Shown here: piece after piece, positions 1 to 64,000 of the stretch
Numbering within the stretch: position 1 is the stretch's first letter
Layout of the letters: the number at the start of each line of letters is the position of its first letter
Notes under the pieces: generated by a model
Databases searched by the model: none
What the model was told of the DNA's origin: nothing
Seen by the model: only the letters and a program-made list of their open reading frames with translations
NCBI RefSeq assembly: GCF_013044135.1
Contig: NZ_JABEPP010000005.1
Location: 62,001-126,000 of the forward strand
Source of the DNA: Enterovirga aerilata
Lineage (GTDB): Bacteria; Pseudomonadota; Alphaproteobacteria; Rhizobiales; Beijerinckiaceae
DNA: 64,000 nucleotides
Direction of reading: 5' to 3'
Program-made: the position numbers and the translations under genes

Positions 1-525
1 CTCCTGGACCAACCCGGGATTGGCCGCCCGGAACGCGTCGCCGAACCAGCGCGTCTGCTGGAAGCCGACCAGCGCGCCAAGACCTTCCGTTATGCCCTTC
101 TCGGCGCGCTCGGCCCATTGCCGCGGCGCGTCCGGCCCGTACCAGGCGGTCGTGTCGAAGAGGCCGAGACCCGTCACCTTGTCGCCATGCCGGCCCGCGA
201 AGGCCAGCGTCACGCAGCCGCCCATCGAAGCCCCGCCGACGACGGCCTGCTCCCAGCCGATCTCCGCGAAGACCGCCGCAAGATCGTCGGCGAAGAGCTC
301 GACCGTATAGGGCCCGGCCGGCTTGTCCGAGGCGCCATGCCCGCGGCAATCCCAGGTCAGCACGGTCGCGGCGTCGGCTAGCCGCTCGGCGACCGGCCTC
401 CAGAAGCTGCCGTCCATGGCGAGCGAATGGGTCAGGGCGACGCGGCCCGGGCCCGAGCCGATCAGCTCGTAGCTCAACCTCGTGCCGTCCGCCGCAATGG
501 CCGTGCCTGTCCGTGGGGCCTGCAA
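1..525 (-). CDS. alpha/beta-fold hydrolase, 3' end beyond window
   Basis: This gene runs off the left edge, so only the first 175 codons are seen. I chose the TTG at 523-525 because it follows a GGGAGA Shine-Dalgarno, and the reading frame then runs uninterrupted. The protein has the oxyanion-side motif W-D-C-R-G-H-G and a nucleophile elbow G-A-S-M-G with Ser100, as in 3-oxoadipate enol-lactonase and related hydrolases. The catalytic Asp and His would lie in the missing part. It is divergent from the LysR gene and so is probably its target. The substrate cannot be told. Confidence 0.8.
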   Translation of the reverse strand, partial: MQAPRTGTAIAADGTRLSYELIGSGPGRVALTHSLAMDGSFWRPVAERLADAATVLTWDCRGHGASDKPAGPYTVELFADDLAAVFAEIGWEQAVVGGASMGGCVTLAFAGRHGDKVTGLGLFDTTAWYGPDAPRQWAERAEKGITEGLGALVGFQQTRWFGDAFRAANPGLVQE

Positions 526-655
526 ATCCGTCTCCCTCTCGGCGCGTCTCGGGCTCGCGGCCGCATGCGCTCGGCGCGGCTGAAGCTGCGCGCCAATTTG
601 AAGCCGTTCTGAGCAAGGCCTCTCGCCGGCACAAACGAAAGCTTTTCAGATCACG

Positions 656-670
656 ATTAGATTTTGTAAT
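656..670. promoter_or_regulatory. candidate LysR-type operator (T-N11-A)
   Basis: An AT-rich dyad, ATTA-N7-TAAT, lies in the divergent intergenic space about 30 bases ahead of the LysR start. It fits the T-N11-A core that LysR proteins bind. The function is inferred from position and shape only. Confidence 0.4.
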
Positions 671-700
671 CCGACCGACGATCTCCGGGAGATGCGAGCC

Positions 701-1648
701 TTGCGACGACTGCCATCCATGTCCGGACTGCGGGCCTTCGAAGCGACGGCGCGGCATCTCAGCTTCACGCGCGCCGCGACGGAGCTGAACCTGACCCAGG
801 GCGCGGTGAGCCATCAGATCAAGAATCTCGAGGATCTGCTCGGCCTCAAGCTCTTCTCGCGCGACGGGAACGCGATCCGCCTCACCGAGGCGGGATACGA
901 GTACCTGGCCTCTGCCCGCGCCGCCCTGACGGAGGTGCTGGTTGCGACCGATCGGGCGATCGAGCGCCAGCGGGGGGATATCCTCACGATCGCCTGTCTC
1001 GGCACATTCTCGATCAAGTGCCTCATCCCCAATCTGGGCGACTTCTCACGCCGTCATCCCAGCATCGGATTGCGGGTCAGGACGCTGTCGCCGTCCATGC
1101 ACATGGCGCCGCAGGATTACGACGTCTCGATCCAGTACGGATCCAGCGAGGACTGGCCCGACATGATCGCCCGCAAGATCATGCGGGAGGAGCTGTTCCC
1201 GGTATGCTCGCCCGCGCTTCTCGATCTGAATGGCGGCTTGAAGGCACCGTCCGATCTGGTCCGCCACACCGTCATCCGGACCGCGTCTCCCTTCATCCTG
1301 CGCGACGACTGGCCGCTCTGGCTGGAGAGGGCCGGCGTCCCCGGTATCGGCTTCGCCGGCGAGATCAGTTGCGACCTCCTCTATCCCTCCTACCAGGCCG
1401 CCATGGAGGGGCTGGGCGTCGCCATGGGCCGGAGCGCCGTGGTCGCGGCCGACATCCGGGCGGGCCGCCTGATCGAACCCTTCTCGATCCGCCTGCCTTC
1501 CTCTCTCGGCTACCACGTGGTGATCGGCGAGGAGCGGGCGAAGCTTGCGAAGGTGCAGCTCTTCTGCGAGTGGGCACTCGAGCGCCTCGGCGGCGCCGCG
1601 CCGCTCCCGGCCCCCTCCCGCCTCGCCATCCGGCCAGACGCTGCATGA
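701..1648 (+). CDS. LysR-family transcriptional regulator, GcvA-like
   Basis: This is a cytoplasmic DNA-binding activator or repressor of normal family length (about 315 residues). The N-terminal winged helix-turn-helix (about residues 5-65, F-T-R-A-A-x-E-L-N-L-T-Q-G-A-V-S) is followed by a LysR substrate-binding fold containing the GcvA-type stretch G-L-G-V-A-M-G-R. The TTG at 701 is preferred over the ATG at 692, because the GGGAG box sits too close to 692 and relatives begin with R-R-L-P. It is divergent from the hydrolase and overlaps the ridA-like start by 4 bp, so it is probably co-transcribed with it. The inducer is unknown. Confidence 0.88.
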   Translation: MRRLPSMSGLRAFEATARHLSFTRAATELNLTQGAVSHQIKNLEDLLGLKLFSRDGNAIRLTEAGYEYLASARAALTEVLVATDRAIERQRGDILTIACLGTFSIKCLIPNLGDFSRRHPSIGLRVRTLSPSMHMAPQDYDVSIQYGSSEDWPDMIARKIMREELFPVCSPALLDLNGGLKAPSDLVRHTVIRTASPFILRDDWPLWLERAGVPGIGFAGEISCDLLYPSYQAAMEGLGVAMGRSAVVAADIRAGRLIEPFSIRLPSSLGYHVVIGEERAKLAKVQLFCEWALERLGGAAPLPAPSRLAIRPDAA

Positions 1649-2013
1649 ACTTCATCACCACCGAAGACGCCCCTCCCGCCGGCGGCCATTACAGCCAGGC
1701 GGTCACTGCGAACGGCCTTCTCTTCGTGGCCGGCCAATTGCCGATCCGGCTCGGGGGCGGCATCCCCGACGGCATCGAAGCGCAGACCAGGCAGGCTCTC
1801 GCCAATGTCGAGGCCATCCTCAAGGCTGCCGGCTCCGGGCTCGACCGTGTCGTCAGCGCGACCGTCTATGTCAGCGACATCGAGCTCTGGCCCGAGGTGA
1901 ACCGCGTCTATGCCGAGATCTTCGGGGTCCATCGTCCGGCGCGGACCGTAGCCGTGTCGCCGCAGCTTCATTACGGCGCTCTCGTCGAGGTTCAGGCCAT
2001 CGCGCTGGCCTGA
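1645..2013 (+). CDS. RidA family reactive enamine/imine deaminase
   Basis: This 122-residue protein has the normal length of the Rid family, which hydrolyses reactive enamine and imine intermediates to keto acids and ammonia in the cytoplasm. The signature is clear: an early H-Y-S-Q-A-V, a central L-F-V-A-G-Q, the conserved Arg100 in R-P-A-R-T, and the closing G-A-L-V-E-V-Q with Glu115. Its ATG overlaps the LysR stop as ATGA, which implies translational coupling. It could be one of the Rid2-7 subfamilies rather than RidA proper, as these are often tied to specific catabolic pathways. Confidence 0.88.
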   Translation: MNFITTEDAPPAGGHYSQAVTANGLLFVAGQLPIRLGGGIPDGIEAQTRQALANVEAILKAAGSGLDRVVSATVYVSDIELWPEVNRVYAEIFGVHRPARTVAVSPQLHYGALVEVQAIALA

Positions 2014-2149
2014 CCGTCGATGTCGGGTGGCCTCCACCGCCTCTCCGGCTCCCGCGTCGCGGACGAGGCCGTGAACTCCCATCGACGTCGGCGGGCAGGG
2101 TAGCCAGGCAATGGCTGCTGAGGGCGGCGGCGACGGGCCGGAGCGGCAG

Positions 2150-2465
2150 CCGCGAATGCTTGCGGAGGGGACGACCTCACCCGCGATCGCGGCGCTCGTA
2201 CCCGAAGGAGATGGTCACCAGTTCGTCGTCTATGGCGACGCCTGCTCGGGCGTGCCGGGAGCTCCTCACGAGCGGACGTTCTCCGCGGTAAACGCCGTGC
2301 TCCGCCGGCTCCGGCCGGAGCCCGACTTCATCCTGTTCACCGGTGACGAGATCGCAGGCCTGACCGCCGACGGCCCCCGCCTGCGCGAGCAATGGCGGGC
2401 ATTTTCTCCAGGCGGAGATGGGCTGGCTCGACCGGGCGCAGGGGCGACCTGCTCCTGGTCGTGGT
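2150..2465 (+). pseudogene. metallophosphoesterase remnant
   Basis: One frame from about 2160 to 2400 encodes a stretch beginning F-V-V-Y-G-D-A-C-S-G-V-P-G and then P-D-F-I-L-F-T-G-D-E-I. This resembles the start of the D-x-H/GD metal site of calcineurin-like phosphoesterases. After about 2400 the frame is lost, although M-G-W-L-D-R continues in another frame, and the sequence stops at the IS481 remnant. No intact product is possible. The family assignment is from memory of the motif and moderately sure. Confidence 0.5.
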
Positions 2466-3115
2466 TCACACGCTCTGGTCGGGGCACCGTGTGGACTCGG
2501 TAGGGAACGGCGTCAAGGAGGCGACGGAGGAACTCACCCGAGACGTGGGTGGTGCCTTCTCGTGCAGCTCGACGAAGGCGAACTTCGACGTACGGCGATG
2601 GCGACGAACAGGTGGAGCTTGCCCCCGCTCCGTCCGGACCTCGGCGATATCGATGTGGAAGAAGCAGATCGGACAGCTCTTGAACTTGCGCTTGTCGGGC
2701 TTGTCGCCCTCGACTTCCGGTAGGCTGCTGATCCCATGGCGCTGAAAGCAGCGATGCAGGGACGAGCGCGTCAGGTGCGGGATCGTCGCCTGGAGAGCGA
2801 AGAGGCAGTCGTCCAGCGGCAGGAGCGTATGGCGCCGGAAGGCGACCACGACCGCCTCGTCCTCGACCGACAGCACGGTCGACCGCTGCTCCTTCGGGCC
2901 GGTCGGAACGTCGGCCACCGACGTCCGCCGCTTCCACTTCGCGACCGTCTTCTGATTGATCCAGTAGCGGGCCGCCAGCGTCCTCAGGCTCGCTTCACCA
3001 TGCTGTATCGCTCGACGGACCGCCTCCGTCCTCGTGGCGCTCTCCCATGGAAAACCTGCCCCATAGCGCCTCCCTCCACTCGGACGTAGAGACTGCACCA
3101 TCAAAGCCCGGGATC
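2466..3115 (-). pseudogene. IS481-family transposase, frameshifted and 3'-truncated
   Basis: The N-terminal helix-turn-helix (T-E-A-V-R-R-A-I-Q, then I-N-Q-K-T-V-A-K-W) and the start of the DDE domain (F-H-I-D-I-A-E-V) match IS481 transposases. The reading then jumps frame: V-R-T-E is followed in another frame by G-G-K-L-H-L-F-V-A-I, then a third frame gives G-E-F-L-R-R-L-L-D-A-V-P-Y. The element breaks off near 2490, before the second Asp and the Glu. The sequence outside its 5' end is shared with the fragment at 23.6-23.75 kb, so both derive from one IS type. Confidence 0.75.
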
Positions 3116-3189
3116 AAACGTCCTAGGCGGTGTGGACGGATTGCGGCACGTCGTTTGGCGAGGATTCCACTGACGCGCATTGTCTGATT

Positions 3190-3960
3190 CATGGGGGAGC
3201 CGATTGAGTTGGAGGTCGGCGATGTCCACGAAGATGGCGGATGCGAATTGGTCGGTGGCGCTGGAGGTGTTTCGGGCCTCGCTGCCGCGCCGGGGCGACA
3301 AAGGTCGCGACGACCGGCTGTTTTTCGAAGCGCCGCACTATTTCTCGGTTCACACCATCACCTGGCGGACGCTGTCGGAGCGGTTCGGCAAGTGGAACAG
3401 CGTCTGGAAGCGCTTCGACCGGCTGAGCAAGGCGGGCGTGTTCGAGACCTTCTTCGATCACCTCGCCTCGCTGTCGCCCTCGGCGCAGCTCGTGCAGATG
3501 TTCGACTCGACCATCGTGCGCGCCCATGTCTCTGCTGCCGGCGCCAAAGGGGGCAGGCAGGTCAGGCGCTCGGCCGTTCCCGCGGCGGCTTCTCGACCAA
3601 GATCCATCCGAAGACCGATTTCGACGGCCATCCCATCGCCTTCGATCTGACCGGAGGCGAAAAGGGAGACGCACCGCATTCCGGTCCTGCTCGGGCTCGG
3701 CCCCGATATCGATACGCGCGCCGCCGTCGCCGATAAGGGCTACGCCAGCAGGGCCAATCGGCAGGCCGCGCGCTCATGCGACATCATCCCGGTCATTCCG
3801 CACAAGGCCAACGAGAAGGACAAGCCCCGCCTCTTCGCAAAGGCCCTCTATCGCGGGCGCGCCCGCATCGAACAGGCCGTCGGAAAGCTCAAGTGCTTCA
3901 AGCGCGTCGCCCTGCGAGGCGAAAAACACGCAGTCTTGCTAGCAATCGATGAAAGGCCGA
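3190..3960 (+). pseudogene. IS5-family (IS427-like) transposase, degenerate
   Basis: The first reading starts at the ATG at 3222 and runs to about 3550, including M-F-D-S-T-I-V-R-A-H with the first DDE Asp. At a C-AAA-GGG-GGC stretch (about 3542-3553) the homology moves to the -1 frame (L-G-R-S-R-G-G-F). This is a common arrangement in IS427-group elements and may be programmed. A second shift near 3675 is decay. The last part has the A-D-K-G-Y and R-A-R-I-E-Q motifs carrying the second Asp and the Glu, and the C-terminus is lost after about 3950. It is not functional as read. Confidence 0.7.
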
Positions 3961-4069
3961 TGTCGGGGGGCGCAGCGCCTCCGACCTACGCCCGACCTCA
4001 CATGCTCGCGGACGTGTTTGCGCACCTCGCCCAGCGCGCGCTGCACCGCCGACCAGACGTGCTGGAGAG

Positions 4070-4240
4070 ATCGGTCAGGGCTGTCATGAAGCCGGGGTCG
4101 CGCCGGCCAGCCTCGAGGGCTGGCCCCTGATCGGGCGGGCCCCGCGGCCGGCGACCATGTAGGCCACGACCGTCCAGGGCGCGCCGCAGAAGCCGAGCAG
4201 CGTCGTCCGTCGGCAGTGCCGCGCGCGGAACTCACGGCCG
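4070..4240 (-). pseudogene. hemE (uroporphyrinogen decarboxylase) fragment
   Basis: On the minus strand, residues reading [20 protein letters not shown] match the conserved core of HemE. After a one-base shift, D-Q-G-P-A-L-E and R-R-D-P-G-F-M continue the family pattern. Only about 55 codons of a roughly 340-codon gene remain. It lies between IS remnants and the ligase gene, so it is probably debris from an IS-linked rearrangement. An intact hemE must be elsewhere in the genome. Confidence 0.55.
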
Positions 4241-4329
4241 ACACCGATCATAATCGCCTTCATTGACAACCATCGCGGTGCGTATACCTACCCGCACTGC
4301 CGAGGTCATAAACGCTGGCGAACCCGGAA

Positions 4330-5823
4330 CTACGCGAAGGTTTTGCGGTAGGTATCCCGCAGCACGTTCTTTTGCACCTTTCCGAGAGCGTTTCGTGGAA
4401 GAGCGTCGGAAAATTGGATCTTTTTCGGCAGCTTGTATCGGGCCAGCTCCCTGCCAAGCCTTTCAACGATTTCGTCCTGGGACGGCGTGACGCCGTCCGG
4501 CTTTGGCTCGACTATCGCGACGACGCCCTCGCCAAAATCCGGATGCGGGCAACCGATGACGGCGCAGTTCTGAATGCCGGGAATTCGTCCAAGTGCTGTT
4601 TCTACCTCCTGCGCATATACATTATAGCCGCCGGAGATGATTAGATCTTTCGCGCGCCCGACTAGCGTGATCCTACCATCCGAATCTATCGTTGCGAGGT
4701 CGCCCGTGCGAAAATAGCCGTCCTCGGTCAAATCCTCCGCGGTCTTCGTCGGCATCCGCCAATACTCGGTGAACACATTTGGCCCACGGACGATTAGCTC
4801 GCCCACCTGACCGGATGGAACAGTTCCAGATTCCGCGTCTCGTAGGTCGACTTCGACCCCAGGTAGCGGAAAGCCGACCGTAGCCGGGATGCGATCCCCC
4901 TTGAGCGGGTTCGAGGCGATGATCGTCGTTTCGGTCATGCCGTACCTCTCGAGAATGGCATGGCCGGTGCGGTTCTCGAACTCGCTGAAATGATCTGCGG
5001 ACAGCGGAGCCGACCCGCTGGTGAAAAGGCGCATTCCCGCGCACCTCGCGCGATCGAGCCTCGGATCGGCCAGGAGGCGGCTGTAGAAGGTTGGCACGCC
5101 CATGAAGACCGTGGCGTTCGGCAACTCGTTCAGCGCCGAATCGACGTCGAAGCGTGGCAGGAAGATGACCTGGGCGCGCGCATACAGCGCTGTATTGAGC
5201 GCGATGAACAGGCCGTGCGCGTGGAAGATGGGCAGCGCATGGAGGAGCACATCCTCCGAGCCAATCTCCCAGATCCCGGAGAGCGTGCGGGCCGTGAAGG
5301 CAAGAGCACGATGACTGATGACAGCCCCCTTAGGGCGACCGGTCGTTCCCGAGGTGTAGAGGATGGCGGCCGGATCCAGTTCACCGACCGGTTCGGTGGC
5401 CGACAGCGGTTCGATCGCCGCCGCCGAGTGCAGAAGGCCGTCCGGTCCGTGGAAGGTGATGGCGCCCGTTCGGCCATTCCCACCAACGAGCGCGGTCGCC
5501 TTGTCGGCTACGACGAGGACCGGCTCGGCGTCGGAGACGATATGGGCGACCTCCGGGGCCGTGTAGGCCGTGTTGATGGGAAGATAGATCGCGCCGATCT
5601 GCAGGCTGGCGAGGTAGAGGCAGACGGCCTCGGGTGTCTTCTCGAGCTGCACGGCGAGCCGATCGCCGCGCTGGACGCCGCGACGTCGAAGCACGGCAGC
5701 GATCTGCCGGCTGAGGCGATCGATGTCGCCCATGGTCCAAGTCGATCCGTCGTCCGATCGAAGGACCGGTCGCCCTGGCGAGTCCTGCGCCGCCAGCAGG
5801 AGTTCGTGTAGATTGTCGCTCAT
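4330..5823 (-). CDS. matB: malonyl-CoA synthetase-like acyl-CoA ligase
   Basis: This 497-residue adenylate-forming enzyme would join a carboxylate to CoA using ATP in the cytoplasm. The P-loop-like motif Y-T-S-G-T-T-G-R-P-K-G (155-166), the Y-G-M-T-E-T motif, the T-G-D-L motif and the late G-K-V-Q-K lysine are all present. The stretches H-A-L-P-I-F-H-A-H-G-L-F and M-G-V-P-T-F-Y look specifically like MatB malonyl-CoA synthetases. The ATG at 5823 follows an AAAGGA site and is better than the upstream in-frame start at 5853. It is the last gene of the amidase/nitrile hydratase run. Methylmalonate or another short dicarboxylate is an alternative substrate. Confidence 0.72.
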   Translation of the reverse strand: MSDNLHELLLAAQDSPGRPVLRSDDGSTWTMGDIDRLSRQIAAVLRRRGVQRGDRLAVQLEKTPEAVCLYLASLQIGAIYLPINTAYTAPEVAHIVSDAEPVLVVADKATALVGGNGRTGAITFHGPDGLLHSAAAIEPLSATEPVGELDPAAILYTSGTTGRPKGAVISHRALAFTARTLSGIWEIGSEDVLLHALPIFHAHGLFIALNTALYARAQVIFLPRFDVDSALNELPNATVFMGVPTFYSRLLADPRLDRARCAGMRLFTSGSAPLSADHFSEFENRTGHAILERYGMTETTIIASNPLKGDRIPATVGFPLPGVEVDLRDAESGTVPSGQVGELIVRGPNVFTEYWRMPTKTAEDLTEDGYFRTGDLATIDSDGRITLVGRAKDLIISGGYNVYAQEVETALGRIPGIQNCAVIGCPHPDFGEGVVAIVEPKPDGVTPSQDEIVERLGRELARYKLPKKIQFSDALPRNALGKVQKNVLRDTYRKTFA

Positions 5824-5860
5824 AGCTGCGTCCTTTGAGCTAGCCGGGCACACGCCTCAG

Positions 5861-6634
5861 CTAGCGATCCGCGAAACAGGGCTGGCGCCGTTCCTTCCAG
5901 GCGCGCAGCCCTTCCTGCAGGTCCTCGGACCCGATCGCGTGGACAAACCGGGCTTCGGTCTCGGCGGGATCCGCCGTGCCGCGGCGGATCCCGGTCAGCG
6001 ATGCCTTGAGCCCCTGCACGGCGCTCGGCGCGCCGGCGGCTATCCCCATCGCCATCGCATCTGCGCGTTCCGTCAATTCCGCCGCATCGACCAACTGGTG
6101 GAGGAAGCCGACCCGAAGCATTGTATCGCCGTCGATCTCTTCGGCCGATAAAAGGAGGCGCTTCGCCGTCGACAGGCCCAATTGTTCGACATAGCGGCGT
6201 AGGCCGCCGTGAAAATACGGAATTCCGAGGCGCGTCGGGGGCATTCTCATGCGCGCTCCGCGCACCCCAATACGGTAGTCGCAGGCGAGCGCGAAATCGG
6301 TCGCTCCGCCATAGACGCTTCCATTCAGGGCACACACCGTCGGAATGCGGACGCCCTCGAGCTGGTCGCAGAGGCGGCCGAAGGCCATAACGTCCGCAGG
6401 CGCGTCGGCATCGCCGAGAGCGCCGATGTCGAAGCCCGCACTGAAGGTCGGGCCGGTAGCGCCGACGAGAAGGACGCGCACGGTCCGCTCATTTTCGACC
6501 TCAGCGACCATTCTCGCGAGAGCCGCGATGTCCACCGCCTCGAAACGATTGTGCTGGCGGGGCCGATTGAGCCTGATGCGGGCCACCGGGCCATTGATCT
6601 CGAGGGTCGGGATGCCGAGCGCAGCCGTGTTCAT
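5861..6634 (-). CDS. enoyl-CoA hydratase/isomerase family (crotonase)
   Basis: This 257-residue crotonase-fold enzyme acts on acyl-CoA thioesters through an oxyanion hole formed around S-A-G-F-D-I and N-G-S-V-Y-G-G. The region where hydratases carry their catalytic Glu instead reads L-G-I-P-Y (Tyr140), and the C-terminus reads S-E-D-L-Q-E-G. Both resemble methylmalonyl-CoA decarboxylase (YgfG/ScpB) rather than classic hydratases, although the His of S-A-G-H-D in that enzyme is Phe here. It lies 37 bases upstream of the CoA ligase. Malonyl-CoA decarboxylation would fit the context but is inference. Confidence 0.72.
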   Translation of the reverse strand: MNTAALGIPTLEINGPVARIRLNRPRQHNRFEAVDIAALARMVAEVENERTVRVLLVGATGPTFSAGFDIGALGDADAPADVMAFGRLCDQLEGVRIPTVCALNGSVYGGATDFALACDYRIGVRGARMRMPPTRLGIPYFHGGLRRYVEQLGLSTAKRLLLSAEEIDGDTMLRVGFLHQLVDAAELTERADAMAMGIAAGAPSAVQGLKASLTGIRRGTADPAETEARFVHAIGSEDLQEGLRAWKERRQPCFADR

Positions 6635-6681
6635 TTCAGCGATATAACAAAATAAAAATATCTTTCAATTTATAAAAAATA
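6635..6681 (-). promoter_or_regulatory. AT-rich intergenic stretch, possible internal promoter
   Basis: These 47 bases are almost pure A/T in otherwise GC-rich DNA and separate the nitrile hydratase-type genes from the crotonase and ligase. On the minus strand they contain TGATATTTTTT, which also occurs ahead of the substrate-binding gene near 10.9 kb. A promoter or regulator site serving the downstream pair is plausible. No consensus can be proved by eye. Confidence 0.35.
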
Positions 6682-7308
6682 TCACAATGCAGTACGAACG
6701 CCCGATCCCGACGTCTCCCCGCGATCGATGCGAGGGAGATCCGCGCCGACGAGCGAGTCCGGGGTGACGATGTCGATCAGTTGTTCCTCGCTCCAGTCGC
6801 GGGTCCAGTCGGGCCGCATCGGCAGGACCATCCAACGATAATCGGCCGTGCTGTCCACGACGCGAATCTGGACCTCCGGCGCCAGATCGATTCCCCATTC
6901 TCGGAGCAGTGCTCGAGGAGATCGAACGGCCCGCGCGCGATACGTCGACGACTTGTACCAGTCTCGCGGGTAGCCGAGGAGCCACCGCGGATAGCAGGAG
7001 CACAGGGTGCAGACGACGAGATTGTGAACTTCGGATGTATTCTCGAGAACCCCGACGGGCGGCCCGCCTGCCGGGAAGAAACCAAGCTGCTCGGCGGCCG
7101 CGGTTCCATCGCGCAGCAGCAGTTCCTTGAAATGCGGGTCTGTCCAGGCCTTGGCGACGAGTTGGGCTCCATGACGGGGGCTGGCGATGCTCGCCGCCCT
7201 GATCCGGGCCTCAAGTTCGGCTTCCGTGAGGAGGCCTCTCTTCTTCAGATGCTCGACTACCGTGTCGAGCAGGAGGACAGCCTCCGCGCTTGCGACTTCC
7301 GGTTTCAT
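6682..7308 (-). CDS. nitrile hydratase alpha / thiocyanate hydrolase gamma-type subunit
   Basis: This 208-residue protein is the metal-binding catalytic subunit of a nitrile hydratase-family enzyme, which adds water to a nitrile or thiocyanate. The metal claw V-C-T-L-C-S-C-Y-P has Cys100, Cys103, Ser104 and Cys105. Thr between the first Cys and the Leu is the form of cobalt enzymes; iron enzymes usually have Ser. L-G-Y-P-R-D-W-Y and E-V-Q-I-R-V-V-D-S are also family hallmarks. The ATG at 7308 overlaps the previous stop as ATGA, and the longer in-frame extension to 7560 overlaps that gene and is rejected. A dedicated metallochaperone is not seen in the window. Confidence 0.88.
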   Translation of the reverse strand: MKPEVASAEAVLLLDTVVEHLKKRGLLTEAELEARIRAASIASPRHGAQLVAKAWTDPHFKELLLRDGTAAAEQLGFFPAGGPPVGVLENTSEVHNLVVCTLCSCYPRWLLGYPRDWYKSSTYRARAVRSPRALLREWGIDLAPEVQIRVVDSTADYRWMVLPMRPDWTRDWSEEQLIDIVTPDSLVGADLPRIDRGETSGSGVRTAL

Positions 7309-7628
7309 GATGGTGTTCCGTGCGGCTGAAGCCAGTGTTCGTAGAGTTCGACCAGCAGGCTTTCGTTGGGATGGTCCTCGCCGGGCCAGATTTCGGACAG
7401 CGGGATGCTGACATGGTAGAGCCGCCGAAGCTCGGCAGGGCGGGCGAAGGCGAGATCCTCGGGATTGGGGTGTCGTCCGAGGTGAGCGGCGATCCGACCT
7501 CGGCGCCCGCGGACATACGAGGGCGTCCGGAGATGGCAGGGGCCACGCTCCTCGGGCCAATCCGCGATCACAGAGACGGTCGTGCCGAGGGGAAGGCCCC
7601 CCGCATCGGTCAGGTCGGCTTCGCTCAA
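7305..7628 (-). CDS. nitrile hydratase beta C-terminal half (thiocyanate hydrolase alpha-like)
   Basis: This 107-residue protein corresponds to the C-terminal half of nitrile hydratase beta: a small barrel with T-P-S-Y-V-R-G-R-R-G-R-I, the L-Y-H-V-S-I segment and a closing L-Y-E-H-W-L. It starts at a TTG (7628-7626) that overlaps the stop of the N-terminal-half gene as TTGA, with AGGGAG just upstream. It is therefore a separate translation unit. The same division is known from thiocyanate hydrolase (scnA) and toyocamycin nitrile hydratase. It should assemble with the flanking two subunits. Confidence 0.82.
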   Translation of the reverse strand: MSEADLTDAGGLPLGTTVSVIADWPEERGPCHLRTPSYVRGRRGRIAAHLGRHPNPEDLAFARPAELRRLYHVSIPLSEIWPGEDHPNESLLVELYEHWLQPHGTPS

Positions 7629-7921
7629 GGCAAGTCTCCCTGCGCGATGAGACCCTTTTCCCGCAGCACGACGACGATCGCTCTCAGCCAACGCTCGTAA
7701 TAGGGCAGAGCGGCATAGTCCTCGGGCGGGAGCGATTCGACCGCGCGTCGGAGTTCATCGGTCGACATGATGCCCTTGGCTCCCAAAACGAGCCGGAGGG
7801 CGTCGCAGCGCTGGCCGAATGCGTCCGGCTGGCCGGGATGCTGCGTCCGGTCGACGGGCACGCACATGTATTTGGTGCGCCCTCCGAGATCGTGGGGTGC
7901 GGCTCGTTCGAGAGTTTCCAT
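7625..7921 (-). CDS. nitrile hydratase beta N-terminal half (thiocyanate hydrolase beta-like)
   Basis: This 98-residue protein has the P-H-D-L-G-G start typical of nitrile hydratase beta subunits, then a helical part with D-E-L-R-R-A-V-E and Y-Y-E-R-W-L. The domain normally continues into the barrel, but here a TGA ends it and the barrel is the next gene. The order N-half, C-half, alpha-like equals scnB-scnA-scnC. An AGAGAGGG site precedes the ATG. Nitrile hydratase activator proteins share this helical fold, but the H-D-L-G-G motif favours a true subunit. Confidence 0.8.
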   Translation of the reverse strand: METLERAAPHDLGGRTKYMCVPVDRTQHPGQPDAFGQRCDALRLVLGAKGIMSTDELRRAVESLPPEDYAALPYYERWLRAIVVVLREKGLIAQGDLP

Positions 7922-7943
7922 GAATTCCCTCTCTGGTGCTTGC

Positions 7944-9326
7944 TCAGACGGAGGCCCCAGCAGGCCGAAGCAAGTCCGGCCTCCGGTCTCGCCATGGCGT
8001 GCTCAACTCGTACTGGTGGGCCACCTTGAGGATCAGGCTTTCGTCGAAGGGACGTCCGACGATCTGCAGGGACAGCGGCAATCCGTCGTCGGTGAAACCC
8101 ATCCGCGTCGCCAGCGCCGGATTGCCGGTGACGTTGAATGCCGCGTGGAAGCCCCGCCAGTCGAAGAGCCCCTCGGGGGCCTTCGGCTCGAGCCGCCCTG
8201 CCGGCTCTCCCGTCGGGGTCACCAGGACGTCGATGGTGTCGAACGCCAGCGCCATCGACTCGGCGAGTTCTCTGCGCCAGCGTTGAGCGTTGAGATACTC
8301 TTCCGCCGTCACGAAGGCGCCGGCCGAGATGCGGACCCGGAAGCTATGGCCGAGGAGTTCGGGGGCCCGGCGGAGGGCGGGGCCGTGCGTCGCAAACAGC
8401 TCCACGGCGGCAATGACCTTCTTGGTGTCCTCGAAGACCTGCAACGGCGGCAGTTCGACCCCGCGCAGCTCGGCGCCGAGGTCAATCAAGACCGACAGCG
8501 CATCCTCGAAAGCGGCACGGACCTTGGGCGAAGGAGGCGCCTCCTTGTCGATCCATGCCGTCGGCAGACCGACGCGCAGACCCTTGAGCGATCCGGAGAG
8601 ACGAGCGCTATACGGATAGCCGCCATTCGGGCGGCCGGCCGTGACGACCTCCAGCAGGATGGCGACGTCCTCGGCCGTCCAAGCCATCGGCCCGACGCAG
8701 TCGAGGCTGAACGAGTTGGGAATGATCCCCTGAACGGAGACGAGGCCATTCGTGGGCTTTAGTCCCACGATCCCGCAGGCCGATGCCGGGCCGCGGATCG
8801 AGCCTCCCGTGTCGGATCCGATCGATCCGGCGCATAGGCCGGCCGCGACGCCAGCGGCAGATCCCGAGGACGATCCGGACGGATCGAACGCGACATTCCA
8901 CGGATTGCGTGCCGGCTCCTGAAGAATGTCCCACGATGGCCCACCGTGAGCGAATTCCCAGGTGGCCGCTTTTCCGATCAGAAGACCGTCGGCGGCGCCG
9001 AGCCGGCGGGCGACATCGGCGTCTGCTGCAGGAACCTGGTCCGACCTCGATCTCGAATGCCCCGTCGTCCGGATGCCCCTGATCTCGATGACATCCTTGA
9101 GACTGTAGGGCACCCCGGTCAGGCTCCCCGTCCGGCCCCGCGACTGGGCGGCGTCCGCCTCGCGCGCCCTTTCCCGCGCGGCCTCGAGCGTCGGCGTGAT
9201 CAGCGATAGCAGGATCGGCTCGAACCGCTCGATCCGTTCCGCGAAACCGGCAAGGACCTCGCTGGGACGGATCTCGCGGGCAGCGACGAGTGTCCTGATC
9301 TCCGCAATCGTGAGAGGATGGCTCAT
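7944..9326 (-). CDS. amidase signature family hydrolase
   Basis: This 460-residue cytoplasmic amidase has the Ser-cisSer-Lys triad: Lys77 in S-L-K-D-V, the G-S-S-S-G-S loop at 151-156, and nucleophile Ser176 in G-S-D-T-G-G-S-I-R. It would hydrolyse the amide made by the nitrile hydratase-type enzyme encoded 22 bases downstream, giving a carboxylic acid and ammonia. It begins immediately after the small AtzG-like gene. Homology to biuret/carboxybiuret-type amidases is possible, but the substrate is not readable from sequence. Confidence 0.88.
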   Translation of the reverse strand: MSHPLTIAEIRTLVAAREIRPSEVLAGFAERIERFEPILLSLITPTLEAARERAREADAAQSRGRTGSLTGVPYSLKDVIEIRGIRTTGHSRSRSDQVPAADADVARRLGAADGLLIGKAATWEFAHGGPSWDILQEPARNPWNVAFDPSGSSSGSAAGVAAGLCAGSIGSDTGGSIRGPASACGIVGLKPTNGLVSVQGIIPNSFSLDCVGPMAWTAEDVAILLEVVTAGRPNGGYPYSARLSGSLKGLRVGLPTAWIDKEAPPSPKVRAAFEDALSVLIDLGAELRGVELPPLQVFEDTKKVIAAVELFATHGPALRRAPELLGHSFRVRISAGAFVTAEEYLNAQRWRRELAESMALAFDTIDVLVTPTGEPAGRLEPKAPEGLFDWRGFHAAFNVTGNPALATRMGFTDDGLPLSLQIVGRPFDESLILKVAHQYELSTPWRDRRPDLLRPAGASV

Positions 9327-9539
9327 TCAAGCCTCTTTCTGGTCGCCAGCAGCGAGGGCGAACCGGAAGGCGGGCTCGGCGTCAGCCGTCCAATCCCGCG
9401 ACAGGCGGCCCACCACCGACCGAGCCTTCCGGTAGGACGTCATCAACTCCGCATTGAAGGGCGGCTCGGTCGCCAGCCCGATGCGGCGGGCGAAGATGAG
9501 GACACCGTCCTCATCCGACTCGATATCGACAGGCATCAC
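9327..9539 (-). CDS. small AtzG/DUF4089-like amidase partner
   Basis: This 70-residue protein abuts the amidase start. It has the layout of DUF4089/AtzG proteins: a helical N-terminal part around A-R-R-I-G-L, then a helix, then the ending E-P-A-F-R-F. AtzG forms a complex with the amidase AtzE, so this may be a structural subunit of the neighbouring amidase. Translation may start at GTG 9539 or ATG 9536. The family call rests on short similarity and on location. Confidence 0.6.
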   Translation of the reverse strand: MMPVDIESDEDGVLIFARRIGLATEPPFNAELMTSYRKARSVVGRLSRDWTADAEPAFRFALAAGDQKEA

Positions 9540-9558
9540 CGGATCCGCCCCTTCGCGT

Positions 9559-10797
9559 TCACTTCTTGACGAGCGGGCACTCGCTCTCCGAAAGCGGAAA
9601 ATAGACGTCCTTCGCGGGCACCCGTGCCAAGACGTCGTAATAGCCCCAGGGCGTTTTCACGTCCGCCGGCTTCTTGACCTCGACCAGGAAGAAATCGTGC
9701 ACGAGCTTGTTGTCTTCGCGGATCGTCGCGCCCTTGGCATAGAAGTCGTCGACCGGATTGGATTTCATCCATTTCAGGACCGCATCCGTCTGATCCGAAC
9801 CGGATGCCGCGACGCCTCTCAGGTAATGGAGCACACCGGAATAGACCGCGGCCTGGGACGATGTCGGCATCGCCTTGTGAGCCTCGAAGAAGCGCCGCCC
9901 GAACGCACGGGTCGCATCGTCGACGTCCCAGTAGAACGCGGTCAATGCAGTGAGGCCCTGGCTGATATCCGGGCCCATGCTGTGCACGTCCGTGATGAAC
10001 ATCAGCTGCGCCACCGGCTTTTGAGTACCGGCATTCATTCCGAATTCGTTCCATTGCTTCATGCTGTTGACCAGCTGCGCGCCGGCATTGGCGAAAGCAA
10101 CGACCTTCGCACCCGAGGATTGGGCCTGAAGAAGGAACGAGCTGTAGTCGCTCGCGCCGATGGGGTGAAAGATCCTGCCTGCCGTCTTGCCGCCGGCCTG
10201 CGCTAACACGCGCTCGGATTCGGCGACCATGTTATGGCCGAAGGCATAGTCGGCGGCGATGAAGAACCAGCTATTTTGGCCCTGCGGAACGAGAGTTCGG
10301 ATCGGCCCGGAGACCAGATTGTAGGAATCGTGCTGCCAGGCGAGACCGGTGGGAGCGCATTGCTTCCCGTTGAGCTCCGTCGTGGCCACGGCGGAATAGA
10401 TCGCGATCTTGTTCCTCTCGCGGATGATGTTCTGGACCGCCAGTCCGACCGCCGAGTTCCCGATGTCGACGACCATGTCGACACCGTCAACGTCGAACCA
10501 CTTGCGGACGGTGGTCGCGCCGATGTCGGGCTTGTTCTGGTGATCAGCGGTGACGATCTCGACCTGAAGTTTCGGATTGGCCTTTCGGAAGTCCGCCACG
10601 GCCAATCTCGCCGCAATGACGGATCCGGGGCCCATCGGATCGGAGAGCGGGCCGGATTGGTCGTTGATGACGCCGATCCGCACCACGCCCCCGGAAATCT
10701 CGGCCGAGGCCGGAGCCGCCGCCAAGGCCGCAAAACTGAATAGCGCAACCGCTGAGCAGGTGCGCCGCAGTCGCCGGGTAACGCTGAAGGCTATCAT
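9559..10797 (-). CDS. ABC importer substrate-binding protein, branched-chain amino acid type
   Basis: This 412-residue protein begins with a Sec signal peptide (basic M-I-A-F-S-V-T-R-R-L, a hydrophobic core, A-S-A cleavage). It continues as a LivJ/amide-type periplasmic binding protein: V-R-I-G-V-I-N-D-Q-S-G-P, then A-V-A-D-F-R and A-D-Y-A-F-G-H. It probably captures the nitrile, amide or urea-like substrate of the downstream enzymes. No permease or ATPase lies nearby, so it must use components encoded elsewhere. It is the first structural gene after the GntR gene. Confidence 0.85.
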   Translation of the reverse strand: MIAFSVTRRLRRTCSAVALFSFAALAAAPASAEISGGVVRIGVINDQSGPLSDPMGPGSVIAARLAVADFRKANPKLQVEIVTADHQNKPDIGATTVRKWFDVDGVDMVVDIGNSAVGLAVQNIIRERNKIAIYSAVATTELNGKQCAPTGLAWQHDSYNLVSGPIRTLVPQGQNSWFFIAADYAFGHNMVAESERVLAQAGGKTAGRIFHPIGASDYSSFLLQAQSSGAKVVAFANAGAQLVNSMKQWNEFGMNAGTQKPVAQLMFITDVHSMGPDISQGLTALTAFYWDVDDATRAFGRRFFEAHKAMPTSSQAAVYSGVLHYLRGVAASGSDQTDAVLKWMKSNPVDDFYAKGATIREDNKLVHDFFLVEVKKPADVKTPWGYYDVLARVPAKDVYFPLSESECPLVKK

Positions 10798-10879
10798 GTC
10801 ATCGACCTCGTGCTGCGAGACCGCTTGCGGAGAGCTTCGGTCTCAAATGGCGCGAGAAGCTAGGCAACCTTCGGGCCAT

Positions 10880-10936
10880 TTGGGATGACATTAGTCAGAA
10901 AAAAAATATCATAAAGGAAAAAAATGCATTCTAGGC
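10880..10936 (-). promoter_or_regulatory. AT-rich promoter/operator region of the nitrile-amide operon
   Basis: The 139-base gap before the substrate-binding gene contains an A/T-rich core at 10890-10925. Read on the minus strand it includes TGATATTTTTT, also found before the crotonase gene at 6.66 kb. Its position downstream of the GntR gene and upstream of the importer gene makes it the likely operon promoter. Exact -35/-10 boxes cannot be assigned. Confidence 0.4.
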
Positions 10937-11620
10937 TTAGCCGACCGGCTCTTTGCGAGGGAGGCGAGCCACGAGATCGGCGAAGACCTGCCCGCCGACG
11001 GTGAGGTGCCTACGCATGGCACGGGCAGCGGCGGCGCCGTCTCCGCGTCCGATCGCGTTAATGATTGCCTCGTGATCCTCGTATGACTGAGTCATCCGGC
11101 CGGGCTGCTGAAACGGATAGCGCCGGTAGATGCGCAGGCGGGCGCGCGCATCCTTGATGCCGGCCTCGAGGAATTCGTTGTGAGCCGCCCGATAGATTGT
11201 TTCGTGGAGCGCAGTGTTGGCGCGGTCGTATTCCAGGACGTCGTCGACGAGTTCTGCACTTCGCAGGTGGATGTCGCGCAGTTGCGCCATGAGGTTGGTG
11301 CTGATGCGCTTGGCTGCCAGCCGGGCCGCCATGCTTTCCAGCTCTGTCATCATCTCAAATAACGCCACGATCTGCTCGGGTGCCAAGACGGTCACCGTTG
11401 CTCCGCGGCGCTGGCGCAGATCGACCAGGCCGCGGGAAGCCAGTTCGATCAGCGCTTCCCGCACCGGGGTCTTGGAAACATTGAAGCGCTCGCAGAGCGC
11501 GCGTTCTTCAATCCGGGCGCCTGGCGGAAAGGTCCCGGAGGTGATCTCTCCCCGGATCCAGCTCGCAATCTCGCTCGTCCTTCTGGCCTTGCTCAAGGCT
11601 CCTCCTGCCGCAAAATCCAT
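10937..11620 (-). CDS. GntR-family (FCD) transcriptional regulator
   Basis: This 227-residue regulator has an N-terminal winged helix (P-G-A-R-I-E-E-R-A-L-C-E-R-F-N-V-S-K-T-P-V-R-E-A-L, split here by wing residues) and an all-helical FCD ligand domain. The metal-site histidines lie in A-L-H-E-T-I-Y, D-H-E-A-I and R-R-H-L. It heads the minus-strand run containing the amidase and nitrile hydratase-type genes and is divergent from a broken SDR gene. Repression relieved by a carboxylate ligand would be usual for the family. Confidence 0.87.
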   Translation of the reverse strand: MDFAAGGALSKARRTSEIASWIRGEITSGTFPPGARIEERALCERFNVSKTPVREALIELASRGLVDLRQRRGATVTVLAPEQIVALFEMMTELESMAARLAAKRISTNLMAQLRDIHLRSAELVDDVLEYDRANTALHETIYRAAHNEFLEAGIKDARARLRIYRRYPFQQPGRMTQSYEDHEAIINAIGRGDGAAAARAMRRHLTVGGQVFADLVARLPRKEPVG

Positions 11621-11712
11621 GAATGTGGCTCGTCAAGCTAACCTTGTTATCATTTTCGTTGGGTCCGGGTATATTTTTCGGTCCATCGGGACCGTAGACG
11701 GAGAGCAGCGTT

Positions 11713-11944
11713 ATGGATCTGGATTTGGCGGGTCGGTCCGCCCTCGTCACCGGCGGGCGAAAGGTATCGGATTCGCTACGGCGGAATTGCTCCTGCGTGA
11801 AGGATGCCACGTGACCATCGTCGGCCGCCGCGAGGGTGTGCTATCCGACGCCGCGAGCTTACTCTGGGAAAGCGTCGGTCACGCCCCCGCAACGCTCGCG
11901 CTCGACCTGTCGACAGCAGAAGGCGTCGCCGAACTCGGCCCGCA
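11713..11944 (+). pseudogene. short-chain dehydrogenase, 5' fragment with frameshift
   Basis: The ATG at 11713 opens M-D-L-D-L-A-G-R-S-A-L-V-T-G-G. A missing base at about 11761 then moves the cofactor motif G-I-G-F-A-T-A-E-L-L-L into another frame, which continues through V-T-I-V-G-R-R-E. The gene stops abruptly at 11944, where IS256 sequence begins. About 75 of the expected 250 codons remain. It is divergent from the GntR gene and was perhaps once its target. Confidence 0.7.
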
Positions 11945-12826
11945 TTCGACGCGAACGGCCTTCTGGAGGATCTGAAGAAGGCCCTGGCCGAGAGGGCGCT
12001 GAACGCGGAGATGGATCACCATCTGGCGTCGGGCGAAGTCGGCAACAGCCGCAACGGCTACGGCCGCAAGACCGTGACGACCGAGACCGGCCGGATGGAG
12101 CTCGAGATCCCGCGCGACCGGCAGGCGACCTTCGACCCGCAGCTCATCGCCAAGTACCAGCGCCGCTTCCCGGGCTTCGACGACAAGATCGTGTCGATGT
12201 ACGCCCGCGGCATGAGCGCCCGGGAGATCGTGGGCCACCTGCGCGAGCTCTACGGGATCGACGTCTCGCCCGACCTCGTCAGCGCGGTCACGGACGCGGT
12301 TCTGGAGGAGATCGCGGCCTGGCAGGCGCGGCCCCTGGAGCCGTCTACCCGCTCGTCTTCTTCGACGCCCTCAGGGTCAAGGTGCGGGACGAGGGCATCG
12401 TCCGCAACAAGGCGGTCCACATCGCGCTCGGCGTCCGGGCCGACGGGGCCAAGGAGATCCTGGGCCTCTGGCTCGAACAGAGCGAAGGCGCCAAGTTCTG
12501 GCTCCGCGTCACGAACGAGCTCAGGAACCGCGGCGTCGAGGATATCCTGCTCGCCGTCGTCGACGGTCTGAAGGGCTTCCCGGATGCGATCACGGCCGTG
12601 TTCCCCGAGACGGCGGTGCAGACCTGCATCGTCCATCTCCTGCGCCACAGCCTGGACTTCGTCTCCTACAAGGACAGGAAGCCCGTCGCGGCCGCCCTGA
12701 AGGGCATCTACCGGGCGCTCGACGCCGAAGCCGGCCGGGCCGCGCTCGCAGCATTCGAGGAGGGCCTCTGGGGCCGGCGCTACCCGGCTATTGGGCAGAG
12801 CTGGCGGCGCGCCTGGAACGAGGTCG
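11945..12826 (+). pseudogene. IS256-family transposase, internal fragment (copy 1)
   Basis: These 882 bases match the IS256 copy at 30593-31474 almost base for base, in opposite orientation. Both element ends and the first 35 or so codons are missing. The homology includes M-Y-A-R-G-M-S-A-R-E-I and the V-V-D-G-L-K-G-F region with a DDE Asp. A one-base deletion at about 12344 shifts frame just before V-Y-P-L-V-F-F-D-A-L. The fragment is joined directly to an IS1182 piece, so it cannot transpose. Confidence 0.85.
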
Positions 12827-13190
12827 CTGCCCCGCCGGCCACACCCTGACCACGACCGGGCGCATCGTGAACGACGATGCGACCATCCTGTACCGGGCGA
12901 GCACCTACGATTGCGAGCCGTGCGCCCTCAAGCCGAAGTGCTGTCCGAACGCGCCGGCCCGCAAGATCCCGCGCCCAATCCACGAAGGCCCTCAGCAGAT
13001 GGCGAGCGACATCTGCAACTCGAACGAGGGCCGGACCTCGCAGCGCGAACGCAAGAAGATCGAGATGCTCTTCTCCCTCTCAAGCGCATCCTGAAGCTTG
13101 ATCGGCTCCGGCTCCGAGATCCGAACGGAGCCCGCGACGAGTTCCACCTCGCCGCTGCCGCCCAGAACCTCAGGAAGCCCGCCAAGCTTA
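12827..13190 (+). pseudogene. IS1182-family transposase, C-terminal fragment
   Basis: The frame entering after the IS256 junction reads G-H-T-L-T-T-T-G-R-I-V and then the zinc-like C-E-P-C-A-L-K-P-K-C-C-P. Next comes R-E-R-K-K-I-E-M-L-F, typical of IS1182 transposases. A frameshift near 13080 moves the ending L-K-R-I-L-K-L-D-R-L-R-L-R into another frame. The N-terminal two thirds are gone. Confidence 0.72.
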
Positions 13191-13460
13191 TCCCGATGCC
13201 ACGCCAGCCCTGGCGTGAGGCTCAGAGCGCCAAGCCTCCCACACCAAACGGCAGTGCCATCAGTGGCTCACGCCCGAGTTCTTCAACGGAATAGGCCGAT
13301 AACAGAACGACTGCTTTTGGGTGCACGCACGGCAGAGCAGCCGTCCTGCGCTGCGCGACGCGCGTCGGGTTCAAGACGAATGTTACCCGTCGGGCTGGTG
13401 CTTTCGATCCGGGACTGAGTGCCGCCACCTGGGGCAGGCGCTTCCCGAGAGCCGCGCTCG
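13191..13460. other. intergenic space without a recognisable gene
   Basis: Between the IS1182 remnant and the SDR stop no frame has family-like content. Open frames here are continuations of shadows. It probably contains the lost end of the IS1182 element. Confidence 0.4.
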
Positions 13461-14237
13461 CTACGGGGTCGTGTAGCCGCCGTCGACGAGCAGGTCCGCG
13501 CCAGTCATGAAGCTCGAGGCGTCGCTGGCCAGGAACAGCGCGGCTCGGGCGATCTCGACCGGCTGGCCGATCCGCCCGAGAAGGTGCTTTGGCGCGTTGT
13601 AGGCGCGGGCCGATTCCATGTCGCCGTGGCGGAGGATCATCCGGCCGGTCTCGATCGCGCCGGGCGAGAGCGAGTTGACCCGGATCCCGGCCACGGCATG
13701 GTCGATTGCCATGGCCCGCGCGAGTTGCAGGAGCGCACCCTTGGCAGCGCAATAGCCGGGCCGTCCCGCTGCCCCGACATGGCCGAGCTGGGACGCGATG
13801 TGGATCACGCTCCCGCCGCCGCCCGCGATCATCAGCGGGAGGATTGCGCGGCTCATCAGGTAGGCGCCCGTGACCTGTACGGCGAAGAGCCGGTTCCAGT
13901 CGGCGAGACCGATCTCCAGGACGGTTCCGGTCGGATCGTCATTCGACGCTCCGTTGACCAGGACATGCGCGCCGCCCCACGCCGCCCCGATCTCGGCCGC
14001 AATCGCGAGGGTGTGGACCTCGTCCGTGACATCGCATGCGAATGCCAGCGCCTCACCGCCAGCCTCCCGGATCGCTGCCGCCACCGCTTCGGGAGCCCTC
14101 AGGTCGAGGCAAGCAACCTTCGCGCCGGCATCCGCGAAGGTACGGGCGATGGCTCCGCCGATCCCGCCGCCAGCCCCGGTGACGACCGCGACCTTGCCCC
14201 GGAGGGCGAAGGCGTCCGGGAGAGGAATCGTGGGCAA
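13461..14237 (-). CDS. SDR-family NAD(P)-dependent oxidoreductase
   Basis: This 258-residue classical short-chain dehydrogenase has the cofactor motif T-G-A-G-G-G-I-G, the N-G-A-S variant of N-A-G, and the active-site series Ser (I-A-S-Q-L), Tyr and Lys (Y-C-A-A-K). It ends L-V-D-G-G-Y. Asp in C-L-D-L after beta-2 suggests a preference for NAD. It is the last gene of the nine-gene operon that begins with the CoA-transferase gene and probably oxidises a hydroxyl group in that pathway. Confidence 0.88.
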   Translation of the reverse strand: MPTIPLPDAFALRGKVAVVTGAGGGIGGAIARTFADAGAKVACLDLRAPEAVAAAIREAGGEALAFACDVTDEVHTLAIAAEIGAAWGGAHVLVNGASNDDPTGTVLEIGLADWNRLFAVQVTGAYLMSRAILPLMIAGGGGSVIHIASQLGHVGAAGRPGYCAAKGALLQLARAMAIDHAVAGIRVNSLSPGAIETGRMILRHGDMESARAYNAPKHLLGRIGQPVEIARAALFLASDASSFMTGADLLVDGGYTTP

Positions 14238-14276
14238 GGAGGCACCTGTCGTGGAGAGAGGGGGCAGCGAGTGGGT

Positions 14277-15266
14277 TCAGTCCTGCGCGGCGCGGGTCCG
14301 GTCGCGCCAGAGCAGGTAGTCGTCGAAGGCCTCGATAGGCCCGAAGGCGGCCGCGAAGTCGGCATCCCGGCGCAGCCACTCGACCGAGAAGGGCGGCCGC
14401 GCGGAGGGCTGCGTCGCGCCGATCGTGACCGGCTCGCCATCCTCGACCACCGCATAGCCGAAACCCGGGAAGCGCCGCTTCAGCCGCTCGCACCATTCCG
14501 GGATCGACCAGCGGGCGCCGGTGGCGATCTGATACACGGCGTTCGGGGCGGCCCGCAGGTCGAGGAGCGCGACAACCGCCCGGGCAACGTCCTTCACATA
14601 GACCCAGTCGTCCGGCAGCCCGCGTCTGAAGCGCACGACCTCGCCCGACTCCGCGGCGCGCAGGAGCTGAAAGGGGATGCTGAGCGTGTCGCGGACGCCG
14701 GTCTCGTATTCCCAAGGCCCGAACACCACGCCGAGCCGAGCCACCACAACGTCAAGCCCGCGCATCTCGCGGTAACGCAGCGCGGTGCGCTCGGCAGCGT
14801 ATTTCGTGATGCCGTAGAGGCTGTCCGGCACCGGGACGGTCTCAGCCTCGTCGATGATCTCCGTCCCGGGCCGGATCGTCGTGCCGAAGACCGATCCCGT
14901 GCCGAGCTGCACGACCCGCGACACACCGGCTGCGACAGCCGCCTCGAGCGTCTCGATCGTCCCGCTGAGATTGACGTCCGCGATGAAGCGCGCCTGCCTC
15001 GTCTCGCGCTCCGGCCCGGCCGTCACCGCGGCGCCATGGACGAGCTTTCGAATCGCGTGACGCTCCATGACGCGCGCGGTGGCTGCGCCATCCCGGACGT
15101 CGCCCGTCTCGACCGCGAGAGCGCCCGGCAGCAAGCGCAGATGACGTTCGGCTGCCTGAGGCGGCGCGTTCACATCGAGAAGCACGACGGTCTCACCGCG
15201 CTGCAGGAGCGCGGCGGCGATGTTGATCCCGACGAAGCCTGCGCCGCCGGTGACCAGGATGCTCAT
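14277..15266 (-). CDS. NAD-dependent epimerase/dehydratase family protein
   Basis: This 329-residue extended SDR has the N-terminal motif T-G-G-A-G-F-V-G (residues 6-13), Asp after beta-2 (L-L-D-V-N) and the catalytic Y-G-I-T-K. Family members act on nucleotide sugars or on free sugar acids. The ATG at 15266 overlaps the isomerase stop as ATGA, so I reject the longer frame to 15569. With its partners it may oxidise or epimerise a sugar-acid-like substrate. Confidence 0.85.
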   Translation of the reverse strand: MSILVTGGAGFVGINIAAALLQRGETVVLLDVNAPPQAAERHLRLLPGALAVETGDVRDGAATARVMERHAIRKLVHGAAVTAGPERETRQARFIADVNLSGTIETLEAAVAAGVSRVVQLGTGSVFGTTIRPGTEIIDEAETVPVPDSLYGITKYAAERTALRYREMRGLDVVVARLGVVFGPWEYETGVRDTLSIPFQLLRAAESGEVVRFRRGLPDDWVYVKDVARAVVALLDLRAAPNAVYQIATGARWSIPEWCERLKRRFPGFGYAVVEDGEPVTIGATQPSARPPFSVEWLRRDADFAAAFGPIEAFDDYLLWRDRTRAAQD

Positions 15267-16114
15267 GATGCAGGCTGCTCCTCGGCTTCTTCCCGCGACA
15301 GCCGCTCGAAATCCCGGATCGCGGCGCGCATCACGTCGGCAGGCGCACGGCCGTCCAGGTCCGGCGCGAAGAGCTCGAACTCGAAGCGGCCGCGATACCC
15401 GGCCCGGCTCAGCGTCGAGAGAATGGCTGGAAGGTCGACGACGCCCTCTCCCAGTAGACAACGTCGTGGCAGCGCGAGCTCGGTGCGGGGCTGCGTCACA
15501 CCGCAGACCTGCACGAGCGTGATCCGTTCCGCGATCCGGCCGATCGCATCGTGGAGGTCCGGATCCCACCAGGAATGAAAAAGGTCCAGGACTACTCCGA
15601 GGCCGGGATGGCGCTGCAGGAGCGCCTCGGTCTGGGCGAGCGTGTTGAGGCAGGCCTTAGTGAAAATTCGGAGAGGATGCATCGGCTCGATGCCGAGGCG
15701 CACGCCGGCTCTCGTGGCCTCCTCCAGGATAGCCGGGATCGCGTCGTCGAGTCGGGCCCGGGCCGCGGCCAGATGGCCCGGGTACTCCCCGCCCAAGTCG
15801 TGCAGGCCGCCGCCGATGAGGACGAGCGTATCCGCGCCTAGTTCGGCGGCGCTCGCGATGAGGCGGCTATTGGTCTCCGATTGCTGGGCGGCCCGGTCGG
15901 CATCGGACCATAAGAAGAAGCCGGCGCTGTTTACGGAGGTGACGGCAAGGCTCCGGTCCCGCAACGCGCGCTTCAACTCGGGCAGCGCCGTCTCGGAGAG
16001 GGCGCGCTCGGTCAGGCCGACGCCCTCGGCGCCGGCTTCCGCCGCCTCGTCGAGGAAGCGGGCGAGCGGGTAGCCGTCGGGCGTGATGTAGTGGTTGAGG
16101 GAGAGGCGCTGCAT
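15263..16114 (-). CDS. sugar phosphate isomerase/epimerase (xylose isomerase-like TIM barrel)
   Basis: This 283-residue AP-endonuclease-2/xylose-isomerase-like barrel carries the metal-site series Glu in G-I-E-P-M-H, Asp and His in L-D-L-F-H-S, and Glu in F-E-F-E-L-F near the C-terminus. Such enzymes isomerise sugars, hydroxypyruvate-like compounds or cyclic polyols, and some act as dehydratases. It is translationally coupled to the downstream epimerase gene. The natural substrate is not deducible. Confidence 0.82.
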   Translation of the reverse strand: MQRLSLNHYITPDGYPLARFLDEAAEAGAEGVGLTERALSETALPELKRALRDRSLAVTSVNSAGFFLWSDADRAAQQSETNSRLIASAAELGADTLVLIGGGLHDLGGEYPGHLAAARARLDDAIPAILEEATRAGVRLGIEPMHPLRIFTKACLNTLAQTEALLQRHPGLGVVLDLFHSWWDPDLHDAIGRIAERITLVQVCGVTQPRTELALPRRCLLGEGVVDLPAILSTLSRAGYRGRFEFELFAPDLDGRAPADVMRAAIRDFERLSREEAEEQPAS

Positions 16115-16139
16115 CAGCCTCTCCGGTCCGCCTGCGCGC

Positions 16140-17024
16140 TCAATTCTTCATCCCCGTGATGGACGCGCTGAGCGCGCGCGGGTCGCGCATCGGCCAGCGG
16201 CCGCTATCGATCTGCGCCAGGAACTCGCCGACGATGCGATTGAATTCGTCCGGCTCCTCGATGTTGATCGTGTGACCCGAATTGGGCATCACGGCGAGCG
16301 CCGCGGACGGGATCGACTGCTTCATGAGTATCCCCGGAAGCAGGCAGGGCCAGTCCTCATCCCCGGTCAGGACGAGCGTCGGCACCGTGAGCTTCCTCAT
16401 CTCGTCGACGAGGTCGTAGAGCGAAGGCCGTTCGCGCTGGACGCCGAGCTGGGTGTTGGCCGAACCCAGCGCCGAATGCTGGGCGAGCATCGCCTTGAAC
16501 TCGGCGAAGCCGCGCGGGTCCTTGTTCTCGAACTGCACGCGCGTCGGGCCGTAGGCGTAGCGCTCGGCAAAAGCGGGCATGCCGTCCCGTTTGATTGTCT
16601 CGGCGATCGTGTCGGCCTCTGCCCGGAAGCGCTCGCGCGTGTCGGTCTCGGCGCCGTAGCCGCAGCCGCCGACCATGAGGGAATATGCCCTCGCCGGGTG
16701 ACGGAAGCCGAAATGGAGGGTCGCGAAGCCGCCCATCGAGAGACCGACCACATGCGCCTTCTGCTCCCCGAGATGGTCGAGCACCGCCAGGATGTCGTCC
16801 GCCGCACGCGCCTGCGAATAGGCGCCGGGGTCCTCGGGCACGTCGGATGGCGGATAACCCCGGGCCGCGAAGCTGACGCAGCGATAGCGCCGGCCGAAAT
16901 GGCGCATCTGCGGCTCCCAGCTCCGATAGCTGCCGGCGAATTCGTGCACGAAGATGACGAGCCGCCCGGCCCCGGTCTCCTCGTAGTAGAGCTTCACTCC
17001 GTCATCCGCGGTCGCATGCGGCAT
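16140..17024 (-). CDS. alpha/beta-fold hydrolase
   Basis: This 294-residue hydrolase has the oxyanion-side H-E-F-A-G-S, the nucleophile elbow G-L-S-M-G-G, an acid in T-G-D-E-D and a late H in G-H-T-I-N-I-E. The layout equals that of haloacetate dehalogenases, enol-lactonases and carboxylesterases. The start at 17024 gives the usual M-P-H-A-T-A-D-D-G-V-K-L-Y-Y beginning, whereas the longer frame to 17168 overlaps the ATPase gene. It probably opens an ester or lactone imported by the adjacent transporter. Confidence 0.85.
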   Translation of the reverse strand: MPHATADDGVKLYYEETGAGRLVIFVHEFAGSYRSWEPQMRHFGRRYRCVSFAARGYPPSDVPEDPGAYSQARAADDILAVLDHLGEQKAHVVGLSMGGFATLHFGFRHPARAYSLMVGGCGYGAETDTRERFRAEADTIAETIKRDGMPAFAERYAYGPTRVQFENKDPRGFAEFKAMLAQHSALGSANTQLGVQRERPSLYDLVDEMRKLTVPTLVLTGDEDWPCLLPGILMKQSIPSAALAVMPNSGHTINIEEPDEFNRIVGEFLAQIDSGRWPMRDPRALSASITGMKN

Positions 17025-17073
17025 CGTCGTTCTCGGTCCCTGGTTCGTGGATGTCGGCAAGGTCGGCCAACGA

Positions 17074-18243
17074 TCAGGCGGGCAGGACGGTCGCGCTGTC
17101 GAGCCCCCAGCGCACCCTGACGCGGTCGCCGGGCCGCATAGTCTCCTGACGCCCGGTATTGGCGGCATCGGAGACGATCGTACCCATCGGCCCGAGGTTC
17201 ACACGCCGGCGGACGAAGGACCCCATGTAGCTCTCCTCCTCCACCGTGCCGTCGAGCGCGGCCCCGCCCTCCCCCGGCCGGCCCTCCGGGACGACGTCGA
17301 CCTTTTCGTAGCGGAGCGCGACGAAGACCTTCGCGCCCAGCATCGCGTCGGGCGGCAGCCGTGTTGGGAAGGCCTGGCCGTTCACGGCAACCGCGCCGGT
17401 GCCATCCGCTTTCCGCCCTGCGACCGTCCCGTCATAGAAGTTCGAGTGGCCCATGAACTCGGCAACGAAGCGGTTCGCCGGCCGCTCATAGACCTCGCGC
17501 GGGGTGCCGACCTGCTGGATGCGCCCCGCATTCATCACGGCGATGCGGTCGGACATGGTGATCGCCTCGCCCTGGTCATGCGTGACGAAGATGAAGGTGC
17601 CACCGATGGCGCGATGAAGCCGGCGAAGCTCCTCCTGCATCTGTAGGCGGAGCTGCAGGTCGAGGGCGCCGAGCGGCTCGTCCAGGAGCAGTACTTCCGG
17701 GTCGTTCACGAGCGCGCGCGCCATAGCGATGCGCTGCCGCTGGCCGCCGGAGAGCTGGTCGATCTTGCGGTCGCCGTAGCCGGAAAGCCGGACAAGCGCG
17801 AGGGCTTCCTCCACCTTCCGGGCGATCTCGGGCCTTGGCACCCGCTTCATCTCGAGCCCGAAAGCGATGTTCTGGGCCACCGTGAGATGCGGGAAGAGCG
17901 CACCGTGCTGGAACACCATGTTGGTGCGCCGACGATACGGCAGGTCCCCGAGCGCGCTCCGCCCGGCGATGAGGAGGTCGCCGCTGGTCGGCGTCTCGAA
18001 GCCGCCGATGATGCGCAGCAGCGTCGTCTTCCCGCAGCCGGATGGTCCGAGGAGCGAGAAGAACTCGCCCCGGCGGATGTCGAGATTGGCCGCATCGAGC
18101 GCCCGCGTGCTGCCGAACGACTTGGTGATCCCGCGAATAGAAACCGAGATCTCCGCCTCGGCGAGGATGGAGGGCGCCGCGAGAGGCACCCCAGTCTCCT
18201 GAGTGCGCCCGGCAGGCAGGGGCACGGCGTCGGCCATGGCCAT
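17074..18243 (-). CDS. polyamine-type ABC importer ATPase (PotA-like)
   Basis: This 389-residue ATPase has Walker A G-P-S-G-C-G-K-T (66-73), signature L-S-G-G-Q-R-Q-R, Walker B L-L-L-D-E-P-L-G-A-L-D and the switch His in T-H-D-Q. It ends in a C-terminal TOBE domain. It powers the importer built by the four upstream genes at the inner membrane. The first 30 residues are a non-conserved extension. The TOBE domain suggests regulation or substrate feedback as in MalK/PotA. The substrate is probably not a polyamine, given the catabolic neighbours. Confidence 0.9.
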   Translation of the reverse strand: MAMADAVPLPAGRTQETGVPLAAPSILAEAEISVSIRGITKSFGSTRALDAANLDIRRGEFFSLLGPSGCGKTTLLRIIGGFETPTSGDLLIAGRSALGDLPYRRRTNMVFQHGALFPHLTVAQNIAFGLEMKRVPRPEIARKVEEALALVRLSGYGDRKIDQLSGGQRQRIAMARALVNDPEVLLLDEPLGALDLQLRLQMQEELRRLHRAIGGTFIFVTHDQGEAITMSDRIAVMNAGRIQQVGTPREVYERPANRFVAEFMGHSNFYDGTVAGRKADGTGAVAVNGQAFPTRLPPDAMLGAKVFVALRYEKVDVVPEGRPGEGGAALDGTVEEESYMGSFVRRRVNLGPMGTIVSDAANTGRQETMRPGDRVRVRWGLDSATVLPA

Positions 18244-18244
18244 C

Positions 18245-19360
18245 TCAGGCGCTCTTCACCCGGCTCCAGGTCTCGATCCACATATTCATGTTGGTCGGGA
18301 ACTTGAGCTGATAGTGCTTCACCGAGCCGTCGAAGATGCCGTAGCCGTATTCCTTCTTGTAGGCGTCCGTCAGGTTCTCCTGCGCGAACTTCGAGGCCGA
18401 GAGGTAGCCGCAGCCGTCGGACAGCGCCTTCGCGTAGCGCTCGCCGAGCATCGCGTTGATGACCGCATGGGCGGCCGAAACATTCTTGGAATCCTTCGGG
18501 ATGTAGGAGGCGCTGATGAGCGAGAGCACACCCTCCTTCGGCCAGGCGCCCGTGATGTTGAAGCCACGCTTCTTTAGCTCCACCCGCATCGGGACGATGC
18601 CGTAGCCGACCGCGATCTCACCGCTGGCGAGAAGGTTCGAGCCCTGCGCGAAGGTCGTGTAGAAGGTGCGGACGTTCTTCTTCTTCGAGATCAGGAACTT
18701 AGCGACCTCGCCCAACTGGTTGCGGTCCATCTTCTCGGGCTCGGCATGGCCGAGATAGAGACCTGCCGCCATCAGCATCTGATGAGCAACGTCCCACCAG
18801 CCGATCTTCCCAGCATACTTGTCCTCGAACAGGAGCGACCAGGACTGGGTGTAGGGGTCGTTATCGGGGACGACGTCGCGGTTGTAGAGGATGGAATCGA
18901 AGCCCCAGCTATGGGGGATCATGTAGACCTTGCCGTCCCGCTCGCCGATGCCCTCCTTCGAGGGCTCGTTGATGTACTTCATGTTCGGGATCAGAGAGAC
19001 GTCGATCGGCTGCACGCGCTCGGCGCCTGCCTTCGGTCCCATGACAACAGGATGCGAGAAGGCAAAGGACGAGTTCATCAGGTCGTAGCGGGCGCCGCCC
19101 GGCGCCGTGAGGCGGGATACCGTGTCTGTCCCGGAGAGGAATGCGCCCTCCTTGATGGTGACCTTCGCCTCTTCCTCTACGATCGGCTTCAGCGTCGGGC
19201 CGAGCATCGCGTTGACCATGAGGGCGGTCATCTCGGTGCTCTGGGCCACCGCGCCGGCGAAAGGCCCCAAGCCGCCGAGCGCCGCGGCGCCGGCGAGCGT
19301 CCCGCTCATGAAGCTCCGGCGGTCCATCTCCCGCCCGCGCCCCTCATCGAAGATCGTCAT
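18245..19360 (-). CDS. polyamine-type ABC importer substrate-binding protein (PotD-like)
   Basis: This protein of about 370 residues starts at ATG 19360 behind an AGGGGAGAA site. Its export signal contains M-D-R-R-S-F-M-S-G, a twin-arginine-like motif, followed by a hydrophobic core and A-V-A-Q. The mature part is a cluster-D binding fold with P-H-S-W-G-F-D-S-I-L-Y-N and W-S-L-L-F, as in spermidine/putrescine binders. Folding before export through Tat is possible but unproved. It gives the importer its specificity, which is unknown. Confidence 0.87.
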   Translation of the reverse strand: MTIFDEGRGREMDRRSFMSGTLAGAAALGGLGPFAGAVAQSTEMTALMVNAMLGPTLKPIVEEEAKVTIKEGAFLSGTDTVSRLTAPGGARYDLMNSSFAFSHPVVMGPKAGAERVQPIDVSLIPNMKYINEPSKEGIGERDGKVYMIPHSWGFDSILYNRDVVPDNDPYTQSWSLLFEDKYAGKIGWWDVAHQMLMAAGLYLGHAEPEKMDRNQLGEVAKFLISKKKNVRTFYTTFAQGSNLLASGEIAVGYGIVPMRVELKKRGFNITGAWPKEGVLSLISASYIPKDSKNVSAAHAVINAMLGERYAKALSDGCGYLSASKFAQENLTDAYKKEYGYGIFDGSVKHYQLKFPTNMNMWIETWSRVKSA

Positions 19361-19380
19361 GTCCGTTCTCCCCTGCTGGT

Positions 19381-20217
19381 TCAATGCGCGCGACCGGCGC
19401 GTGCGGATGCGGCGAAGCCGACGAAGGAGACGAGCATCGAGATCACCGTGATCACGACGCCGACGGCCGGCAGGAAAGGCGCCATCTGGTCGGAGAGCAG
19501 CGTCCAGAGGTGGACGGGCACCGTGCGCTGGTTACCGATGACGAAGAGGGTCCGGATGAACTCGTCAAAGGAGAGGGTGAAGGCGAACATGGCCGTCGCG
19601 ACCACGCCCGGCTTAATGATGGGGAAGACGACGCGCCGGAACACCGTGAGCGGACGCGCGCCTAGATCCGCCGCCGCCTCTTCAAGGCTCCGGTCGAGCC
19701 CATGGATGCGCGGGAACAGCGTCAGGAAGGCGAAGGGCAGGACCCAGGTGATGTGGACCGGCAGCGCCGTCGTCCAGACGCCGAATTGGACCTCACCGAA
19801 GCCGAAGAAGACGAGATAGATCACGCCGCCGACGATCCCGGGGATGAGGATCGGCAGCAGGATGATCTTCATGAGAAGCCCCTTGAGCGGGAACTCCTGG
19901 CGGAAGCCCAGCGCCAGGAGCAGCGCGAGCAGCGTCGCGACGGCGGCGCTCACCACCCCGAGCACCACGCTGTTCAGGATGGAGCGGAGCATTTCCGGCG
20001 AGCCCAACACCTCCTCGTACCAGCGCAGCGTCACGCCCTGGAACGGCAGCCCGATCGTCTGCGAGTCGTTGAAGGACAGCACGACCAGCAGCAGGATAGG
20101 CAGGTAGAGGAAGCAGTAGAAAAGGCCGGCATAGGCCCAGAGCAGCATCCGCCGGGCGCGCTCGCCGCGCTGGCGGGTGTCGAGCGGAGCCGAGGCCGTC
20201 ACGGCGAGGGTCGCCAT
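19381..20217 (-). CDS. ABC importer inner-membrane permease (PotC-like)
   Basis: This 278-residue protein has six predicted hydrophobic segments and the permease EAA loop E-E-A-A-A-D-L-G-A-R that docks on the ATPase. F-N-D-S after the first membrane segment is typical of PotC. The ATG at 20217 lies 2 bases beyond the previous stop, so the two permeases are made together. Relatives with polyamine-like architecture also import opines, aromatic acids and phosphonates. Confidence 0.88.
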   Translation of the reverse strand: MATLAVTASAPLDTRQRGERARRMLLWAYAGLFYCFLYLPILLLVVLSFNDSQTIGLPFQGVTLRWYEEVLGSPEMLRSILNSVVLGVVSAAVATLLALLLALGFRQEFPLKGLLMKIILLPILIPGIVGGVIYLVFFGFGEVQFGVWTTALPVHITWVLPFAFLTLFPRIHGLDRSLEEAAADLGARPLTVFRRVVFPIIKPGVVATAMFAFTLSFDEFIRTLFVIGNQRTVPVHLWTLLSDQMAPFLPAVGVVITVISMLVSFVGFAASARAGRAH

Positions 20218-20219
20218 TC

Positions 20220-21098
20220 TCAGCCTCCGATGAAGATGTCGTTGAGGCGCACGCGCCGCCCGAAGATGACGAGGCACAGGAACACGACGATCACCAGGAT
20301 GACGGAGAGCGCAGCGCCCAACGCCCAGTTGTTCGTAACCGTGTACTGAGGCGCGATGACGTTGCCGAACATCATGCCGGAAGTGCCGCCGAGGAGTTGC
20401 GGCGTCACATAGGCCCCGCAGGCGAGCAGGAAGACCATCACGCAGCCAGAGAGCACGCCCGGCATGCTGAGCGGGAAGACCACACGGAAGAAGGCCCGGA
20501 ACGGCCCGGCCCCGAGATCGGCGGCGGCATCGATGAGATTGCGGTCGATCCTGTCCAGCGACAGGTAGAGCGGCAGGGTCATGAAGAGCGTGTAGACGTA
20601 GACGAGGCCAATATGCGTCGCGCCCTCGTTGTAGAGAAGCCAGTCAAGCGGTTCCGAGATGATCCCGAGCTGGAGGAGGACGGCGTTCACCAGGCCGTTG
20701 CGCCCGAGCATCGGTAGCCACACGAAGGTGCGGACCACGTAGCTCGACCAGAAGGGCAGGAAGAGCAGGACCAGGAAGACGCCGCGCTTCGGCCCGCGCA
20801 GCGAGGCTAGGAAATAGGCCATCGGGTAGCCGACGAGCAGCGACAGCGCCGTGACCGTCAGGGCGATACGCAAAGTCTGGAGCAGAACCTGGAAATAGAT
20901 CGGGTCGTCCGCGATGACGCGGTAGTTATCGAGCGTCAGGTCGGTCGTCGTGCCGAAGATCGACGACGTCCAGAACGACATCGCGAACAGGATCGCGAGA
21001 GGGGCCACCGCGAAGGCGAGCAGCCAGAGCGCGCCCGGGATGACGAGAAGCGCTCTGAGGTCGCGCCTCCGCGGCGGTACGGACGATACCGCAGCCAT
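20220..21098 (-). CDS. ABC importer inner-membrane permease (PotB-like)
   Basis: This 292-residue partner permease begins with a short cytoplasmic tail and six hydrophobic segments. It has the EAA-type loop I-D-A-A-A-D-L-G-A-G and P-F-W-S-S-Y-V-V-R-T, as in PotB. It starts 2 bases after the CoA-transferase stop and 2 bases separate it from the next permease, so the genes form one transcript. Confidence 0.88.
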   Translation of the reverse strand: MAAVSSVPPRRRDLRALLVIPGALWLLAFAVAPLAILFAMSFWTSSIFGTTTDLTLDNYRVIADDPIYFQVLLQTLRIALTVTALSLLVGYPMAYFLASLRGPKRGVFLVLLFLPFWSSYVVRTFVWLPMLGRNGLVNAVLLQLGIISEPLDWLLYNEGATHIGLVYVYTLFMTLPLYLSLDRIDRNLIDAAADLGAGPFRAFFRVVFPLSMPGVLSGCVMVFLLACGAYVTPQLLGGTSGMMFGNVIAPQYTVTNNWALGAALSVILVIVVFLCLVIFGRRVRLNDIFIGG

Positions 21099-21100
21099 GG

Positions 21101-22249
21101 TCAGGCGACCTCGCCTAGGCTGTCGAGCACGGCGTGCGTGTGCTCGCCGAGAGCCGGCGCGGCGCGTCGGACCGAACCTGGCGTCGCCGAGAGCTTTGCC
21201 GGGATGCCGAGCGTCCGCACCCGGCCGGCGGTCGCGTGCTCCGCCTCAACCACCATCTCGCGTGCCACCACCTGCGGGTGAGCGAGGGCTTCGGCGAAGT
21301 CGAGGACTTGGCCCGCCGGGATGCCGGCCAGGTCAAATGCGTCGAGCCAATGCTGCGATGGGTATTCGCGGAAACGCTCCTGCAGCAGCTCGACCAGCTC
21401 GGCGTTGTGCGCCACACGATCCCGGTTCGCGCGGAAGCGCGGATCATTCCGGAGTTCGGGCGCATCCAGGATCCGGCACAGGGCTTCCCAGAAATTCTGC
21501 TGCGCCGCCCCGACCGTGATCCAGCCATCGGCCGTGCCGAAGACCTGATAGGGCGAGCTGCCCCGATGCGCCTGCCCGATCCGTGGCGGCTTTTCGCCCG
21601 TGGCGAAGACATGCGCGGCCTCGTAGACTCCGAAGGAGATGGCCGCGTCCAAGAGCGATACCTCCACATATTGGCCTTGGCCGGTGCGGTGCCGCGCTTC
21701 GAGCGCGGCGAGGATGCCTACGGCAAGATGCATCCCGGCCGCCACGTCCGAGAGCGCGATGGGCAGCCGGTGCGGCGGCCCGTCGGCCGGGCCGCAGACG
21801 CTCATCAGCCCGGACATACCCTGGGTCACCAGATCGAAGCCGCCGCGGTCGCGCCAGGGTCCGCTCTGGCCGAAGCCGGAGATCGCGCCATAGATCAGCC
21901 GCGGATTGAGGGCCGAGAGGGCCGACCAGCCGAGGCCCAGGCGGTCGAGCGTTCCGGGCCGGAAGTTCTCGACCAGGATATCGGCCGAGCGGACGAGGCC
22001 GAGAAGCGCGCGGCGCCCGTCGTCGCTCTTGAGGTCGAGCGTAACGGAGCGCTTGTTCCGGTTCCACACCATGAAGGGCGCACTCTCGCCCTCCACGAAG
22101 GGCGGCATGGCGCGGGCTTCGTCGCCGCGTCCGGGGCGCTCGATCTTGATGACATCCGCCCCGTGGTCGGCGAGCAGCATGGCGCAATACGGGCCGGAAA
22201 GATGGCTCGACAAGTCGAGAACCGTCAGTCCTTCCAGGGCCCCAGCCAC
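21101..22249 (-). CDS. CaiB/BaiF (class III) CoA-transferase
   Basis: This enzyme of about 382 residues moves CoA between acids through an aspartyl-CoA intermediate. Asp139 in G-G-F-D-L-V-T-Q-G is the expected nucleophile. V-L-D-L-S-S-H-L-S-G-P-Y, V-I-K-I-E-R-P-G-R-G-D and W-N-R-N-K-R are family hallmarks. The start is probably GTG 22249; the frame is open to 22300 but that part overlaps the likely operator. It is the first gene of the importer operon, so CoA activation is probably an early step after uptake. Confidence 0.88.
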   Translation of the reverse strand: MAGALEGLTVLDLSSHLSGPYCAMLLADHGADVIKIERPGRGDEARAMPPFVEGESAPFMVWNRNKRSVTLDLKSDDGRRALLGLVRSADILVENFRPGTLDRLGLGWSALSALNPRLIYGAISGFGQSGPWRDRGGFDLVTQGMSGLMSVCGPADGPPHRLPIALSDVAAGMHLAVGILAALEARHRTGQGQYVEVSLLDAAISFGVYEAAHVFATGEKPPRIGQAHRGSSPYQVFGTADGWITVGAAQQNFWEALCRILDAPELRNDPRFRANRDRVAHNAELVELLQERFREYPSQHWLDAFDLAGIPAGQVLDFAEALAHPQVVAREMVVEAEHATAGRVRTLGIPAKLSATPGSVRRAAPALGEHTHAVLDSLGEVA

Positions 22250-22267
22250 GCGCCGCCACGTCCTCGA

Positions 22268-22284
22268 TTTGTATACTGTACACG
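22268..22284. promoter_or_regulatory. candidate GntR operator (TTGTATACTGTACACGA)
   Basis: Two overlapping dyads, GTATAC and TGTACA, lie just ahead of the CoA-transferase gene. FCD-type GntR proteins often bind TTGTATACAA-like sites, and a GntR gene diverges 300 bases away. Pairing of site and regulator is inference. Confidence 0.4.
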
Positions 22285-22601
22285 ATTGATGCTGACCCAT
22301 ATGAAAGCGGGAGGCAAGCGGCTCAGCGATGGATTTTGCGGCTTTGATGGGCAGCGGCAGCGGAGAAGTTGGGCTCGTGCGCGGGACGGCGTCGCGGCCG
22401 TGACCTCGCCCGATCCGGTCTCACCAAAAGGGCTGCAGCGCGAGCCAGTGCCGGCCGGCGAAGGAGCATGACGAGCGAGGATGATCGCGAGAGACGCGCG
22501 CCTTCCTGGCGACCGCAGGCCGGCATTTTCTCCGTCGATAGTGCGAAGGACTGCCTGACGTCCCGGGGCGGGTCGGCTATAGCCGGCGAAGGCGGGGAGA
22601 G

Positions 22602-23417
22602 ATGGTCGTGACCTTGCGTGAAAGGCAGGCCGAGGCGGCCGAGGAGAACGGATCGCCTGCGGGTGCTGCGGTGCTGCGGTTCCGGGAGGCCTTCGACGCG
22701 GCGGTGATGCAGGGCACCAGCTTCGCCCTACCGACGGTCATCGGCGCCGAGCTGGCGCGCGCGCTGTCGGAGGAGATCATCACGCTCCGGCTCGAGCCCG
22801 CCTCCCGCCTCACGGAGGAGGAGGTCTGCGGCCGGTACGGCGTAAGCCGGTCGCCGGTCCGGGAAGCGTTCAAGGCGCTCGAGGCGGAAGGGCTGATCGT
22901 CCGCTCGGCGCGGCGAGGGGTGAGGGTCACCCCGATAAGCCGTCAGGATCTCGACGAGGTCTATACCTGCCGGGCGGCGCTTGAGGGGCTGGCTGCGGCG
23001 GGTGCGGCGAGGAGCGCCGACCGGCTCATCGATGCCGAATTGTCGCGTCTCATCGATGCGCTGGACGTCGCAATCAGGTCACGCAACGCGCCGGAATTCT
23101 TCAAGCACAGCGTAGGCTTCACCTCCGCGATCCACCGGCATTGCGGCAATAAGACCCTCAGGCGCATGCTGGAGGGGATCGATAAGCAGGCGCGGCGCTA
23201 CCGCTATCTCGCCCATACCTGGACGCACGAAATGCTTGAGGTGTCACTCCAGAACTATCGGGAGGTGTCGGAAGCGATCGCGCTGCGCAATACGTCGATG
23301 GCGCAGCGCCGAGCCACCCGCATGATTCGGCGGGCCCACGCTGTCATCGCGCGTGCGCTCACGGAGGCCTATCCGGGGCTGGAGCAGGGTGAGAGCGGCT
23401 CGCCCGAGCCGCGATGA
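22602..23417 (+). CDS. GntR-family (FCD) transcriptional regulator
   Basis: This 271-residue regulator has a 40-residue N-terminal extension, then the winged helix (L-T-E-E-E-V-C-G-R-Y-G-V-S-R-S-P-V-R-E-A and wing G-V-R-V-T) and the helical FCD domain. The FCD histidines are in F-K-H-S, I-H-R-H and A-H-A-V. A GGGGAGAG site precedes the ATG. It is divergent from the nine-gene operon and is its probable regulator. The roughly 300-base gap to that operon holds the candidate operator. Confidence 0.87.
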   Translation: MVVTLRERQAEAAEENGSPAGAAVLRFREAFDAAVMQGTSFALPTVIGAELARALSEEIITLRLEPASRLTEEEVCGRYGVSRSPVREAFKALEAEGLIVRSARRGVRVTPISRQDLDEVYTCRAALEGLAAAGAARSADRLIDAELSRLIDALDVAIRSRNAPEFFKHSVGFTSAIHRHCGNKTLRRMLEGIDKQARRYRYLAHTWTHEMLEVSLQNYREVSEAIALRNTSMAQRRATRMIRRAHAVIARALTEAYPGLEQGESGSPEPR

Positions 23418-23431
23418 GGGACCACGATTCG

Positions 23432-23585
23432 AAGACGCTGCGCTCTTCGTGACGGCCTGCGAGCTGCGCAGCCTGAGCAAGCGGCGGAGAAGCTGCACCT
23501 CGCGCCCTCCGCCGCATCCAGATCCTGGAGAAGCAGGCCGGGAGCCTGCTCCTCGCTCGCCGCCCCCGTGGCGTGGATCCGACAG
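23432..23585 (+). pseudogene. LysR regulator helix-turn-helix fragment
   Basis: Read with small frame corrections, the bases give A-L-F-V-T-A-C-E-L-R-S-L-S-K, then A-A-E-K-L-H-L-A-P-S-A-A-S-R, then I-L-E-K-Q-A-G-S-L-L-L-A-R-R. This is the DNA-binding half of a LysR protein. At least two small deletions and abrupt loss of homology at the IS481 scrap show it is dead. Confidence 0.6.
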
Positions 23586-23755
23586 CGGCAGGCTCACGCC
23601 GTAGCGCTTCGCCAGAGCCCTCACGCTCTCTTGACGTAGCTGTGTCGCGCGACGGACCGCCTCCGTCGTCGCGCTCCCATGGAGAGCCTAGCCATAACGT
23701 CCTTCCACTCCGCCGTGAAAAGTGCACCATTAAAGCCCAGGATCAAACATCCCCC
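23586..23755 (-). pseudogene. IS481-family transposase 5' fragment
   Basis: The minus strand reads G-S-A-T-T-E-A-V-R-R-A-T-Q and then V-R-A-L-A-K-R-Y-G-V-S, the N-terminal helix-turn-helix of the IS481 transposase found broken at 2.5-3.1 kb. The shared outer sequence (about 30 bases, GCACCAT to AAACRTCC, at 23722-23751 and 3097-3122) marks the common IS end. Only about 40 codons remain. Confidence 0.65.
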
Positions 23756-24211
23756 TAGCGAGGTCAGCAGCTGGAGAATCCTGGAACCGATATGAACGGC
23801 CGAGCGGGACCGACACTCACAACGGCCGACACCGCCGGGACTTCGGCCGGCGTACATCGGGACACTCACGCCCGTCGTGATCGGGGGCGCTTCCGGCCAG
23901 CGAGCGCCTCGGTCTGCACGATCACAAGTTCCAGGTCCTCGTCGGCCAGCGCCTGAGCTGCCGAGTTCAGGCGATCCCATGAGGCGCGAACGAGTCAAGG
24001 AAGGCTTCGGATCGGCGACCCTGAGCAGCACGTTCGGCGTGGTCTGGAGCGCCTCGGAGATGCGCAAGAGCGTCGCCAGATCGGGCTCCCTGATCCCGCT
24101 AACGTAGTGCGAGTAGCGGCGATCGCTCAAGCCGGCCCGGCGCGCCGCCTCGGCCTGCGCGATCCCAAGCTCGGCGGCTCTCTCCCGAAGTCGAGACGCA
24201 AACAGGTCCAT
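23621..24211 (-). CDS. XRE-family helix-turn-helix regulator, C-terminus probably frameshifted
   Basis: The first 75 residues (M-D-L-F-A-S-R-L-R-E-R) form a Cro/CI-type helix-turn-helix: A-Q-A-E-A-A-R-R-A-G-L-S-D-R-R-Y-S-H-Y and then D-L-A-T-L-L-R-I-S-E-A-L. After about 24000 the frame becomes low complexity. Meanwhile the neighbouring frame reads D-R-L-N-S-A-A-Q-A-L-A-D-E-D-L-E-L-V and ends at 23866, so the natural protein was probably about 115 residues. The annotated frame stays open into the IS481 scrap. A perfect dyad touches the start codon and suggests autoregulation. Confidence 0.6.
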   Translation of the reverse strand: MDLFASRLRERAAELGIAQAEAARRAGLSDRRYSHYVSGIREPDLATLLRISEALQTTPNVLLRVADPKPSLTRSRLMGSPELGSSGAGRRGPGTCDRADRGARWPEAPPITTGVSVPMYAGRSPGGVGRCECRSRSAVHIGSRILQLLTSLGGCLILGFNGALFTAEWKDVMARLSMGARRRRRSVARHSYVKRA

Positions 24212-24228
24212 CGGAACAAACTGTTCCG
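24212..24228. promoter_or_regulatory. perfect 7-3-7 inverted repeat CGGAACA-AAC-TGTTCCG
   Basis: The dyad lies directly against the XRE start codon at 24211, where bound regulator would block translation or transcription initiation. A second, smaller palindrome GGAACGTTCC is at 24247-24256. Both share GGAAC half sites, a pattern expected for a dimeric repressor. Confidence 0.55.
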
Positions 24229-24258
24229 ACAATCCTCTTCGCTCCAGGAACGTTCCGT

Positions 24259-24297
24259 GTTCCCGTATACCTACGAAATGTAGGGAAAAACGGGAAC
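24259..24297. promoter_or_regulatory. nested inverted repeats in divergent promoter region
   Basis: Outer arms GTTCCCG (24259-24265) and CGGGAAC (24291-24297) enclose inner arms CCTAC (24270-24274) and GTAGG (24280-24284). The arms resemble the GGAAC half sites nearer the XRE start. It is probably another operator for the same regulator and could also control the small gene to the right. Confidence 0.45.
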
Positions 24298-24354
24298 ATG
24301 GATGCTCTGTGGCGAGCGCTCGCGTGAACCAACTACGTCGTCCCGTGGACATGG

Positions 24355-24585
24355 TTGATCTGGGTCGGGGCCGCGATCCTGATTGGCGGCACCGTGCTCG
24401 CCCTCGACGAATGGCGGCTGCATCGGACGAGGCCGAGACCGGAGGTACGCGCCTATGCCGACGACCTGGAGCATCGCCACGGTCGAGAGGCGTTCCGCAT
24501 CAACGGCGAGGCCATGCACGAGGCCCGACTGGCTAAGGACTTCGACCGGTACCGATTCCTAAGGAGGTCTCGGGTGAGCTGGTGA
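24355..24585 (+). CDS. small single-pass membrane protein, unknown function
   Basis: This 76-residue protein starts with a hydrophobic helix (about residues 1-17, I-W-V-G-A-A-I-L-I-G-G-T-V-L-A-L). A charged, Arg/Glu-rich cytoplasmic-type tail follows. The TTG start is uncertain, because the frame is closed by a TGA at 24325 and no ATG lies in between. No family is recognised. It is divergent from the XRE gene and may be under the same operators. Confidence 0.45.
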   Translation: MIWVGAAILIGGTVLALDEWRLHRTRPRPEVRAYADDLEHRHGREAFRINGEAMHEARLAKDFDRYRFLRRSRVSW

Positions 24586-24687
24586 GTCGCTTGGTCTCAG
24601 ACAGGGCCTTATCGCTCTCGGCCGAGGATTGAGAACGAGCGGAGACCGTTTCGCGCTCGCGCGTGTTGACCCGGTATTGAACAACGT

Positions 24688-24716
24688 CAGAAACGAACGG
24701 CCGCCTCGCAGCGGCC
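24688..24716 (-). terminator. Rho-independent-like terminator after tRNA-Gly
   Basis: The stem GGCCGC/GCGGCC (24699-24704 with 24711-24716) is followed on the minus strand by GTTCGTTTCTG. It sits about 30 bases beyond the tRNA 3' end. The T-tract is interrupted, so efficiency is uncertain. Confidence 0.45.
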
Positions 24717-24746
24717 ATTCACAAACTGCTGAAGTTATTGGGAATT

Positions 24747-24821
24747 TGGAGCGGGCGAAGGGATTCGAACCCTCGACCCCAACCTTGGCAAGGTTGTGCT
24801 CTACCCCTGAGCTACACCCGC
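24747..24821 (-). tRNA. tRNA-Gly (GCC)
   Basis: Read on the minus strand, the gene opens GCGGGTG, has D-loop GTAGCTCAGGGG, anticodon loop TTGCCAA with anticodon GCC, and the T-loop GGTTCGAATCC. The 3' acceptor strand is CGCCCGC, with a U discriminator and an encoded CCA. All four stems pair (one U-G pair in the acceptor). It decodes GGC and GGU. The same locus shows no nearby integrase. Confidence 0.97.
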
Positions 24822-25052
24822 ATCCGTGCGGGCCGAAACGCGGCACCGCGACGCCCATGTGCCCCAACCCGGCCGGCATTTCAAGGCCTTTCGCGCCGAA
24901 GCGCCTGGCTCCGGTGCGGCGAGCTCCTCCGTCGCGTGGGGCCGGGTGAAGCGCATCAAAGCGCCGCAGAGCCCGCGCGACAGGGGCCGGCAGGGCCGGT
25001 TGGCCCGCGGGAAGGTTGCCGATAGGCTCGGCTCAAGAGCCCGGAGCGTCCC

Positions 25053-25943
25053 ATGCGCCTCATCATCGCGGCACTCGCCGCTCTCCTCGCATCCCTGCCG
25101 CCGCTCGTCCCCTCCCCGGCCGGCGCCCAGACGATCAGGGTCGGGTCGAAGAACTTCACCGAGCAGTTCATCGTGGCCGAACTCTATGCCGGCGCGCTGG
25201 AGGCGGCCGGCTACAGGGTCGAACGCAAGATCAATCTGGGCGCGACGCTCGTCGCGCACGAGGCGCTCAGGACCGGAGCGATCGACCTCTACCCCGAATA
25301 CACGGGCACCGGCATCCTGGCCGTGATGAAGGCGACGGGAAAGCAGGATTCCGATCCGAAGCGCGTCTTCGAGCAGGTGAAGGACTTCTACGAGCGCGAG
25401 TTCAACCTGACCTGGCTTCCTCCTTCGCGGGTGAACAACGGCTACGCGATCGTGGTCCGGCCGGAAACCGCGCGGGAGCACGGCCTCAAGACGCTGACGG
25501 ATCTCGGCCGCGTCGCCGGAAAGCTGAAGCTCGGGGCCGGCTCGGAGTTCTTCGACCGCTATGACGGCCTGCCCGGGCTGAACGAGGTCTACGGGATCAC
25601 CTTCTCGGTGACGCGGCAATTCGCGGCGCTCCGCCTGCGCTACGAGGCGCTGGCCCAGAAGCAGGTGGACGTCGCGAACGGCTTCTCGACGGATTGGCAG
25701 ATCGCGGCCGAGAAGTTCACCGCGCTCGACGACGACAAGAACCTCTTCCCGCCCTACGAGCTGGCGCCCGTCGTCCGCATGGAGATCGCGCGCGACGCGA
25801 AGCTCGTCGAGACGCTCGCCCGCGTGAACGCCCTGATCGACAACAGGACCATGCAGGAGCTCAACCGGCAGGTCGAGGTCGACAAGCGCGAGCCGCGGCG
25901 CGTCGCCGCCGACTTCCTGAAGCAGGCGGGGCTCGTCAACTAG
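25053..25943 (+). CDS. quaternary-amine/osmoprotectant ABC importer binding protein (OpuC/OsmF-like)
   Basis: This 296-residue secreted protein has a Sec signal peptide (cleavage near P-A-G-A-Q). It then shows the OpuAC/OsmF fold beginning R-V-G-S-K-N-F-T-E-Q, with Y-P-E-Y-T-G-T-G and L-P-P-S-R-V-N-N-G-Y. Such proteins bind glycine betaine, carnitine, choline or related compounds. It is the first gene of a four-gene importer operon with short gaps and overlaps. Osmotic regulation is possible but nothing in the leader shows it. Confidence 0.88.
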   Translation: MRLIIAALAALLASLPPLVPSPAGAQTIRVGSKNFTEQFIVAELYAGALEAAGYRVERKINLGATLVAHEALRTGAIDLYPEYTGTGILAVMKATGKQDSDPKRVFEQVKDFYEREFNLTWLPPSRVNNGYAIVVRPETAREHGLKTLTDLGRVAGKLKLGAGSEFFDRYDGLPGLNEVYGITFSVTRQFAALRLRYEALAQKQVDVANGFSTDWQIAAEKFTALDDDKNLFPPYELAPVVRMEIARDAKLVETLARVNALIDNRTMQELNRQVEVDKREPRRVAADFLKQAGLVN

Positions 25944-25965
25944 TCGGGCTGCGAGGCCGCGGCCC

Positions 25966-26595
25966 ATGGCATGGGCGATCGAGAACCCGGCCGCACTGGG
26001 GGAGGCGCTGCTGCGGCACATGGTGCTCGTCGGCCTTGCGCTTCTGATCTCCCTGGCGATCGCCCTGCCGCTCGGGATCTGGTCTGCGCGGCGCCCGCGC
26101 GCCTACACGGCCGTGCTGCTTGCCACGGGCCTCCTCTACACGGTCCCGGCACTCGCGCTCTTCGCTCTGCTCGTGCCCTTCATGGGGCTGGGAACGGCGC
26201 CGGCCGTCACGGCGATCGTCCTCTACTCGCTCCTCGTGCTGACCCGGAACGTGGCGGTCGGGCTGCAGACCCTGCCCGGCGAGGTGCTCGAGGCGGCGGA
26301 CGGCATGGGGTACGGCCGCTGGCGGCGGCTTCTCGCCATCGAGCTGCCGCTCGCCGCCCCGGTGATCGTCGCGGGCGTGCGGCTGACCGTGGTGACCCAG
26401 GTCTCCGTCGCCACGGTCGGCGCCTTCATCGGCGCCGGCGGGCTCGGCGACCTCATCTTCCAGGGCATCACGCAGGACATCGGCGAGAAGGTCCTGGCCG
26501 GGGCCGTCGCCGCTTCGGCCCTCGCCGTCCTCGCCGACGAGGCCCTGCGGCGGCTCGAGCGGCGGCTCGCCGCCTCCCAGGGCGGCGAGCCCTGA
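25966..26595 (+). CDS. osmoprotectant-type ABC importer permease (OpuCB/YehW-like)
   Basis: This 209-residue inner-membrane permease with about five to six hydrophobic segments carries the ATPase-contact loop E-V-L-E-A-A-D-G-M-G-Y-G. It also has the C-terminal G-A-G-G-L-G-D-L-I-F-Q-G-I motif shared by OpuCB/OpuCD proteins. It lies 22 bases after the binding-protein gene, and the second permease starts 2 bases after its stop. Confidence 0.88.
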   Translation: MAWAIENPAALGEALLRHMVLVGLALLISLAIALPLGIWSARRPRAYTAVLLATGLLYTVPALALFALLVPFMGLGTAPAVTAIVLYSLLVLTRNVAVGLQTLPGEVLEAADGMGYGRWRRLLAIELPLAAPVIVAGVRLTVVTQVSVATVGAFIGAGGLGDLIFQGITQDIGEKVLAGAVAASALAVLADEALRRLERRLAASQGGEP

Positions 26596-26597
26596 CC

Positions 26598-27239
26598 GTG
26601 CCGGACGTGATCGGCTGGATATGGAGCCACACCGCGCTGGTCGGGAGGACCGCACAGGAGCATGCGATCCTGTCGGCGGTCGCGCTCCTGCTCGTGCTCG
26701 CGACGAGCCTGCCCCTCGGATTCGGGCTCGCCCGGACGGGACGCCCCGCGACGCTGGTGGTCGCAGCCGCGAACACGCTGCGTACGGTGCCCAGCCTCGC
26801 GCTCCTGGTGATCATGCTGCCGATTCTCGGGACCGGCTTCCTCCCCTCGGTCGTGGCGCTGACGCTCTACGGATTGCCCGCCGTCCTGCTGAACACGATC
26901 GTCGGGCTGCGTGAGGTCGATGCCGACGTGGTCGAAGCGGCACGAGGCCAGGGGCTCTCGGAGGCCCAGATCCTGCGCGACGTGACGATACCGCTCGCGC
27001 TTCCGGTGATCCTCGCCGGCATCCGGACGGCGGCCGTCCAGATCGTCTCGGCGGCGACGCTCGCCGTGTTCATCGGCGGCGGCGGGCTCGGCGAGCTCAT
27101 CTCCTCCGGGCTCGCGCTCATGGACATGGCTCAGCTCACCGCCGGCGCGCTGCTCGTAGCGCTCTTCGCGATCGCGACGGAGCTCACCCTCGGCACGCTC
27201 CAGCGCTCCTTCGCCCGCCGCTTCGGCGCCCCGGCATGA
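26598..27239 (+). CDS. osmoprotectant-type ABC importer permease (OpuCD/YehY-like)
   Basis: This second permease of 213 residues starts at GTG 26598 just after the first permease stops. It has the contact loop V-V-E-A-A-R-G-Q-G-L-S and the signature G-G-G-G-L-G-E-L-I-S-S-G, and pairs with the first permease as a heterodimer. Its stop overlaps the ATPase start as ATGA. Confidence 0.87.
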   Translation: MPDVIGWIWSHTALVGRTAQEHAILSAVALLLVLATSLPLGFGLARTGRPATLVVAAANTLRTVPSLALLVIMLPILGTGFLPSVVALTLYGLPAVLLNTIVGLREVDADVVEAARGQGLSEAQILRDVTIPLALPVILAGIRTAAVQIVSAATLAVFIGGGGLGELISSGLALMDMAQLTAGALLVALFAIATELTLGTLQRSFARRFGAPA

Positions 27240-28234
27240 TCCGGCTCGAGGACATCGAGAAGCGCTTTCCCGGCCAGGCGCGGCCCGCCGTGGACGGGAT
27301 CGAGCTCGAGGTCCCGGCCGGCGAGACCTGCGTGCTGATCGGCCCCTCGGGCTGCGGCAAGACGACGACCCTGCGGATGGTGAACCGCCTCATCGAGCCG
27401 AGCGCAGGCCGGATCCTCGTGGAAGGCGAGGACATCGCGGGCGCCGATCCCGTCCGTCTGCGGCGCCGGATCGGCTATGTCATTCAGGGGGTCGGGCTCT
27501 TCCCCCACCTCACCGTGGGCGACAACGTCGCGACCGTGCCGCGGCTTCTGGCCTGGCCGGCGAGCCGCGTCGCAGCCCGGGTCGACGAGATGCTGTCCCT
27601 CGTCGGGCTGGAGCCCGGGGAGTTCCGAGACCGGCGGCCGGGCTCGCTCTCCGGCGGGCAGCGCCAGCGCGTCGGCGTGGCCCGGGCGCTCGCGGCCGAT
27701 CCTCCCGTCATGCTCATGGACGAGCCCTTCGGCGCCGTCGACCCGGTGGTGAGGGCGCGTCTCCAGCGGGACGTGGCAGAGATCCTGCGCCGGCTGGGCA
27801 AGACCGTCCTGATGGTGACGCACGACATCGACGAGGCGGTCCGGATGGGTGACCGGGTCGCCATCATGCGCGACGGCCGCATCGTCCAATGCGACAGGCC
27901 GGAACGACTGCTCGCCGCGCCGGCCGAGCCCTTCGTGGCCGATTTCGTCGGAGCCGACCGCGGGCTCAAGCGTCTCGCGCTCATCCCGGTCGGGGAGGCC
28001 GCCTCGCCCCGCTCCGCTCCGGCCGGCTCCCCGACCGTTGACGGCGGGGCTTCGCTCCAGGCGGCGCTCGCCGCGATGCTGGCGGCCGGCGCGGAGGCGG
28101 CGGCGGTCGCCGGCCCGGACGGCAGCGCCATCGGCTCCGTGACGCTCGCCGCGATCCGCGAGCGCGCCAGGACGCCGCCCGCGGCTCAGTCGCCGGCGAA
28201 GACAGGCTGCTCCTTGGCCACGAAGGCGCGGTAG
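27236..28234 (+). CDS. osmoprotectant-type ABC importer ATPase (OpuCA-like)
   Basis: This 332-residue ATPase has Walker A G-P-S-G-C-G-K-T (36-43), signature [11 protein letters not shown], Walker [11 protein letters not shown] and switch T-H-D-I-D-E-A. The C-terminal region (about 245-310) is short and alanine-rich, at most a reduced CBS-like part compared with true OpuCA. Its last 49 bases overlap the converging enoyl-CoA hydratase gene, so the final residues are read from antisense coding DNA. Confidence 0.88.
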
Positions 28235-29016
28235 GCTCGCCCGTAATCCTTCGTCTGCATGCAGATCGCCTGCGCCTGCGCTTCCGCCTCGATCGCGGCG
28301 TCGATCCCCATGTCCCATTCCTGGTGCAGGCAGGTCTTCGTCATGGCATGCGCGAAGGTGGGTCCGTCGGCGAGCTGGCGCGCCAGCGCCTGTGCCTCCG
28401 CCAGAACCTGATCGGGCTCCACGAGCCGGTTGTGGAAGCCCCAGCGCTCGCCTTCCTCCGCCGTCATCACGCGGCCGGTATAGAGCAGCTCCGACGCCCT
28501 CCCCTGCCCGATGATGCGAGGCAGGATGGCGCAGGCCCCCATATCCGCGCCGGCGAGCCCGACCCGCACGAACAGGAAGGCCGTCCTCGTGCGCGGGGTC
28601 GCGAGGCGCAGATCGGAGGCCATGGCGAGGATCGCGCCGGCGCCCGCGCAGACGCCGTCGAGCGCCGCGACGATCGGCTGCGGGCAGTGCCGCATCGCCT
28701 TGACGAGATCGCCCGTCATGCGGGTGAATGCGAGCAGCCCGCTCATGTCGCCGGCTTCCTGCATGCGCACGAGCGGGCCGATGATCTCGTGCACGTCTCC
28801 GCCCGAGCAGAAATTCCCGCCCGCGCCCGTGACCACGACCGTCTTGATCTCGGGCGCGTAGACGAGGTCCCGGAACAGGTCGCGGAGCTCGCCGTAGGAT
28901 TCGAAGGTGAGCGGGTTCTTCCGCTCGGGCCGGTTGAGCGTGATCGTCCCGACCTTGCCTTCCACGGACCACAGGAAATGGGCCGGGCGGAACTGCCCGG
29001 CATCGAAACGCTTCAT
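28186..29016 (-). CDS. enoyl-CoA hydratase family protein
   Basis: This 276-residue crotonase has the oxyanion residues in F-C-S-G-G-D-V and D-G-V-C-A-G-A-G-A, plus the catalytic-region motif [15 protein letters not shown] instead of the hydratase P-E-x-G-L suggests a subgroup acting on aromatic or branched acyl-CoA. It starts at ATG 29016, where M-K-R-F-D begins. It converges on, and overlaps, the importer ATPase gene, and no partner gene lies beside it. Confidence 0.82.
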
Positions 29017-29221
29017 CCCGAAATCCCCGCAAACCCCGTCCCATGCGCCAGGACCGGCGCCCATTGCGAGGCGGGCGAGTTCCCGTCAAGCGCCGCGGCG
29101 TCCGGGCGCGATCGGACGACGCGGAGGCAACGGTTGCGCCGACGCGCGGTCGCGTCTAGACGAAGCGCATCCTTCCCTGGCCGGCGGGTGCCGACCGGAG
29201 GACCGTCCGCGAGAGCGGGCC

Positions 29222-29311
29222 GGAGGGGTGGCCGAGTGGTTGAAGGCGCACGCCTGGAAAGTGTGTATACCGGAAACGGTATCGCGGGTTCGAATCCCGC
29301 TCCCTCCGCCA
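29222..29311 (+). tRNA. tRNA-Ser (GGA)
   Basis: This class II tRNA opens GGAGGGG and pairs with TCCCTCC at its 3' end (discriminator G, encoded CCA). The anticodon loop TGGAAAG carries anticodon GGA. A long variable arm (TATACC-GGAAAC-GGTATC) and GGTTCGAATCC T-loop are present. It decodes UCC and UCU. The accessory island begins just beyond its 3' end, a classic integration position, but no integrase or repeated tRNA tail was found. Confidence 0.97.
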
Positions 29312-29733
29312 ACCCGCCTCGCTAAGCGATTGAAACTGCTGATATTTCATCACTTGGCTACTGGCACAAACCTCGTTTCATCCCACATTCCGTATTGGAT
29401 CGAGGCCGCCCCAATCGGCCCTCTCTGGACTACCTGTCGCAATTCGGTCGTAAGCCCGCCGCGGCTGCGTCATGCATTCGCGCCGAGTCGCACGAGACTT
29501 GTCGCCGCCCAGCAGGCATAAGAGACGACCTCGCCCCGCTCAACTTCACGGGCCAACTGCACACAGTGCCGCTCGGCAACCGTTCGTGGTCGTTCAATCC
29601 AGGCGGGAGATCCGGGAGGGCGGCTTTAAGGGCGGGGAGCGTCCGACATGAAGGCGGCGTGGCGGCCTTCGTCGCCGCGGATAGTGGAGGCGACAGGGCG
29701 GCAGCTCTCCCGAGGCATGCAAACCTTGGTGGA
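29312..29733. other. post-tRNA intergenic stretch, no convincing gene
   Basis: Frames here are open by base composition but show no recognisable domain. The stretch separates tRNA-Ser from lower-GC DNA that starts near 29730. It is the likely left boundary zone of the accessory island. Confidence 0.4.
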
Positions 29734-29964
29734 ATGGATATCATCGAGCGAATGTTCCTTATGGAGCAGGAGATACCCACAATTATTGTGACTGATTTCG
29801 ATTATTTTCCCGCTGGCGGGCAGGACGCATCGGAAACGGAGATTATCAGCCTAGGAGATCTAAATTCACGCGCCTCCTCTCTGCTCGGGGATTATCATCT
29901 AGGGACGGTACGGTACGGGTCATCAACATGGCGTGACGAGTTTGCTTTTATTATTAGCAGGTAG
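29734..29964 (+). CDS. small hypothetical protein, low-GC island gene
   Basis: This ORF of 76 codons (M-D-I-I-E-R-M-F-L, or from the inner M-E-Q-E-I-P-T-I-I-V) is clearly lower in GC than its surroundings. It ends 8 bases before the start of a receiver-domain pseudogene. The stretch P-T-I-I-V-T-D-F-D-Y-F-P-A-G-G is not a family I recognise. The spacing suggests an operon with the receiver gene, and it may itself be the remnant of a longer gene. Confidence 0.45.
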   Translation: MDIIERMFLMEQEIPTIIVTDFDYFPAGGQDASETEIISLGDLNSRASSLLGDYHLGTVRYGSSTWRDEFAFIISR

Positions 29965-29972
29965 GACTTAGT

Positions 29973-30291
29973 ATGAAAATTTTAGTCGTCCATGACAGGC
30001 CAGAGATTCTCTCTAAAAATTGTATCCCTGCTGAATGATCTAGCGATTGCCGAGCGGCAAATCGCTACCGCGCCGGACGGGGTGACGGCGCGTGCGCGTC
30101 TATCCGAAGAGGTTTTCGACCTGGCAGTCTTTGACTTGACGATTCCGCACCTCACCGGGCGGGAATCGCGGATTACTCTGCGGTCGAGAATCTCTTTTTC
30201 GAGCTCTTCAATACCCACACCCTGAATGTTCCTGGGGACATAATCGGGCTTACGAGGGAGGCGGAGGCTCTTCAACGCATCGGGGTCGAGA
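29973..30291 (+). pseudogene. response-regulator receiver-like gene, frameshifted and cut by IS256
   Basis: The ATG at 29973 starts M-K-I-L-V-V-H-D-R-P-E-I. A shift near 30010 leads to I-V-S-L-L-N-D-L and F-D-L-A-V-F-D-L-T-I-P. A second shift near 30170 leads to A-D-Y-S-A-V-E-N-L-F-F-E-L-F and then P-G-D-I-I-G-L-T-R-E-A-E. The His in place of the second acidic residue (V-V-H-D) and the I-I-G-L-T motif resemble receiver-like domains of conflict systems rather than classic regulators. The gene ends at the IS256 terminal repeat. Confidence 0.65.
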
Positions 30292-31606
30292 GGGACTGTC
30301 AGGATTTTCGTGTGCGAACGGCGGGTTGAACATCAGGCCGCCATGGCCCTTGTGAAGCGCTGGCCGAAGAGCACGGCAAACTGCGCCTTGGCCATGCACC
30401 ACTCTCGCGGTGGCATTTTCCAGTCCTTCTCGGCTCGATTCAAGACCAGGAAGAGCAGCTTCATGGCTGCGTCGTCGGTTGGGAAGTGGCCCCTGGCCCG
30501 GACGGCGCGGCGCAGCTTGGCGTTCAGGGGCTCGATTGCGTTTGTGGTGTAGAGGATGCGGCGCACGTCCGCGTGGAAGGCATAGAACGGCACGACCTCG
30601 TTCCAGGCGCGCCGCCAGCTCTGCCCAATAGCCGGGTAGCGCCGGCCCCAGAGGCCCTCCTCGAATGCTGCGAGCGCGGCCCGGCCGGCTTCGGCGTCGA
30701 GCGCCCGGTAGATGCCCTTCAGGGCGGCCGCGACGGGCTTCCTGTCCTTGTAGGAGACGAAGTCCAGGCTGTGGCGCAGGAGATGGACGATGCAGGTCTG
30801 CACCGCCGTCTCGGGGAACACGGCCGTGATCGCATCCGGGAAGCCCTTCAGACCGTCGACGACGGCGAGCAGGATATCCTCGACGCCGCGGTTCCTGAGC
30901 TCGTTCATGACGCGGAGCCAGAACTTGGCGCCTTCGCTCTGTTCGAGCCAGAGGCCCAGGATCTCCTTGGCCCCGTCGGCCCGGACGCCGAGCGCGATGT
31001 GGACCGCCTTGTTGCGGACGATGCCCTCGTCCCGCACCTTGACCCTGAGGGCGTCGAAGAAGACGAGCGGGTAGACCGGCTCCAGGGGCCGCGCCTGCCA
31101 GGCCGCGATCTCCTCCAGAACCGCGTCCGTGACCGCGCTGACGAGGTCGGGCGAGACGTCGATCCCGTAGAGCTCGCGCAGGTGGCCGCGATCTCCCGGG
31201 CGCTCATGCCGCGGGCGTACATCGACACGATCTTGTCGTCGAAGCCCGGGAAGCGGCGCTGGTACTTGGCGATGAGCTGCGGATCGAAGGTCGCCTGCCG
31301 GTCGCGCGGGATCTCGAGCTCCATCCGGCCGGTCTCGGTCGTCACGGTCTTGCGGCCGTAGCCGTTGCGGCTGTTGCCGACTTCGTCCGACGCCAGATGG
31401 TGATCCATCTCGGCGTTCAGCGCCCTCTCGGCCAGGGCCTTCTTCAGATCCTCCAGAAGGCCGTTCGCGTCGAACGCCGTCTTCGGGTCGGCGCCGGCCA
31501 GAAGCTGATCCAGGAGCGCGTCAGGAATGCGGGGAGCTTTGCGTCGTGCCAGCGGAACCCTCCAGGTCCACTATGGCCGCCCGCACACGAAAATCCTGAC
31601 AGTCCC
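30292..31606 (-). mobile_element. IS256-family insertion sequence, full length (copy 2)
   Basis: The element is 1,315 bp. Its terminal inverted repeats are 25 bp and perfect: 30292-30316 (GGGACTGTCAGG and onward) and 31582-31606. They enclose one transposase gene on the minus strand. The flanks show no matching 8-9 bp target duplication (left ends GTCGAGA, right begins CAGCCAC), so the locus was rearranged after insertion. The element interrupts the receiver-like gene on its left. Confidence 0.9.
30333..31553 (-). pseudogene. IS256 transposase of copy 2, one-base deletion
   Basis: Aligned with copy 1, this gene lacks one G at about 31188 (GCGGCC against GTGGGCC), which shifts frame after S-A-R-E-I. 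The rest, from 31037 down to 30333, is open and complete. It contains V-V-D-G-L-K-G-F, C-I-V-H-L-L-R-H and the C-terminal N-A-I-E-P-L-N-A-K-L-R with the DDE Glu. The N-terminal codons begin near a CTG where relatives have ATG (A-R-R-K-A-P-R-I-P-D). It is probably inactive unless rescued by frameshifting. Confidence 0.8.
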
Positions 31607-31669
31607 CAGCCACCCGGCCCGACAGCGCCGCCGAGGGCGTCACTTAGTGCCGACGGGAGCGAATCGCTC

Positions 31670-31819
31670 TTGCTCGGTTTTTCGACTCGCTCTTGTTCTG
31701 GCCCACAGGGGAAATCGAATCGCTCTTACCCTGGTCCGTTAAGGTTGCTATCGGACCAGAGCTGGAGCGATTCGATCTCCGTTGGGGCCAGAACAAGAGC
31801 GAGTCGAAACACCGAGCAA
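31670..31819. repeat. 150-bp palindromic array of TCGCTCTT-type units
   Basis: Arms at 31670-31725 and 31765-31819 are reverse complements with few mismatches. The loop itself contains the perfect dyad CTGGTCCG/CGGACCAG. The core word TCGCTCTT occurs at 31664, 31687 and 31720, and inverted (AAGAGCGA) at 31795, 31818 and 31849, with a variant near 31764. The region would form a very long hairpin or cruciform. It lies between the IS256 right end and the SOS box, and no gene is credible inside it. Confidence 0.85.
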
Positions 31820-32025
31820 GAGCGAGTCGATCCCTGCTGAAACCGAGTAAGAGCGATCCGATCTCGGACATTTCCCGACGCTTTGGACCGGTTCCCTGAT
31901 GGTCAAACCGGCCTCGTCAGGTCGCGCGGTACCGCCGTTCGTTGTGCACACCTCGGACGATGGCGGACTTGGTCGATCATATCGGGCTGCGGCAGGCCTG
32001 AGACGCGGGCTTAAGAAGCGAGAGT

Positions 32026-32040
32026 GAACAAAACAAGAAC
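32026..32040. promoter_or_regulatory. alphaproteobacterial LexA (SOS) box GAACAAAACAAGAAC
   Basis: The site is a perfect GAAC-N7-GAAC direct repeat, the form bound by LexA in Alphaproteobacteria. No gene begins within 600 bases on the plus strand, and the MerR-like gene downstream converges on it. It therefore looks like an orphan promoter left by deletion, or it may serve an unseen short transcript. Confidence 0.6.
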
Positions 32041-32075
32041 TTTTGCTTGCTCCAAGGTTGCCGGCGGGCCTAGTG

Positions 32076-32543
32076 TCATGCGCGGCGGCGCGGCGAAGGT
32101 GTGAGGGCGACGACCTTCGCGTGTTCGAATGGAAGGTCGAGTTGCGCGATTTGTGGGCCGGGGTCGAGAACGGTAGCGCGGAGACGCTCCATGACGCGGT
32201 CGACGCGCACGACGGTTATCGTTTCGACCTCCGGCAGGTCACGGTCGTCCCCGAACTCCATTTCGCTACCGACGATGAGGAGAGCCATCGGAAGGTTCGC
32301 AGGCTTTGTGCGCGCTTCGATCTCCGCGAAGAGCCAGGTGGCAGTCTCGCCGAAGCGGGAAACCGGCAGCCCGAGTTTCTGGACCGCCTGGGAGATCACG
32401 CATAGGCTCACCAGTTCGGGGTACGTGTAACGGTGCGAGCGGCCGTCATGGTCGCTGATGGGGGCGAGGATGCCCTTCCAGTGACGGAGCGTTTCCTTGC
32501 TGATACCAGCCAGCTCCAGGACCTGCGCCGTTTCGAACCGCAT
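32076..32543 (-). CDS. MerR-like helix-turn-helix regulator
   Basis: This 155-residue protein starts F-E-T-A-Q-V-L-E-L-A-G-I-S-K-E-T-L-R-H-W and then H-R-Y-T-Y-P-E-L-V-S-L, the MerR-type winged helix. No metal-binding Cys or long dimer coiled coil follows. It is divergent from the HD-nuclease pair, with a 117-base gap containing short A/T-rich DNA, and is a candidate regulator of that pair. The ligand or signal is unknown. Confidence 0.75.
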   Translation of the reverse strand: MRFETAQVLELAGISKETLRHWKGILAPISDHDGRSHRYTYPELVSLCVISQAVQKLGLPVSRFGETATWLFAEIEARTKPANLPMALLIVGSEMEFGDDRDLPEVETITVVRVDRVMERLRATVLDPGPQIAQLDLPFEHAKVVALTPSPRRRA

Positions 32544-32660
32544 CGACTTTTCCCGTTCGAAACAGGCGGGTGAAACAAAGTGGGGTTGACCCCACTTATA
32601 AACGCGATTTACCGCTGATCAAACTTCGGATTGTAGGATTCGGGAGTTCGGAGGGGTGCC

Positions 32661-33080
32661 ATGACGAGCCGGTTCGATGGCGCGGAGATCCTGGCGGCGG
32701 TGTGGAGGCTTGGTGCCGGTGACGAGCGGCTGCCGACTTCTCACGGCATTTTGGACAAGGCGCTCAAGGATTGTTTTGACGATCTGCCGGACCAGCTGAA
32801 GGGTGGGTTGTCGTTCGGTGTCACGGGGGTCGGCCTGCGCTGCTACGAGCTCCCCGACATTCTCCTCGCTGCGCAGGAGGCGCTGCTCACGACCGAGCCC
32901 AATCCGACTTATCTTTCCACGATGGTCACGCTGGACGAGGGCAGCGCCCGCCAGCTGGTGCTTTCGCACGGCATCAGGCCTGAGAAGGCCCGAACGGTCG
33001 GGCGGCGGCTGAGGGAGGTGGTCAAAGCTACCGCCTCAGGTCATTCAGAGTCCGATGAAGCGCAGTACGCTGCGGCCTAG
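32661..33080 (+). CDS. hypothetical protein coupled to HD-nuclease gene
   Basis: This 139-residue cytoplasmic protein belongs to no family I can name. It is mostly helical in appearance (A-E-I-L-A-A-V-W-R-L-G-A-G-D at the start) and ends with an acidic tail. It stops 3 bases before the GTG of the HD-nuclease gene, so the two are probably translated together and may form a complex or act as a pair. Confidence 0.65.
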   Translation: MTSRFDGAEILAAVWRLGAGDERLPTSHGILDKALKDCFDDLPDQLKGGLSFGVTGVGLRCYELPDILLAAQEALLTTEPNPTYLSTMVTLDEGSARQLVLSHGIRPEKARTVGRRLREVVKATASGHSESDEAQYAAA

Positions 33081-33083
33081 CGC

Positions 33084-35558
33084 GTGAGCGAGCTCCGGAG
33101 CCGTCTCAGGGGAGCGGCTCCCGAGATGTCCTCGCAGATCGAGGGCCTCGTCGCTACCTGGCTCGCCAGCCTGTCGGAGCGATTGAAAAGAAATGTCGAG
33201 TTCAGGCCGAAGCAGGTCAACGACCCCGTCTGGGGGACCATCGAACTGCTTCCGTGGGAAGTCGGAATCCTTGACACCCCGCTGCTGCAGCGGATGCGAG
33301 GCGTTAAACAACTCGGGCTCGCCCAGCTTGTCTTTCCCGGCGCGTGTCACGGTCGGCTCGAACACATCATCGGTGTGGTCGGTGCGGTCGAGGAGGCTTT
33401 ACGAGCGCTCGGCCGCCAGATCGACCGCTGGAACAGGGATAATCCGTCCGGTCTTCTCGCGCCGGTCGAGGAGAAGGACCGATACGCGCTGCGCCTTGCC
33501 GCGCTGCTTCACGATATCGGGCACGGGCCGTTCAGCCATGCCCTGGAGCCGGTTCTGGAGGTCGAGGCTCCCCTCCTGATCGAGGGAGGCAGTCTGGACG
33601 CGGCATGGCGGCGGGAGATCCGCGCCGTCCAAGGCGAACTTAGGCGCAGCTACCAACTCAACGGTCTGCCAGCGGCCTCCGAAGTTCTGGCCGTCATGAT
33701 GGTCCTGACGAATGCGATGGAGGCTGCCCTCGGAAACGATAAGCTGTTTCCGGCACGGTCGCGACCGGTAGGCGAGCTACTGGACATTATCGTGGCCGCG
33801 ATCATCGGCGGCGTAGAAGGACCCGGCGTCCTGCCCTTTTCCGCTTTGATCAGCAGTCAAATCGACGCGGATAAGATGGACTATCTTGCTCGCGATGCTC
33901 ACCACGCGGGGCTGGAGATCGGGTTCGACACGAGCAGGCTGCTGGCGCGGTTGGAAGTTCTGATCGTGCAGGAGAAGAGCCTGGACGCGTCCGAGAGCGC
34001 GCTTCGGGAGCGGGCGGCGAGGAGTCCAGAGGGACGCTTCTTACAATTGGGTATCGCCGCGTCCGGCTTTGGTTCCTTCGAGCAGATGCTGATTGGCCGG
34101 ACCTTCCTCTACGACCGCCTCTACCATCACCACAAGGTTCGAGCCGCTGAAGCCATGGCTCAGCGCCTTATCCTTGTGGCCGAACGCGACCGAAAGAAGC
34201 GCTTCGGTTTGGACGAGATCTTCATCAGCGTTGATGACAACACGATCCTGCAGATCTTTGCAGACGAGGTGACCCACAAGGGCCTGAACCTCGGACCCTC
34301 GCCGAAATCGGCATCGCTGGCGCGGGGAATCCTCGACCGCAATCTGCTTCACCGGGCGTTTGCCTTTCGAGGGCGCTTCATCGCCTCGCCACCAGGCGTC
34401 AAGGACACCACCGCCGATGCAAACCGTCAGGCGCTCTGGGCGCGGATCGTCAAGAGTTTGGATACCGTCGCAGGCCGGTACGCGCTCGGGGAAGAGATCT
34501 ACAACGTTGCGCTCACGTGCGCGAACGTCCTGCAGGCTGCAGGCATTCAGGGAGAGGGGATGGAGCGATATCGGAATGCTCTCGAAACGGGCGGCCCCGA
34601 GCACATCCTGGTGGATCTGCCGGCCCTGAAAGCGGACGCCATCCGCATCCTGGCTAGGTATCCGAACGGCGCCATCAAGGTCCCCGAATTTTCGTTCAAC
34701 CCCGTAAAGTGGTCACACGCCTACGAGCTCCAGAAGCGGACGGGCTACGTGTTCTGCGCGCGAGAGGTTGTGCCGGTCGTCGCACTGGCGGCGAAGATCG
34801 TGTTCCTTAGCCGCTTCGGCGTGACGATGGCGCGGGAAGCGGACGGCTACATCAAGGTGTCGAGTCAGGTGGAGCCGTCGTGGCTGCAGGCATTGGTAAA
34901 CGCCGACATCATCGACCAGGCCGTATCCGACCATCTCTCCGACGCGCGTCATTCGCTGATGACCATACGCGCCGAGGATCTGCAGGTCCCGGAAGGCTGG
35001 CTGCAAGACGATCAGGATTTCGCGGCCCAACTCGCGAATGAGATACAGCAGCGACTCTCCGGCGGGCTCACGGCGGAGCATCTCAAAGCCCTTGGCGCCA
35101 CGCTCGCGGCGATGTTCGCGTTCGTCGACCAATGGTACGCTGGAGGGCGCGTATCAAGGCCGCTTGCCGACGAGGGAGAGCTGCAGGGGCACCTGGAACA
35201 ATGCCTGCGTTACCGCGGTCTCCGCGTCGAGGAGGGTTCGGTCGTGGGCGGCGGCAAGCTCGATCTCTTTGTCGAGCGTTCCATGCTGATCGAGAACAAG
35301 TTCGAGGGTGCGGTGAAGAACCCCGCCGCAGCCGCACCTGCGGCGGGGATGCAGGGCCGTCGCTACGCGGTTGCGCTCGATTCTCAGGTGGTCATCGTCG
35401 TCGTCGGCTACGACGCTAAAAACGTCGGGCTGCCTTCGAAGCCGGCCTGCGTGACCGTGAGCGACATCAAGCGTGACGACCGGAACCGGGCGGAGATCCG
35501 CTTTAGCCTTCCTTACGGCGCTCCTGTCCCGTCGCGAGTTAAGCCCGACCAGGCTTGA
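33084..35558 (+). CDS. SAMHD1-like HD phosphohydrolase fused to a PD-(D/E)XK nuclease domain
   Basis: This 824-residue protein has an N-terminal HD domain with His94 (R-L-E-H), H143-D144 (L-L-H-D-I-G-H-G-P-F-S-H) and a late Asp in D-A-D-K-M-D-Y-L-A-R-D-A-H-H. The latter closely resembles SAMHD1 and bacterial dNTP triphosphohydrolases. A long middle region has no recognised domain. The C-terminus has D727 and E737-N-K739 (K-L-D-L-F then L-I-E-N-K-F-E), the PD-(D/E)XK pattern. dNTP depletion plus DNA cleavage would suit anti-phage defence, which is inferred. GTG is the start. Confidence 0.82.
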   Translation: MSELRSRLRGAAPEMSSQIEGLVATWLASLSERLKRNVEFRPKQVNDPVWGTIELLPWEVGILDTPLLQRMRGVKQLGLAQLVFPGACHGRLEHIIGVVGAVEEALRALGRQIDRWNRDNPSGLLAPVEEKDRYALRLAALLHDIGHGPFSHALEPVLEVEAPLLIEGGSLDAAWRREIRAVQGELRRSYQLNGLPAASEVLAVMMVLTNAMEAALGNDKLFPARSRPVGELLDIIVAAIIGGVEGPGVLPFSALISSQIDADKMDYLARDAHHAGLEIGFDTSRLLARLEVLIVQEKSLDASESALRERAARSPEGRFLQLGIAASGFGSFEQMLIGRTFLYDRLYHHHKVRAAEAMAQRLILVAERDRKKRFGLDEIFISVDDNTILQIFADEVTHKGLNLGPSPKSASLARGILDRNLLHRAFAFRGRFIASPPGVKDTTADANRQALWARIVKSLDTVAGRYALGEEIYNVALTCANVLQAAGIQGEGMERYRNALETGGPEHILVDLPALKADAIRILARYPNGAIKVPEFSFNPVKWSHAYELQKRTGYVFCAREVVPVVALAAKIVFLSRFGVTMAREADGYIKVSSQVEPSWLQALVNADIIDQAVSDHLSDARHSLMTIRAEDLQVPEGWLQDDQDFAAQLANEIQQRLSGGLTAEHLKALGATLAAMFAFVDQWYAGGRVSRPLADEGELQGHLEQCLRYRGLRVEEGSVVGGGKLDLFVERSMLIENKFEGAVKNPAAAAPAAGMQGRRYAVALDSQVVIVVVGYDAKNVGLPSKPACVTVSDIKRDDRNRAEIRFSLPYGAPVPSRVKPDQA

Positions 35559-35721
35559 CCACGGGAGCGAACTCCCGCTCAGGCCCTCTGAGCCCTCAAC
35601 CGAGCTCCCGAACCGAAAAGCCTTGGGCGGCCAATTTTTGCCCGACCTTGCTTTGCAAGGTCGATACGCCGTGGAGCGATAGGCACTGTTCCGCAGCTTC
35701 GGCGAAGGATAGCAAGGAGCT
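35559..35721. other. intergenic between HD-nuclease and zinc/HNH-like genes
   Basis: No gene is visible. The next gene follows a short AAGGAG-like site at its 3' edge. The 163-base gap suggests a separate promoter, but no boxes stand out. Confidence 0.35.
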
Positions 35722-37215
35722 ATGGACGTCACCCTGCACGTTCCCGGGTTGGGAAACATCACGGACGAAGACATCGGTACTCTGACACCGATGCGCGACG
35801 GCCGGTGGAGTGCGCAGACAAAAGCGCTGCTGGCCGAGTTCAAGACGAATCGGCTCGACCTGAACAGCGCGTGGGCGGCGACGTGGACCGGCTGGACGTG
35901 TCCTTGCTGCGGACGAGGCAAGCCGGAGATCGCTCGGGTGAGCGCCGGCGGCGTCCTCCTATGTCGGCTGGAGCGGCATCACGACCACTTGGCCGACCTG
36001 GCGCATTCCATCTTCGACCGCAGCAATCCGAAGACGAACGATCCGCGGTTCAACCTGGAGGCCGACCGTGCCCGCGACGCACTGACGATACTTGTCGAAC
36101 GTTTCGAACCCGCGGTGCTCTGCCTGGACTGCAACCTTGCAGAAGGGATAGCCAAGCAGGCACTGCGCAACAAAGGGCTTCCGTCTTACTTCACCTTCAA
36201 ACCTTCCGAGATTGCCGACTTCGTATCAGCATCTCCCAATCGCGTTCACGAGATTGATCTTGAAGCTGCCGAGCAAACTTGGTTGGCATCGAAGGATGAT
36301 CTCGCCAGCCGCGATGCATTCCTGACGATGATGGTGAGCCGGGTCACGGCAGGCCTTCATCGGCGAGAGATAGCGCGCGGCCGCCAACCCGAGCCGCTGC
36401 TGGACCGCGACGTCGTTTTCCGGCTCTTCTCTCAAGCCGCACCGAAGGGTTTCCGCTTCGATCTCGCTTCCGCCGTCGAAGCTCGCTCAGTGTCACGAGA
36501 CAGCAGCAGCAATTCTTCCCGGGTTCGGCGTCGACGCCCGAGCGCTGCACCGAGTGACGCCGAGTTCGCTGCGGTCGAGGCGGAGCAGCGTCCCGGGCGC
36601 ACGTGGGTGAGCGCGGGTGAGGACTGGACGTGCCCGTGCTGCTCGCGCTCCAAACGTGCGATCTGCCGGCGCTCCAATTCCGGACGTTGGACAGCTCAAA
36701 TCTTCGTCGTCCATGAATATCAGGCTGAGTGCGAGGCAGAGAATCTGGCCCACCGCCAGCTGGCGGCCACCGCTGCAGCCACCGTGGGATCGCACCGCGC
36801 CATTCTCATCTGCCAGGACTGTCGTAACATCACCACGCGGCTGCGGCAGCAAGCGCCGGACCTCGACGAGGCCTGCCTCACTCCGGGGAACATCAGAGAC
36901 CTCGCTGGGTCTCCGACCGCGAATGCGGACCACGACGTAGACCTAACGCGAGCGATGACCCTCGCACGCGCCAACGCAGACCATTGCTTGGCTGTGGCTG
37001 ACTATCATCGCCACCGCGTTGCAGCAGCTGCGGCGCTCGCTGACGTGGCGCTGCGCGTACGCCTCGGCTTGTCCTACGAAGCTGCCATCAGCGGCCTTGC
37101 GCGCGATGTCGATGAAGCCCGAGGACTGAATACGCAGCAGGCCGCTTATCACGCCGCGTGGTTGCTTGCTGAAGGACAGCGCTTCAAGGATCTCGATTTA
37201 GATGCGCCTGCTTAG
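35722..37215 (+). CDS. protein with two tandem zinc/HNH-like modules
   Basis: This 497-residue protein holds an internal duplication. Each half has W-T-C-P-C-C-x-R-x-K (about residues 58-67 and again near 300) and later a C-x-D-C knuckle (C-L-D-C-N and C-Q-D-C-R). The first module also has H-H-D-H (86-89), so cysteine pairs plus His resemble a zinc-supported HNH nuclease core. The second module lacks the H-H-D-H and may be structural. It lies between two nuclease genes in the island, so DNA binding or cutting is likely but unproved. Confidence 0.65.
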   Translation: MDVTLHVPGLGNITDEDIGTLTPMRDGRWSAQTKALLAEFKTNRLDLNSAWAATWTGWTCPCCGRGKPEIARVSAGGVLLCRLERHHDHLADLAHSIFDRSNPKTNDPRFNLEADRARDALTILVERFEPAVLCLDCNLAEGIAKQALRNKGLPSYFTFKPSEIADFVSASPNRVHEIDLEAAEQTWLASKDDLASRDAFLTMMVSRVTAGLHRREIARGRQPEPLLDRDVVFRLFSQAAPKGFRFDLASAVEARSVSRDSSSNSSRVRRRRPSAAPSDAEFAAVEAEQRPGRTWVSAGEDWTCPCCSRSKRAICRRSNSGRWTAQIFVVHEYQAECEAENLAHRQLAATAAATVGSHRAILICQDCRNITTRLRQQAPDLDEACLTPGNIRDLAGSPTANADHDVDLTRAMTLARANADHCLAVADYHRHRVAAAAALADVALRVRLGLSYEAAISGLARDVDEARGLNTQQAAYHAAWLLAEGQRFKDLDLDAPA

Positions 37216-37247
37216 GACAAGCTTCCCTTCCCGCCTTGGTCTGCTGA

Positions 37248-38069
37248 TCAGGTGGGAGAGCCTGACGTGTCTGGCAGGCTATCTTGATGCTTCGGTTCGA
37301 TCGCCTTAGTTCCACCTTTTGTAGCTGCTGCCTCGAACTGCATGACGAGATGCACGACGTTTAGCGGTTCGGCATTGTCGAGAAGCGGACGGTCGATGTG
37401 GCTCCAGAGCGCGACTTCGCCTTCACTGGCTCGTCGCATCCTGGTCTGGGATCGCGGCACCGGCACTGCCGCCGCCATCGCATCCTCGACCGCGGTGAGC
37501 CAATACTCTGTCGTCTCGCCGACCGTATACGCCAGCATGCCGGCGACACCCTTGGCCGGATAGGGCTCAGGCGGAAGCGTGAAGCAGCCAAGTCCCGCCT
37601 CGCCGAGGTAAGCTTCCGATAGGTCCTTCAGAGACACTATGAGCTTGGCTTCGAAGACGACGAAAGGCGCTTCGCGCCCGATCTGGGACTCTGCCTTTAT
37701 GTCGATACGCCGCGAGTTCTTTCCGGTTCTCCGCCTGGAAGAGATGCGCGCCTCGCTCCGAAAAACAACTTCGAGAGAACGCAGGATGTGGTCGGGAGGA
37801 ACTGTCTTCCTGTACTCGTCAAGTTGTTCCGCCAAGGCACAGGTCACGCCTTCTTCCGACGGAAGCCGGCGATGCTGCTCCGCCGGACCTGGGCGTGGTT
37901 TCAGAAGCGCACCATTTTTCGACGTGTGCTCCTGCCAGTAATCCGGATGCCGAACTCTCGTTACGGCTTCCTCTAAAGCGTCAAGGACGGCGTCCAGAAA
38001 CCTGGCCCAGACGCTCGCCTGGAGGGGGCCGAATCCGCGTTCCGCAAGATGGACTTCAAGCGGCGTCAC
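37248..38069 (-). CDS. PD-(D/E)XK restriction endonuclease-like protein
   Basis: This 273-residue protein has Asp123 in R-R-I-D-I and F-E140-A-K142, a PD-(D/E)XK arrangement, with basic residues just before (S-S-R-R-R-T-G-K). It overlaps the end of the methyltransferase gene by 4 bp as ATGA. It therefore looks like the cutting partner of a restriction-modification pair translated after the methylase. Family membership is by motif only. Confidence 0.6.
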   Translation of the reverse strand: MTPLEVHLAERGFGPLQASVWARFLDAVLDALEEAVTRVRHPDYWQEHTSKNGALLKPRPGPAEQHRRLPSEEGVTCALAEQLDEYRKTVPPDHILRSLEVVFRSEARISSRRRTGKNSRRIDIKAESQIGREAPFVVFEAKLIVSLKDLSEAYLGEAGLGCFTLPPEPYPAKGVAGMLAYTVGETTEYWLTAVEDAMAAAVPVPRSQTRMRRASEGEVALWSHIDRPLLDNAEPLNVVHLVMQFEAAATKGGTKAIEPKHQDSLPDTSGSPT

Positions 38070-41000
38070 GCATCGGGTCCGCTGAACACGCGTTCAAGGA
38101 GGTGTCGGCTGTCGGTCACGGCCTGCTCCCGTGACCAGCGCGCCGCAACCAGCGGCTTCGTCACCGCCGCGAACTGTGCGGCAGCGTCGTAGACGAGTGA
38201 CGTTCCTTCCAGTGCTTCCGAGCGGGCCTGCACGTCGCGAGAACGGGCGTTGTCGACTGCGTGCAACTGCGGCAGGTGACGGGAGAAGGTCACGTTGACG
38301 GTACCTGCGCCCTCTGCGCCGGATGCGAGCTCGACGCCGACATGCCAGCCCGAGGTGAGCGCGCGTTCTAACTCCAGCGACAACGTCTCGCGGTAGCCGT
38401 CGATCTCGACCGTTGTGGGCGTCCTCAGCGCCGTGAGTGGGAGAATGCCATTCTCGAAATTCAGTCGCGTAGTAACATATTCACGGGCGACGGAACCGAG
38501 TTCGGGCGAGAGCAGCATGAACTCGGGCAGGATTTCCTCCAATTCTGCATCGGACGCCGTCAACACTTCCGTGATGCGAGGGTCCTCCAAGCTCGTGAAC
38601 GGGATGGGCAATCGTTCGAGATCGGCTGCTTCGAAGCGGCGGCGGTCAACCATCCACATCCGGCCGTAGAGCGCGGCGGCATAGCGGACGAAGTTGGAGT
38701 TGAGATAGCGCGCAAGCGCCTTGAGCAGTCTCAATCGATCCGGTGCCAGCGCCGTATTGGGTTCACGCTGGAAGTAAATGCCGATCAAACTTGAATTGAA
38801 GGCGAATGGCGTGGGGACGAAGTCAGCTCTATTCAGGTTCCGGGGAACGACCACGATGTCCCCCCGGAACAGGGAATCGTAGGGCGCATTCGCCCGCGCG
38901 AGGTCTTCCGGCGTTAGGCTGTAGCTCTTCGGTTGGACCGAGGCGCGCTTCTTCGTGAGCTCCGTTTCGAGGCGGCCAGGGCGAGGCTTCTCCGGCAGAC
39001 CAAGGCGTCGAACGTAGTGTTTCTCGCCTTGGGTGCCGAGATGTAGGTCGTCCTGCAGTCCGGTCTGCTTCGGGGGGCCGCCACGGCGGATGGAGAAGTC
39101 GAGCTCTCGTGCGAGAGCGGCGAGTGTCAAGATCTCGCCCGACCGGCAGCGGTCGTCGAGATAGGTCGCCACCCGACGGTCAACCGGGCGCAGCATGAGC
39201 GCGCGGAACAGTCCTTCTGGGTCTGACATCTGCCTTCGGGGATGGACTTCGATGTCCATCAAGTCCTGCACGATGCACCACGGGCGCCCCGAGCGGTCGA
39301 GAGGAAGGGCCGAGAGGAGGGGATAGTGTACCCAGATAGCGTCGTCGGCGGAGGGCGTTGCGCGCCTGCCCACGACGGCGATGGCCGGATGTTCTGCGCC
39401 GGGGAACAGCTTGCGCCGGAGATGCGTCAGATTCACGAGGCCCGTCACGCCCACCTGTTTGATGAACTGCTTGGGAAAGCGGTTCGCACCTGGGCTCAGG
39501 AACGACTTGGCCGATAGGACCATGCCAAACACGCCGCCTTCCTTGAGGAGCGTGTCGTATCCGGTCCAGAAGAAGAGTTCAGCAGCGCGGTCACGGTCCA
39601 TCTTTCGATGAAGTTCATGTTCCTCGGCCCAGGTTTCGGCGGTCTTGCCGATGACCCCGACCTTCTGCCAGGGTGGATTGCCGAGAAGGACGTCGAAACT
39701 GTTGGGAAATCCGGCGGGCCGGGGCGCTGTGTCGAAAAGATCCCGCGCCAAGAGCGATGTTCCGATCAGCGGGGGGAAGATGGTCTGCGCATTCGGGTCT
39801 CGTCCCGCGAGCGCCATCTCCGCGACGAGTGCATCGCCGCCGTATTCCAGCATGGTCAGGAACAGGCTGAACGCGGCGATCTGCACCGCATCCTCGTTGC
39901 GCTCGATGCCATAGATGCTGTCGACCAGGATCTGTCTCAAACGCTCAAGCGGCAGGTGCTCCCGGTCGTCCTCGTCAAGAACCGTTTCGAGCATCCGCCG
40001 ATATGCGCCGACGAGGAACAGGCCCGACCCGGCCGAGCAGTCGACGACCTTCAAGCCCGGCTCAACCGGTTTTATATCGTCGACTTTGGACAGGACGTAG
40101 TCGACGAGAAAGGGCGGCGTGTAGAAGGCGCCGTCCTCGTCTTTGACGCCATCGCCCTCGCTTTCGAAGAACATTTCGTACACGGCGGAGAGCGTCTCCG
40201 TCCGCACAACCGACAGGTCGACCTCGAAGAGGTTCGGCTGGCTTACGCCGTCGAGCAGAAGCTCTCCGCCCTTGATAACGCGCCGAACCAGATCAGCCTG
40301 CTCTTTCGTGATGCGTTTGCGATGCGTGATTGGAAGGTGAAACACGCGACCGTTGAACACGCGGTCGAGGTCGTCGAGGAGATCCCACAGGCTTTGAAGC
40401 TCCCAAGCGTCTTTCGTCAGAATGCCTTGGTGTCCTCTGCCCGCGAGCCACTCGGGGGTGATGATTCCCCGATCCAGGAGACAGTAGAAGTAGAGCAGGC
40501 TTGCAATCAGCTTGTTGGCTGTCCGCCTTGGGAGCGCGCAGACATCGTTCGCTCCCGTCAATGCAGCGCCGAGCGCGCGCAATCCCCCGAGCAGATGCGC
40601 GTCCACACGAGTTCCCGCCGAACCTAAGTCGGACTGCGCGAACTGGACCGAGGCGCGGATGCTCCCGGCGCGGAGGTGACGGAACGGGAGGAAAGCCGGA
40701 TTGTCGATGGGGCCGGGCGACGGAAGCTCGGATGGCCATGTTGCCTTCCAGGTACTTCCGGTCCACCCGGTCGAAGCATAGGTCGTCGCGTCGCACAACC
40801 AGATCTCATTCGGCGTCACCACGAGCAGGAACGGTACAACGCCCTGGCTCCAAACCCGGCGGTGGATCGTCCGTACCTCGTCCTCGGTGTTCGCTTGCGC
40901 GACATAGACCAGCGGGAGGAAGTCGGGGCAACCGCTCTGCCGTGTTGTCCTTCGCAGTCCGAACGCCCCGACGACCCCCATCGTTGCAACGGCTTGGGCC

Positions 41001-41134
41001 AGGAGGTGACGGCAGCCGCGGGCGCGGTTGAGCTCGTCACCCCGAACCCAATTCGGCCGGCCTTCGTAGTCGAGCCAGCTCAGCACCTGCTCGACCCGGC
41101 GATGAAGCTTCACCGAGTTGACCACTTTCCCCAC
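38066..41134 (-). CDS. Eco57I-like adenine-specific DNA methyltransferase
   Basis: This 1022-residue protein has an N6-adenine methylase core: motif X G-A-F-Y-T-P-P (345-351), SAM motif V-V-D-C-S-A-G-S-G (363-371) and catalytic N-P-P-W (486-489). The C-terminal 450 residues form a probable target-recognition region. The N-terminal 300 residues may include a nuclease-like or helical domain as in type IIG/ISP enzymes, but no clear nuclease triad is visible. It is transcribed ahead of the PD-(D/E)XK gene, so modification is made before restriction. Confidence 0.85.
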   Translation of the reverse strand: MGKVVNSVKLHRRVEQVLSWLDYEGRPNWVRGDELNRARGCRHLLAQAVATMGVVGAFGLRRTTRQSGCPDFLPLVYVAQANTEDEVRTIHRRVWSQGVVPFLLVVTPNEIWLCDATTYASTGWTGSTWKATWPSELPSPGPIDNPAFLPFRHLRAGSIRASVQFAQSDLGSAGTRVDAHLLGGLRALGAALTGANDVCALPRRTANKLIASLLYFYCLLDRGIITPEWLAGRGHQGILTKDAWELQSLWDLLDDLDRVFNGRVFHLPITHRKRITKEQADLVRRVIKGGELLLDGVSQPNLFEVDLSVVRTETLSAVYEMFFESEGDGVKDEDGAFYTPPFLVDYVLSKVDDIKPVEPGLKVVDCSAGSGLFLVGAYRRMLETVLDEDDREHLPLERLRQILVDSIYGIERNEDAVQIAAFSLFLTMLEYGGDALVAEMALAGRDPNAQTIFPPLIGTSLLARDLFDTAPRPAGFPNSFDVLLGNPPWQKVGVIGKTAETWAEEHELHRKMDRDRAAELFFWTGYDTLLKEGGVFGMVLSAKSFLSPGANRFPKQFIKQVGVTGLVNLTHLRRKLFPGAEHPAIAVVGRRATPSADDAIWVHYPLLSALPLDRSGRPWCIVQDLMDIEVHPRRQMSDPEGLFRALMLRPVDRRVATYLDDRCRSGEILTLAALARELDFSIRRGGPPKQTGLQDDLHLGTQGEKHYVRRLGLPEKPRPGRLETELTKKRASVQPKSYSLTPEDLARANAPYDSLFRGDIVVVPRNLNRADFVPTPFAFNSSLIGIYFQREPNTALAPDRLRLLKALARYLNSNFVRYAAALYGRMWMVDRRRFEAADLERLPIPFTSLEDPRITEVLTASDAELEEILPEFMLLSPELGSVAREYVTTRLNFENGILPLTALRTPTTVEIDGYRETLSLELERALTSGWHVGVELASGAEGAGTVNVTFSRHLPQLHAVDNARSRDVQARSEALEGTSLVYDAAAQFAAVTKPLVAARWSREQAVTDSRHLLERVFSGPDA

Positions 41135-41203
41135 CAGATCGGTACTTCACGATTCTAGCATCAAGGCCGCAAACATCAATTGGAACAAAGACTTCGAGGT
41201 ATG

Positions 41204-41216
41204 GAGCAAATTGCTC
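41204..41216. promoter_or_regulatory. palindrome GAGCAAATTGCTC upstream of methyltransferase
   Basis: This 13-base perfect dyad lies 70 bases ahead of the methyltransferase start, in the 269-base gap beyond which the tniQ gene ends. It may be an operator for the restriction-modification pair. No regulator can be named. Confidence 0.35.
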
Positions 41217-41403
41217 AGCAGGCTCAGCGACTTAAGCCTGCCTAGCCGATCTCCGGGCTCTTAAATCGACCTTCAGCAAGCTGCGACACGCCGCAGCAGA
41301 TGCGCCTCGGTTGGCTTCTTCGCACAGGTGTCACCTGCCGCCGCGTCGAGGCCGCCGGCCAGCGTCGTACCGACGGTTACGCCTTGCTGACGATTGCTCC
41401 TCG

Positions 41404-43494
41404 TCAGCGTCTGTCTGTTCTGGCCGCTGGGGGCCGCTTCGCCACGCCCGAGCAAGTCGCGGTTCGCCGCCCTGTCGGCTTCCGTGGCCGGGACGTCCGG
41501 AATGGCAACTCGGCCCTCCGCCAAACAAAGCCGCCGTGGGCAGTGACCGACGCGACCGGTTCAGATCCACTGGCCGTCAAGGTCCTACGCACGTCGCGGT
41601 GCCGTATTCCGAGGCAGCGGGCCAATTCGTTCACCAGGACGTATTCGGCGCGAAACGCTTCGACGTCCGCCCGCTGAAGCCGGCAGTACCCGTGATCCGA
41701 CCGCGGTAGCAGCCCGGCCGCGACAAGCCCTGACATGAAGGGTTCGGTCGTGCCGATCAGGGCCGCCGCCTCCTTGTGGCTGATGCGAGCATCGCCGGGT
41801 GCGTTCGCGTTCGGAATAACCCCGGCTTCCCGGGCGACACGTGCCAAGCCCTGCATGCCGTGCACCGCGACGGCCGTCGCGAGGCAGCCGTTCTGTCCGG
41901 GGACCGTCAGGATGGGAATGGCGCCCTCTAGTATCCCCGTCAGCACCGCCCCCCAAGGTGGGGAGCCGCCGAGCCGCTTCATGGCTTTCGAGAGACGGAT
42001 GGAGGTCCCGTCCGTGCTGCCCTCCTGCGCACGCTCCTTGATGCCCTGGATGAGCTTGAGCAGTTCGCTGCGAACGTAATGCTCCTGCCCCGCCATCGTA
42101 ACAGTGACCGGACCTGCGACCAGGCGCAGCAAGCCGCGGGCGACGAGATCAGGAAGGCAGCTGCGGGGGATACCCAGAAGGTTGGCGGCTTCCTGTGAGG
42201 CGACGGCATCCTTCCGGAGCTTTGCCACCATCTCGACCGCCGATGCCCGAAAGAGCAGCGGCGAGCGCACGGCGGAGCTCGCGCGCCGAACCTCGATGTC
42301 AGGATGCCTGGCCAGGCGCCCCATCAATTTGCGAGTGATGCCGAATCGCCGGGCCGCATCCTGAGCCGTGATCCACTCGTCCTCACGGTGATTGTCTCGC
42401 CTCCGGATGAGGCCCGCGGCGGCGCTCACCGCCATGTTCGCGTCGATCTCCTTGCGCACGAGCTCCTTCGCCTCCGGTGCGAGATGCCCGTCGCGCGTGA
42501 GCATGAGCAGTGGCCCGAGTTCCTTCCGCACGCCGTAGTGCCCGGCGCGCAGGTCGGCCGCGGCGCGCGTCTCGTCCGCGAGTGCGTGGAACCCTCGCGG
42601 CCAGTCGATGAGTGTTCGTCCGGCCTTCGCGAGCGCGTCCGGCGTGATACGGGCAAAGTCGGCCAGCGTCTTCATGCGCCGCATGATGCCGCGAGGCGCG
42701 TCGGGCTCGGTCGTGACGGCGCAGGCCAGCGCCACCGCGAACTCGAAGATGTCCCCATCATCGAGGCGAGCGATGGCGTCCGGCAGCTTGCGGCGCTCCG
42801 TACGCCGTCGGTCGGGGTCAGGGTCGACGATGCCCGTCATCAGGCGGAAAGCATCCTCGTCGGCTATATGCGCAACCGGGCCGGCGTGATCACGCAAGTC
42901 GACGGTCGGATCGCCATCATCATCGACGCAGCTCTCGCAGAATGGAATGCCGAGCGTCCTGCGCCAGCGCAGCGGCTTCGTGCAGACGGGACAGGCGTCG
43001 ATGAGGTGCTCCCTGCTTTCCGGGCAGATGGCAAACGGGAGGAGGGACCAGACCGAACGATGGTGAGGGGACCGGCGCAACGAGAGCGGCGAAACGCGCC
43101 GGCGTCCTCCCTCGCGGTAGGCCGCCCTGATCGCGACGCTGCCGAAATCGATGAACCCCGCGGAGCGCCCGGGCCGCGGCACCCCCGGATGCATGCGCGA
43201 CGTGATCTCGCCCTCGTGCATCTTGAGCACGTAGGCGAGATGCGCGGCACGCTCGATCTGCGTCGTCGGGAAGGCTTCCGTGCGCAGGTTGTGAACGTCG
43301 GCCAGGCGGAACACGCGATGGAGGCTCTCGAACCCGTTGTGGTGCGCAGCACGCGCCGCGAGGCCGAGCAGGCTCTCACCGGCAATCGGTCCCGGAATGA
43401 GCCGGAACGGCAGCGGGACGATGCGCATCCCACGCCGGCCCGGAATCGTGAGACGGTAGTCCGCAAGCGGATGCGTGGAGAGCGCCTGCCTCAT
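41404..43494 (-). CDS. tniQ: TniQ-family transposition protein with long helix-turn-helix tail
   Basis: This 696-residue protein opens with the TniQ domain (P-L-P-F-R-L-I-P-G-P-I-A-G-E-S-L-L). It includes the zinc site C-P-V-C-T-K-P and C-E-S-C. About 400 further residues contain several helix-turn-helix-like repeats (A-A-R-R-F-G-I-T-R-K-L, A-A-N-L-L-G-I-P-R-S-C-L, A-A-A-L-I-G-T-T-E). TniQ/TnsD proteins select the target site, and the long tail suggests recognition of a specific DNA sequence. Its ATG overlaps the tniB stop. Confidence 0.85.
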   Translation of the reverse strand: MRQALSTHPLADYRLTIPGRRGMRIVPLPFRLIPGPIAGESLLGLAARAAHHNGFESLHRVFRLADVHNLRTEAFPTTQIERAAHLAYVLKMHEGEITSRMHPGVPRPGRSAGFIDFGSVAIRAAYREGGRRRVSPLSLRRSPHHRSVWSLLPFAICPESREHLIDACPVCTKPLRWRRTLGIPFCESCVDDDGDPTVDLRDHAGPVAHIADEDAFRLMTGIVDPDPDRRRTERRKLPDAIARLDDGDIFEFAVALACAVTTEPDAPRGIMRRMKTLADFARITPDALAKAGRTLIDWPRGFHALADETRAAADLRAGHYGVRKELGPLLMLTRDGHLAPEAKELVRKEIDANMAVSAAAGLIRRRDNHREDEWITAQDAARRFGITRKLMGRLARHPDIEVRRASSAVRSPLLFRASAVEMVAKLRKDAVASQEAANLLGIPRSCLPDLVARGLLRLVAGPVTVTMAGQEHYVRSELLKLIQGIKERAQEGSTDGTSIRLSKAMKRLGGSPPWGAVLTGILEGAIPILTVPGQNGCLATAVAVHGMQGLARVAREAGVIPNANAPGDARISHKEAAALIGTTEPFMSGLVAAGLLPRSDHGYCRLQRADVEAFRAEYVLVNELARCLGIRHRDVRRTLTASGSEPVASVTAHGGFVWRRAELPFRTSRPRKPTGRRTATCSGVAKRPPAARTDRR

Positions 43495-44477
43495 TTGGCG
43501 CTCCTGGTGCGAACACCGTTGCGGAACGGGTTGTGGTCCGTGATGCCGAGGGGGATGGCCCAGTTCTGCACAGCCTCATCGAGATCGTCCCGGGAGATCT
43601 TTCGGGCGCCGCGCCGGATGGCGCGCTCGCAGGCGACTTCGAAGACGTTGGAAGCGATCCCGATCACGCCGCCGCTCACGTCGTACATGCAGGACGGAAT
43701 GTCTCCGGCGACCAGCCCCGAGCAAGACTTCATGATGCCGTGCTCGACGAGCTTGAGGTCGAAGCCGGCGCAATGGTCGAGGAACATCCCGAGTTCCTCC
43801 TTGAGCGAGACGTCGAGGGGGTTGAGGAAGATCGGCTCCAGGCAGCGGTTCTTGAACTGCGGGTTCTTGAGCAGCAGAGGCTTGGCCTCCTCCGTCCCGA
43901 TCAGGATGAGCGGGCAGGTGCCGCGGATCAGCCAGCGCTTGATGGTTTCGGTCACGCTCCAGGCGGTTTTGCCCCCCTTGCCCCCGGTCTCGACGCCGGT
44001 CCCGTCCGTGTTGATGGTGTGGTGGATCTCGTCGAGTACGATGAGGTCGGTTTCGCCGACATCGCTGTGGTTGGCGGCGCGCCGCATCAGCTTGGCCGCG
44101 GTGCCCTCCTCGAAGTCGGGGTCGCCGTAGGCTTCCAGGATGTCGCTCGCGAGGGTCTTCACCCGTGCCTGCGCCGACAAGGTGACGTGCAGCATGGGCC
44201 GAAGGTCGTCGTTCCGGCGCGACACGGCGGGCGTCGTCTCGATGTAGTGCTCGATGCAGGTCGACTTGCCCGACCCGGACGGTCCGATGATGGGCAGGAA
44301 CTTGTGTGGGGTCCGCTTTCCCTTTCGGCCCTTCTCGATCCATTCCTGCCGGTTGGCGCGCCCGACCTCGCGCATGATCTCGATCTCGCGCCGGATGCGC
44401 TCCAGGCGGGGATGGACGATGCGGAACTTGCGGAACTCCCGCCGGGCGTGAGCCAGCCGATCTTCCTGGTTGGTCAT
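43491..44477 (-). CDS. tniB: TniB/TnsC-like AAA+ transposition ATPase
   Basis: This 328-residue AAA+ protein has Walker A G-P-S-G-S-G-K-S (65-72) and Walker B L-I-V-L-D-E-I-H-H, with the E-I-H-H typical of TniB. It should polymerise on target DNA, contact TniQ and activate TniA. The ATG at 44477 overlaps the tniA stop. The longer frame to 45134 is antisense-free but lies within tniA and is rejected. Confidence 0.88.
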   Translation of the reverse strand: MTNQEDRLAHARREFRKFRIVHPRLERIRREIEIMREVGRANRQEWIEKGRKGKRTPHKFLPIIGPSGSGKSTCIEHYIETTPAVSRRNDDLRPMLHVTLSAQARVKTLASDILEAYGDPDFEEGTAAKLMRRAANHSDVGETDLIVLDEIHHTINTDGTGVETGGKGGKTAWSVTETIKRWLIRGTCPLILIGTEEAKPLLLKNPQFKNRCLEPIFLNPLDVSLKEELGMFLDHCAGFDLKLVEHGIMKSCSGLVAGDIPSCMYDVSGGVIGIASNVFEVACERAIRRGARKISRDDLDEAVQNWAIPLGITDHNPFRNGVRTRSAK

Positions 44478-46795
44478 CGTGAGGCGTCTCCGTTTGTCGG
44501 GAAGCTCTGGGCCAACATCCGGGCCTTGAGCTTGGTGTAGTACGCGTCGGCATCCGGGACCTGCAGGCCGAGCCGTGCTGCCGCGAACGGGTCTTCGACG
44601 GCCGGCGGGATGGGCGGGGACGCCTTCGCCTGCGCGTGCTGAGCAGCGACACGGGCGAGCGCATCTTTCGCCTCTCTGGCTTTGGCGGCCCTTTTCTCCT
44701 TGCGCGTCGCCTTCGCCTTCGCCGCAGCCTTTGCGCCGCCCCGTCGCGGCCCGGGTTCGGGAATGCCGTCGTCCGCGCGATCCCGCGCGGCGACGTGCAC
44801 GAGGATGTCGTTCGGCTTGAGCCCGCTCGCCGATGGAGCCTCGTGGCCGAACTGCACGACGTCGCCCCTGAGCACCGGCTGTGCCGGATTCATCAGACGG
44901 GCCTGCTTGCGCATGCTCGCGTCGCGGAGTGCGGGCGAGGCGGCCTCCAGCTCTTCGCGGAACCGGTCGCGCGCGAGGAGCCTGTCCGCCTCGGACTTGA
45001 AGGCGAGGTCTTCCGCGTCCGCGAAGCGCTTGATCTGGTCGTTGTGCCAGAAGCCGAGGCCTGGAGTTGCGGCGTAGAGCCTGTCCCAGTTCGGCAGGCG
45101 GTCGTAGCCGCGCGGCTTCCTGCCGGGATTCCACACGGAGATCGCCGATGCGTCCGCCGGGTTGTACTTGATCTTGACTGCGGCCGTTTCACTGGACGGA
45201 CGCCGTCGCCGCTTCCGCATCGGGGTTGTTCCCGCCAGGTCATCGAGCAGCCGCGTCGTGATCTCGGGGTCGTGGAACACCATGTTCCGGAACTCGATAC
45301 CCGACCGCGTAAGGGTCGCGTCCGCGACCGTGCCAAAGGCGGAGCCGAGAAAGCCGATGTCGTCGATGATGAAGCGGCGCTGGTTTCCGAGCGCCTTGCG
45401 CCAGGCGAGCAGCGGCGCCATCCCGATGCCGGAGTGCTTCTCCTGCGCATAGATCTCGTAGATCGCGAGATAGATGAACTCTTCCAGCTGCGAGAGGGTG
45501 AGCGCCCTCGTTTTTCTTGGGTCCAAACCGAGCTTACGCATCATGCCCGGGTCGAAGGGAACGCCGCCCGGCATCTTATCGAGGAGGATTTTCTTCAGCG
45601 TCAGGAAGAATCGCTCGACGATAGCCTTGTATTCGGGGGTCTTTACCGGCGCCCATTCGACCGAGATCGAGGCGTCCTCGCAGGCGTCCTGAAAGGAGAC
45701 GCCGACCTGCGCCCATGCATTATCAACCACGATGCATTCGGGCTTGCCGTACAGATCGTCGAGGAGCTCGCGGAACTGTGGCAGCCGGTCGGCGATGAGA
45801 TGCTTGCCCGACACGACCTGCTGCAGGCAGGCCATGATTGCGTAAAGGCTCTCACCCTCGAAGGTGATGACGACGCCGAGCACCACGCGCGTCCTCACGT
45901 CGATAGCAACGGTGAGCGTGGGGCGGCCTGCCGCGTACCCGGAGCCGTCGTCGAGCACGCACCAGCCGTCGACAACCGTCGAGTCGACGATGACATATTC
46001 AAGCGCGCGGTCGGCGACGAGCCCAGGGAAGATGCCCTTGCCCCGGCGTCGCCCTTCGTCCTCGCCGAACTTGGCAACGAGCTTCTCCAGCGATTGAGAG
46101 TTCTTGATGTAGGTCCGGACCGTTTCGTCGCTCGGCGTGGGCAATCTCTGCCACACGGAGCCGTGCAGGCGGGCACCCTGGACGTTTAGCTCCTTCACCA
46201 ACTTGGTGATGTGAGCATGCGCGTCGAGCGGCGTGCGGGTGGCCTCGGCCCAGTACCAGGCGACGGTCTCGGCGAGCGCATGCGCGACGGGCTTCGGCCA
46301 AAACTGGCGCTTCCCCTTGCCGCGCATGTCGAACATGAGCCGGAGGGGGCGCTTGCCAGGTTCGCCGCGGCCGAGCGCCCGCTGAAGCGCGCCCGGGCTC
46401 GGGATCCACTTGATGTCCTTGCTGCGCGCTTCCTTCTTGTGGAGATCCAGCAGGCCTTTCAGGGCGACGTGGCCGTACCCACAGGGCGAGCGATCCCACA
46501 CGCGGCAGAAGAACTGGCGCGCGCGAGCGTCGTCCGGTGCGCCTTCCGGCGGGACGTCGTCGATCTCCTCGTAGCTGAGCAGCTTCCCGGCGACCGGCTT
46601 GTCCGGCGGGAGCCGCCACGCCTTGCGCGCCGAATGCAACCTCAAGAGCTCATCCTCGGACTTCAAGATCGGGATCGCGCTCCCACCGTCCACGCGATGG
46701 AACATCAGCTGGTTGCCGACCTCGGCGACGTAGGCGTAGCGGCCCTCGGGGACGTGCCACTGCTCGCCAGGCTCGTAGTGGTTCTTGAGCGCCAT
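44474..46795 (-). CDS. tniA: TniA/TnsB-like DDE transposase
   Basis: This 773-residue Mu-type transposase has the catalytic triad Asp271 (V-I-V-D-S-T), Asp358 (I-V-V-D-N-A) and Glu394 (I-V-E-R-F). The Mu C-terminal barrel and a lysine/alanine-rich tail (about 690-740) that may contact TniB follow. The ATG at 46795 lies 2 bases after the tnsA stop. It would bind the element ends and carry out strand transfer. The ends themselves were not located. Confidence 0.9.
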   Translation of the reverse strand: MALKNHYEPGEQWHVPEGRYAYVAEVGNQLMFHRVDGGSAIPILKSEDELLRLHSARKAWRLPPDKPVAGKLLSYEEIDDVPPEGAPDDARARQFFCRVWDRSPCGYGHVALKGLLDLHKKEARSKDIKWIPSPGALQRALGRGEPGKRPLRLMFDMRGKGKRQFWPKPVAHALAETVAWYWAEATRTPLDAHAHITKLVKELNVQGARLHGSVWQRLPTPSDETVRTYIKNSQSLEKLVAKFGEDEGRRRGKGIFPGLVADRALEYVIVDSTVVDGWCVLDDGSGYAAGRPTLTVAIDVRTRVVLGVVITFEGESLYAIMACLQQVVSGKHLIADRLPQFRELLDDLYGKPECIVVDNAWAQVGVSFQDACEDASISVEWAPVKTPEYKAIVERFFLTLKKILLDKMPGGVPFDPGMMRKLGLDPRKTRALTLSQLEEFIYLAIYEIYAQEKHSGIGMAPLLAWRKALGNQRRFIIDDIGFLGSAFGTVADATLTRSGIEFRNMVFHDPEITTRLLDDLAGTTPMRKRRRRPSSETAAVKIKYNPADASAISVWNPGRKPRGYDRLPNWDRLYAATPGLGFWHNDQIKRFADAEDLAFKSEADRLLARDRFREELEAASPALRDASMRKQARLMNPAQPVLRGDVVQFGHEAPSASGLKPNDILVHVAARDRADDGIPEPGPRRGGAKAAAKAKATRKEKRAAKAREAKDALARVAAQHAQAKASPPIPPAVEDPFAAARLGLQVPDADAYYTKLKARMLAQSFPTNGDASR

Positions 46796-46797
46796 GG

Positions 46798-47514
46798 TCA
46801 GCGAGCCCCCGATCTTGCAGGGGCGCGTGTCACCGGGGTGTCCGGGCGCAAGCGCTGCCGGATGTCGATGGCTGCGTTCCGACGCACCACGGCGGCGTGC
46901 ACGAACACCGCTCCCATGATGCCGCCGCCCAGCTTTTCGCACAGGGCGCCGTAGGCAATGGCACCGCCGGCGGCTTCCAGGGCGTCAAGCACGGCGAAGC
47001 GCTGGGCAACCGTGAGTTCGGCGTCCTTGTCGGCCTGGATCGTCTTGGCCGTGTCGAAGACCGGCCGCGCGTAGATTTCGTCCGCCTCCACGACCGCGAA
47101 CGACCATCCCAGGCTCGCGTAGACGTCGCGGGCAAGCTCGATCTTGAGCGCGTAGAAGGGGTCGGGCGCGTAGGTCTTTTTCACCTCCGTGATCGCAACT
47201 TGGCCGTCCGCCATATCGCGGCGCAGGTCCGGGAAGAGCACGAGGGGCTCGCGCATCCCGACAAACATTTCGAGCCGGTGCGGCTGGGCGAGGTAGGTCG
47301 CGACATTCGCATCCGCCTCGCAATGCATGAAGTAGTCGCGCTCGCGGCGATCCTCCCACGGCATTGCGCGGCGCGCCTTGGCGCTGCTGTAGCGGCCGGT
47401 AGGCTTGCGGTGGCGTCCGTTGATGATGCGGCGGATGGGACCACCGCGCGGGTCCGTGATTATGTTCGCGGTGACGCGCATCTGATGCGCCGCGACCTCG
47501 ATATCGAACTTCAT
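46798..47514 (-). CDS. tnsA: TnsA-like endonuclease of a Tn7-like element
   Basis: This 238-residue protein starts at M-K-F-D-I (47514). Its nuclease core has Glu58 in R-R-E-R-D, Asp96 in L-F-P-D and E110-V-K112, the TnsA arrangement that cuts the 5' ends so that the transposon leaves by cut-and-paste. A helical C-terminal part follows. It is the first of four tightly packed genes, tnsA-tniA-tniB-tniQ. TnsA presence marks the element as Tn7-like rather than Tn5053-like. Confidence 0.8.
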   Translation of the reverse strand: MKFDIEVAAHQMRVTANIITDPRGGPIRRIINGRHRKPTGRYSSAKARRAMPWEDRRERDYFMHCEADANVATYLAQPHRLEMFVGMREPLVLFPDLRRDMADGQVAITEVKKTYAPDPFYALKIELARDVYASLGWSFAVVEADEIYARPVFDTAKTIQADKDAELTVAQRFAVLDALEAAGGAIAYGALCEKLGGGIMGAVFVHAAVVRRNAAIDIRQRLRPDTPVTRAPARSGAR

Positions 47515-47549
47515 GGGGCGTCCTGCTGTTCGTGGGTGACGCGTGCGGC

Positions 47550-48092
47550 TCAGTGCTCCCAGTCCGCTTCCGGCACCCCGCCGGTCCACTCGATCTCGTG
47601 CGGCTCGATCGCGGCGATGCGCTCGGGGGTGGCGATCTCATAAGGTCCGTCGCCGGCGCGGATCTCGATGCTGGCAAAGCGCTCGACCGGAATGACGCCG
47701 CGATAGAAAAACCAGTCCTCGACGAAGCGAGGATTGCCCGCGTGGCGCTTCTCGAAATCGATGATCTGCTCCCCAACGCCGCCGCGCGCGAACGGCAGCC
47801 AGCGGCGGAGCCTGCGATCCGTGGACGGGATCACGACGGTGATGCGCACGGCACGCTTGTCGACCGTGCCCATGGTGGCCGGCATGCCCAGCGCGATCAT
47901 CTCGGCGGTAGCGATGAGCGTAGCCGTCCCGTCCCCGAGGCCCTGATGGTCGGGATCGGGATCGAGGGAGAGCCAGGTGGCGGTGAGGGTCTTCTCGCCG
48001 CGCTGGCCGACGATGACGTCGCCCTTGCAGAGACCGCCGGAGGCGATGATGTGCGGCAGGTGCCCTTCGGAGGTGAAGTGGAAGAGGCGCAT
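47550..48092 (-). CDS. hypothetical protein, possible ART-like fold
   Basis: This 180-residue protein begins M-R-L-F-H-F-T-S-E-G-H-L-P-H-I-I and then G-G-L-C-K-G-D. That opening resembles several ADP-ribosyltransferase-like or DarT-like proteins, though no catalytic Glu motif can be assigned. It ends W-E-H. It lies 35 bases upstream of tnsA in the same direction, suggesting one transcript. The function is unknown. Confidence 0.55.
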   Translation of the reverse strand: MRLFHFTSEGHLPHIIASGGLCKGDVIVGQRGEKTLTATWLSLDPDPDHQGLGDGTATLIATAEMIALGMPATMGTVDKRAVRITVVIPSTDRRLRRWLPFARGGVGEQIIDFEKRHAGNPRFVEDWFFYRGVIPVERFASIEIRAGDGPYEIATPERIAAIEPHEIEWTGGVPEADWEH

Positions 48093-48155
48093 GTCGGGGG
48101 TCCTTGAAGTTCGGGATCTGGTCGGGGGCGGCCGTGCCGCCCGGAGGTGTGGGCC

Positions 48156-49013
48156 TCAGCTCTGCCCGAGCCGCGGACCGGCGCTGACGCGCGATCCGCC
48201 GTCGAAGGGACGGCTCATGTCGAGCGCGACCTCGCCCTTGAGCGCGAGGTTCGTGAGGCACGTCAGCAGGCGGTTGAGGCTGCTGCGGCTCCCGAGCCTG
48301 GCCCGGCGAGCGAGGGCACCGACGCTGCTGGGAAGGCCGTGCAGGTCGATGGCGGAGCGGACCTTCTGCAGGTCGACCTCGGTTGCAGCGCCGGCGCGTT
48401 CGAGCATGAACTCGCGATTGCGCCGCGGGATGCGGGCAAAGGGCATACGCTCCGTCCAGGCGAGGAAGGTCACCCCGTGCGACCGGTAGGCCGCCCGCAG
48501 ATCCGCCGCCTTGCTGATCCAGGCGGGATCGTGCGGGTTGCGCTCCCAAGAGGGCAGGAGAGCAAGCGTGCAGACCTCGCCGCCGAACCGCCGGAACACG
48601 ACGTCAGGAACGAAGACATGCTCGTGGCGCCCGCCGTTGCGCATGGCGGAGTAGGACAGGACGTGGCCGCGAGGGACGATCTTCTCCACGCTCGGGTCGC
48701 AGACGAGCATCTGCAGCGCCGCTGTTTCGAGGCTTGTCGCCGCGAGGGCCTGGCCGCCCGGCAGCTTCTCGGAACGGACGAAGTCGGGCACGGCGTTGCG
48801 CCCCAGCACGGTCGGTCCGAAGCTGAGCGCCTGGGGCCCGAGCCCGAGATCGGCCGGAACGATTGCCGAGCATGCCGCGACGTCGTCGTTGGCGGCCGTT
48901 CGGGCGGACGGGAGGTTGTGCGACGGGTTGAGAGCGGGCGTCGACGGAAGCGCGGGCCAGATGCCAGGAGGCGGCGCTTTTTTGACTGTGTGGGACTGGA
49001 GGTTGGCGAGCAT
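48156..49013 (-). CDS. degenerate TnsA-like protein upstream of the transposition genes
   Basis: This 285-residue protein has a central part resembling the TnsA fold: Glu96 in S-L-E-T-A-A-L, Asp137 in V-F-V-P-D-V-V, then W-I-S-K-A and G-V-T-F-L-A-W-T. At the expected E-V-K position it reads T-L-A-L-L-P, so it is probably catalytically dead. The last 80 residues look like a winged helix. It lies 63 bases before the 180-residue gene and may be an architectural or targeting subunit of the transposase. This is inference. Confidence 0.55.
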   Translation of the reverse strand: MLANLQSHTVKKAPPPGIWPALPSTPALNPSHNLPSARTAANDDVAACSAIVPADLGLGPQALSFGPTVLGRNAVPDFVRSEKLPGGQALAATSLETAALQMLVCDPSVEKIVPRGHVLSYSAMRNGGRHEHVFVPDVVFRRFGGEVCTLALLPSWERNPHDPAWISKAADLRAAYRSHGVTFLAWTERMPFARIPRRNREFMLERAGAATEVDLQKVRSAIDLHGLPSSVGALARRARLGSRSSLNRLLTCLTNLALKGEVALDMSRPFDGGSRVSAGPRLGQS

Positions 49014-49080
49014 GGTAGATCTTTCGTGAAGGACGGACAGGCCGCGGCTGCTGGCCGTAGTCCCGGGTGAGACGGACGAG

Positions 49081-49125
49081 CTTTCCCCTCCGGCGCGCGA
49101 GGGCGCGCCGGCTGCGACGGGAAAG
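49081..49125. repeat. nested hairpin between accessory genes
   Basis: Perfect arms CCGGCGCGC/GCGCGCCGG (49090-49098 with 49103-49111) sit inside outer arms CTTTCCC/GGGAAAG (49081-49087 with 49119-49125). It lies between two minus-strand genes and could terminate or attenuate transcription into the TnsA-like gene. Confidence 0.5.
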
Positions 49126-49191
49126 GTCGGGTGGAGAGGTCCGGAACGGTGTGTCCCAACCTCGGGGGTGCAGGGCGGTTGGTGCTGCGAG

Positions 49192-49338
49192 CTACGACAG
49201 GAGCGGGCGGCCCGGGCTCCAGGGCAGCTCCCGCAGCGGCGTCAACGGGAAGACGTCGCCCCAGTCGTCGAAGTCGGGATCAAGCAGCTGGAGGTCCCCG
49301 ATCCAGCAGGGCGCGTCATCGTAGGCGTGGTAAGACAT
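49192..49338 (-). CDS. 48-residue acidic hypothetical protein
   Basis: This short frame starts M-S-Y-H-A-Y-D-D-A-P-C-W with an AAAGGG site seven bases upstream and ends R-P-L-L-S. It is rich in Asp and Trp (D-P-D-F-D-D-W-G-D-V-F). No family is recognised. The good ribosome site and position at the head of the minus-strand gene series make it credible. Confidence 0.45.
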   Translation of the reverse strand: MSYHAYDDAPCWIGDLQLLDPDFDDWGDVFPLTPLRELPWSPGRPLLS

Positions 49339-49480
49339 CGTTTACCCTTTCGGAGGCAAACGTCCCGATTCGCGCCGAAACTGCCTGCGACAGCCCTTGC
49401 TTTGAAGGCGGGCTGCTGATACAAGACAGATTCCAAGGGCGGCTGCGCCACCTTTGGTCGGTTCGACCAAGACGTGTGAG

Positions 49481-49519
49481 TCACGATCCCGGGTGTTAGA
49501 GCTTGTTGAGGGATCGTGA
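49481..49519. repeat. 10-bp inverted repeat around TGTTAGAGCTTGTTGA loop
   Basis: The arms TCACGATCCC and GGGATCGTGA enclose 19 bases. It is one of several dyads in the 415-base gap between the small acidic gene and the next gene. It could be a transposase-binding or end-proximal site. No partner copy was found on the left side. Confidence 0.4.
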
Positions 49520-49643
49520 CGGTTCGGGCGGACGGCAAAAGCCGTCGCGTGACCTGGCGGAGCTGGCGGCTCTGTTCAGGATCGGCGATGGCCCGGAGGT
49601 AAAGGGCGGGGCTGGCAGGCCCTGCTGCTTCTCCAACGGGTAA

Positions 49644-49664
49644 GCTTCGCTTTCAGCGAAGCTG
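49644..49664. repeat. perfect hairpin AGCTTCGCT-TTC-AGCGAAGCT
   Basis: This 9-bp perfect stem with a 3-base loop lies in the same structured gap. It may be part of a transcription terminator or of a mobile-element end. It has no following T-run on either strand. Confidence 0.45.
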
Positions 49665-49673
49665 AGAACACGA

Positions 49674-49707
49674 GGGCGTGCGGCATAGCCGTGCGCCCTT
49701 TGTGTTA
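49674..49707 (+). terminator. terminator-like hairpin followed by TTTGTGTT
   Basis: A 12-bp near-perfect stem (AGGGCGTGCGGC with GCCGTGCGCCCT, two mismatches) is followed by TTTGTGTT on the plus strand. No plus-strand gene leads into it, so it may close an antisense or lost transcript. Confidence 0.35.
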
Positions 49708-49754
49708 GGGGGGGGCCGCGAGCGGCCCATCGTCTGTGTCTCACGTCCGTTCTC

Positions 49755-50195
49755 CTAATCCTGTTCCGGCGTTCGCACTTGAAGGTGAGGCGGCACCGCA
49801 TTGAGCGCGTACCAGCGCCGACCAGTCTCATCGTGAAAGACCTGTCCGGCACGCTTGATCTTAACCTTGGCCTTCTCCGCCGCATCCTTTGAGAGGCCGC
49901 CGTCGACGACGAGCTTGTTCAGTTCTCCTCCTGATAGGCCGCGGGGGCCCGCCTTCTCCAGGGCCTCGACCATGATCTGGGCGGCGAGGCTGCGCAGTCG
50001 CGGCACCGGGGCCGTGTTTGTGGCCGCGGCGGATGGGAGAACCGTGCCGCCCCCCCTGTCGAGCAGACGGAGAAGCTCGGCTTGCCTGATCCGCCCGTGA
50101 ATGACGTTCTCGCGTGCGTCCCTTTCGGTGCGGGTCCAGAACTCCAGGTATCGACCGATTTCGGCAAGCTCTCGGTCGATGTCGTCCCGGTTCAT
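49755..50195 (-). CDS. hypothetical protein with coiled coil and winged-helix-like part
   Basis: This 146-residue protein starts at ATG 50195 behind GAGAG. The first 60 residues are a charged helix (R-D-D-I-D-R-E-L-A-E-I-G-R-Y-L). The second half (L-S-G-G-E-L-N-K-L-V-V-D-G-G-L-S then A-K-V-K-I-K-R-A-G) looks like a winged helix for DNA binding. It may be an accessory regulator of the mobile region. No family name is assigned. Confidence 0.5.
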   Translation of the reverse strand: MNRDDIDRELAEIGRYLEFWTRTERDARENVIHGRIRQAELLRLLDRGGGTVLPSAAATNTAPVPRLRSLAAQIMVEALEKAGPRGLSGGELNKLVVDGGLSKDAAEKAKVKIKRAGQVFHDETGRRWYALNAVPPHLQVRTPEQD

Positions 50196-50346
50196 GCGAA
50201 GTCTCTCGATTTTGCCATTATACACGACTAAGGCCCGGGATCCAGAAAAAAATTCTACCTCACCGGGCCAAAGCCCTGGTCTCTACCGGAAAGGGTTAAC
50301 GAACCGTACTCCATAAACCCGGCTCAGAGGCCACGCCAGGCCAGGG

Positions 50347-51162
50347 TCAGTGGAATTTCCGCCAGGCATCCAGGAAGTCGCCTAGGTGCGGACGGGTTTC
50401 GCGTTCAGCCTCCAGGTACCGGGTCAAGGACGCCACGGAGGCCTCGTATCCGGCCCCATCCGTGCGGCCTGAGAGGAGTGCCCAGCGGGCGTAGAGGTAG
50501 AAGGTCTGAATCGTGTCCGTTTCGCAATATGCGCGGATACGGGGGAGCTCGCCGTTCTCGTAGAGGTCCGCGACCATTGCGCCGTTGTCTCCGACCTTGC
50601 CCGGCAATCCGATGGCCTTTGCCGCCTCGTCCAGGCGCATCCTTGCGGCGGCGCCGTGCGCGGACAGCAGATCCATCACGTCGGCATGATACTCGTCGCT
50701 ATAGCGATGGCTGTAACCATCCCACCGGCCGCCGCGTTTGTTCCAGACCGCGGTCTGGATGCCGTGGACGAAGGCACGGCAACGGAGCACCGGCATATCG
50801 AAGGTTCGGCCGTTCCAGGTCGCGACCCGATAGTTCCCCCGTTCGAGGAGGCGCCAGAAGCCGGCGAGGATGCGAGCTTCGTCCCAGCCGATGTCGCCGC
50901 CGCTCGCGACCCGCTCGACGGTGTAGGATTCCGGCCCGTCTGCGACGGGACGCGCGATACGTGCCTCGACGAAAGAAACGCAGACGACGCGGTTCCAGAA
51001 GGGCTTGGGCAAGCCGTCCCCCCAGTCGGCCGGGACCAGCGCCTGATCGGGAACGGTCTCGATGTCGACGCAGAGCAGCTTGTCCGGCCGGCTGCTGACT
51101 GGGACCGGTCGCGGGGTCTGCCAGGTTCGGCCGGCGAGTTCGGTGATGGGGGCGTGATGCAT
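50347..51162 (-). CDS. DnaQ/PolB-like 3'-5' exonuclease
   Basis: This 271-residue protein has the exonuclease motifs C-V-D-I-E-T (ExoI), W-N-G-R-T-F-D-M-P-V-L (ExoII) and a late Y-C-E-T-D-T (ExoIII), as in proteins annotated as 3'-5' exonucleases related to the proofreading domain of PolB. It would degrade DNA from 3' ends with two metal ions. It starts 2 bases after the phosphoesterase gene stops, and the pair may process nucleic acids during element repair or defence. Confidence 0.8.
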   Translation of the reverse strand: MHHAPITELAGRTWQTPRPVPVSSRPDKLLCVDIETVPDQALVPADWGDGLPKPFWNRVVCVSFVEARIARPVADGPESYTVERVASGGDIGWDEARILAGFWRLLERGNYRVATWNGRTFDMPVLRCRAFVHGIQTAVWNKRGGRWDGYSHRYSDEYHADVMDLLSAHGAAARMRLDEAAKAIGLPGKVGDNGAMVADLYENGELPRIRAYCETDTIQTFYLYARWALLSGRTDGAGYEASVASLTRYLEAERETRPHLGDFLDAWRKFH

Positions 51163-51164
51163 GT

Positions 51165-51920
51165 TCAGACCTCCAGGACGAGCGCTGGATCGAAGCGCGG
51201 GTTTCCACGGGCAGGACCTCCGGGATTGGCGACGACACGGGTGTCGCCGAGCCGGTAGGAGACCGGGCGTGGCACGTGCCCGTGCAGCCAGAGGACCGGA
51301 GCGCCCCAGCGCGTCATCACGCTTTCCAGGTTCGAGGCGAGGAACGCGGCCCGCCAGGGTTCCCATCTGCGCGCGGCGATCTCCGGCGGAAGCGAGCAGA
51401 CCGACGGGGCGAAATGGGTGACCACCACCGCCCGGTCGCCGCGCTGGACGTCCCGGACGAGCGTGCGCGGCGAGGCGCCGTGACCGCCGGCCTGGACGAC
51501 GATGCTGGCGAGGCAGTCCTCGATAAAGGCGCGTGAGCGTGCATGGAGGCCTGAGACGTCGTGCGGCGCGAGCGGGCGTCCGCTCCCGAGGAGGGTCGGA
51601 CGTTCCCCGGGCCACGCGTCGCGGGCATAGGCCCGGGCTTGGCTGGCCGTGCAGGGATAGCCGAGCGCCCAATCGGTCCACAGGCAGGCCCCGATCACGA
51701 ACACCCCCCGTCCGTCTGGGCCGGGGAGCCGGACGAGGTCGTCGCACAGAAGGGTGATGCCGAGATCGCGGGCGAGTTTCCGCCGGCGCGCGATGGCGTC
51801 GCGGACCGGGGTGTCGCCGGCGAACTCCGCATCGCCGGGGACGAGGACGAGCGGGCGCCCGCGCAGGGCTGAACGGTGGGTGGCCGAGCGCGACGAGGCT
51901 GGGCAGGAAGGGGCCGGCAC
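51165..51920 (-). CDS. calcineurin-like metallophosphoesterase, N-terminus missing
   Basis: This 251-residue protein keeps the later family motifs: L-V-L-V-P-G-D-A-E-F at the site of the usual G-N-H-E, V-V-T-H-F-A-P-S and L-H-G-H-V. The N-terminal D-x-H and G-D metal ligands are absent, because the frame opens only at about the third motif, and the His of G-N-H-E is Asp-Ala here. It is probably a truncated, inactive or repurposed enzyme. GTG 51920 is the apparent start. Confidence 0.6.
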   Translation of the reverse strand: MPAPSCPASSRSATHRSALRGRPLVLVPGDAEFAGDTPVRDAIARRRKLARDLGITLLCDDLVRLPGPDGRGVFVIGACLWTDWALGYPCTASQARAYARDAWPGERPTLLGSGRPLAPHDVSGLHARSRAFIEDCLASIVVQAGGHGASPRTLVRDVQRGDRAVVVTHFAPSVCSLPPEIAARRWEPWRAAFLASNLESVMTRWGAPVLWLHGHVPRPVSYRLGDTRVVANPGGPARGNPRFDPALVLEV

Positions 51921-51960
51921 GGAGAGGCGGGCGACCCCGCGCCGATTCTGGGACGGGGTG

Positions 51961-52191
51961 ATGCGCGAGGCGGCGGAGGTGATCCGTTCCTCGGAAAAGG
52001 GGGCTTTAGGCGAGGCGGAAATCCTCGCGCGCCTCAGCCCCGAGACGCTTCGCCGGGCGCGGGATTACGGGCCGCTCGACGCCGCTCTCCTGCGGAGAAA
52101 GATGATGATCCGGGTGAAGCACGAGCGCTACTTCGAGGTGCGCGCGGACGGGCGCTTCGCGTTGCTGCAGAAGGCTAAGCGCAAGCGTTGA
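51961..52191 (+). CDS. small basic hypothetical protein
   Basis: This 76-residue protein (M-R-E-A-A-E-V-I-R-S-S, then A-L-L-R-R-K-M-M-I-R-V-K and a K-R-K-R end) is divergent from the phosphoesterase gene. The helix-rich N-terminus and basic beta-like C-terminus suggest a nucleic-acid-binding wing. The start could lie further upstream, as the frame is open to 51754. No family is recognised. Confidence 0.4.
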   Translation: MREAAEVIRSSEKGALGEAEILARLSPETLRRARDYGPLDAALLRRKMMIRVKHERYFEVRADGRFALLQKAKRKR

Positions 52192-52370
52192 CCTGGGGAT
52201 GAGAGCAGCGGTGCCGCAGGCGGGTGGCGACATGCCTATTCGGAGCGGACGACATTCGCGCTGCTGAACCGGCGCGACGACATATCGTTGGTTGAAGGCG
52301 CGCTGACGCAGACCCGCGATCCGCTGGCAAGCTGTCGCGTCCTGACCCGGCTTTCGGCGCTTCCAGCCGG

Positions 52371-52892
52371 TCACCGCCGCGGCCGGGTGTCGCCGTCACC
52401 GGCCCGGACCGGCGCGAGCTCCGTGCGAGTCGTTCGCATGCGCTCTACCTTGCCGGCCGGCACGTTGTCCTTGGCCTCCAGATCGACCTCGAAGTGCCGC
52501 GCTGCGCCGTCGATGAGCTTACGGAGCGCCTCGCTCGCGAGCGAGAACTTGTCCGCAGGCATGGGCGGCGGAAGGCGGCCGGCGGTCTTCACGTACCGGA
52601 ACGCCGTTGCATAGGCCTGGAGAAACGCTAGCTTCCGCATCGGGTCGCGAAGTGGATGCTCCTCCGGCAGTCGGTCGGCGAGGATGTCGAGCCGGTGCGT
52701 TTCAGCGACGGCCACGTGGATGTCCTCGGAGGTGAGCAGCGCTAGCAGCAGCTTCTCGGCTGCCTGTTCCAGGTGGTATGATGCGTTCCTGCTGCCCTCC
52801 CTCAGCAGCAGCTCCGCATCCTTCAGGTCGCGGTCCGCCAGCCGGAGGCTGTTGGCAACGTGGAGGCTAGCGGGAGCCGATCCGGACGGCAT
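52371..52892 (-). CDS. HEPN domain protein, toxin of a HEPN-MNT pair
   Basis: This 173-residue four-helix HEPN protein has the catalytic R-x4-H motif R35-N-A-S-Y-H40, as in HepT-type ribonuclease toxins. L-E-Q-A-A-E-K-L-L-L-A-L-L follows the motif as usual. The basic C-terminal tail is unusual. Its ATG (52892) overlaps the nucleotidyltransferase stop by 26 bases, so antitoxin is made first. RNA cleavage restrained by AMPylation is the known mode of such pairs. Confidence 0.8.
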   Translation of the reverse strand: MPSGSAPASLHVANSLRLADRDLKDAELLLREGSRNASYHLEQAAEKLLLALLTSEDIHVAVAETHRLDILADRLPEEHPLRDPMRKLAFLQAYATAFRYVKTAGRLPPPMPADKFSLASEALRKLIDGAARHFEVDLEAKDNVPAGKVERMRTTRTELAPVRAGDGDTRPRR

Positions 52893-53223
52893 GGTCCACG
52901 ATCTCGCGGGTCCGCGAGTTGGCCACCGCGATGTCCTGGAGGAATTCCCGCTTGATCGAGCAAAGCACGTCCGCGTAGACGCCACTGCCTTGTTGCGTCT
53001 CGAAACCCACAAGCGGGTCGAGAAGCGCCTCTTCGGCATCGTCCGGCAGGACGACCAAGACGTCCCAGTCGCTGTCCTGCCGCGCCGTGCCTTTAGCCCG
53101 GCTTCCGAACAGGAGGACTTCTTCGGGCTTGTAGACGGCCTCGATCCGTTCGAGCAGCGTCCGGAGTTCCGGGAACGCTGCCTTCCTGGGTATGAGCTGT
53201 TCCATTGAGGATGGCGTTGGCAT
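52867..53223 (-). CDS. MNT-family nucleotidyltransferase, antitoxin of a HEPN-MNT pair
   Basis: This 118-residue minimal nucleotidyltransferase has G40-S41 and D52-x-D54 (L-F-G-S-R-A-K-G then S-D-W-D), the G-S-x10-D-x-D active site. In HepT-MntA systems this enzyme adds AMP to the HEPN toxin. The ATG at 53223 follows an AGGA site. The longer frame to 54030 overlaps unrelated DNA and is rejected. Confidence 0.82.
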   Translation of the reverse strand: MPTPSSMEQLIPRKAAFPELRTLLERIEAVYKPEEVLLFGSRAKGTARQDSDWDVLVVLPDDAEEALLDPLVGFETQQGSGVYADVLCSIKREFLQDIAVANSRTREIVDHAVRIGSR

Positions 53224-53657
53224 GGCTTTATCCTGACTTAAAGATAGTCCGGAGCCGGCCTTCGCGCTACCCCGCCAACAAGGCGAGCTCCGAGGTTTTG
53301 CACTGGAGTATCGCCCCGATTGCGTTCCGGCGTTTTTCCGTGGGCCTTCGCCGGAGGGTGACGGGCTTCGTGAAGTGCTGACTGGCGCTGGGTGACCCAT
53401 GCCTCTTCGTCGTTGCTTAACGGCGCCGGTTGCTGGCGCGCGAAGGCCAAAAGGCGGGGCGCCCAGGTTTCCGAGAGGACGGACGAGGCCGGCTGCAACC
53501 GCGGCGCGCACATCGGCGAGACCGGGGGCGTACGGCGCTAGCGCAGCGCAGTCCGGGACCCGAACGGATCGCCCCGCGCACGGTCGTGTAAGCGTGGCGT
53601 CCGCGTTCCAGCTCCGGTCGGTCAGCCGCGCCGAGCTCTCCCGTAGGCCGGCGATGG
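53224..53657. other. 434-base stretch without a recognisable gene
   Basis: Open frames exist on both strands but none has a domain, good ribosome site or typical codon pattern. It separates the HEPN-MNT pair from the DUF2235 gene and may hold the right border of the accessory island. Confidence 0.35.
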
Positions 53658-55169
53658 TCAGTAGCTCTCCGCGAGCCCCGGATAGGTCTTCAGTCCGCTT
53701 GGCCTGTAGGGTCCGTGCCCGGCGCATTGAGGAACCTCGGGCAGCGAGAACCGCTGGGCGACACTCGGATGCAGTTCCGCTCCTTCCTTGATCTCCCGGA
53801 CCTTCACCCTCCATCCTTTCACGCCGACCAATCGCCGCAGCCAGGATGGCACACGAGCATCGAGGGTGTCCTCCATGCCGGCTACTTCGCAGTGCTGCAG
53901 CCCGTTTTCGGCCGGATGAAGGAAGAGGGCCGGGCCTGCGTCTCCGCTGCCCTTCAACGGCACGCCGTTCACGATCACCGGACCGACCCGCAAGGGCTCG
54001 GGGACACTCAACGCCTCCGTGATCATCCATTCGAGAGCGATGTCCGAGAGGCGGGACTCCGTTTCCGGGTAGCTGCCACCCACGTCGGAGTGATTACCGG
54101 CGAACCAGACCTGCCGAAGGCGCCTGACCCCGTCGATGCTTTCCGGGGCTCCGACCGTGTTGGCCCACCCGACGCGCGCGAAGTCCGCCCTCGTCTCGTC
54201 GATGGCATTGGCGGAACGGGCATACGTGACGAAGCGGCTCAACAGCCTGTCGAAGTGCTCGCCCTTCCACTCGGCCACATGCGTTTTCACGTCCCCAGGG
54301 TTCGGGAAGTCGCGGATGGTCTTCACGATCTTCCCGCGCTGCGCCTTCCGCATGAGCGCGGCTCCGGCAACGGCACCGAAAAGGATGGTCGGAGCGAAGA
54401 CCCAGAGGAACGACCATCCGAGACCCCAACTGAGGAGCCCGAGCAGTCCCCCGACCACGGCGCCTGCTGCCGCGCCGAGGAGCGCCGCTCCCCCGTACAG
54501 GACCGACTGGATGACCGTCCGTAAGGCGCCTTGCGCACCGAGCGCGGCTACGGTGTCAAACACGCCGATGAAGTACGGCGCGGCGTTGGAGCGGTGTTCC
54601 TCGCCCGGCTCGTGATGGGACCCGTAGGTCTCGCGAAAGCGGCGGGCGAGTTCGAGCCGCTCACTCTCGTACGTCCCGCGCGGGTGCCCTGCGCCATGTT
54701 CGAGCACGGTCGTGACCGCTTCCTCCGCGACCTGTCTCGTTCTGCGTCGGAACCTGGGAAGAGGCCGGTCCGCATCCTTGGTCGGTACGCCGCACAGCAT
54801 GATGAGGTTGGCGACCGAACGTACGGTGTAGGCGCCGCGGCTGAAGCCGAAAAGGAAGATCCGGTCGCCCGGCCGATAGTGGTTGATGATGAATTCGTAG
54901 CAATCGGCGATGTTGATGGCGATGCCGCGCCCGTCGACGTTGGCAAGCAGCTTCCGGGCACGTCTCCCGAGGTTCGTCCAGCCAGTCGCGGAGGTCTCCG
55001 TTCCGAGGCCGGGATCGTAGAATACAACCTGGTCTCGCGGGTCAACAGTTGAGTCCGGCGCGACCCGTGAGGCCCGGTACATCTTGAAGATGTTGCTCCA
55101 CCTTTGCTCTGGCCTGGTGCCGCCGTCCTGGCCAGTGCCATCAGAGAAAACCACGATGTTCTTCGGCAA
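53658..55169 (-). CDS. DUF2235 alpha/beta hydrolase (Tle1-like) with membrane segments
   Basis: This 503-residue protein starts V-V-F-S-D-G-T-G-Q, the DUF2235 signature, and has the nucleophile elbow G-F-S110-R-G-A and the later V-W-F-A-G-N-H-S-D-V-G-G with His. Two hydrophobic segments (about residues 230-275, G-L-L-G-L-L-S-W-G-L-G-W) suggest membrane attachment in the middle. Some DUF2235 proteins are type VI secretion phospholipases, but no such system is nearby. TTG 55169 is the start, with a GGGAGGG site. Confidence 0.82.
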   Translation of the reverse strand: MPKNIVVFSDGTGQDGGTRPEQRWSNIFKMYRASRVAPDSTVDPRDQVVFYDPGLGTETSATGWTNLGRRARKLLANVDGRGIAINIADCYEFIINHYRPGDRIFLFGFSRGAYTVRSVANLIMLCGVPTKDADRPLPRFRRRTRQVAEEAVTTVLEHGAGHPRGTYESERLELARRFRETYGSHHEPGEEHRSNAAPYFIGVFDTVAALGAQGALRTVIQSVLYGGAALLGAAAGAVVGGLLGLLSWGLGWSFLWVFAPTILFGAVAGAALMRKAQRGKIVKTIRDFPNPGDVKTHVAEWKGEHFDRLLSRFVTYARSANAIDETRADFARVGWANTVGAPESIDGVRRLRQVWFAGNHSDVGGSYPETESRLSDIALEWMITEALSVPEPLRVGPVIVNGVPLKGSGDAGPALFLHPAENGLQHCEVAGMEDTLDARVPSWLRRLVGVKGWRVKVREIKEGAELHPSVAQRFSLPEVPQCAGHGPYRPSGLKTYPGLAESY

Positions 55170-55623
55170 CCCATCCCTCCCCAGATCTCATTCAGCTTCG
55201 GCTTGTTCCCAGATATGCAGGGAGGCAGTCTGTTGCCCAGCATCGCGGTGGCTGGACCGATCCCGTCCCCCCCAAACACACCTTAGCCAGGTGGCGCCCG
55301 CAACGTCGTATAGAGGGTCTCGACCGCCTCGCTGAAATCGGAGTGGGTCGTCTCACAATTAACCTGAAGGGATCGCGCCTGCTTCCGGAGGGGCGAGGCC
55401 GGCGCGAGATCAGATGCCCGCCTTCCAATCATGGCCGGGTCTAAGGCCCCAGTTCTCGACGCCTATCCCATGTTTCCTCCCGAGGATCCTAAGAGGATCC
55501 TAACCTGACCGCGCGCGGTTTGCCGCTCTTCCGTCCCGGTCGTGAATTCTGATACCGGGAGGGGTAACTCCTCCCTCCTGAAGTGCGCCATCGGACTGCC
55601 TGGCGCCTGCGGCAAGTGAAGCG
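55170..55623. other. 454-base intergenic region with tandem GAGGATCCTAA
   Basis: No gene is visible between the divergent hydrolase and kinase genes. Near 55482-55503 the word GAGGATCCTAA occurs twice in tandem (GAGGATCCTAAGAGGATCCT). The word GGATCC is itself palindromic, so this could be an operator for either gene. The rest looks unstructured. Confidence 0.4.
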
Positions 55624-58482
55624 GTGAACGATACGCGCGACGAGATGGGCTTCCTCGCCGGAGGCGGCGAGATGGGCGGACGCATCCGCACGTACGATTG
55701 GGCATCAACGCCGCTCGGACCGCCGAAGGCGTGGCCGCAGGAGCTCCGGTCAGCGCTCGGCATCTGCCTTCACTCCAGCTTTCCGACGGCCATCTACTGG
55801 GGGCCGGAACTCCGCCTCCTATACAACGACGCCTGGGCCTTCATTCCTGGTGAGCGCCATCCCGGGGCTCTTGGCCAGCCCGCCCGCGATGTCTGGCGCG
55901 ACATCTGGGAGGTGATCGAACCCCAGTTCAGCCAAGTGCTCGGCGGTGAGGGCGTCAGCGTCTATGACCAGCTTCTGCCCATGGTTCGCGGCGGCAAAGT
56001 CGCGGAGACATACTGGAATTACAGCATAACCCCGATCCGGGGCCTGGGAGGCGTGGTCGGGGGCATCTTCAACCAGGGCCACGAGACCACTGAGCGCATA
56101 CTTCAGGAGCGCAACCGTGAGGAAGAGGCCGCGCGCCAGCGGCGACTGTTCCAGCAGGCGCCGGGCTTCATCACGGTGCTGGGCGGTCCCAATCACGTGT
56201 TCGAATTCGTGAATGACGCCTACGTCCGCCTGTTCGGGGATCGTGCATACGTCGGCAGGACGGTGCGGGAAGCCTTCCCTGAACTCGCGGGGCAGGGCTT
56301 TTACGAGTGGCTCGACCGAGTCTATGAAACTGGCGAGCGGTTCGTCGCCGAACGCATCCCGGTCGTGCTACAATACCCCGGTGCTCCCGCCGGGCAGCGC
56401 TTTCTCGACTTCATCTACGAACCGGTGGCGGACGATGCCGGGCGCGTCACAGGCATCTTCTGTGAGGGCTTCGACGTCACCGCGGCACACCAGGGCGCGC
56501 AGGCGCTCAAGGACAGTGAGGAACGGCTCCGCATCGCCCAGGCGGCCGGAGGGATCGGCACCTTCGAGCTGCTGCCAGAGACGGGTGAGATCGTCGTCTC
56601 CGAGCAGTTTTGCCGGCTATGGGGTGTCCCGCCGGTCACCCAGGTCCCGGTCGCTTATTTCCTCAACCTGATCCACCCTGGCGACCGCGACGCCGTCGTC
56701 ACCGGCCGGAGCGATCTGCCCGCGCGCGCACTGGAATACGTCGAATACCGCATCGTCCGGCCCGACACGCGTGAGACCCGCTGGATCGCCCGGCGCGGCG
56801 AACCCGTTCCGGATCCGTCCGGCCGGGGCACACGGTACTTCGGGGTCACCTACGACATAACGGCTCGCAAGCAAGCCGAGGCCGACCTGCTGGCCCTTAA
56901 CGAGACTCTAGAAGCCCGCGTCGCGGAAGTTTTGGCCGAGCGGCGGCTGTTCGCCGACATCGTCGAGGGAACCGACGCTTTCGTCCAGGTCGTCGACCCG
57001 GGGTACCGCTGGCTCGCGATCAACAAGGCGGCTGCCGACGAGTTCGAGCGCATCTTCGGCGTTCGGCCGGCCGTCGGCGAGTCGATACTGAACGTCTTGG
57101 CCCATCTGCCGGAGCACAAAGAGGCGGTCGAGGCCGTGTGGCGGCGGGCGCTCTCGGGCGAGGAGTTTACGGAGATCGCCGAGTTCGGCGATCCGGACCG
57201 AGACAGCCGCCAGTACGAGATGAAGTACCGCGTCCTGCGCGACGCCGACGGCGGCCTGCTTTGTGCCTATCAGTTCGTATACGACGTGACCGAGCGCATC
57301 CGCGAGCAGGAGCGCCTGCGGCTGGCCGAAGAGGCTCTCCGCCAGGCACAGAAGATGGAAGCGGTCGGCCAGCTGACGGGCGGCCTCGCGCACGACTTTA
57401 ACAACTTGCTCGCCGGTATCTCGGGCTCGCTTGAGCTCATGCAGACCCGTATGACCCAGGGCCGCTACACCGAGCTCGACCGCTACATGGGCGCGGCTCA
57501 AGGCGCCGCGAAGCGCGCCGCCGCGCTCACTCACAGGCTCCTCGCCTTCTCGCGGCGGCAGACGCTCGATCCCAAGCCGACGAACGTGAACCGTCTCGTC
57601 GCGGGCATGGAGGAGCTGATCCGGCGCACGGTCGGACCGGCAATCATGGTCGAGGTGGTAGCGGCAGGCGGGCTCTGGGCGACCCTCGTCGATCCTCCGC
57701 AACTGGAGAATTCACTCCTCAATCTCTGCATCAACGCCCGCGACGCCATGCCCGACGGCGGTCGGCTTACGATTGAGACTGCCAACCGCTGGCTCGACCG
57801 GCGCGCCGCCTCGGAGCGCGACCTGCAACCCGGGCAGTACGTGTCCCTCTGCGTCTCAGACACCGGCACGGGTATGACGCCCGACGTGGTCGCTAAGGCC
57901 TTCGACCCGTTCTTCACGACCAAACCCATCGGCCAAGGCACCGGCCTCGGCCTGTCCATGATCTACGGTTTCGCCCGTCAGTCGGGTGGGCAGGTGCGGA
58001 TCTATTCGGAGCCTGGTCAGGGAACGATGGTCTGCCTCTATCTGCCGCGGCTGGCCGGCCAACCTGAGGTTGCCGAGCCGACGCCGGAGCTCGCCGACGC
58101 ACCGCGCGCCCGCGACGGCGAGACGGTGCTGGTCGTAGATGACGAGCCGACCGTCCGCATGCTCGTCACGGACGTGCTCGCAGAACTCGGCTACGCAGCG
58201 ATTGAGGCGGCCGACGGGCCATCCGGACTCAAGGTGCTTCAATCGGATACCCGGATCGACCTTCTGGTTACGGATGTCGGCCTGCCGGGCGGCATGAACG
58301 GCCGTCAGATGGCCGACGCCGCCCGGGTGACCCGCCCAGGCCTGAAGGTGCTCTTCATCACCGGCTACGCGGAGAACGCCGCGGTCGGCAACGGCCTCCT
58401 CGAACCCGGCATGGAGGTGTTGACGAAGCCATTCGCCATGGAGACTTTGGCCTCCCGCATCCGCGAGATGACGGCCCGCTAG
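55624..58482 (+). CDS. PAS-domain hybrid sensor histidine kinase/response regulator
   Basis: This 952-residue protein has four tandem PAS-like domains (about 10-160, 175-295, 300-420 and 430-560). A HisKA region with His590 in L-A-H-D-F-N-N, an ATPase domain (D-T-G-T-G-M and G-T-G-L-G-L-S) and a C-terminal receiver with Asp884 ([10 protein letters not shown]) follow. No membrane segment is seen, so it senses a cytoplasmic signal. The [13 protein letters not shown] segment is typical of the leading PAS. GTG is the start. Its target is unknown. Confidence 0.88.
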
Positions 58483-58580
58483 ACGGTACGTCTAGGTAGG
58501 CGGTTGCGACAACACCTCCACGCCGAATGGTCTCTGCATGAGATGGAGCGGTCTGAAGAAATGGAGAGCGGGCGCCCGGG

Positions 58581-60557
58581 GTGACATCGTCAGCCACAGC
58601 TCCTAGGCTCTCCCTAGGCCGCCGAAACACCGCTTCGGAACACGGTCCGCCCCAGCTACGGACCATGGACGAGAACGCCCGCGTTGCGGCCCTTGCCGCC
58701 TACGACATACTCGACACCCCGCCCGAGCGGGACTTCGACGAGGTCGCAAGGCTTGCCTCCCAGATTTGCGATACGCCCATTGCGGTAGTGAATCTGATCA
58801 GCCGGGACCGGCAGTTCTTCAAGGCCGAGGTAGGGCTCGGGGTCCGCTCAACCCCGCTCGAAAGCTCCTTCTGCGCAAAGGCCATCTTAGAACAGGATTT
58901 CCTGCTCGTTCCCGACGCGACGAAGGACCCGCGGTTCGATTGCAACCCGCTCGTTACCGGGGAGCCGGGCCTGCGCTTCTACGCCGGCGCGCTGCTGAGG
59001 ACCGAAGACGGCTACCCGATTGGAACGGTCTGCGTCCTGGACTTCAAGCCGCGGACGCTCGCTCCTGTCCAGGAACGGACGCTCAGAACGCTCGCACGCC
59101 AGGTCATGAAGCAGCTGGACCTGCGGAAGGCACTGGCTTCCCAGGCGGCGGCCTTGAGGCGGCTTGAAGAAAGCGAGGCCCGCTCGCGGCTGGCGCAGGA
59201 GGCTGGACGGATCGGCACGTTCGAGGTCGATGTCGCGACCGGCGTCGTCACCGTCTCCCCGGAGTTCTGCCGCCTATTCGGCCTCCCGGTTACAGATACC
59301 TTCCCCGCTGCCTCTCTCGAAGGTCTCGTGATCCCCGAGGACAGGGGCTTGCCGTCAACTGTCACGACGCGCCGGGACGGCAGCGCCGCCCGTGCGGTCG
59401 AATACCGCATCAGGCGTGCCGACGATGGGCGCCAGCGCTGGATCGAGCGCCGGGCACAGTTCACCCGGGACGAGGCCGGGCAGGTCGTACAGATGTTCGG
59501 CACTGTCCGGGACATCACACAGCGCAAGACGCTCCAGATCCAACAGGCGGCCTTGCTGGAGCTTGGCGACCGACTGCGGGAGGCTAAGACGGCCGGCGAC
59601 GTGACCAGTGCCGCGGCCGAGATTCTGGGCCGAACCCTGAATACGGCGCGAGCCGCTTACCTCCGCAGCGACATCTGGGCTGAGCGCAGCGAGGTCGCCT
59701 TCGGCGACGATCAAAGCGAGCGAGCGGCGGAGGCCCGGCCGTGCGATTTCGCTGACCATCTCGCCCGGGGGGAGACGGTCGCGAGGGATGGCGTGGAGAG
59801 CGCGGTGGAAGCCCGCATCGATCTTCCCGTCTTGGCGAATGGGAAACTCGCTGGCGTCATCTCCGTCCAGGCGGACGGCCGTCGGCGCTGGACGGCCGAC
59901 GAGGTCGACTTCGCCCGCGGGATCGCCGACCGGGTTCAGTCCGGCCTCGCGAAGGTGCAGGCCGAGGCCGATCAGGCCGTCCTGAACGCAGAGCTCGGCC
60001 ATCGGCTCAAAAACACGCTTGCGTTGGTGCAAGCCATCGCGGCCCAGACGCTTCGCGGTGTGACGGAGCGGGAGGCGGTCGAGGCGTTCCTCAAGCGCAT
60101 CCATGCGGTGGCGGCGGCCCACGATGTCCTTCTTCAGCAGAGTTGGGCATCCGCCCGCATGAAGACGGTAGCGGGCGCCGTTCTGAGCGCATTCGGGGTG
60201 GAAGAGAGGTTCGAGGTCTCAGGACCTGATATCGCCCTCAGCCCCCGTGTCACGTTGTCCTTCTCGATGCTGCTGCACGAGTTGGCGACCAATGCGCTCA
60301 AGTATGGCGCGCTTTCCTCCGAGACGGGCAGGGTTCGGCTGGCATGGCGAGTGACCGGCTGCGGCAACGACGCCGAGCTGGCGCTCGACTGGGCCGAAAG
60401 CGGCGGCCCTCCGGCCCAGGAACCGACCCGTAGGGGCTTTGGCTCTAGGCTGATCAGGATGGGCCTGATCGGAACTGGCGGCACACAGGTGCGTTACCTG
60501 CCTTCAGGGCTCGAAGCCGCCTTCCGGGCTCCTCTCGCCTATGTCCAGCATTCGTGA
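58581..60557 (+). CDS. GAF/PAS HWE-family histidine kinase
   Basis: This 658-residue soluble kinase has an N-terminal GAF domain (I-L-D-T-P-P-E-R-D-F-D and F-F-K-A-E-V-G-L), a PAS domain (about 205-320), a second GAF-like region and an HWE catalytic part. The latter has His474 in E-L-G-H-R-L-K-N-T-L and L-H-E-L-A-T-N-A-L-K-Y. HWE kinases are mainly alphaproteobacterial and often tune the general stress response. Translation may begin at 58665 (M-D-E-N-A-R-V). Its stop overlaps the next gene's GTG. Confidence 0.87.
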   Translation: MTSSATAPRLSLGRRNTASEHGPPQLRTMDENARVAALAAYDILDTPPERDFDEVARLASQICDTPIAVVNLISRDRQFFKAEVGLGVRSTPLESSFCAKAILEQDFLLVPDATKDPRFDCNPLVTGEPGLRFYAGALLRTEDGYPIGTVCVLDFKPRTLAPVQERTLRTLARQVMKQLDLRKALASQAAALRRLEESEARSRLAQEAGRIGTFEVDVATGVVTVSPEFCRLFGLPVTDTFPAASLEGLVIPEDRGLPSTVTTRRDGSAARAVEYRIRRADDGRQRWIERRAQFTRDEAGQVVQMFGTVRDITQRKTLQIQQAALLELGDRLREAKTAGDVTSAAAEILGRTLNTARAAYLRSDIWAERSEVAFGDDQSERAAEARPCDFADHLARGETVARDGVESAVEARIDLPVLANGKLAGVISVQADGRRRWTADEVDFARGIADRVQSGLAKVQAEADQAVLNAELGHRLKNTLALVQAIAAQTLRGVTEREAVEAFLKRIHAVAAAHDVLLQQSWASARMKTVAGAVLSAFGVEERFEVSGPDIALSPRVTLSFSMLLHELATNALKYGALSSETGRVRLAWRVTGCGNDAELALDWAESGGPPAQEPTRRGFGSRLIRMGLIGTGGTQVRYLPSGLEAAFRAPLAYVQHS

Positions 60558-60937
60558 GGCCGGGTCGCGAGTTGAATACGCAGCGTAAGGTCGTTCTCGT
60601 CGTCGAGGACGAACCGATCCAGCGCATGATGGCAGTGGACATGGTCGAGGACGCCGGGTTCGAGGCGGTCGAGGCGACGGATGCAAATCAGGCAATCCAA
60701 ATCCTCGAAACCCGGCCGGACATCCACATCGTTTTCACGGACATCGACATGCCGCGCGGCCTCGACGGCATGCGCCTTGCTGCTTGCATCCGAGATCGCT
60801 GGCCGCCCATCGAGATCATCCTCACCTCCGGGCACTTCCAGGCTAGGGACGTCGAGCTTCCGGCCCGCGGCGTCTTTTTCTCGAAGCCGTACCGGGTCGA
60901 GAAGATGGTCGAGACGATGCGAGGGATGGCGAGCTAA
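60554..60937 (+). CDS. single-domain response regulator
   Basis: This 127-residue receiver has phospho-acceptor Asp63 in V-F-T-D-I-D-M-P, the acidic pair in V-V-E-D-E, the Thr/Ser in L-T-S-G-H and Lys in F-S-K-P-Y. There is no output domain. Its GTG overlaps the HWE kinase stop, so the kinase probably phosphorylates it. Such stand-alone receivers act by protein contact or as phosphate sinks. Confidence 0.88.
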   Translation: MRPGRELNTQRKVVLVVEDEPIQRMMAVDMVEDAGFEAVEATDANQAIQILETRPDIHIVFTDIDMPRGLDGMRLAACIRDRWPPIEIILTSGHFQARDVELPARGVFFSKPYRVEKMVETMRGMAS

Positions 60938-61248
60938 AGGTTCGCTGAGGGTGGTGCTTGACCACGGTACAGCGGAACGTTCGCCTAACCAGGGCGTCGG
61001 TTCGGCCGGGCGGGTGCGGATGTGGGCTGTCTTACGGCACGTGAACTCGGGGAAAGACGACGGACGCGATCTGCTCGACCCGATCCCCCAACCTGCCTTG
61101 GCCAGAGCCGGGGAGCGAAGACGTTGCGAACGCGAACAGCCCGGAAGCCGACGCGAAGCCGGTCAACTCGGCGTAGCCCTTGAGCACGGTCCGGAACGTA
61201 CGGGAACGCGGTGGGCGACAACGGTCTTTTTTCAATGGAGGAAAGCCA
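60938..61248. other. 311-base intergenic region, no gene seen
   Basis: No coding frame is convincing. Two GGAAC words followed by C/G-rich DNA are present, but no full EcfG (GGAAC-N16/17-CGTT) promoter is found by eye. Confidence 0.35.
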
Positions 61249-61464
61249 ATGCACCGCTCGGGAGCCCGCACCTTGAGAACGTACCTTGAGCGGCTTGAGA
61301 CCATACGCGCCGACGCGGAGGCGGACGGTTTACGCTCGCTCGAATACCTGATCACCATGGCCAAGCTCGAAGCTGAGCGGCTGGTCGAAGAACGGCGTGA
61401 CGAGCGCCACCGCTGGGATGCGCAAACACACCCCAAGCGGCAGATGACGCTGGAAGGTGCTTAG
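61249..61464 (+). CDS. small charged hypothetical protein
   Basis: This 71-residue protein starts at ATG 61249 behind a strong GGAGG site. It is a single long amphipathic helix by appearance (L-R-T-Y-L-E-R-L-E-T-I-R-A-D-A-E) with an Arg/His-rich tail. No family is recognised. It stands alone with its own short leader. Confidence 0.65.
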   Translation: MHRSGARTLRTYLERLETIRADAEADGLRSLEYLITMAKLEAERLVEERRDERHRWDAQTHPKRQMTLEGA

Positions 61465-61732
61465 TGAGAGCAATCAGCCGACGTTGTGCGGAGTTCGGGA
61501 AAGTATAGAGATCCAGAGATGCACAACCGCAGCAGCCGCGCGGCAAACTGTATTTGTGCTTGTTGTTTTTTCATCCCCAAACTCTCCAGCCATGTTTGCC
61601 TGACCTCCGACGTTCGAACGTGAGGTGCGAGGGGAGTGTTCCTGGGCCAACAGGCTACGTTCGTTTGCTGACGGCAACTTGGCCTCAGGATGGCCGTTGC
61701 TTCTGGCCGCTGCGCAGGAGGAGAAAGGCACG
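61465..61732. other. 268-base intergenic region before M42 peptidase gene
   Basis: No gene is visible. Its last bases carry the AGGAGGAG ribosome site for the peptidase. A T-rich patch (TTGTTGTTTTTT) near 61560-61571 stands out in the GC-rich background and could be part of a terminator or promoter. Confidence 0.35.
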
Positions 61733-62801
61733 ATGCGTCCCGAGACGCTGGAATTCATGCAAATGCTCGCGAACTCGCCGTCCCCGAGCGGGTACGAGCA
61801 ACCTGCCGCCCAGATCTACCGAGCCTACACCGAGAACTTTGCCAACCTGGTTCGTACCGACGTCACCGGCAACGTCATCGCGCTGCTGAACCCGGACGCT
61901 CCCGTCAAGATCATGCTGTCCGGGCACATCGACGAGATCGGATTCCTGGTGCACCACATCGGCGACGACGGCCTGCTGCACTTCAGCAGCATCGGAGGGC
62001 ACGACGATGTTACGGCAGTCGGGCAACGGGTTTGGGTACACGGTCGGGATCGTGTTCCAGGTGTCGTCGGCAGCCGCGCTTTTCACCTCCTCAGCCCGGA
62101 CGAGCAGACAAAGCGCCCCGCTCTGGATCGATATCGGGGCGACGTCTAGAGCCGAAGTCGAAAACTTGGTCAGGCTGGGCGACCCGATCACGTTTACCGA
62201 GAGGTTCACGCCATTGCTCGGTGACCGTGCCACTGCCCGCGGCTTCGACAATACGGCCGGCGCCGTGATCATCGCCGAAGCTCTTCGGCACTTGAAGGAG
62301 GACGGTGGCCTGCACCGCGATGTGGGAGTGCATGCGGTCGCCACGGTGCAGGAGGAGATCGGCTCACGCGGAGCACAGACCGCAACCTACGCGGTCAATC
62401 CCGCGACCGGCCTGGTTGTCGACATGGACCACGCAACCGACCTGCCGTCCCTGAGCGAAGCTCAACACGGATCGCTGCACGTCGGGAAGGGACCTACCAT
62501 CGCACGAGGCCCGAACATCAACCCCGTCGTGTTCGGCCTGCTCACGGCCGCGGCCGAGGAGGAGGGGATGTCCTACCAGGTGCACACCTTCGCGGCGACG
62601 ACGCCGACCGATGCCAGCGCCATGCAGGTCAGCCGAGCGGGCGTTGCGACAGGCCTCGTCGGCGTTCCCCTCCGGTATATGCACACGCCATCCGAGACGC
62701 TGAGCCTCACCGACGTCGAGAACTGCGCGCGGCTGGTCGCAGCGTACTGCCGACGCATCAGGCCCGAGACTGACTTCACCCCGCGCCTGCCGCGACGATA
62801 G
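61733..62801 (+). pseudogene. M42-family glutamyl aminopeptidase/endoglucanase, frameshifted
   Basis: The first frame gives S-G-Y-E-Q-P and the metal-site G-H-I-D-E-I-G, reaching S-R-A-F-H-L-L-S-P-D-E. A frameshift near 62105-62115 moves on to L-W-I-D-I-G-A-T-S. The later motifs F-D-N, T-V-Q-E-E-I-G, D-H-A-T-D and R-Y-M-H-T-P are intact. Together about 355 codons cover a full M42 dinuclear aminopeptidase. One indel separates it from function, so a sequencing error is possible. Confidence 0.75.
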
Positions 62802-62812
62802 CGAGCGAGGTC

Positions 62813-64000
62813 GTGAACCGCGACCACCATGTCGTGATCGTGGGTGGCGGCTTCGACGGGCTTGCTACGGCTCAGGGTCTTGGGAACGCGCCGGGCATTC
62901 GCGTCACCTTGGTCGACAGGCGCAACCACCACCTGTTTCAGCCGCTCTTGTACCAGGTCGCCACCGCAGTGCTTTCGCCCGGCGAGGTCGCGCAGCCGAT
63001 CCGCAGTATCCTACGCAAGCACCGGAGAACGACCGTTCTCCTGGGCGAGGTGAGGGCGGTCGACCCGGCTGGGAGGACCGTCACACTGACCGGCGGAGGC
63101 GAACTTGCCTACGACACCCTCGTGATCGCGACCGGTGCGACGCACAGCTACTTCGGCCACCCCGAGTGGGCCAAGTTCGCGCCCGGGCTAAAAACCCTAG
63201 ACGATGCGCGTCGGATCAGGCGTTCCGTGCTTCAGGCCTTCGAAGATGCCGAACGGGCTTTGAGCGAAGAGGAGCGACGACGCTGCCTGACCTTCGCCAT
63301 CATCGGCGGAGGCCCAACCGGGGTCGAGATGGCGGGCGCCATCGCGGGACTTGCCCGCCAGGCCCTCGTCGGCGAGTTCCGGAATATACGTCCGGAAGAG
63401 GCGCGCGTGCTGCTGATCGAGGCTGGGCCGCGGATACTCGCGCCGTTTCCCGAGACGCTGTCGAGTTACGCGGAACGGGCGCTCGCTCGGTTGGGCGTGA
63501 CAGTGATGACCGGCCGCCCGGTCGAGAACATCGATGCAGACGGGGTGACGGCAGCTGGCGAGGTCATTTCCGCCGCCACCGTGATCTGGGGCGCCGGGGT
63601 GCAAGCCTCGCCAGCTGGGCGCTGGCTGGGGGTTGAAACAGATCGCGCCGGGCGTGTCCGAGTCGAGCCTGACCTCGCCGTCGAAGGCCTGGCACACGTC
63701 TATGTTCTCGGGGACGCCTCGCTCCTCGCCGGCGAGGACCGGCGGCCTCTCCCCGGCTTGGCTCAGGTCGCCCAGCAGCAGGGCGAGTATCTAGGGCGAG
63801 CCCTGCGCGGTCAGATCTTGCGAGCGGAGACCCCACCGCCCTTCAAGTTCCGTAACCGGGGCAACCTCGCCGTCATCGGCCGGAAGGCCGCGGTGGTGCA
63901 GTGGGATAGCGTCCAGCTAAAGGGATTTCCAGCGTTTGCCTTTTGGGCCGTAGCGCACGTCTACTTGCTCGTCGGCTTTCAGAACCGGCTCATCGTCAGC
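62813..64000 (+). CDS. type II NADH dehydrogenase-like FAD oxidoreductase, 3' end beyond window
   Basis: The first 396 codons of an NDH-2-type flavoprotein begin at GTG 62813. The FAD-binding G-G-G-F-D-G (11-16; usually G-x-G-F-G-G), H-L-F-Q-P-L-L-Y-Q-V-A-T and the NADH-binding I-I-G-G-G-P-T-G-V-E are seen. V-L-G-D-A-S and A-Q-V-A-Q-Q-Q-G-E-Y follow. It passes electrons from NADH to quinone at the inner membrane. The last residues seen (A-H-V-Y-L-L-V-G-F) start the C-terminal membrane anchor region. Confidence 0.87.
   Translation, partial: MNRDHHVVIVGGGFDGLATAQGLGNAPGIRVTLVDRRNHHLFQPLLYQVATAVLSPGEVAQPIRSILRKHRRTTVLLGEVRAVDPAGRTVTLTGGGELAYDTLVIATGATHSYFGHPEWAKFAPGLKTLDDARRIRRSVLQAFEDAERALSEEERRRCLTFAIIGGGPTGVEMAGAIAGLARQALVGEFRNIRPEEARVLLIEAGPRILAPFPETLSSYAERALARLGVTVMTGRPVENIDADGVTAAGEVISAATVIWGAGVQASPAGRWLGVETDRAGRVRVEPDLAVEGLAHVYVLGDASLLAGEDRRPLPGLAQVAQQQGEYLGRALRGQILRAETPPPFKFRNRGNLAVIGRKAAVVQWDSVQLKGFPAFAFWAVAHVYLLVGFQNRLIVS

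Follow-up and report, generated by a model that had tools for sequence, protein, structure and literature searches.

A candidate mobile defence module with a SAMHD1-type HD protein, a predicted C-terminal nuclease domain and a small winged-helix-like partner

Introduction

Depletion of dNTPs is an established antiviral activity in animals (SAMHD1) and in bacteria (dGTPases and Clover), and the way in which trigger, restraint and effector are combined is largely an open field. A protein that joins a SAMHD1 core to a nuclease, and that works with a partner dedicated to it, would be a compact case of two effectors under one switch. Three genes at positions 32076–35558 of a 64,000-nucleotide stretch of the Enterovirga aerilata genome (the window) raise this question. 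They encode a regulator (REG), a 139-residue protein (SM) and an HD protein with a nuclease-like C-terminus (HDN), and an original prediction, made from the sequence alone, had named them a candidate defence module. Do these genes form a mobile defence system, and which of its domains would act, or do they serve the maintenance of mobile elements or the nucleotide pool?

Results

Gene organization and genomic setting

The predicted coordinates and residue numbers of the three genes are correct (Table 1). Homologues of HDN in other organisms share 35–65% identity over nearly the full length and each has SM upstream, which indicates that REG, SM and HDN are real genes. The SM-HDN module is small, comprising two genes in approximately 2.9 kb, and the gap between them is 2–25 bp in ten loci.

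Table 1. Features of the REG-SM-HDN locus and its surroundings in the window.
Feature	Positions	Strand	Remarks
tRNA-Ser (GGA), edge of the module-bearing variable region	29222..29311	+	same-genus synteny ends there
REG, divergent MerR-like regulator	32076..32543	-	155 aa; ORF call, Pfam MerR_1 just under cut-off
Candidate operator AAGTGGGGTTGACCCCACTT	32578..32597		palindrome in the divergent REG/SM promoter region
SM, predicted winged-helix-like partner	32661..33080	+	139 aa
HDN, HD protein of SAMHD1 type, nuclease-like at the C-terminus	33084..35558	+	GTG start, 824 aa
SAMHD1-core-like domain, HDN residues 40–624	33201..34955	+	phmmer and VIA-align
Predicted PD-(D/E)XK nuclease domain, HDN residues 693–824	35160..35555	+	motif conservation, alignment, element order in model
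Restriction-modification-type pair (273 aa; 1022 aa, Type IIG-like methylase)	37248..41134	-	PADLOC, Pfam
Tn7-like tniQ/tnsB set	41404-46942		TniQ (E 7.5e-6); sub-threshold Mu-transpos_C (0.0017)

Synteny with a same-genus locus (L040) extends to position 29312 and then stops. The 64-kb window contains no repeat of the tRNA-Ser 3´ end that would mark where the island ends on its other side, and the genus matches of the far-side gene are too weak to fix the right boundary. The genome G422 matches the window solely at the tRNA itself and thus has another element there, not an empty site. In a comparison bearing on whether the module lies within the Tn7-like element, the 11-mers common to the palindromes at 31.6–31.95 kb and the rest of the window are only local or scattered. 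Both neighbours that had been cited in favour of a defence role, the restriction genes and the Tn7-like module, are present. The 1022-aa gene matches PADLOC REase_MTase_IIG (E 7.6e-30) and Pfam Eco57I (2.3e-11), and the 273-aa gene beside it has no family match in Pfam, PADLOC or NCBIfam. Of the two loci examined for Tn7-like genes, the window and L013, the latter also has them annotated nearby (Mu transposase, TniB and TniQ).

HDN contains a SAMHD1-like HD core

The SAMHD1-like HD motif of the original prediction is present in HDN as H94 ... H143-D144 ... D263, with DADKMDYLARDAHH at residues 261–274. Pfam detects HD (E 1e-6) and HD_assoc_2 (8.8e-6), and phmmer aligns residues 41–292 with SAMHD1 (5ao0_A, E 1.4e-24). 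In this alignment, the four ligands correspond to the SAMHD1 metal ligands H167, H206, D207 and D311, the roles of which are taken from passages of PMC4592219. VIA-align gives a Z of 18.1 to 8tdv_B over model residues 40–580, other rows (Z about 17) reach residue 624, and the best 50 rows listed are SAMHD1 or its orthologues by title (Z 16.5–18.1). The Foldseek superposition on SAMHD1 is loose (TM 0.46 by target and rmsd 11.9 Å in the best row), and the HDN model is weak overall, with a pLDDT of 67.4, a pTM of 0.43 and residues 325–406 and 514–551 below 50. The SAM domain of vertebrate SAMHD1 has no Pfam match in HDN, and only approximately 40 residues precede the core.

H94, H143, D144, D263, R91, K43, D64, Q69 and R72 are identical in all ten intact homologues, and the changes at K264 (Arg in 3/10) and Y267 (Phe in 2/10) are conservative. 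These residues and the fold resemblance suggest that HDN may be a dNTPase. It is not of the dGTPase subfamily, since TIGR01353 scores 17.5 bits, well short of the 152.35 that its cut-off requires. With PADLOC 2.0.0, HDN matches only the dGTPase model and weakly so (E 6.5e-4, 17.2 bits, residues 115–159).

The C-terminus of HDN is a predicted nuclease

PD-(D/E)XK nucleases are defined by a D...(D/E)xK motif with flanking acidic or Gln residues and an α-β-β-β-α-β core. The C-terminus of HDN contains the predicted D727 ... E737-N-K739, and these three residues are kept in 10/10 homologues, together with E697, Q701, E717, Q757, R759, R760 and Y761. The order of helices and strands in residues 693–824 of the full-length model fits the PD-(D/E)XK core (pLDDT about 54–89 per block). 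Profile searches with this domain gave no significant Pfam or PDB match; REase_MTES_1575 appears at E 0.056 in one of ten members (Pfam), and PHROG 5928 matches residues 693–777 weakly (E 0.0056). By motif and topology, the C-terminus is predicted to be a PD-(D/E)XK nuclease, and HDN may cleave DNA. The residues of both predicted active sites are conserved in the ten homologues, with the two conservative changes noted above.

Ligand binding switches other defence nucleases. The HD core might likewise mainly sense dNTPs or oligonucleotides and drive oligomerisation, with the C-terminal nuclease as the true effector. The invariance of K43, D64, Q69 and R72 is consistent with such a sensor, as is the tetramerisation of SAMHD1 upon nucleotide binding described in passages of PMC4592219 and PMC7045340. 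In addition, an HD protein encoded beside phage tail genes (L021) has a PRTase-CE domain (E 1.3e-23) in the nuclease position, which suggests that the C-terminal domain is exchangeable. However, none of the HD metal ligands varies, and conservation is higher in the HD core than in the nuclease (mean pairwise identity 0.54 vs 0.43 in 10 loci), so HD catalysis itself appears to be under selection. Simpler HD proteins of bacteria have allosteric-type residues as well, as an alignment with 2hek shows, so these are no proof of SAMHD1-like allostery in HDN. A nuclease gated by a mainly sensory HD core is the less likely reading.

SM and, in most loci, REG accompany HDN

The small partner gene is as conserved as predicted: SM adjoins HDN in all 12 module loci read. 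In the plasmid collection, it occurs in 5/5 HDN records and in 0/33 records with a partial HD match only, and the SM and HDN distances are correlated (r 0.957, permutation p 1e-4, 10 loci). The proposed check of co-conservation is thus strongly positive. SAMHD1-type HD proteins that match HDN only partially account for most plasmid records with a match (33/38); the HD half by itself is not special.

SM has no match in Pfam, PADLOC 2.0.0, NCBIfam or PHROGs, and a profile search of the PDB detected no relatives (best E 0.24). Its AlphaFold2 model has a pLDDT of 88.9. Comparison with known folds gives VIA Z values of at most 5.6, in the range of common arrangements, and all Foldseek matches are insignificant. 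The structure matches include chains of BusR, ORC, RsrR, PadR and MarR, which contain winged helices; other rows are a mitoribosomal protein, Apaf-1 and DarTG. From the model, SM is predicted to be winged-helix-like, and it may inhibit HDN or act as its adaptor.

A divergent REG gene occupies the same place in 9/12 module loci (the window and seven others by tblastn, L003 by place and a MerR_1 match at E 5e-8) and is missing in the other three. The match of window REG to Pfam MerR_1 is sub-threshold (E 6.6e-4), and the REG proteins of L003, L011 and L015 are only 21–27% identical to it. The palindrome between REG and SM, AAGTGGGGTTGACCCCACTT, has perfect 9-bp arms, which were equalled in 3/1000 mononucleotide shuffles, and occurs as a single copy in the 64-kb window. 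Its core TGGGGTTnACCCCA is perfect in four of the nine REG loci (window, L002, L010 and L006), degenerate by eye in three (L013, L011 and L015) and not seen in L003 and L004. REG may thus be a transcriptional repressor acting at this candidate operator.

The layout of SM and HDN is compatible with type II toxin-antitoxin modules. HDN could be a toxin (dNTPase and DNase), SM its antitoxin and REG the regulator of an addiction module that stabilises plasmids, prophages and islands instead of acting against phages. The small gene closely upstream of HDN, the divergent regulator with its palindrome, the plasmid and viral-contig locations and the top Foldseek row for SM, an insignificant match to a chain of the DarTG toxin-antitoxin system (7yk3_D, E 0.16), agree with this role. 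However, defence genes lie near most loci, an entire dNTPase core is bigger than one would expect of a toxin that serves addiction only, and SM paralogues occur alone, as L017 and L018 on Rhizobium leguminosarum pRlX5 have no HDN beside them. Addiction is therefore an unlikely primary explanation. Addiction and defence roles are not mutually exclusive.

The module is rare and mobile

The genome of the window has one copy of HDN and eight other HD-domain places. HDN or SM was found in 1/385 genomes of the class sample (HDN at E 1e-30, SM searched separately), 1/199 of the family sample and 1/398 of the phylum sample, in each case the genome of the window only. The carriers of the module are plasmids, viral contigs and an island. 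The full module occurs on two IMG/VR contigs, and in L016 it has a phage head-completion gene on one side and baseplate/tail genes on the other. The homologues thus do not look like housekeeping genes that lack the partner: they are rare in the samples, and SM adjoins them in all 12 loci read. Bacterial dGTPases and SAMHD1-like proteins do act in dNTP balance. Passages of PMC12265719 call E. coli Dgt a housekeeping enzyme. That HDN serves the nucleotide pool or DNA repair, its nuclease being incidental, is made highly improbable by the patchy distribution in the samples, the mobile carriers and the other HD-domain places, and a housekeeping dNTPase was rejected for its rarity and mobility.

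Known defence genes lie near the module in most loci

Septu, CBASS, Dsr2, Qat or restriction genes are located near the module in 8/12 loci, and a ninth has a weaker QueC-like match (L013, E 2.9e-13). PADLOC detects Septu PtuA/PtuB in L004, L010 and L011 (PtuA E 6e-127, 4e-109 and 9e-174), a PtuB piece in L002 (E 1.7e-21), CBASS in L010 and in L012, the latter with NucC, Dsr2 in L006 (E 1e-138), QatC in L015 and mREase IV in L010 (E 5e-11). The scan covered 30 neighbouring proteins from 10 loci, L016 being left out, and 17 have a match; the proteins were picked by eye, so these counts are no unbiased enrichment. Three neighbours each in L003 and L005 gave no defence match in PADLOC. In a control, 2/10 ORFs from outside the island match the mad3, mad8 and AriA models (best E 1.2e-32); both are transporter-type ATPases matching generic ATPase models. 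The PtuA, CBASS and Dsr2 matches are far stronger than this control and family-specific, whereas the PtuB piece of L002, the QueC match of L013, the mREase IV of L010 and the Type IIG match of the window are not stronger, the last being backed by Pfam Eco57I. The frequent position among known anti-phage genes suggests that the module is probably an unrecognised defence system. Together with the two viral-contig copies, these recurrent neighbours support the candidacy that had been proposed.

Discussion

A proposed mechanism

REG-SM-HDN is most likely a variant of dNTP-depletion defence. It is probably a mobile module directed against phages (or plasmids), and its dNTPase of SAMHD1 type and its nuclease would act jointly under SM and REG. 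The solitary SM paralogues and the absence or low identity of REG in some loci speak against this reading. Between infections, REG bound to the TGGGGTTnACCCCA palindrome would keep SM-HDN transcription low, and SM would hold HDN inactive or place it on DNA. Infection might be signalled by phage DNA through SM or by a rise in dNTP/dGTP at an allosteric site of the SAMHD1 type; we infer both the trigger and the phage as target. The HD core would then assemble for dNTP hydrolysis and the fused PD-(D/E)XK domain would cleave DNA, such that phage replication would be starved and destroyed simultaneously.

A broader proposal is tentative. The SAMHD1-type core may be at once a nucleotide sensor and a dNTP-depleting effector that gates an exchangeable C-terminal effector, licensed by SM as a small winged-helix partner and coupled to DNA through it, and may represent a relative, among prokaryotes, of the SAMHD1 antiviral branch. 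If this modular reading is true, dNTP depletion and DNA destruction would be combined in one polypeptide. A dual-effector module would also be relevant to how antiviral enzymes of the SAMHD1 type arose, and it is experimentally tractable, being small and having clear predicted catalytic residues.

Comparison with known systems

Extension-free SAMHD1-type HD proteins, such as those of Klebsiella phage ST11-VIM1phi8.3 and Sinorhizobium meliloti pSymA, share about 26–27% identity with HDN over the HD core and match Pfam HD. At 431–510 aa in seven annotated records, they have no room for a nuclease; none of the upstream genes in these records is SM-like, and the plasmid ones have no SM match. The phage family phrog_35128 (511 positions) has matches in L016, in L021 and, at E 5.7e-26, in the HD part of HDN; its best stretch covers only HDN residues 43–158, and it has no function assigned. 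The L021 protein is 31–34% identical in the HD core and has a large C-terminal extension, which is PRTase-CE in place of the predicted nuclease of HDN. A 135-aa gene lies directly upstream, like SM in position. Its homology to SM was not detected (hhalign probability 0.1, a single sequence on one side) and it has no tblastn match in plasmids, so the same partner is not claimed.

Among the literature matches listed, judged by title and abstract opening, no SAMHD1-type HD-nuclease fusion with such a partner was found; Clover is the nearest system among them, and an earlier description elsewhere is possible. Passages of the Clover report (PMC12265719) describe a two-gene anti-phage system of the dGTPase CloA and the nucleotidyltransferase CloB, in which cells suffer toxicity once the CloB active site is inactivated. 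The two-gene logic of an HD dNTPase with a regulatory partner is shared, as predicted for SM-HDN. However, CloA is of the dGTPase type, with an HD domain and a helical bundle, and HDN is not; SM has no nucleotidyltransferase match and a winged-helix-like model. Membership in Clover was therefore rejected, since partner and HD subfamily both differ. The anti-phage dGTPases that act as single genes (Tal et al., 2022, cited by PMC12265719) also defend through an HD enzyme that depletes dNTPs, the role predicted for HDN, whereas HDN matches the PADLOC dGTPase model weakly and has a fused nuclease-like domain and a partner. With SAMHD1, HDN shares the HD catalytic residues, the resemblance of the core and the guanine-site residues of the first allosteric site. 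In contrast to SAMHD1, the HDN module has no SAM match, is bacterial and mobile, and adds a nuclease-like C-terminus, a small partner and a regulator.

Gene organization of the module

The gene for SM, a 139-residue protein, ends 3 bp before that for HDN, an HD protein with a nuclease-like C-terminus, and a gene for a MerR-like regulator, REG, is divergently oriented next to them. HDN matches the Pfam families HD (E 1e-6) and HD_assoc_2 (8.8e-6), REG matches MerR_1 just under the cut-off, and SM has no Pfam match. Against PADLOC and NCBIfam, HDN gave only weak HD/dGTPase matches, REG a single weak mad1 match and SM none. The HD part of HDN is assigned to phrog_35128 of PHROGs, function unknown (E 5.7e-26). 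The residue numbers originally given for HDN are correct. Pfam gave no match above cut-off for the cysteine-cluster gene downstream and none for the 180-aa ORF.

Features of the module and its surroundings in the window
Feature	Coordinates	Strand	Description
Mutator-type transposase	30333-31408		IS256-like, split across two reading frames
Repeat cluster	31660-31870		copies of a GAATCGCTCTT/AAGAGCGA-type unit in direct and inverted orientation
REG	32076-32543	-	divergent regulator
SM	32661-33080	+	139 aa
HDN	33084-35558	+	824-aa HD protein, GTG start
Cysteine-cluster gene	35722-37215		497 aa, CPCC and CLDC-type clusters, directly 3' of HDN
180-aa ORF	47550-48092	-	DarT-like by eye

SM and HDN are co-inherited

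A search of 84,980 species genomes for HDN yielded eight loci. Five encode the whole protein at 51-65% identity (L002 Xaviernesmea, L003 Hoeflea, L004 Litoreibacter, L005 Rhodobacter MAG and L006 Bradyrhizobium), and three are archaeal relatives matching in the HD core only. Among 38 plasmid records with a match, three carry the full protein (L010 Rhizobium, L011 Sphingobium and L012 Desulfosarcina, the last at 34-35% identity), 33 match part of the HD core, and two record the same Methylocystis plasmid (L013; one opened), where HDN is shortened next to an IS6 transposase. Two IMG/VR contigs, L014/L015 (56%) and L016 (35%), also bear the module, which brings the loci to 12, the window included. 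Ten of them have an intact HDN; in L005 it is split, in L013 truncated.

SM lies directly upstream of HDN in all 12 loci, at 2-25 bp in the ten intact ones, and pairwise distances of SM and HDN are correlated across these ten (r 0.957, permutation p 1e-4), as are those of the HD core and the nuclease domain (r 0.925). The original prediction had looked to co-conservation of the 139-residue gene with HD-nuclease homologues, and this is borne out: judged from sequence, SM and HDN move and evolve as a pair. Searched alone in plasmids, SM returned six records: the five with HDN, and the R. leguminosarum plasmid pRlX5, which has two stand-alone paralogues (L017 and L018, 43% and 39% identical; match near 9001) that have no HDN beside them.

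None of the 33 plasmid records with a partial HD match contains an SM match. Eight partial-HD records were opened (six plasmids, two phages); the seven annotated ones encode HD proteins of 431-510 aa behind genes unrelated to SM (oxidoreductase, AAA ATPase, acetyltransferase and similar). On the Sinorhizobium and Labrenzia plasmids L023, L024 and L027, annotation shows a recurring set of four genes, for a radical SAM protein, a 3'-5' exonuclease, an AAA family ATPase and an HD protein of ~477 aa, with ThiF, N-6 methylase or Shedu-like genes close by; the set is perhaps a nucleotide-modifying or defence operon.

The module is rare and found in mobile settings

SM was detected in 1/385, 1/199 and 1/398 genomes of overlapping class, family and phylum samples, the sole positive in each being the window's own genome; HDN was likewise found in 1/385 class-sample genomes (cut-off E 1e-30). 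The module starts 2.8 kb beyond a tRNA-Ser that marks the end of synteny within the genus. The same-genus locus L040 is syntenic with the window from 25979 to 29312, and its contig ends 748 bp past the tRNA; in the genome G422, the tRNA alone matches, with a serine-recombinase-type gene just beyond (Pfam Recombinase, E 5.3e-13). The repeat cluster has remnants of the Mutator-type transposase on one side and REG on the other, and its unit was seen nowhere else in the window, scattered 11-mers apart.

The L010 copy resides on a plasmid typed as conjugative, the L011-L013 copies on other plasmids, and two more on viral-collection contigs. In L016, the module (2597-5518) follows a phage head-completion gene (192-896) and is flanked on the other side by baseplate, NlpC/P60 and GTA-type tail genes (8096-14158); this position between head-completion and tail genes means that the contig may represent either a prophage or a gene-transfer-agent cluster. 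The Tn7-like genes previously noticed near the module in the window have a counterpart near L013, where the annotation lists a Mu-type transposase, TniB and TniQ.

HDN combines a SAMHD1-like core with a predicted nuclease domain

The SAMHD1-like HD domain originally proposed is supported: residues 41-292 of HDN match SAMHD1 (phmmer, E 1.4e-24). Alignment to full-length SAMHD1 (7ujn) gives the HDN/SAMHD1 equivalents K43/K116, D64/D137, Q69/Q142, R72/R145, R91/R164, H94/H167, H143/H206, D144/D207, H147/H210, H152/H215, D263/D311, K264/K312, Y267/Y315 and D271/D319. According to PMC4592219, H167, H206, D207 and D311 hold the SAMHD1 metal, R164 and Y315 contact phosphate, and the guanine nucleotide at the allosteric site is bound by D137, Q142, R145 and K116. 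All equivalents, metal ligands included, are identical in the ten intact homologues, except K264 (Arg in three) and Y267 (Phe in two). The allosteric-type motif also occurs in part in the simpler bacterial protein 2hek; therefore, nucleotide control of HDN is suggested by sequence rather than proved.

The HDN structure model is of moderate quality only (pLDDT 67.4, pTM 0.43, seven sequences; 325-406 and 514-551 below 50). Nearly all Foldseek rows shown are SAMHD1 (best E 3.5e-10), the best row superposing with a TM of 0.46 by target and an rmsd of 11.9 A. VIA-align matched model residues 40-580 to SAMHD1 (Z 18.1, 285 residues, 5.8 A), and other SAMHD1 rows extend to 624 (Z ~17); the likeness thus continues past the HD lobe with moderate precision.

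Residues 697-811 are predicted to fold in the order helix-strand-strand-strand-helix-strand-strand-strand. E697, Q701, E717, D727, E737, K739, Q757, R759, R760 and Y761 are invariant in ten homologues, a pattern that we take to be that of PD-(D/E)XK nucleases; the D727...E737-x-K739 motif noted earlier is among them. Profile searches found no significant match to a family profile or solved structure, so the predicted PD-(D/E)XK-type assignment is derived from the residue motif and the topology.

SM and REG are putative regulators

The SM model is confident (pLDDT 88.9, eight sequences). Foldseek gave no significant match to it, and its best structural rows (Z 5.6 at most) are largely winged-helix proteins (BusR, ORC, RsrR, PadR and MarR). 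Our best guess from the model is a small winged-helix-like protein.

A divergent gene occupies the REG position in nine of the 12 loci (absent in L005, L012 and L016), and REG is recognised by sequence in eight, window included. The L003 gene is ~21% identical to the window REG, yet matches MerR_1 at E 5e-8; MerR_1 was found in all six of the nine genes run against Pfam, above cut-off in L003 and L004. The divergent promoter in the window contains the palindrome AAGTGGGGTTGACCCCACTT, which occurs nowhere else in the window, with an arm length matched by 3/1000 mononucleotide shuffles of the region. The core TGGGGTTnACCCCA is perfect in four of the nine REG loci (window, L002, L010 and L006), degenerate by eye in three (L013, L011 and L015) and not seen in the L003 and L004 divergent promoters. 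The palindrome points to transcriptional control by REG.

Defence genes lie near the module in most loci

Septu genes lie at or almost at the module in four of the 12 loci (PADLOC): PtuA and PtuB adjoin it in L004 and L010 and are one gene off in L011, and a PtuB piece adjoins it in L002. This adjacency may reflect chance islanding or a functional link. PADLOC also matched CBASS near L010 (cyclase, SAVED-HNH) and L012 (cyclase, E1-E2, JAB, NucC), Dsr2 ~6 kb away in L006 (E 1.3e-138), QatC near L015 and a weaker QueC-like gene near L013. In the window it matched a Type IIG-like enzyme, in agreement with the restriction genes first described there. Within the fetched stretches, scanned for all loci but L016, a defence match is near the module in 8/12 loci (9/12 counting L013); L003 and L005 gave none among three neighbours each. 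The 30 neighbours were hand-chosen, 17 of them matching. Among ten control ORFs outside the island, two matched generic ATPase models (best E 1.2e-32), with stronger E-values than the L002, L013 and mREase IV matches.

Proposed function and relation to known systems

Our preferred reading is a defence module whose HDN would be restrained by SM and REG, the observed basis being co-inheritance, conserved residues, core resemblance and setting. SM would hold HDN inactive or direct it to DNA, and REG would restrain it at the level of transcription; upon infection, HDN would deplete dNTPs and cut DNA. The module may instead be a toxin-antitoxin pair or a sensor-gated nuclease.

Amid phage tail genes on a viral contig (L021, 7235-10369), a 135-aa gene is followed by one for an HD protein of 908 aa. 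The core of this protein shares 31-34% identity with L012/L016, and its C-terminus is PRTase-CE (E 1.3e-23) in place of the nuclease. Relatedness of the 135-aa gene to SM was not detected. This pair probably represents a sister architecture that carries another effector and, as a single example, suggests a wider architecture of small partner, SAMHD1-type core and exchangeable effector.

The original prediction did not recognise the fusion and its small partner as a system, and likewise the combination of a SAMHD1-core/PD-(D/E)XK fusion and a winged-helix-like partner matches no system named in PADLOC 2.0.0, Pfam, NCBIfam or PHROGs. It does not appear among the literature matches listed, and an earlier description is possible. 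HD dNTPase defence as such is already known. We infer the activities, trigger and partner role of the module from two analogues, SAMHD1 and Clover; in Clover, dTTP activates a dGTPase that a nucleotide signal from its partner holds back (PMC12265719).
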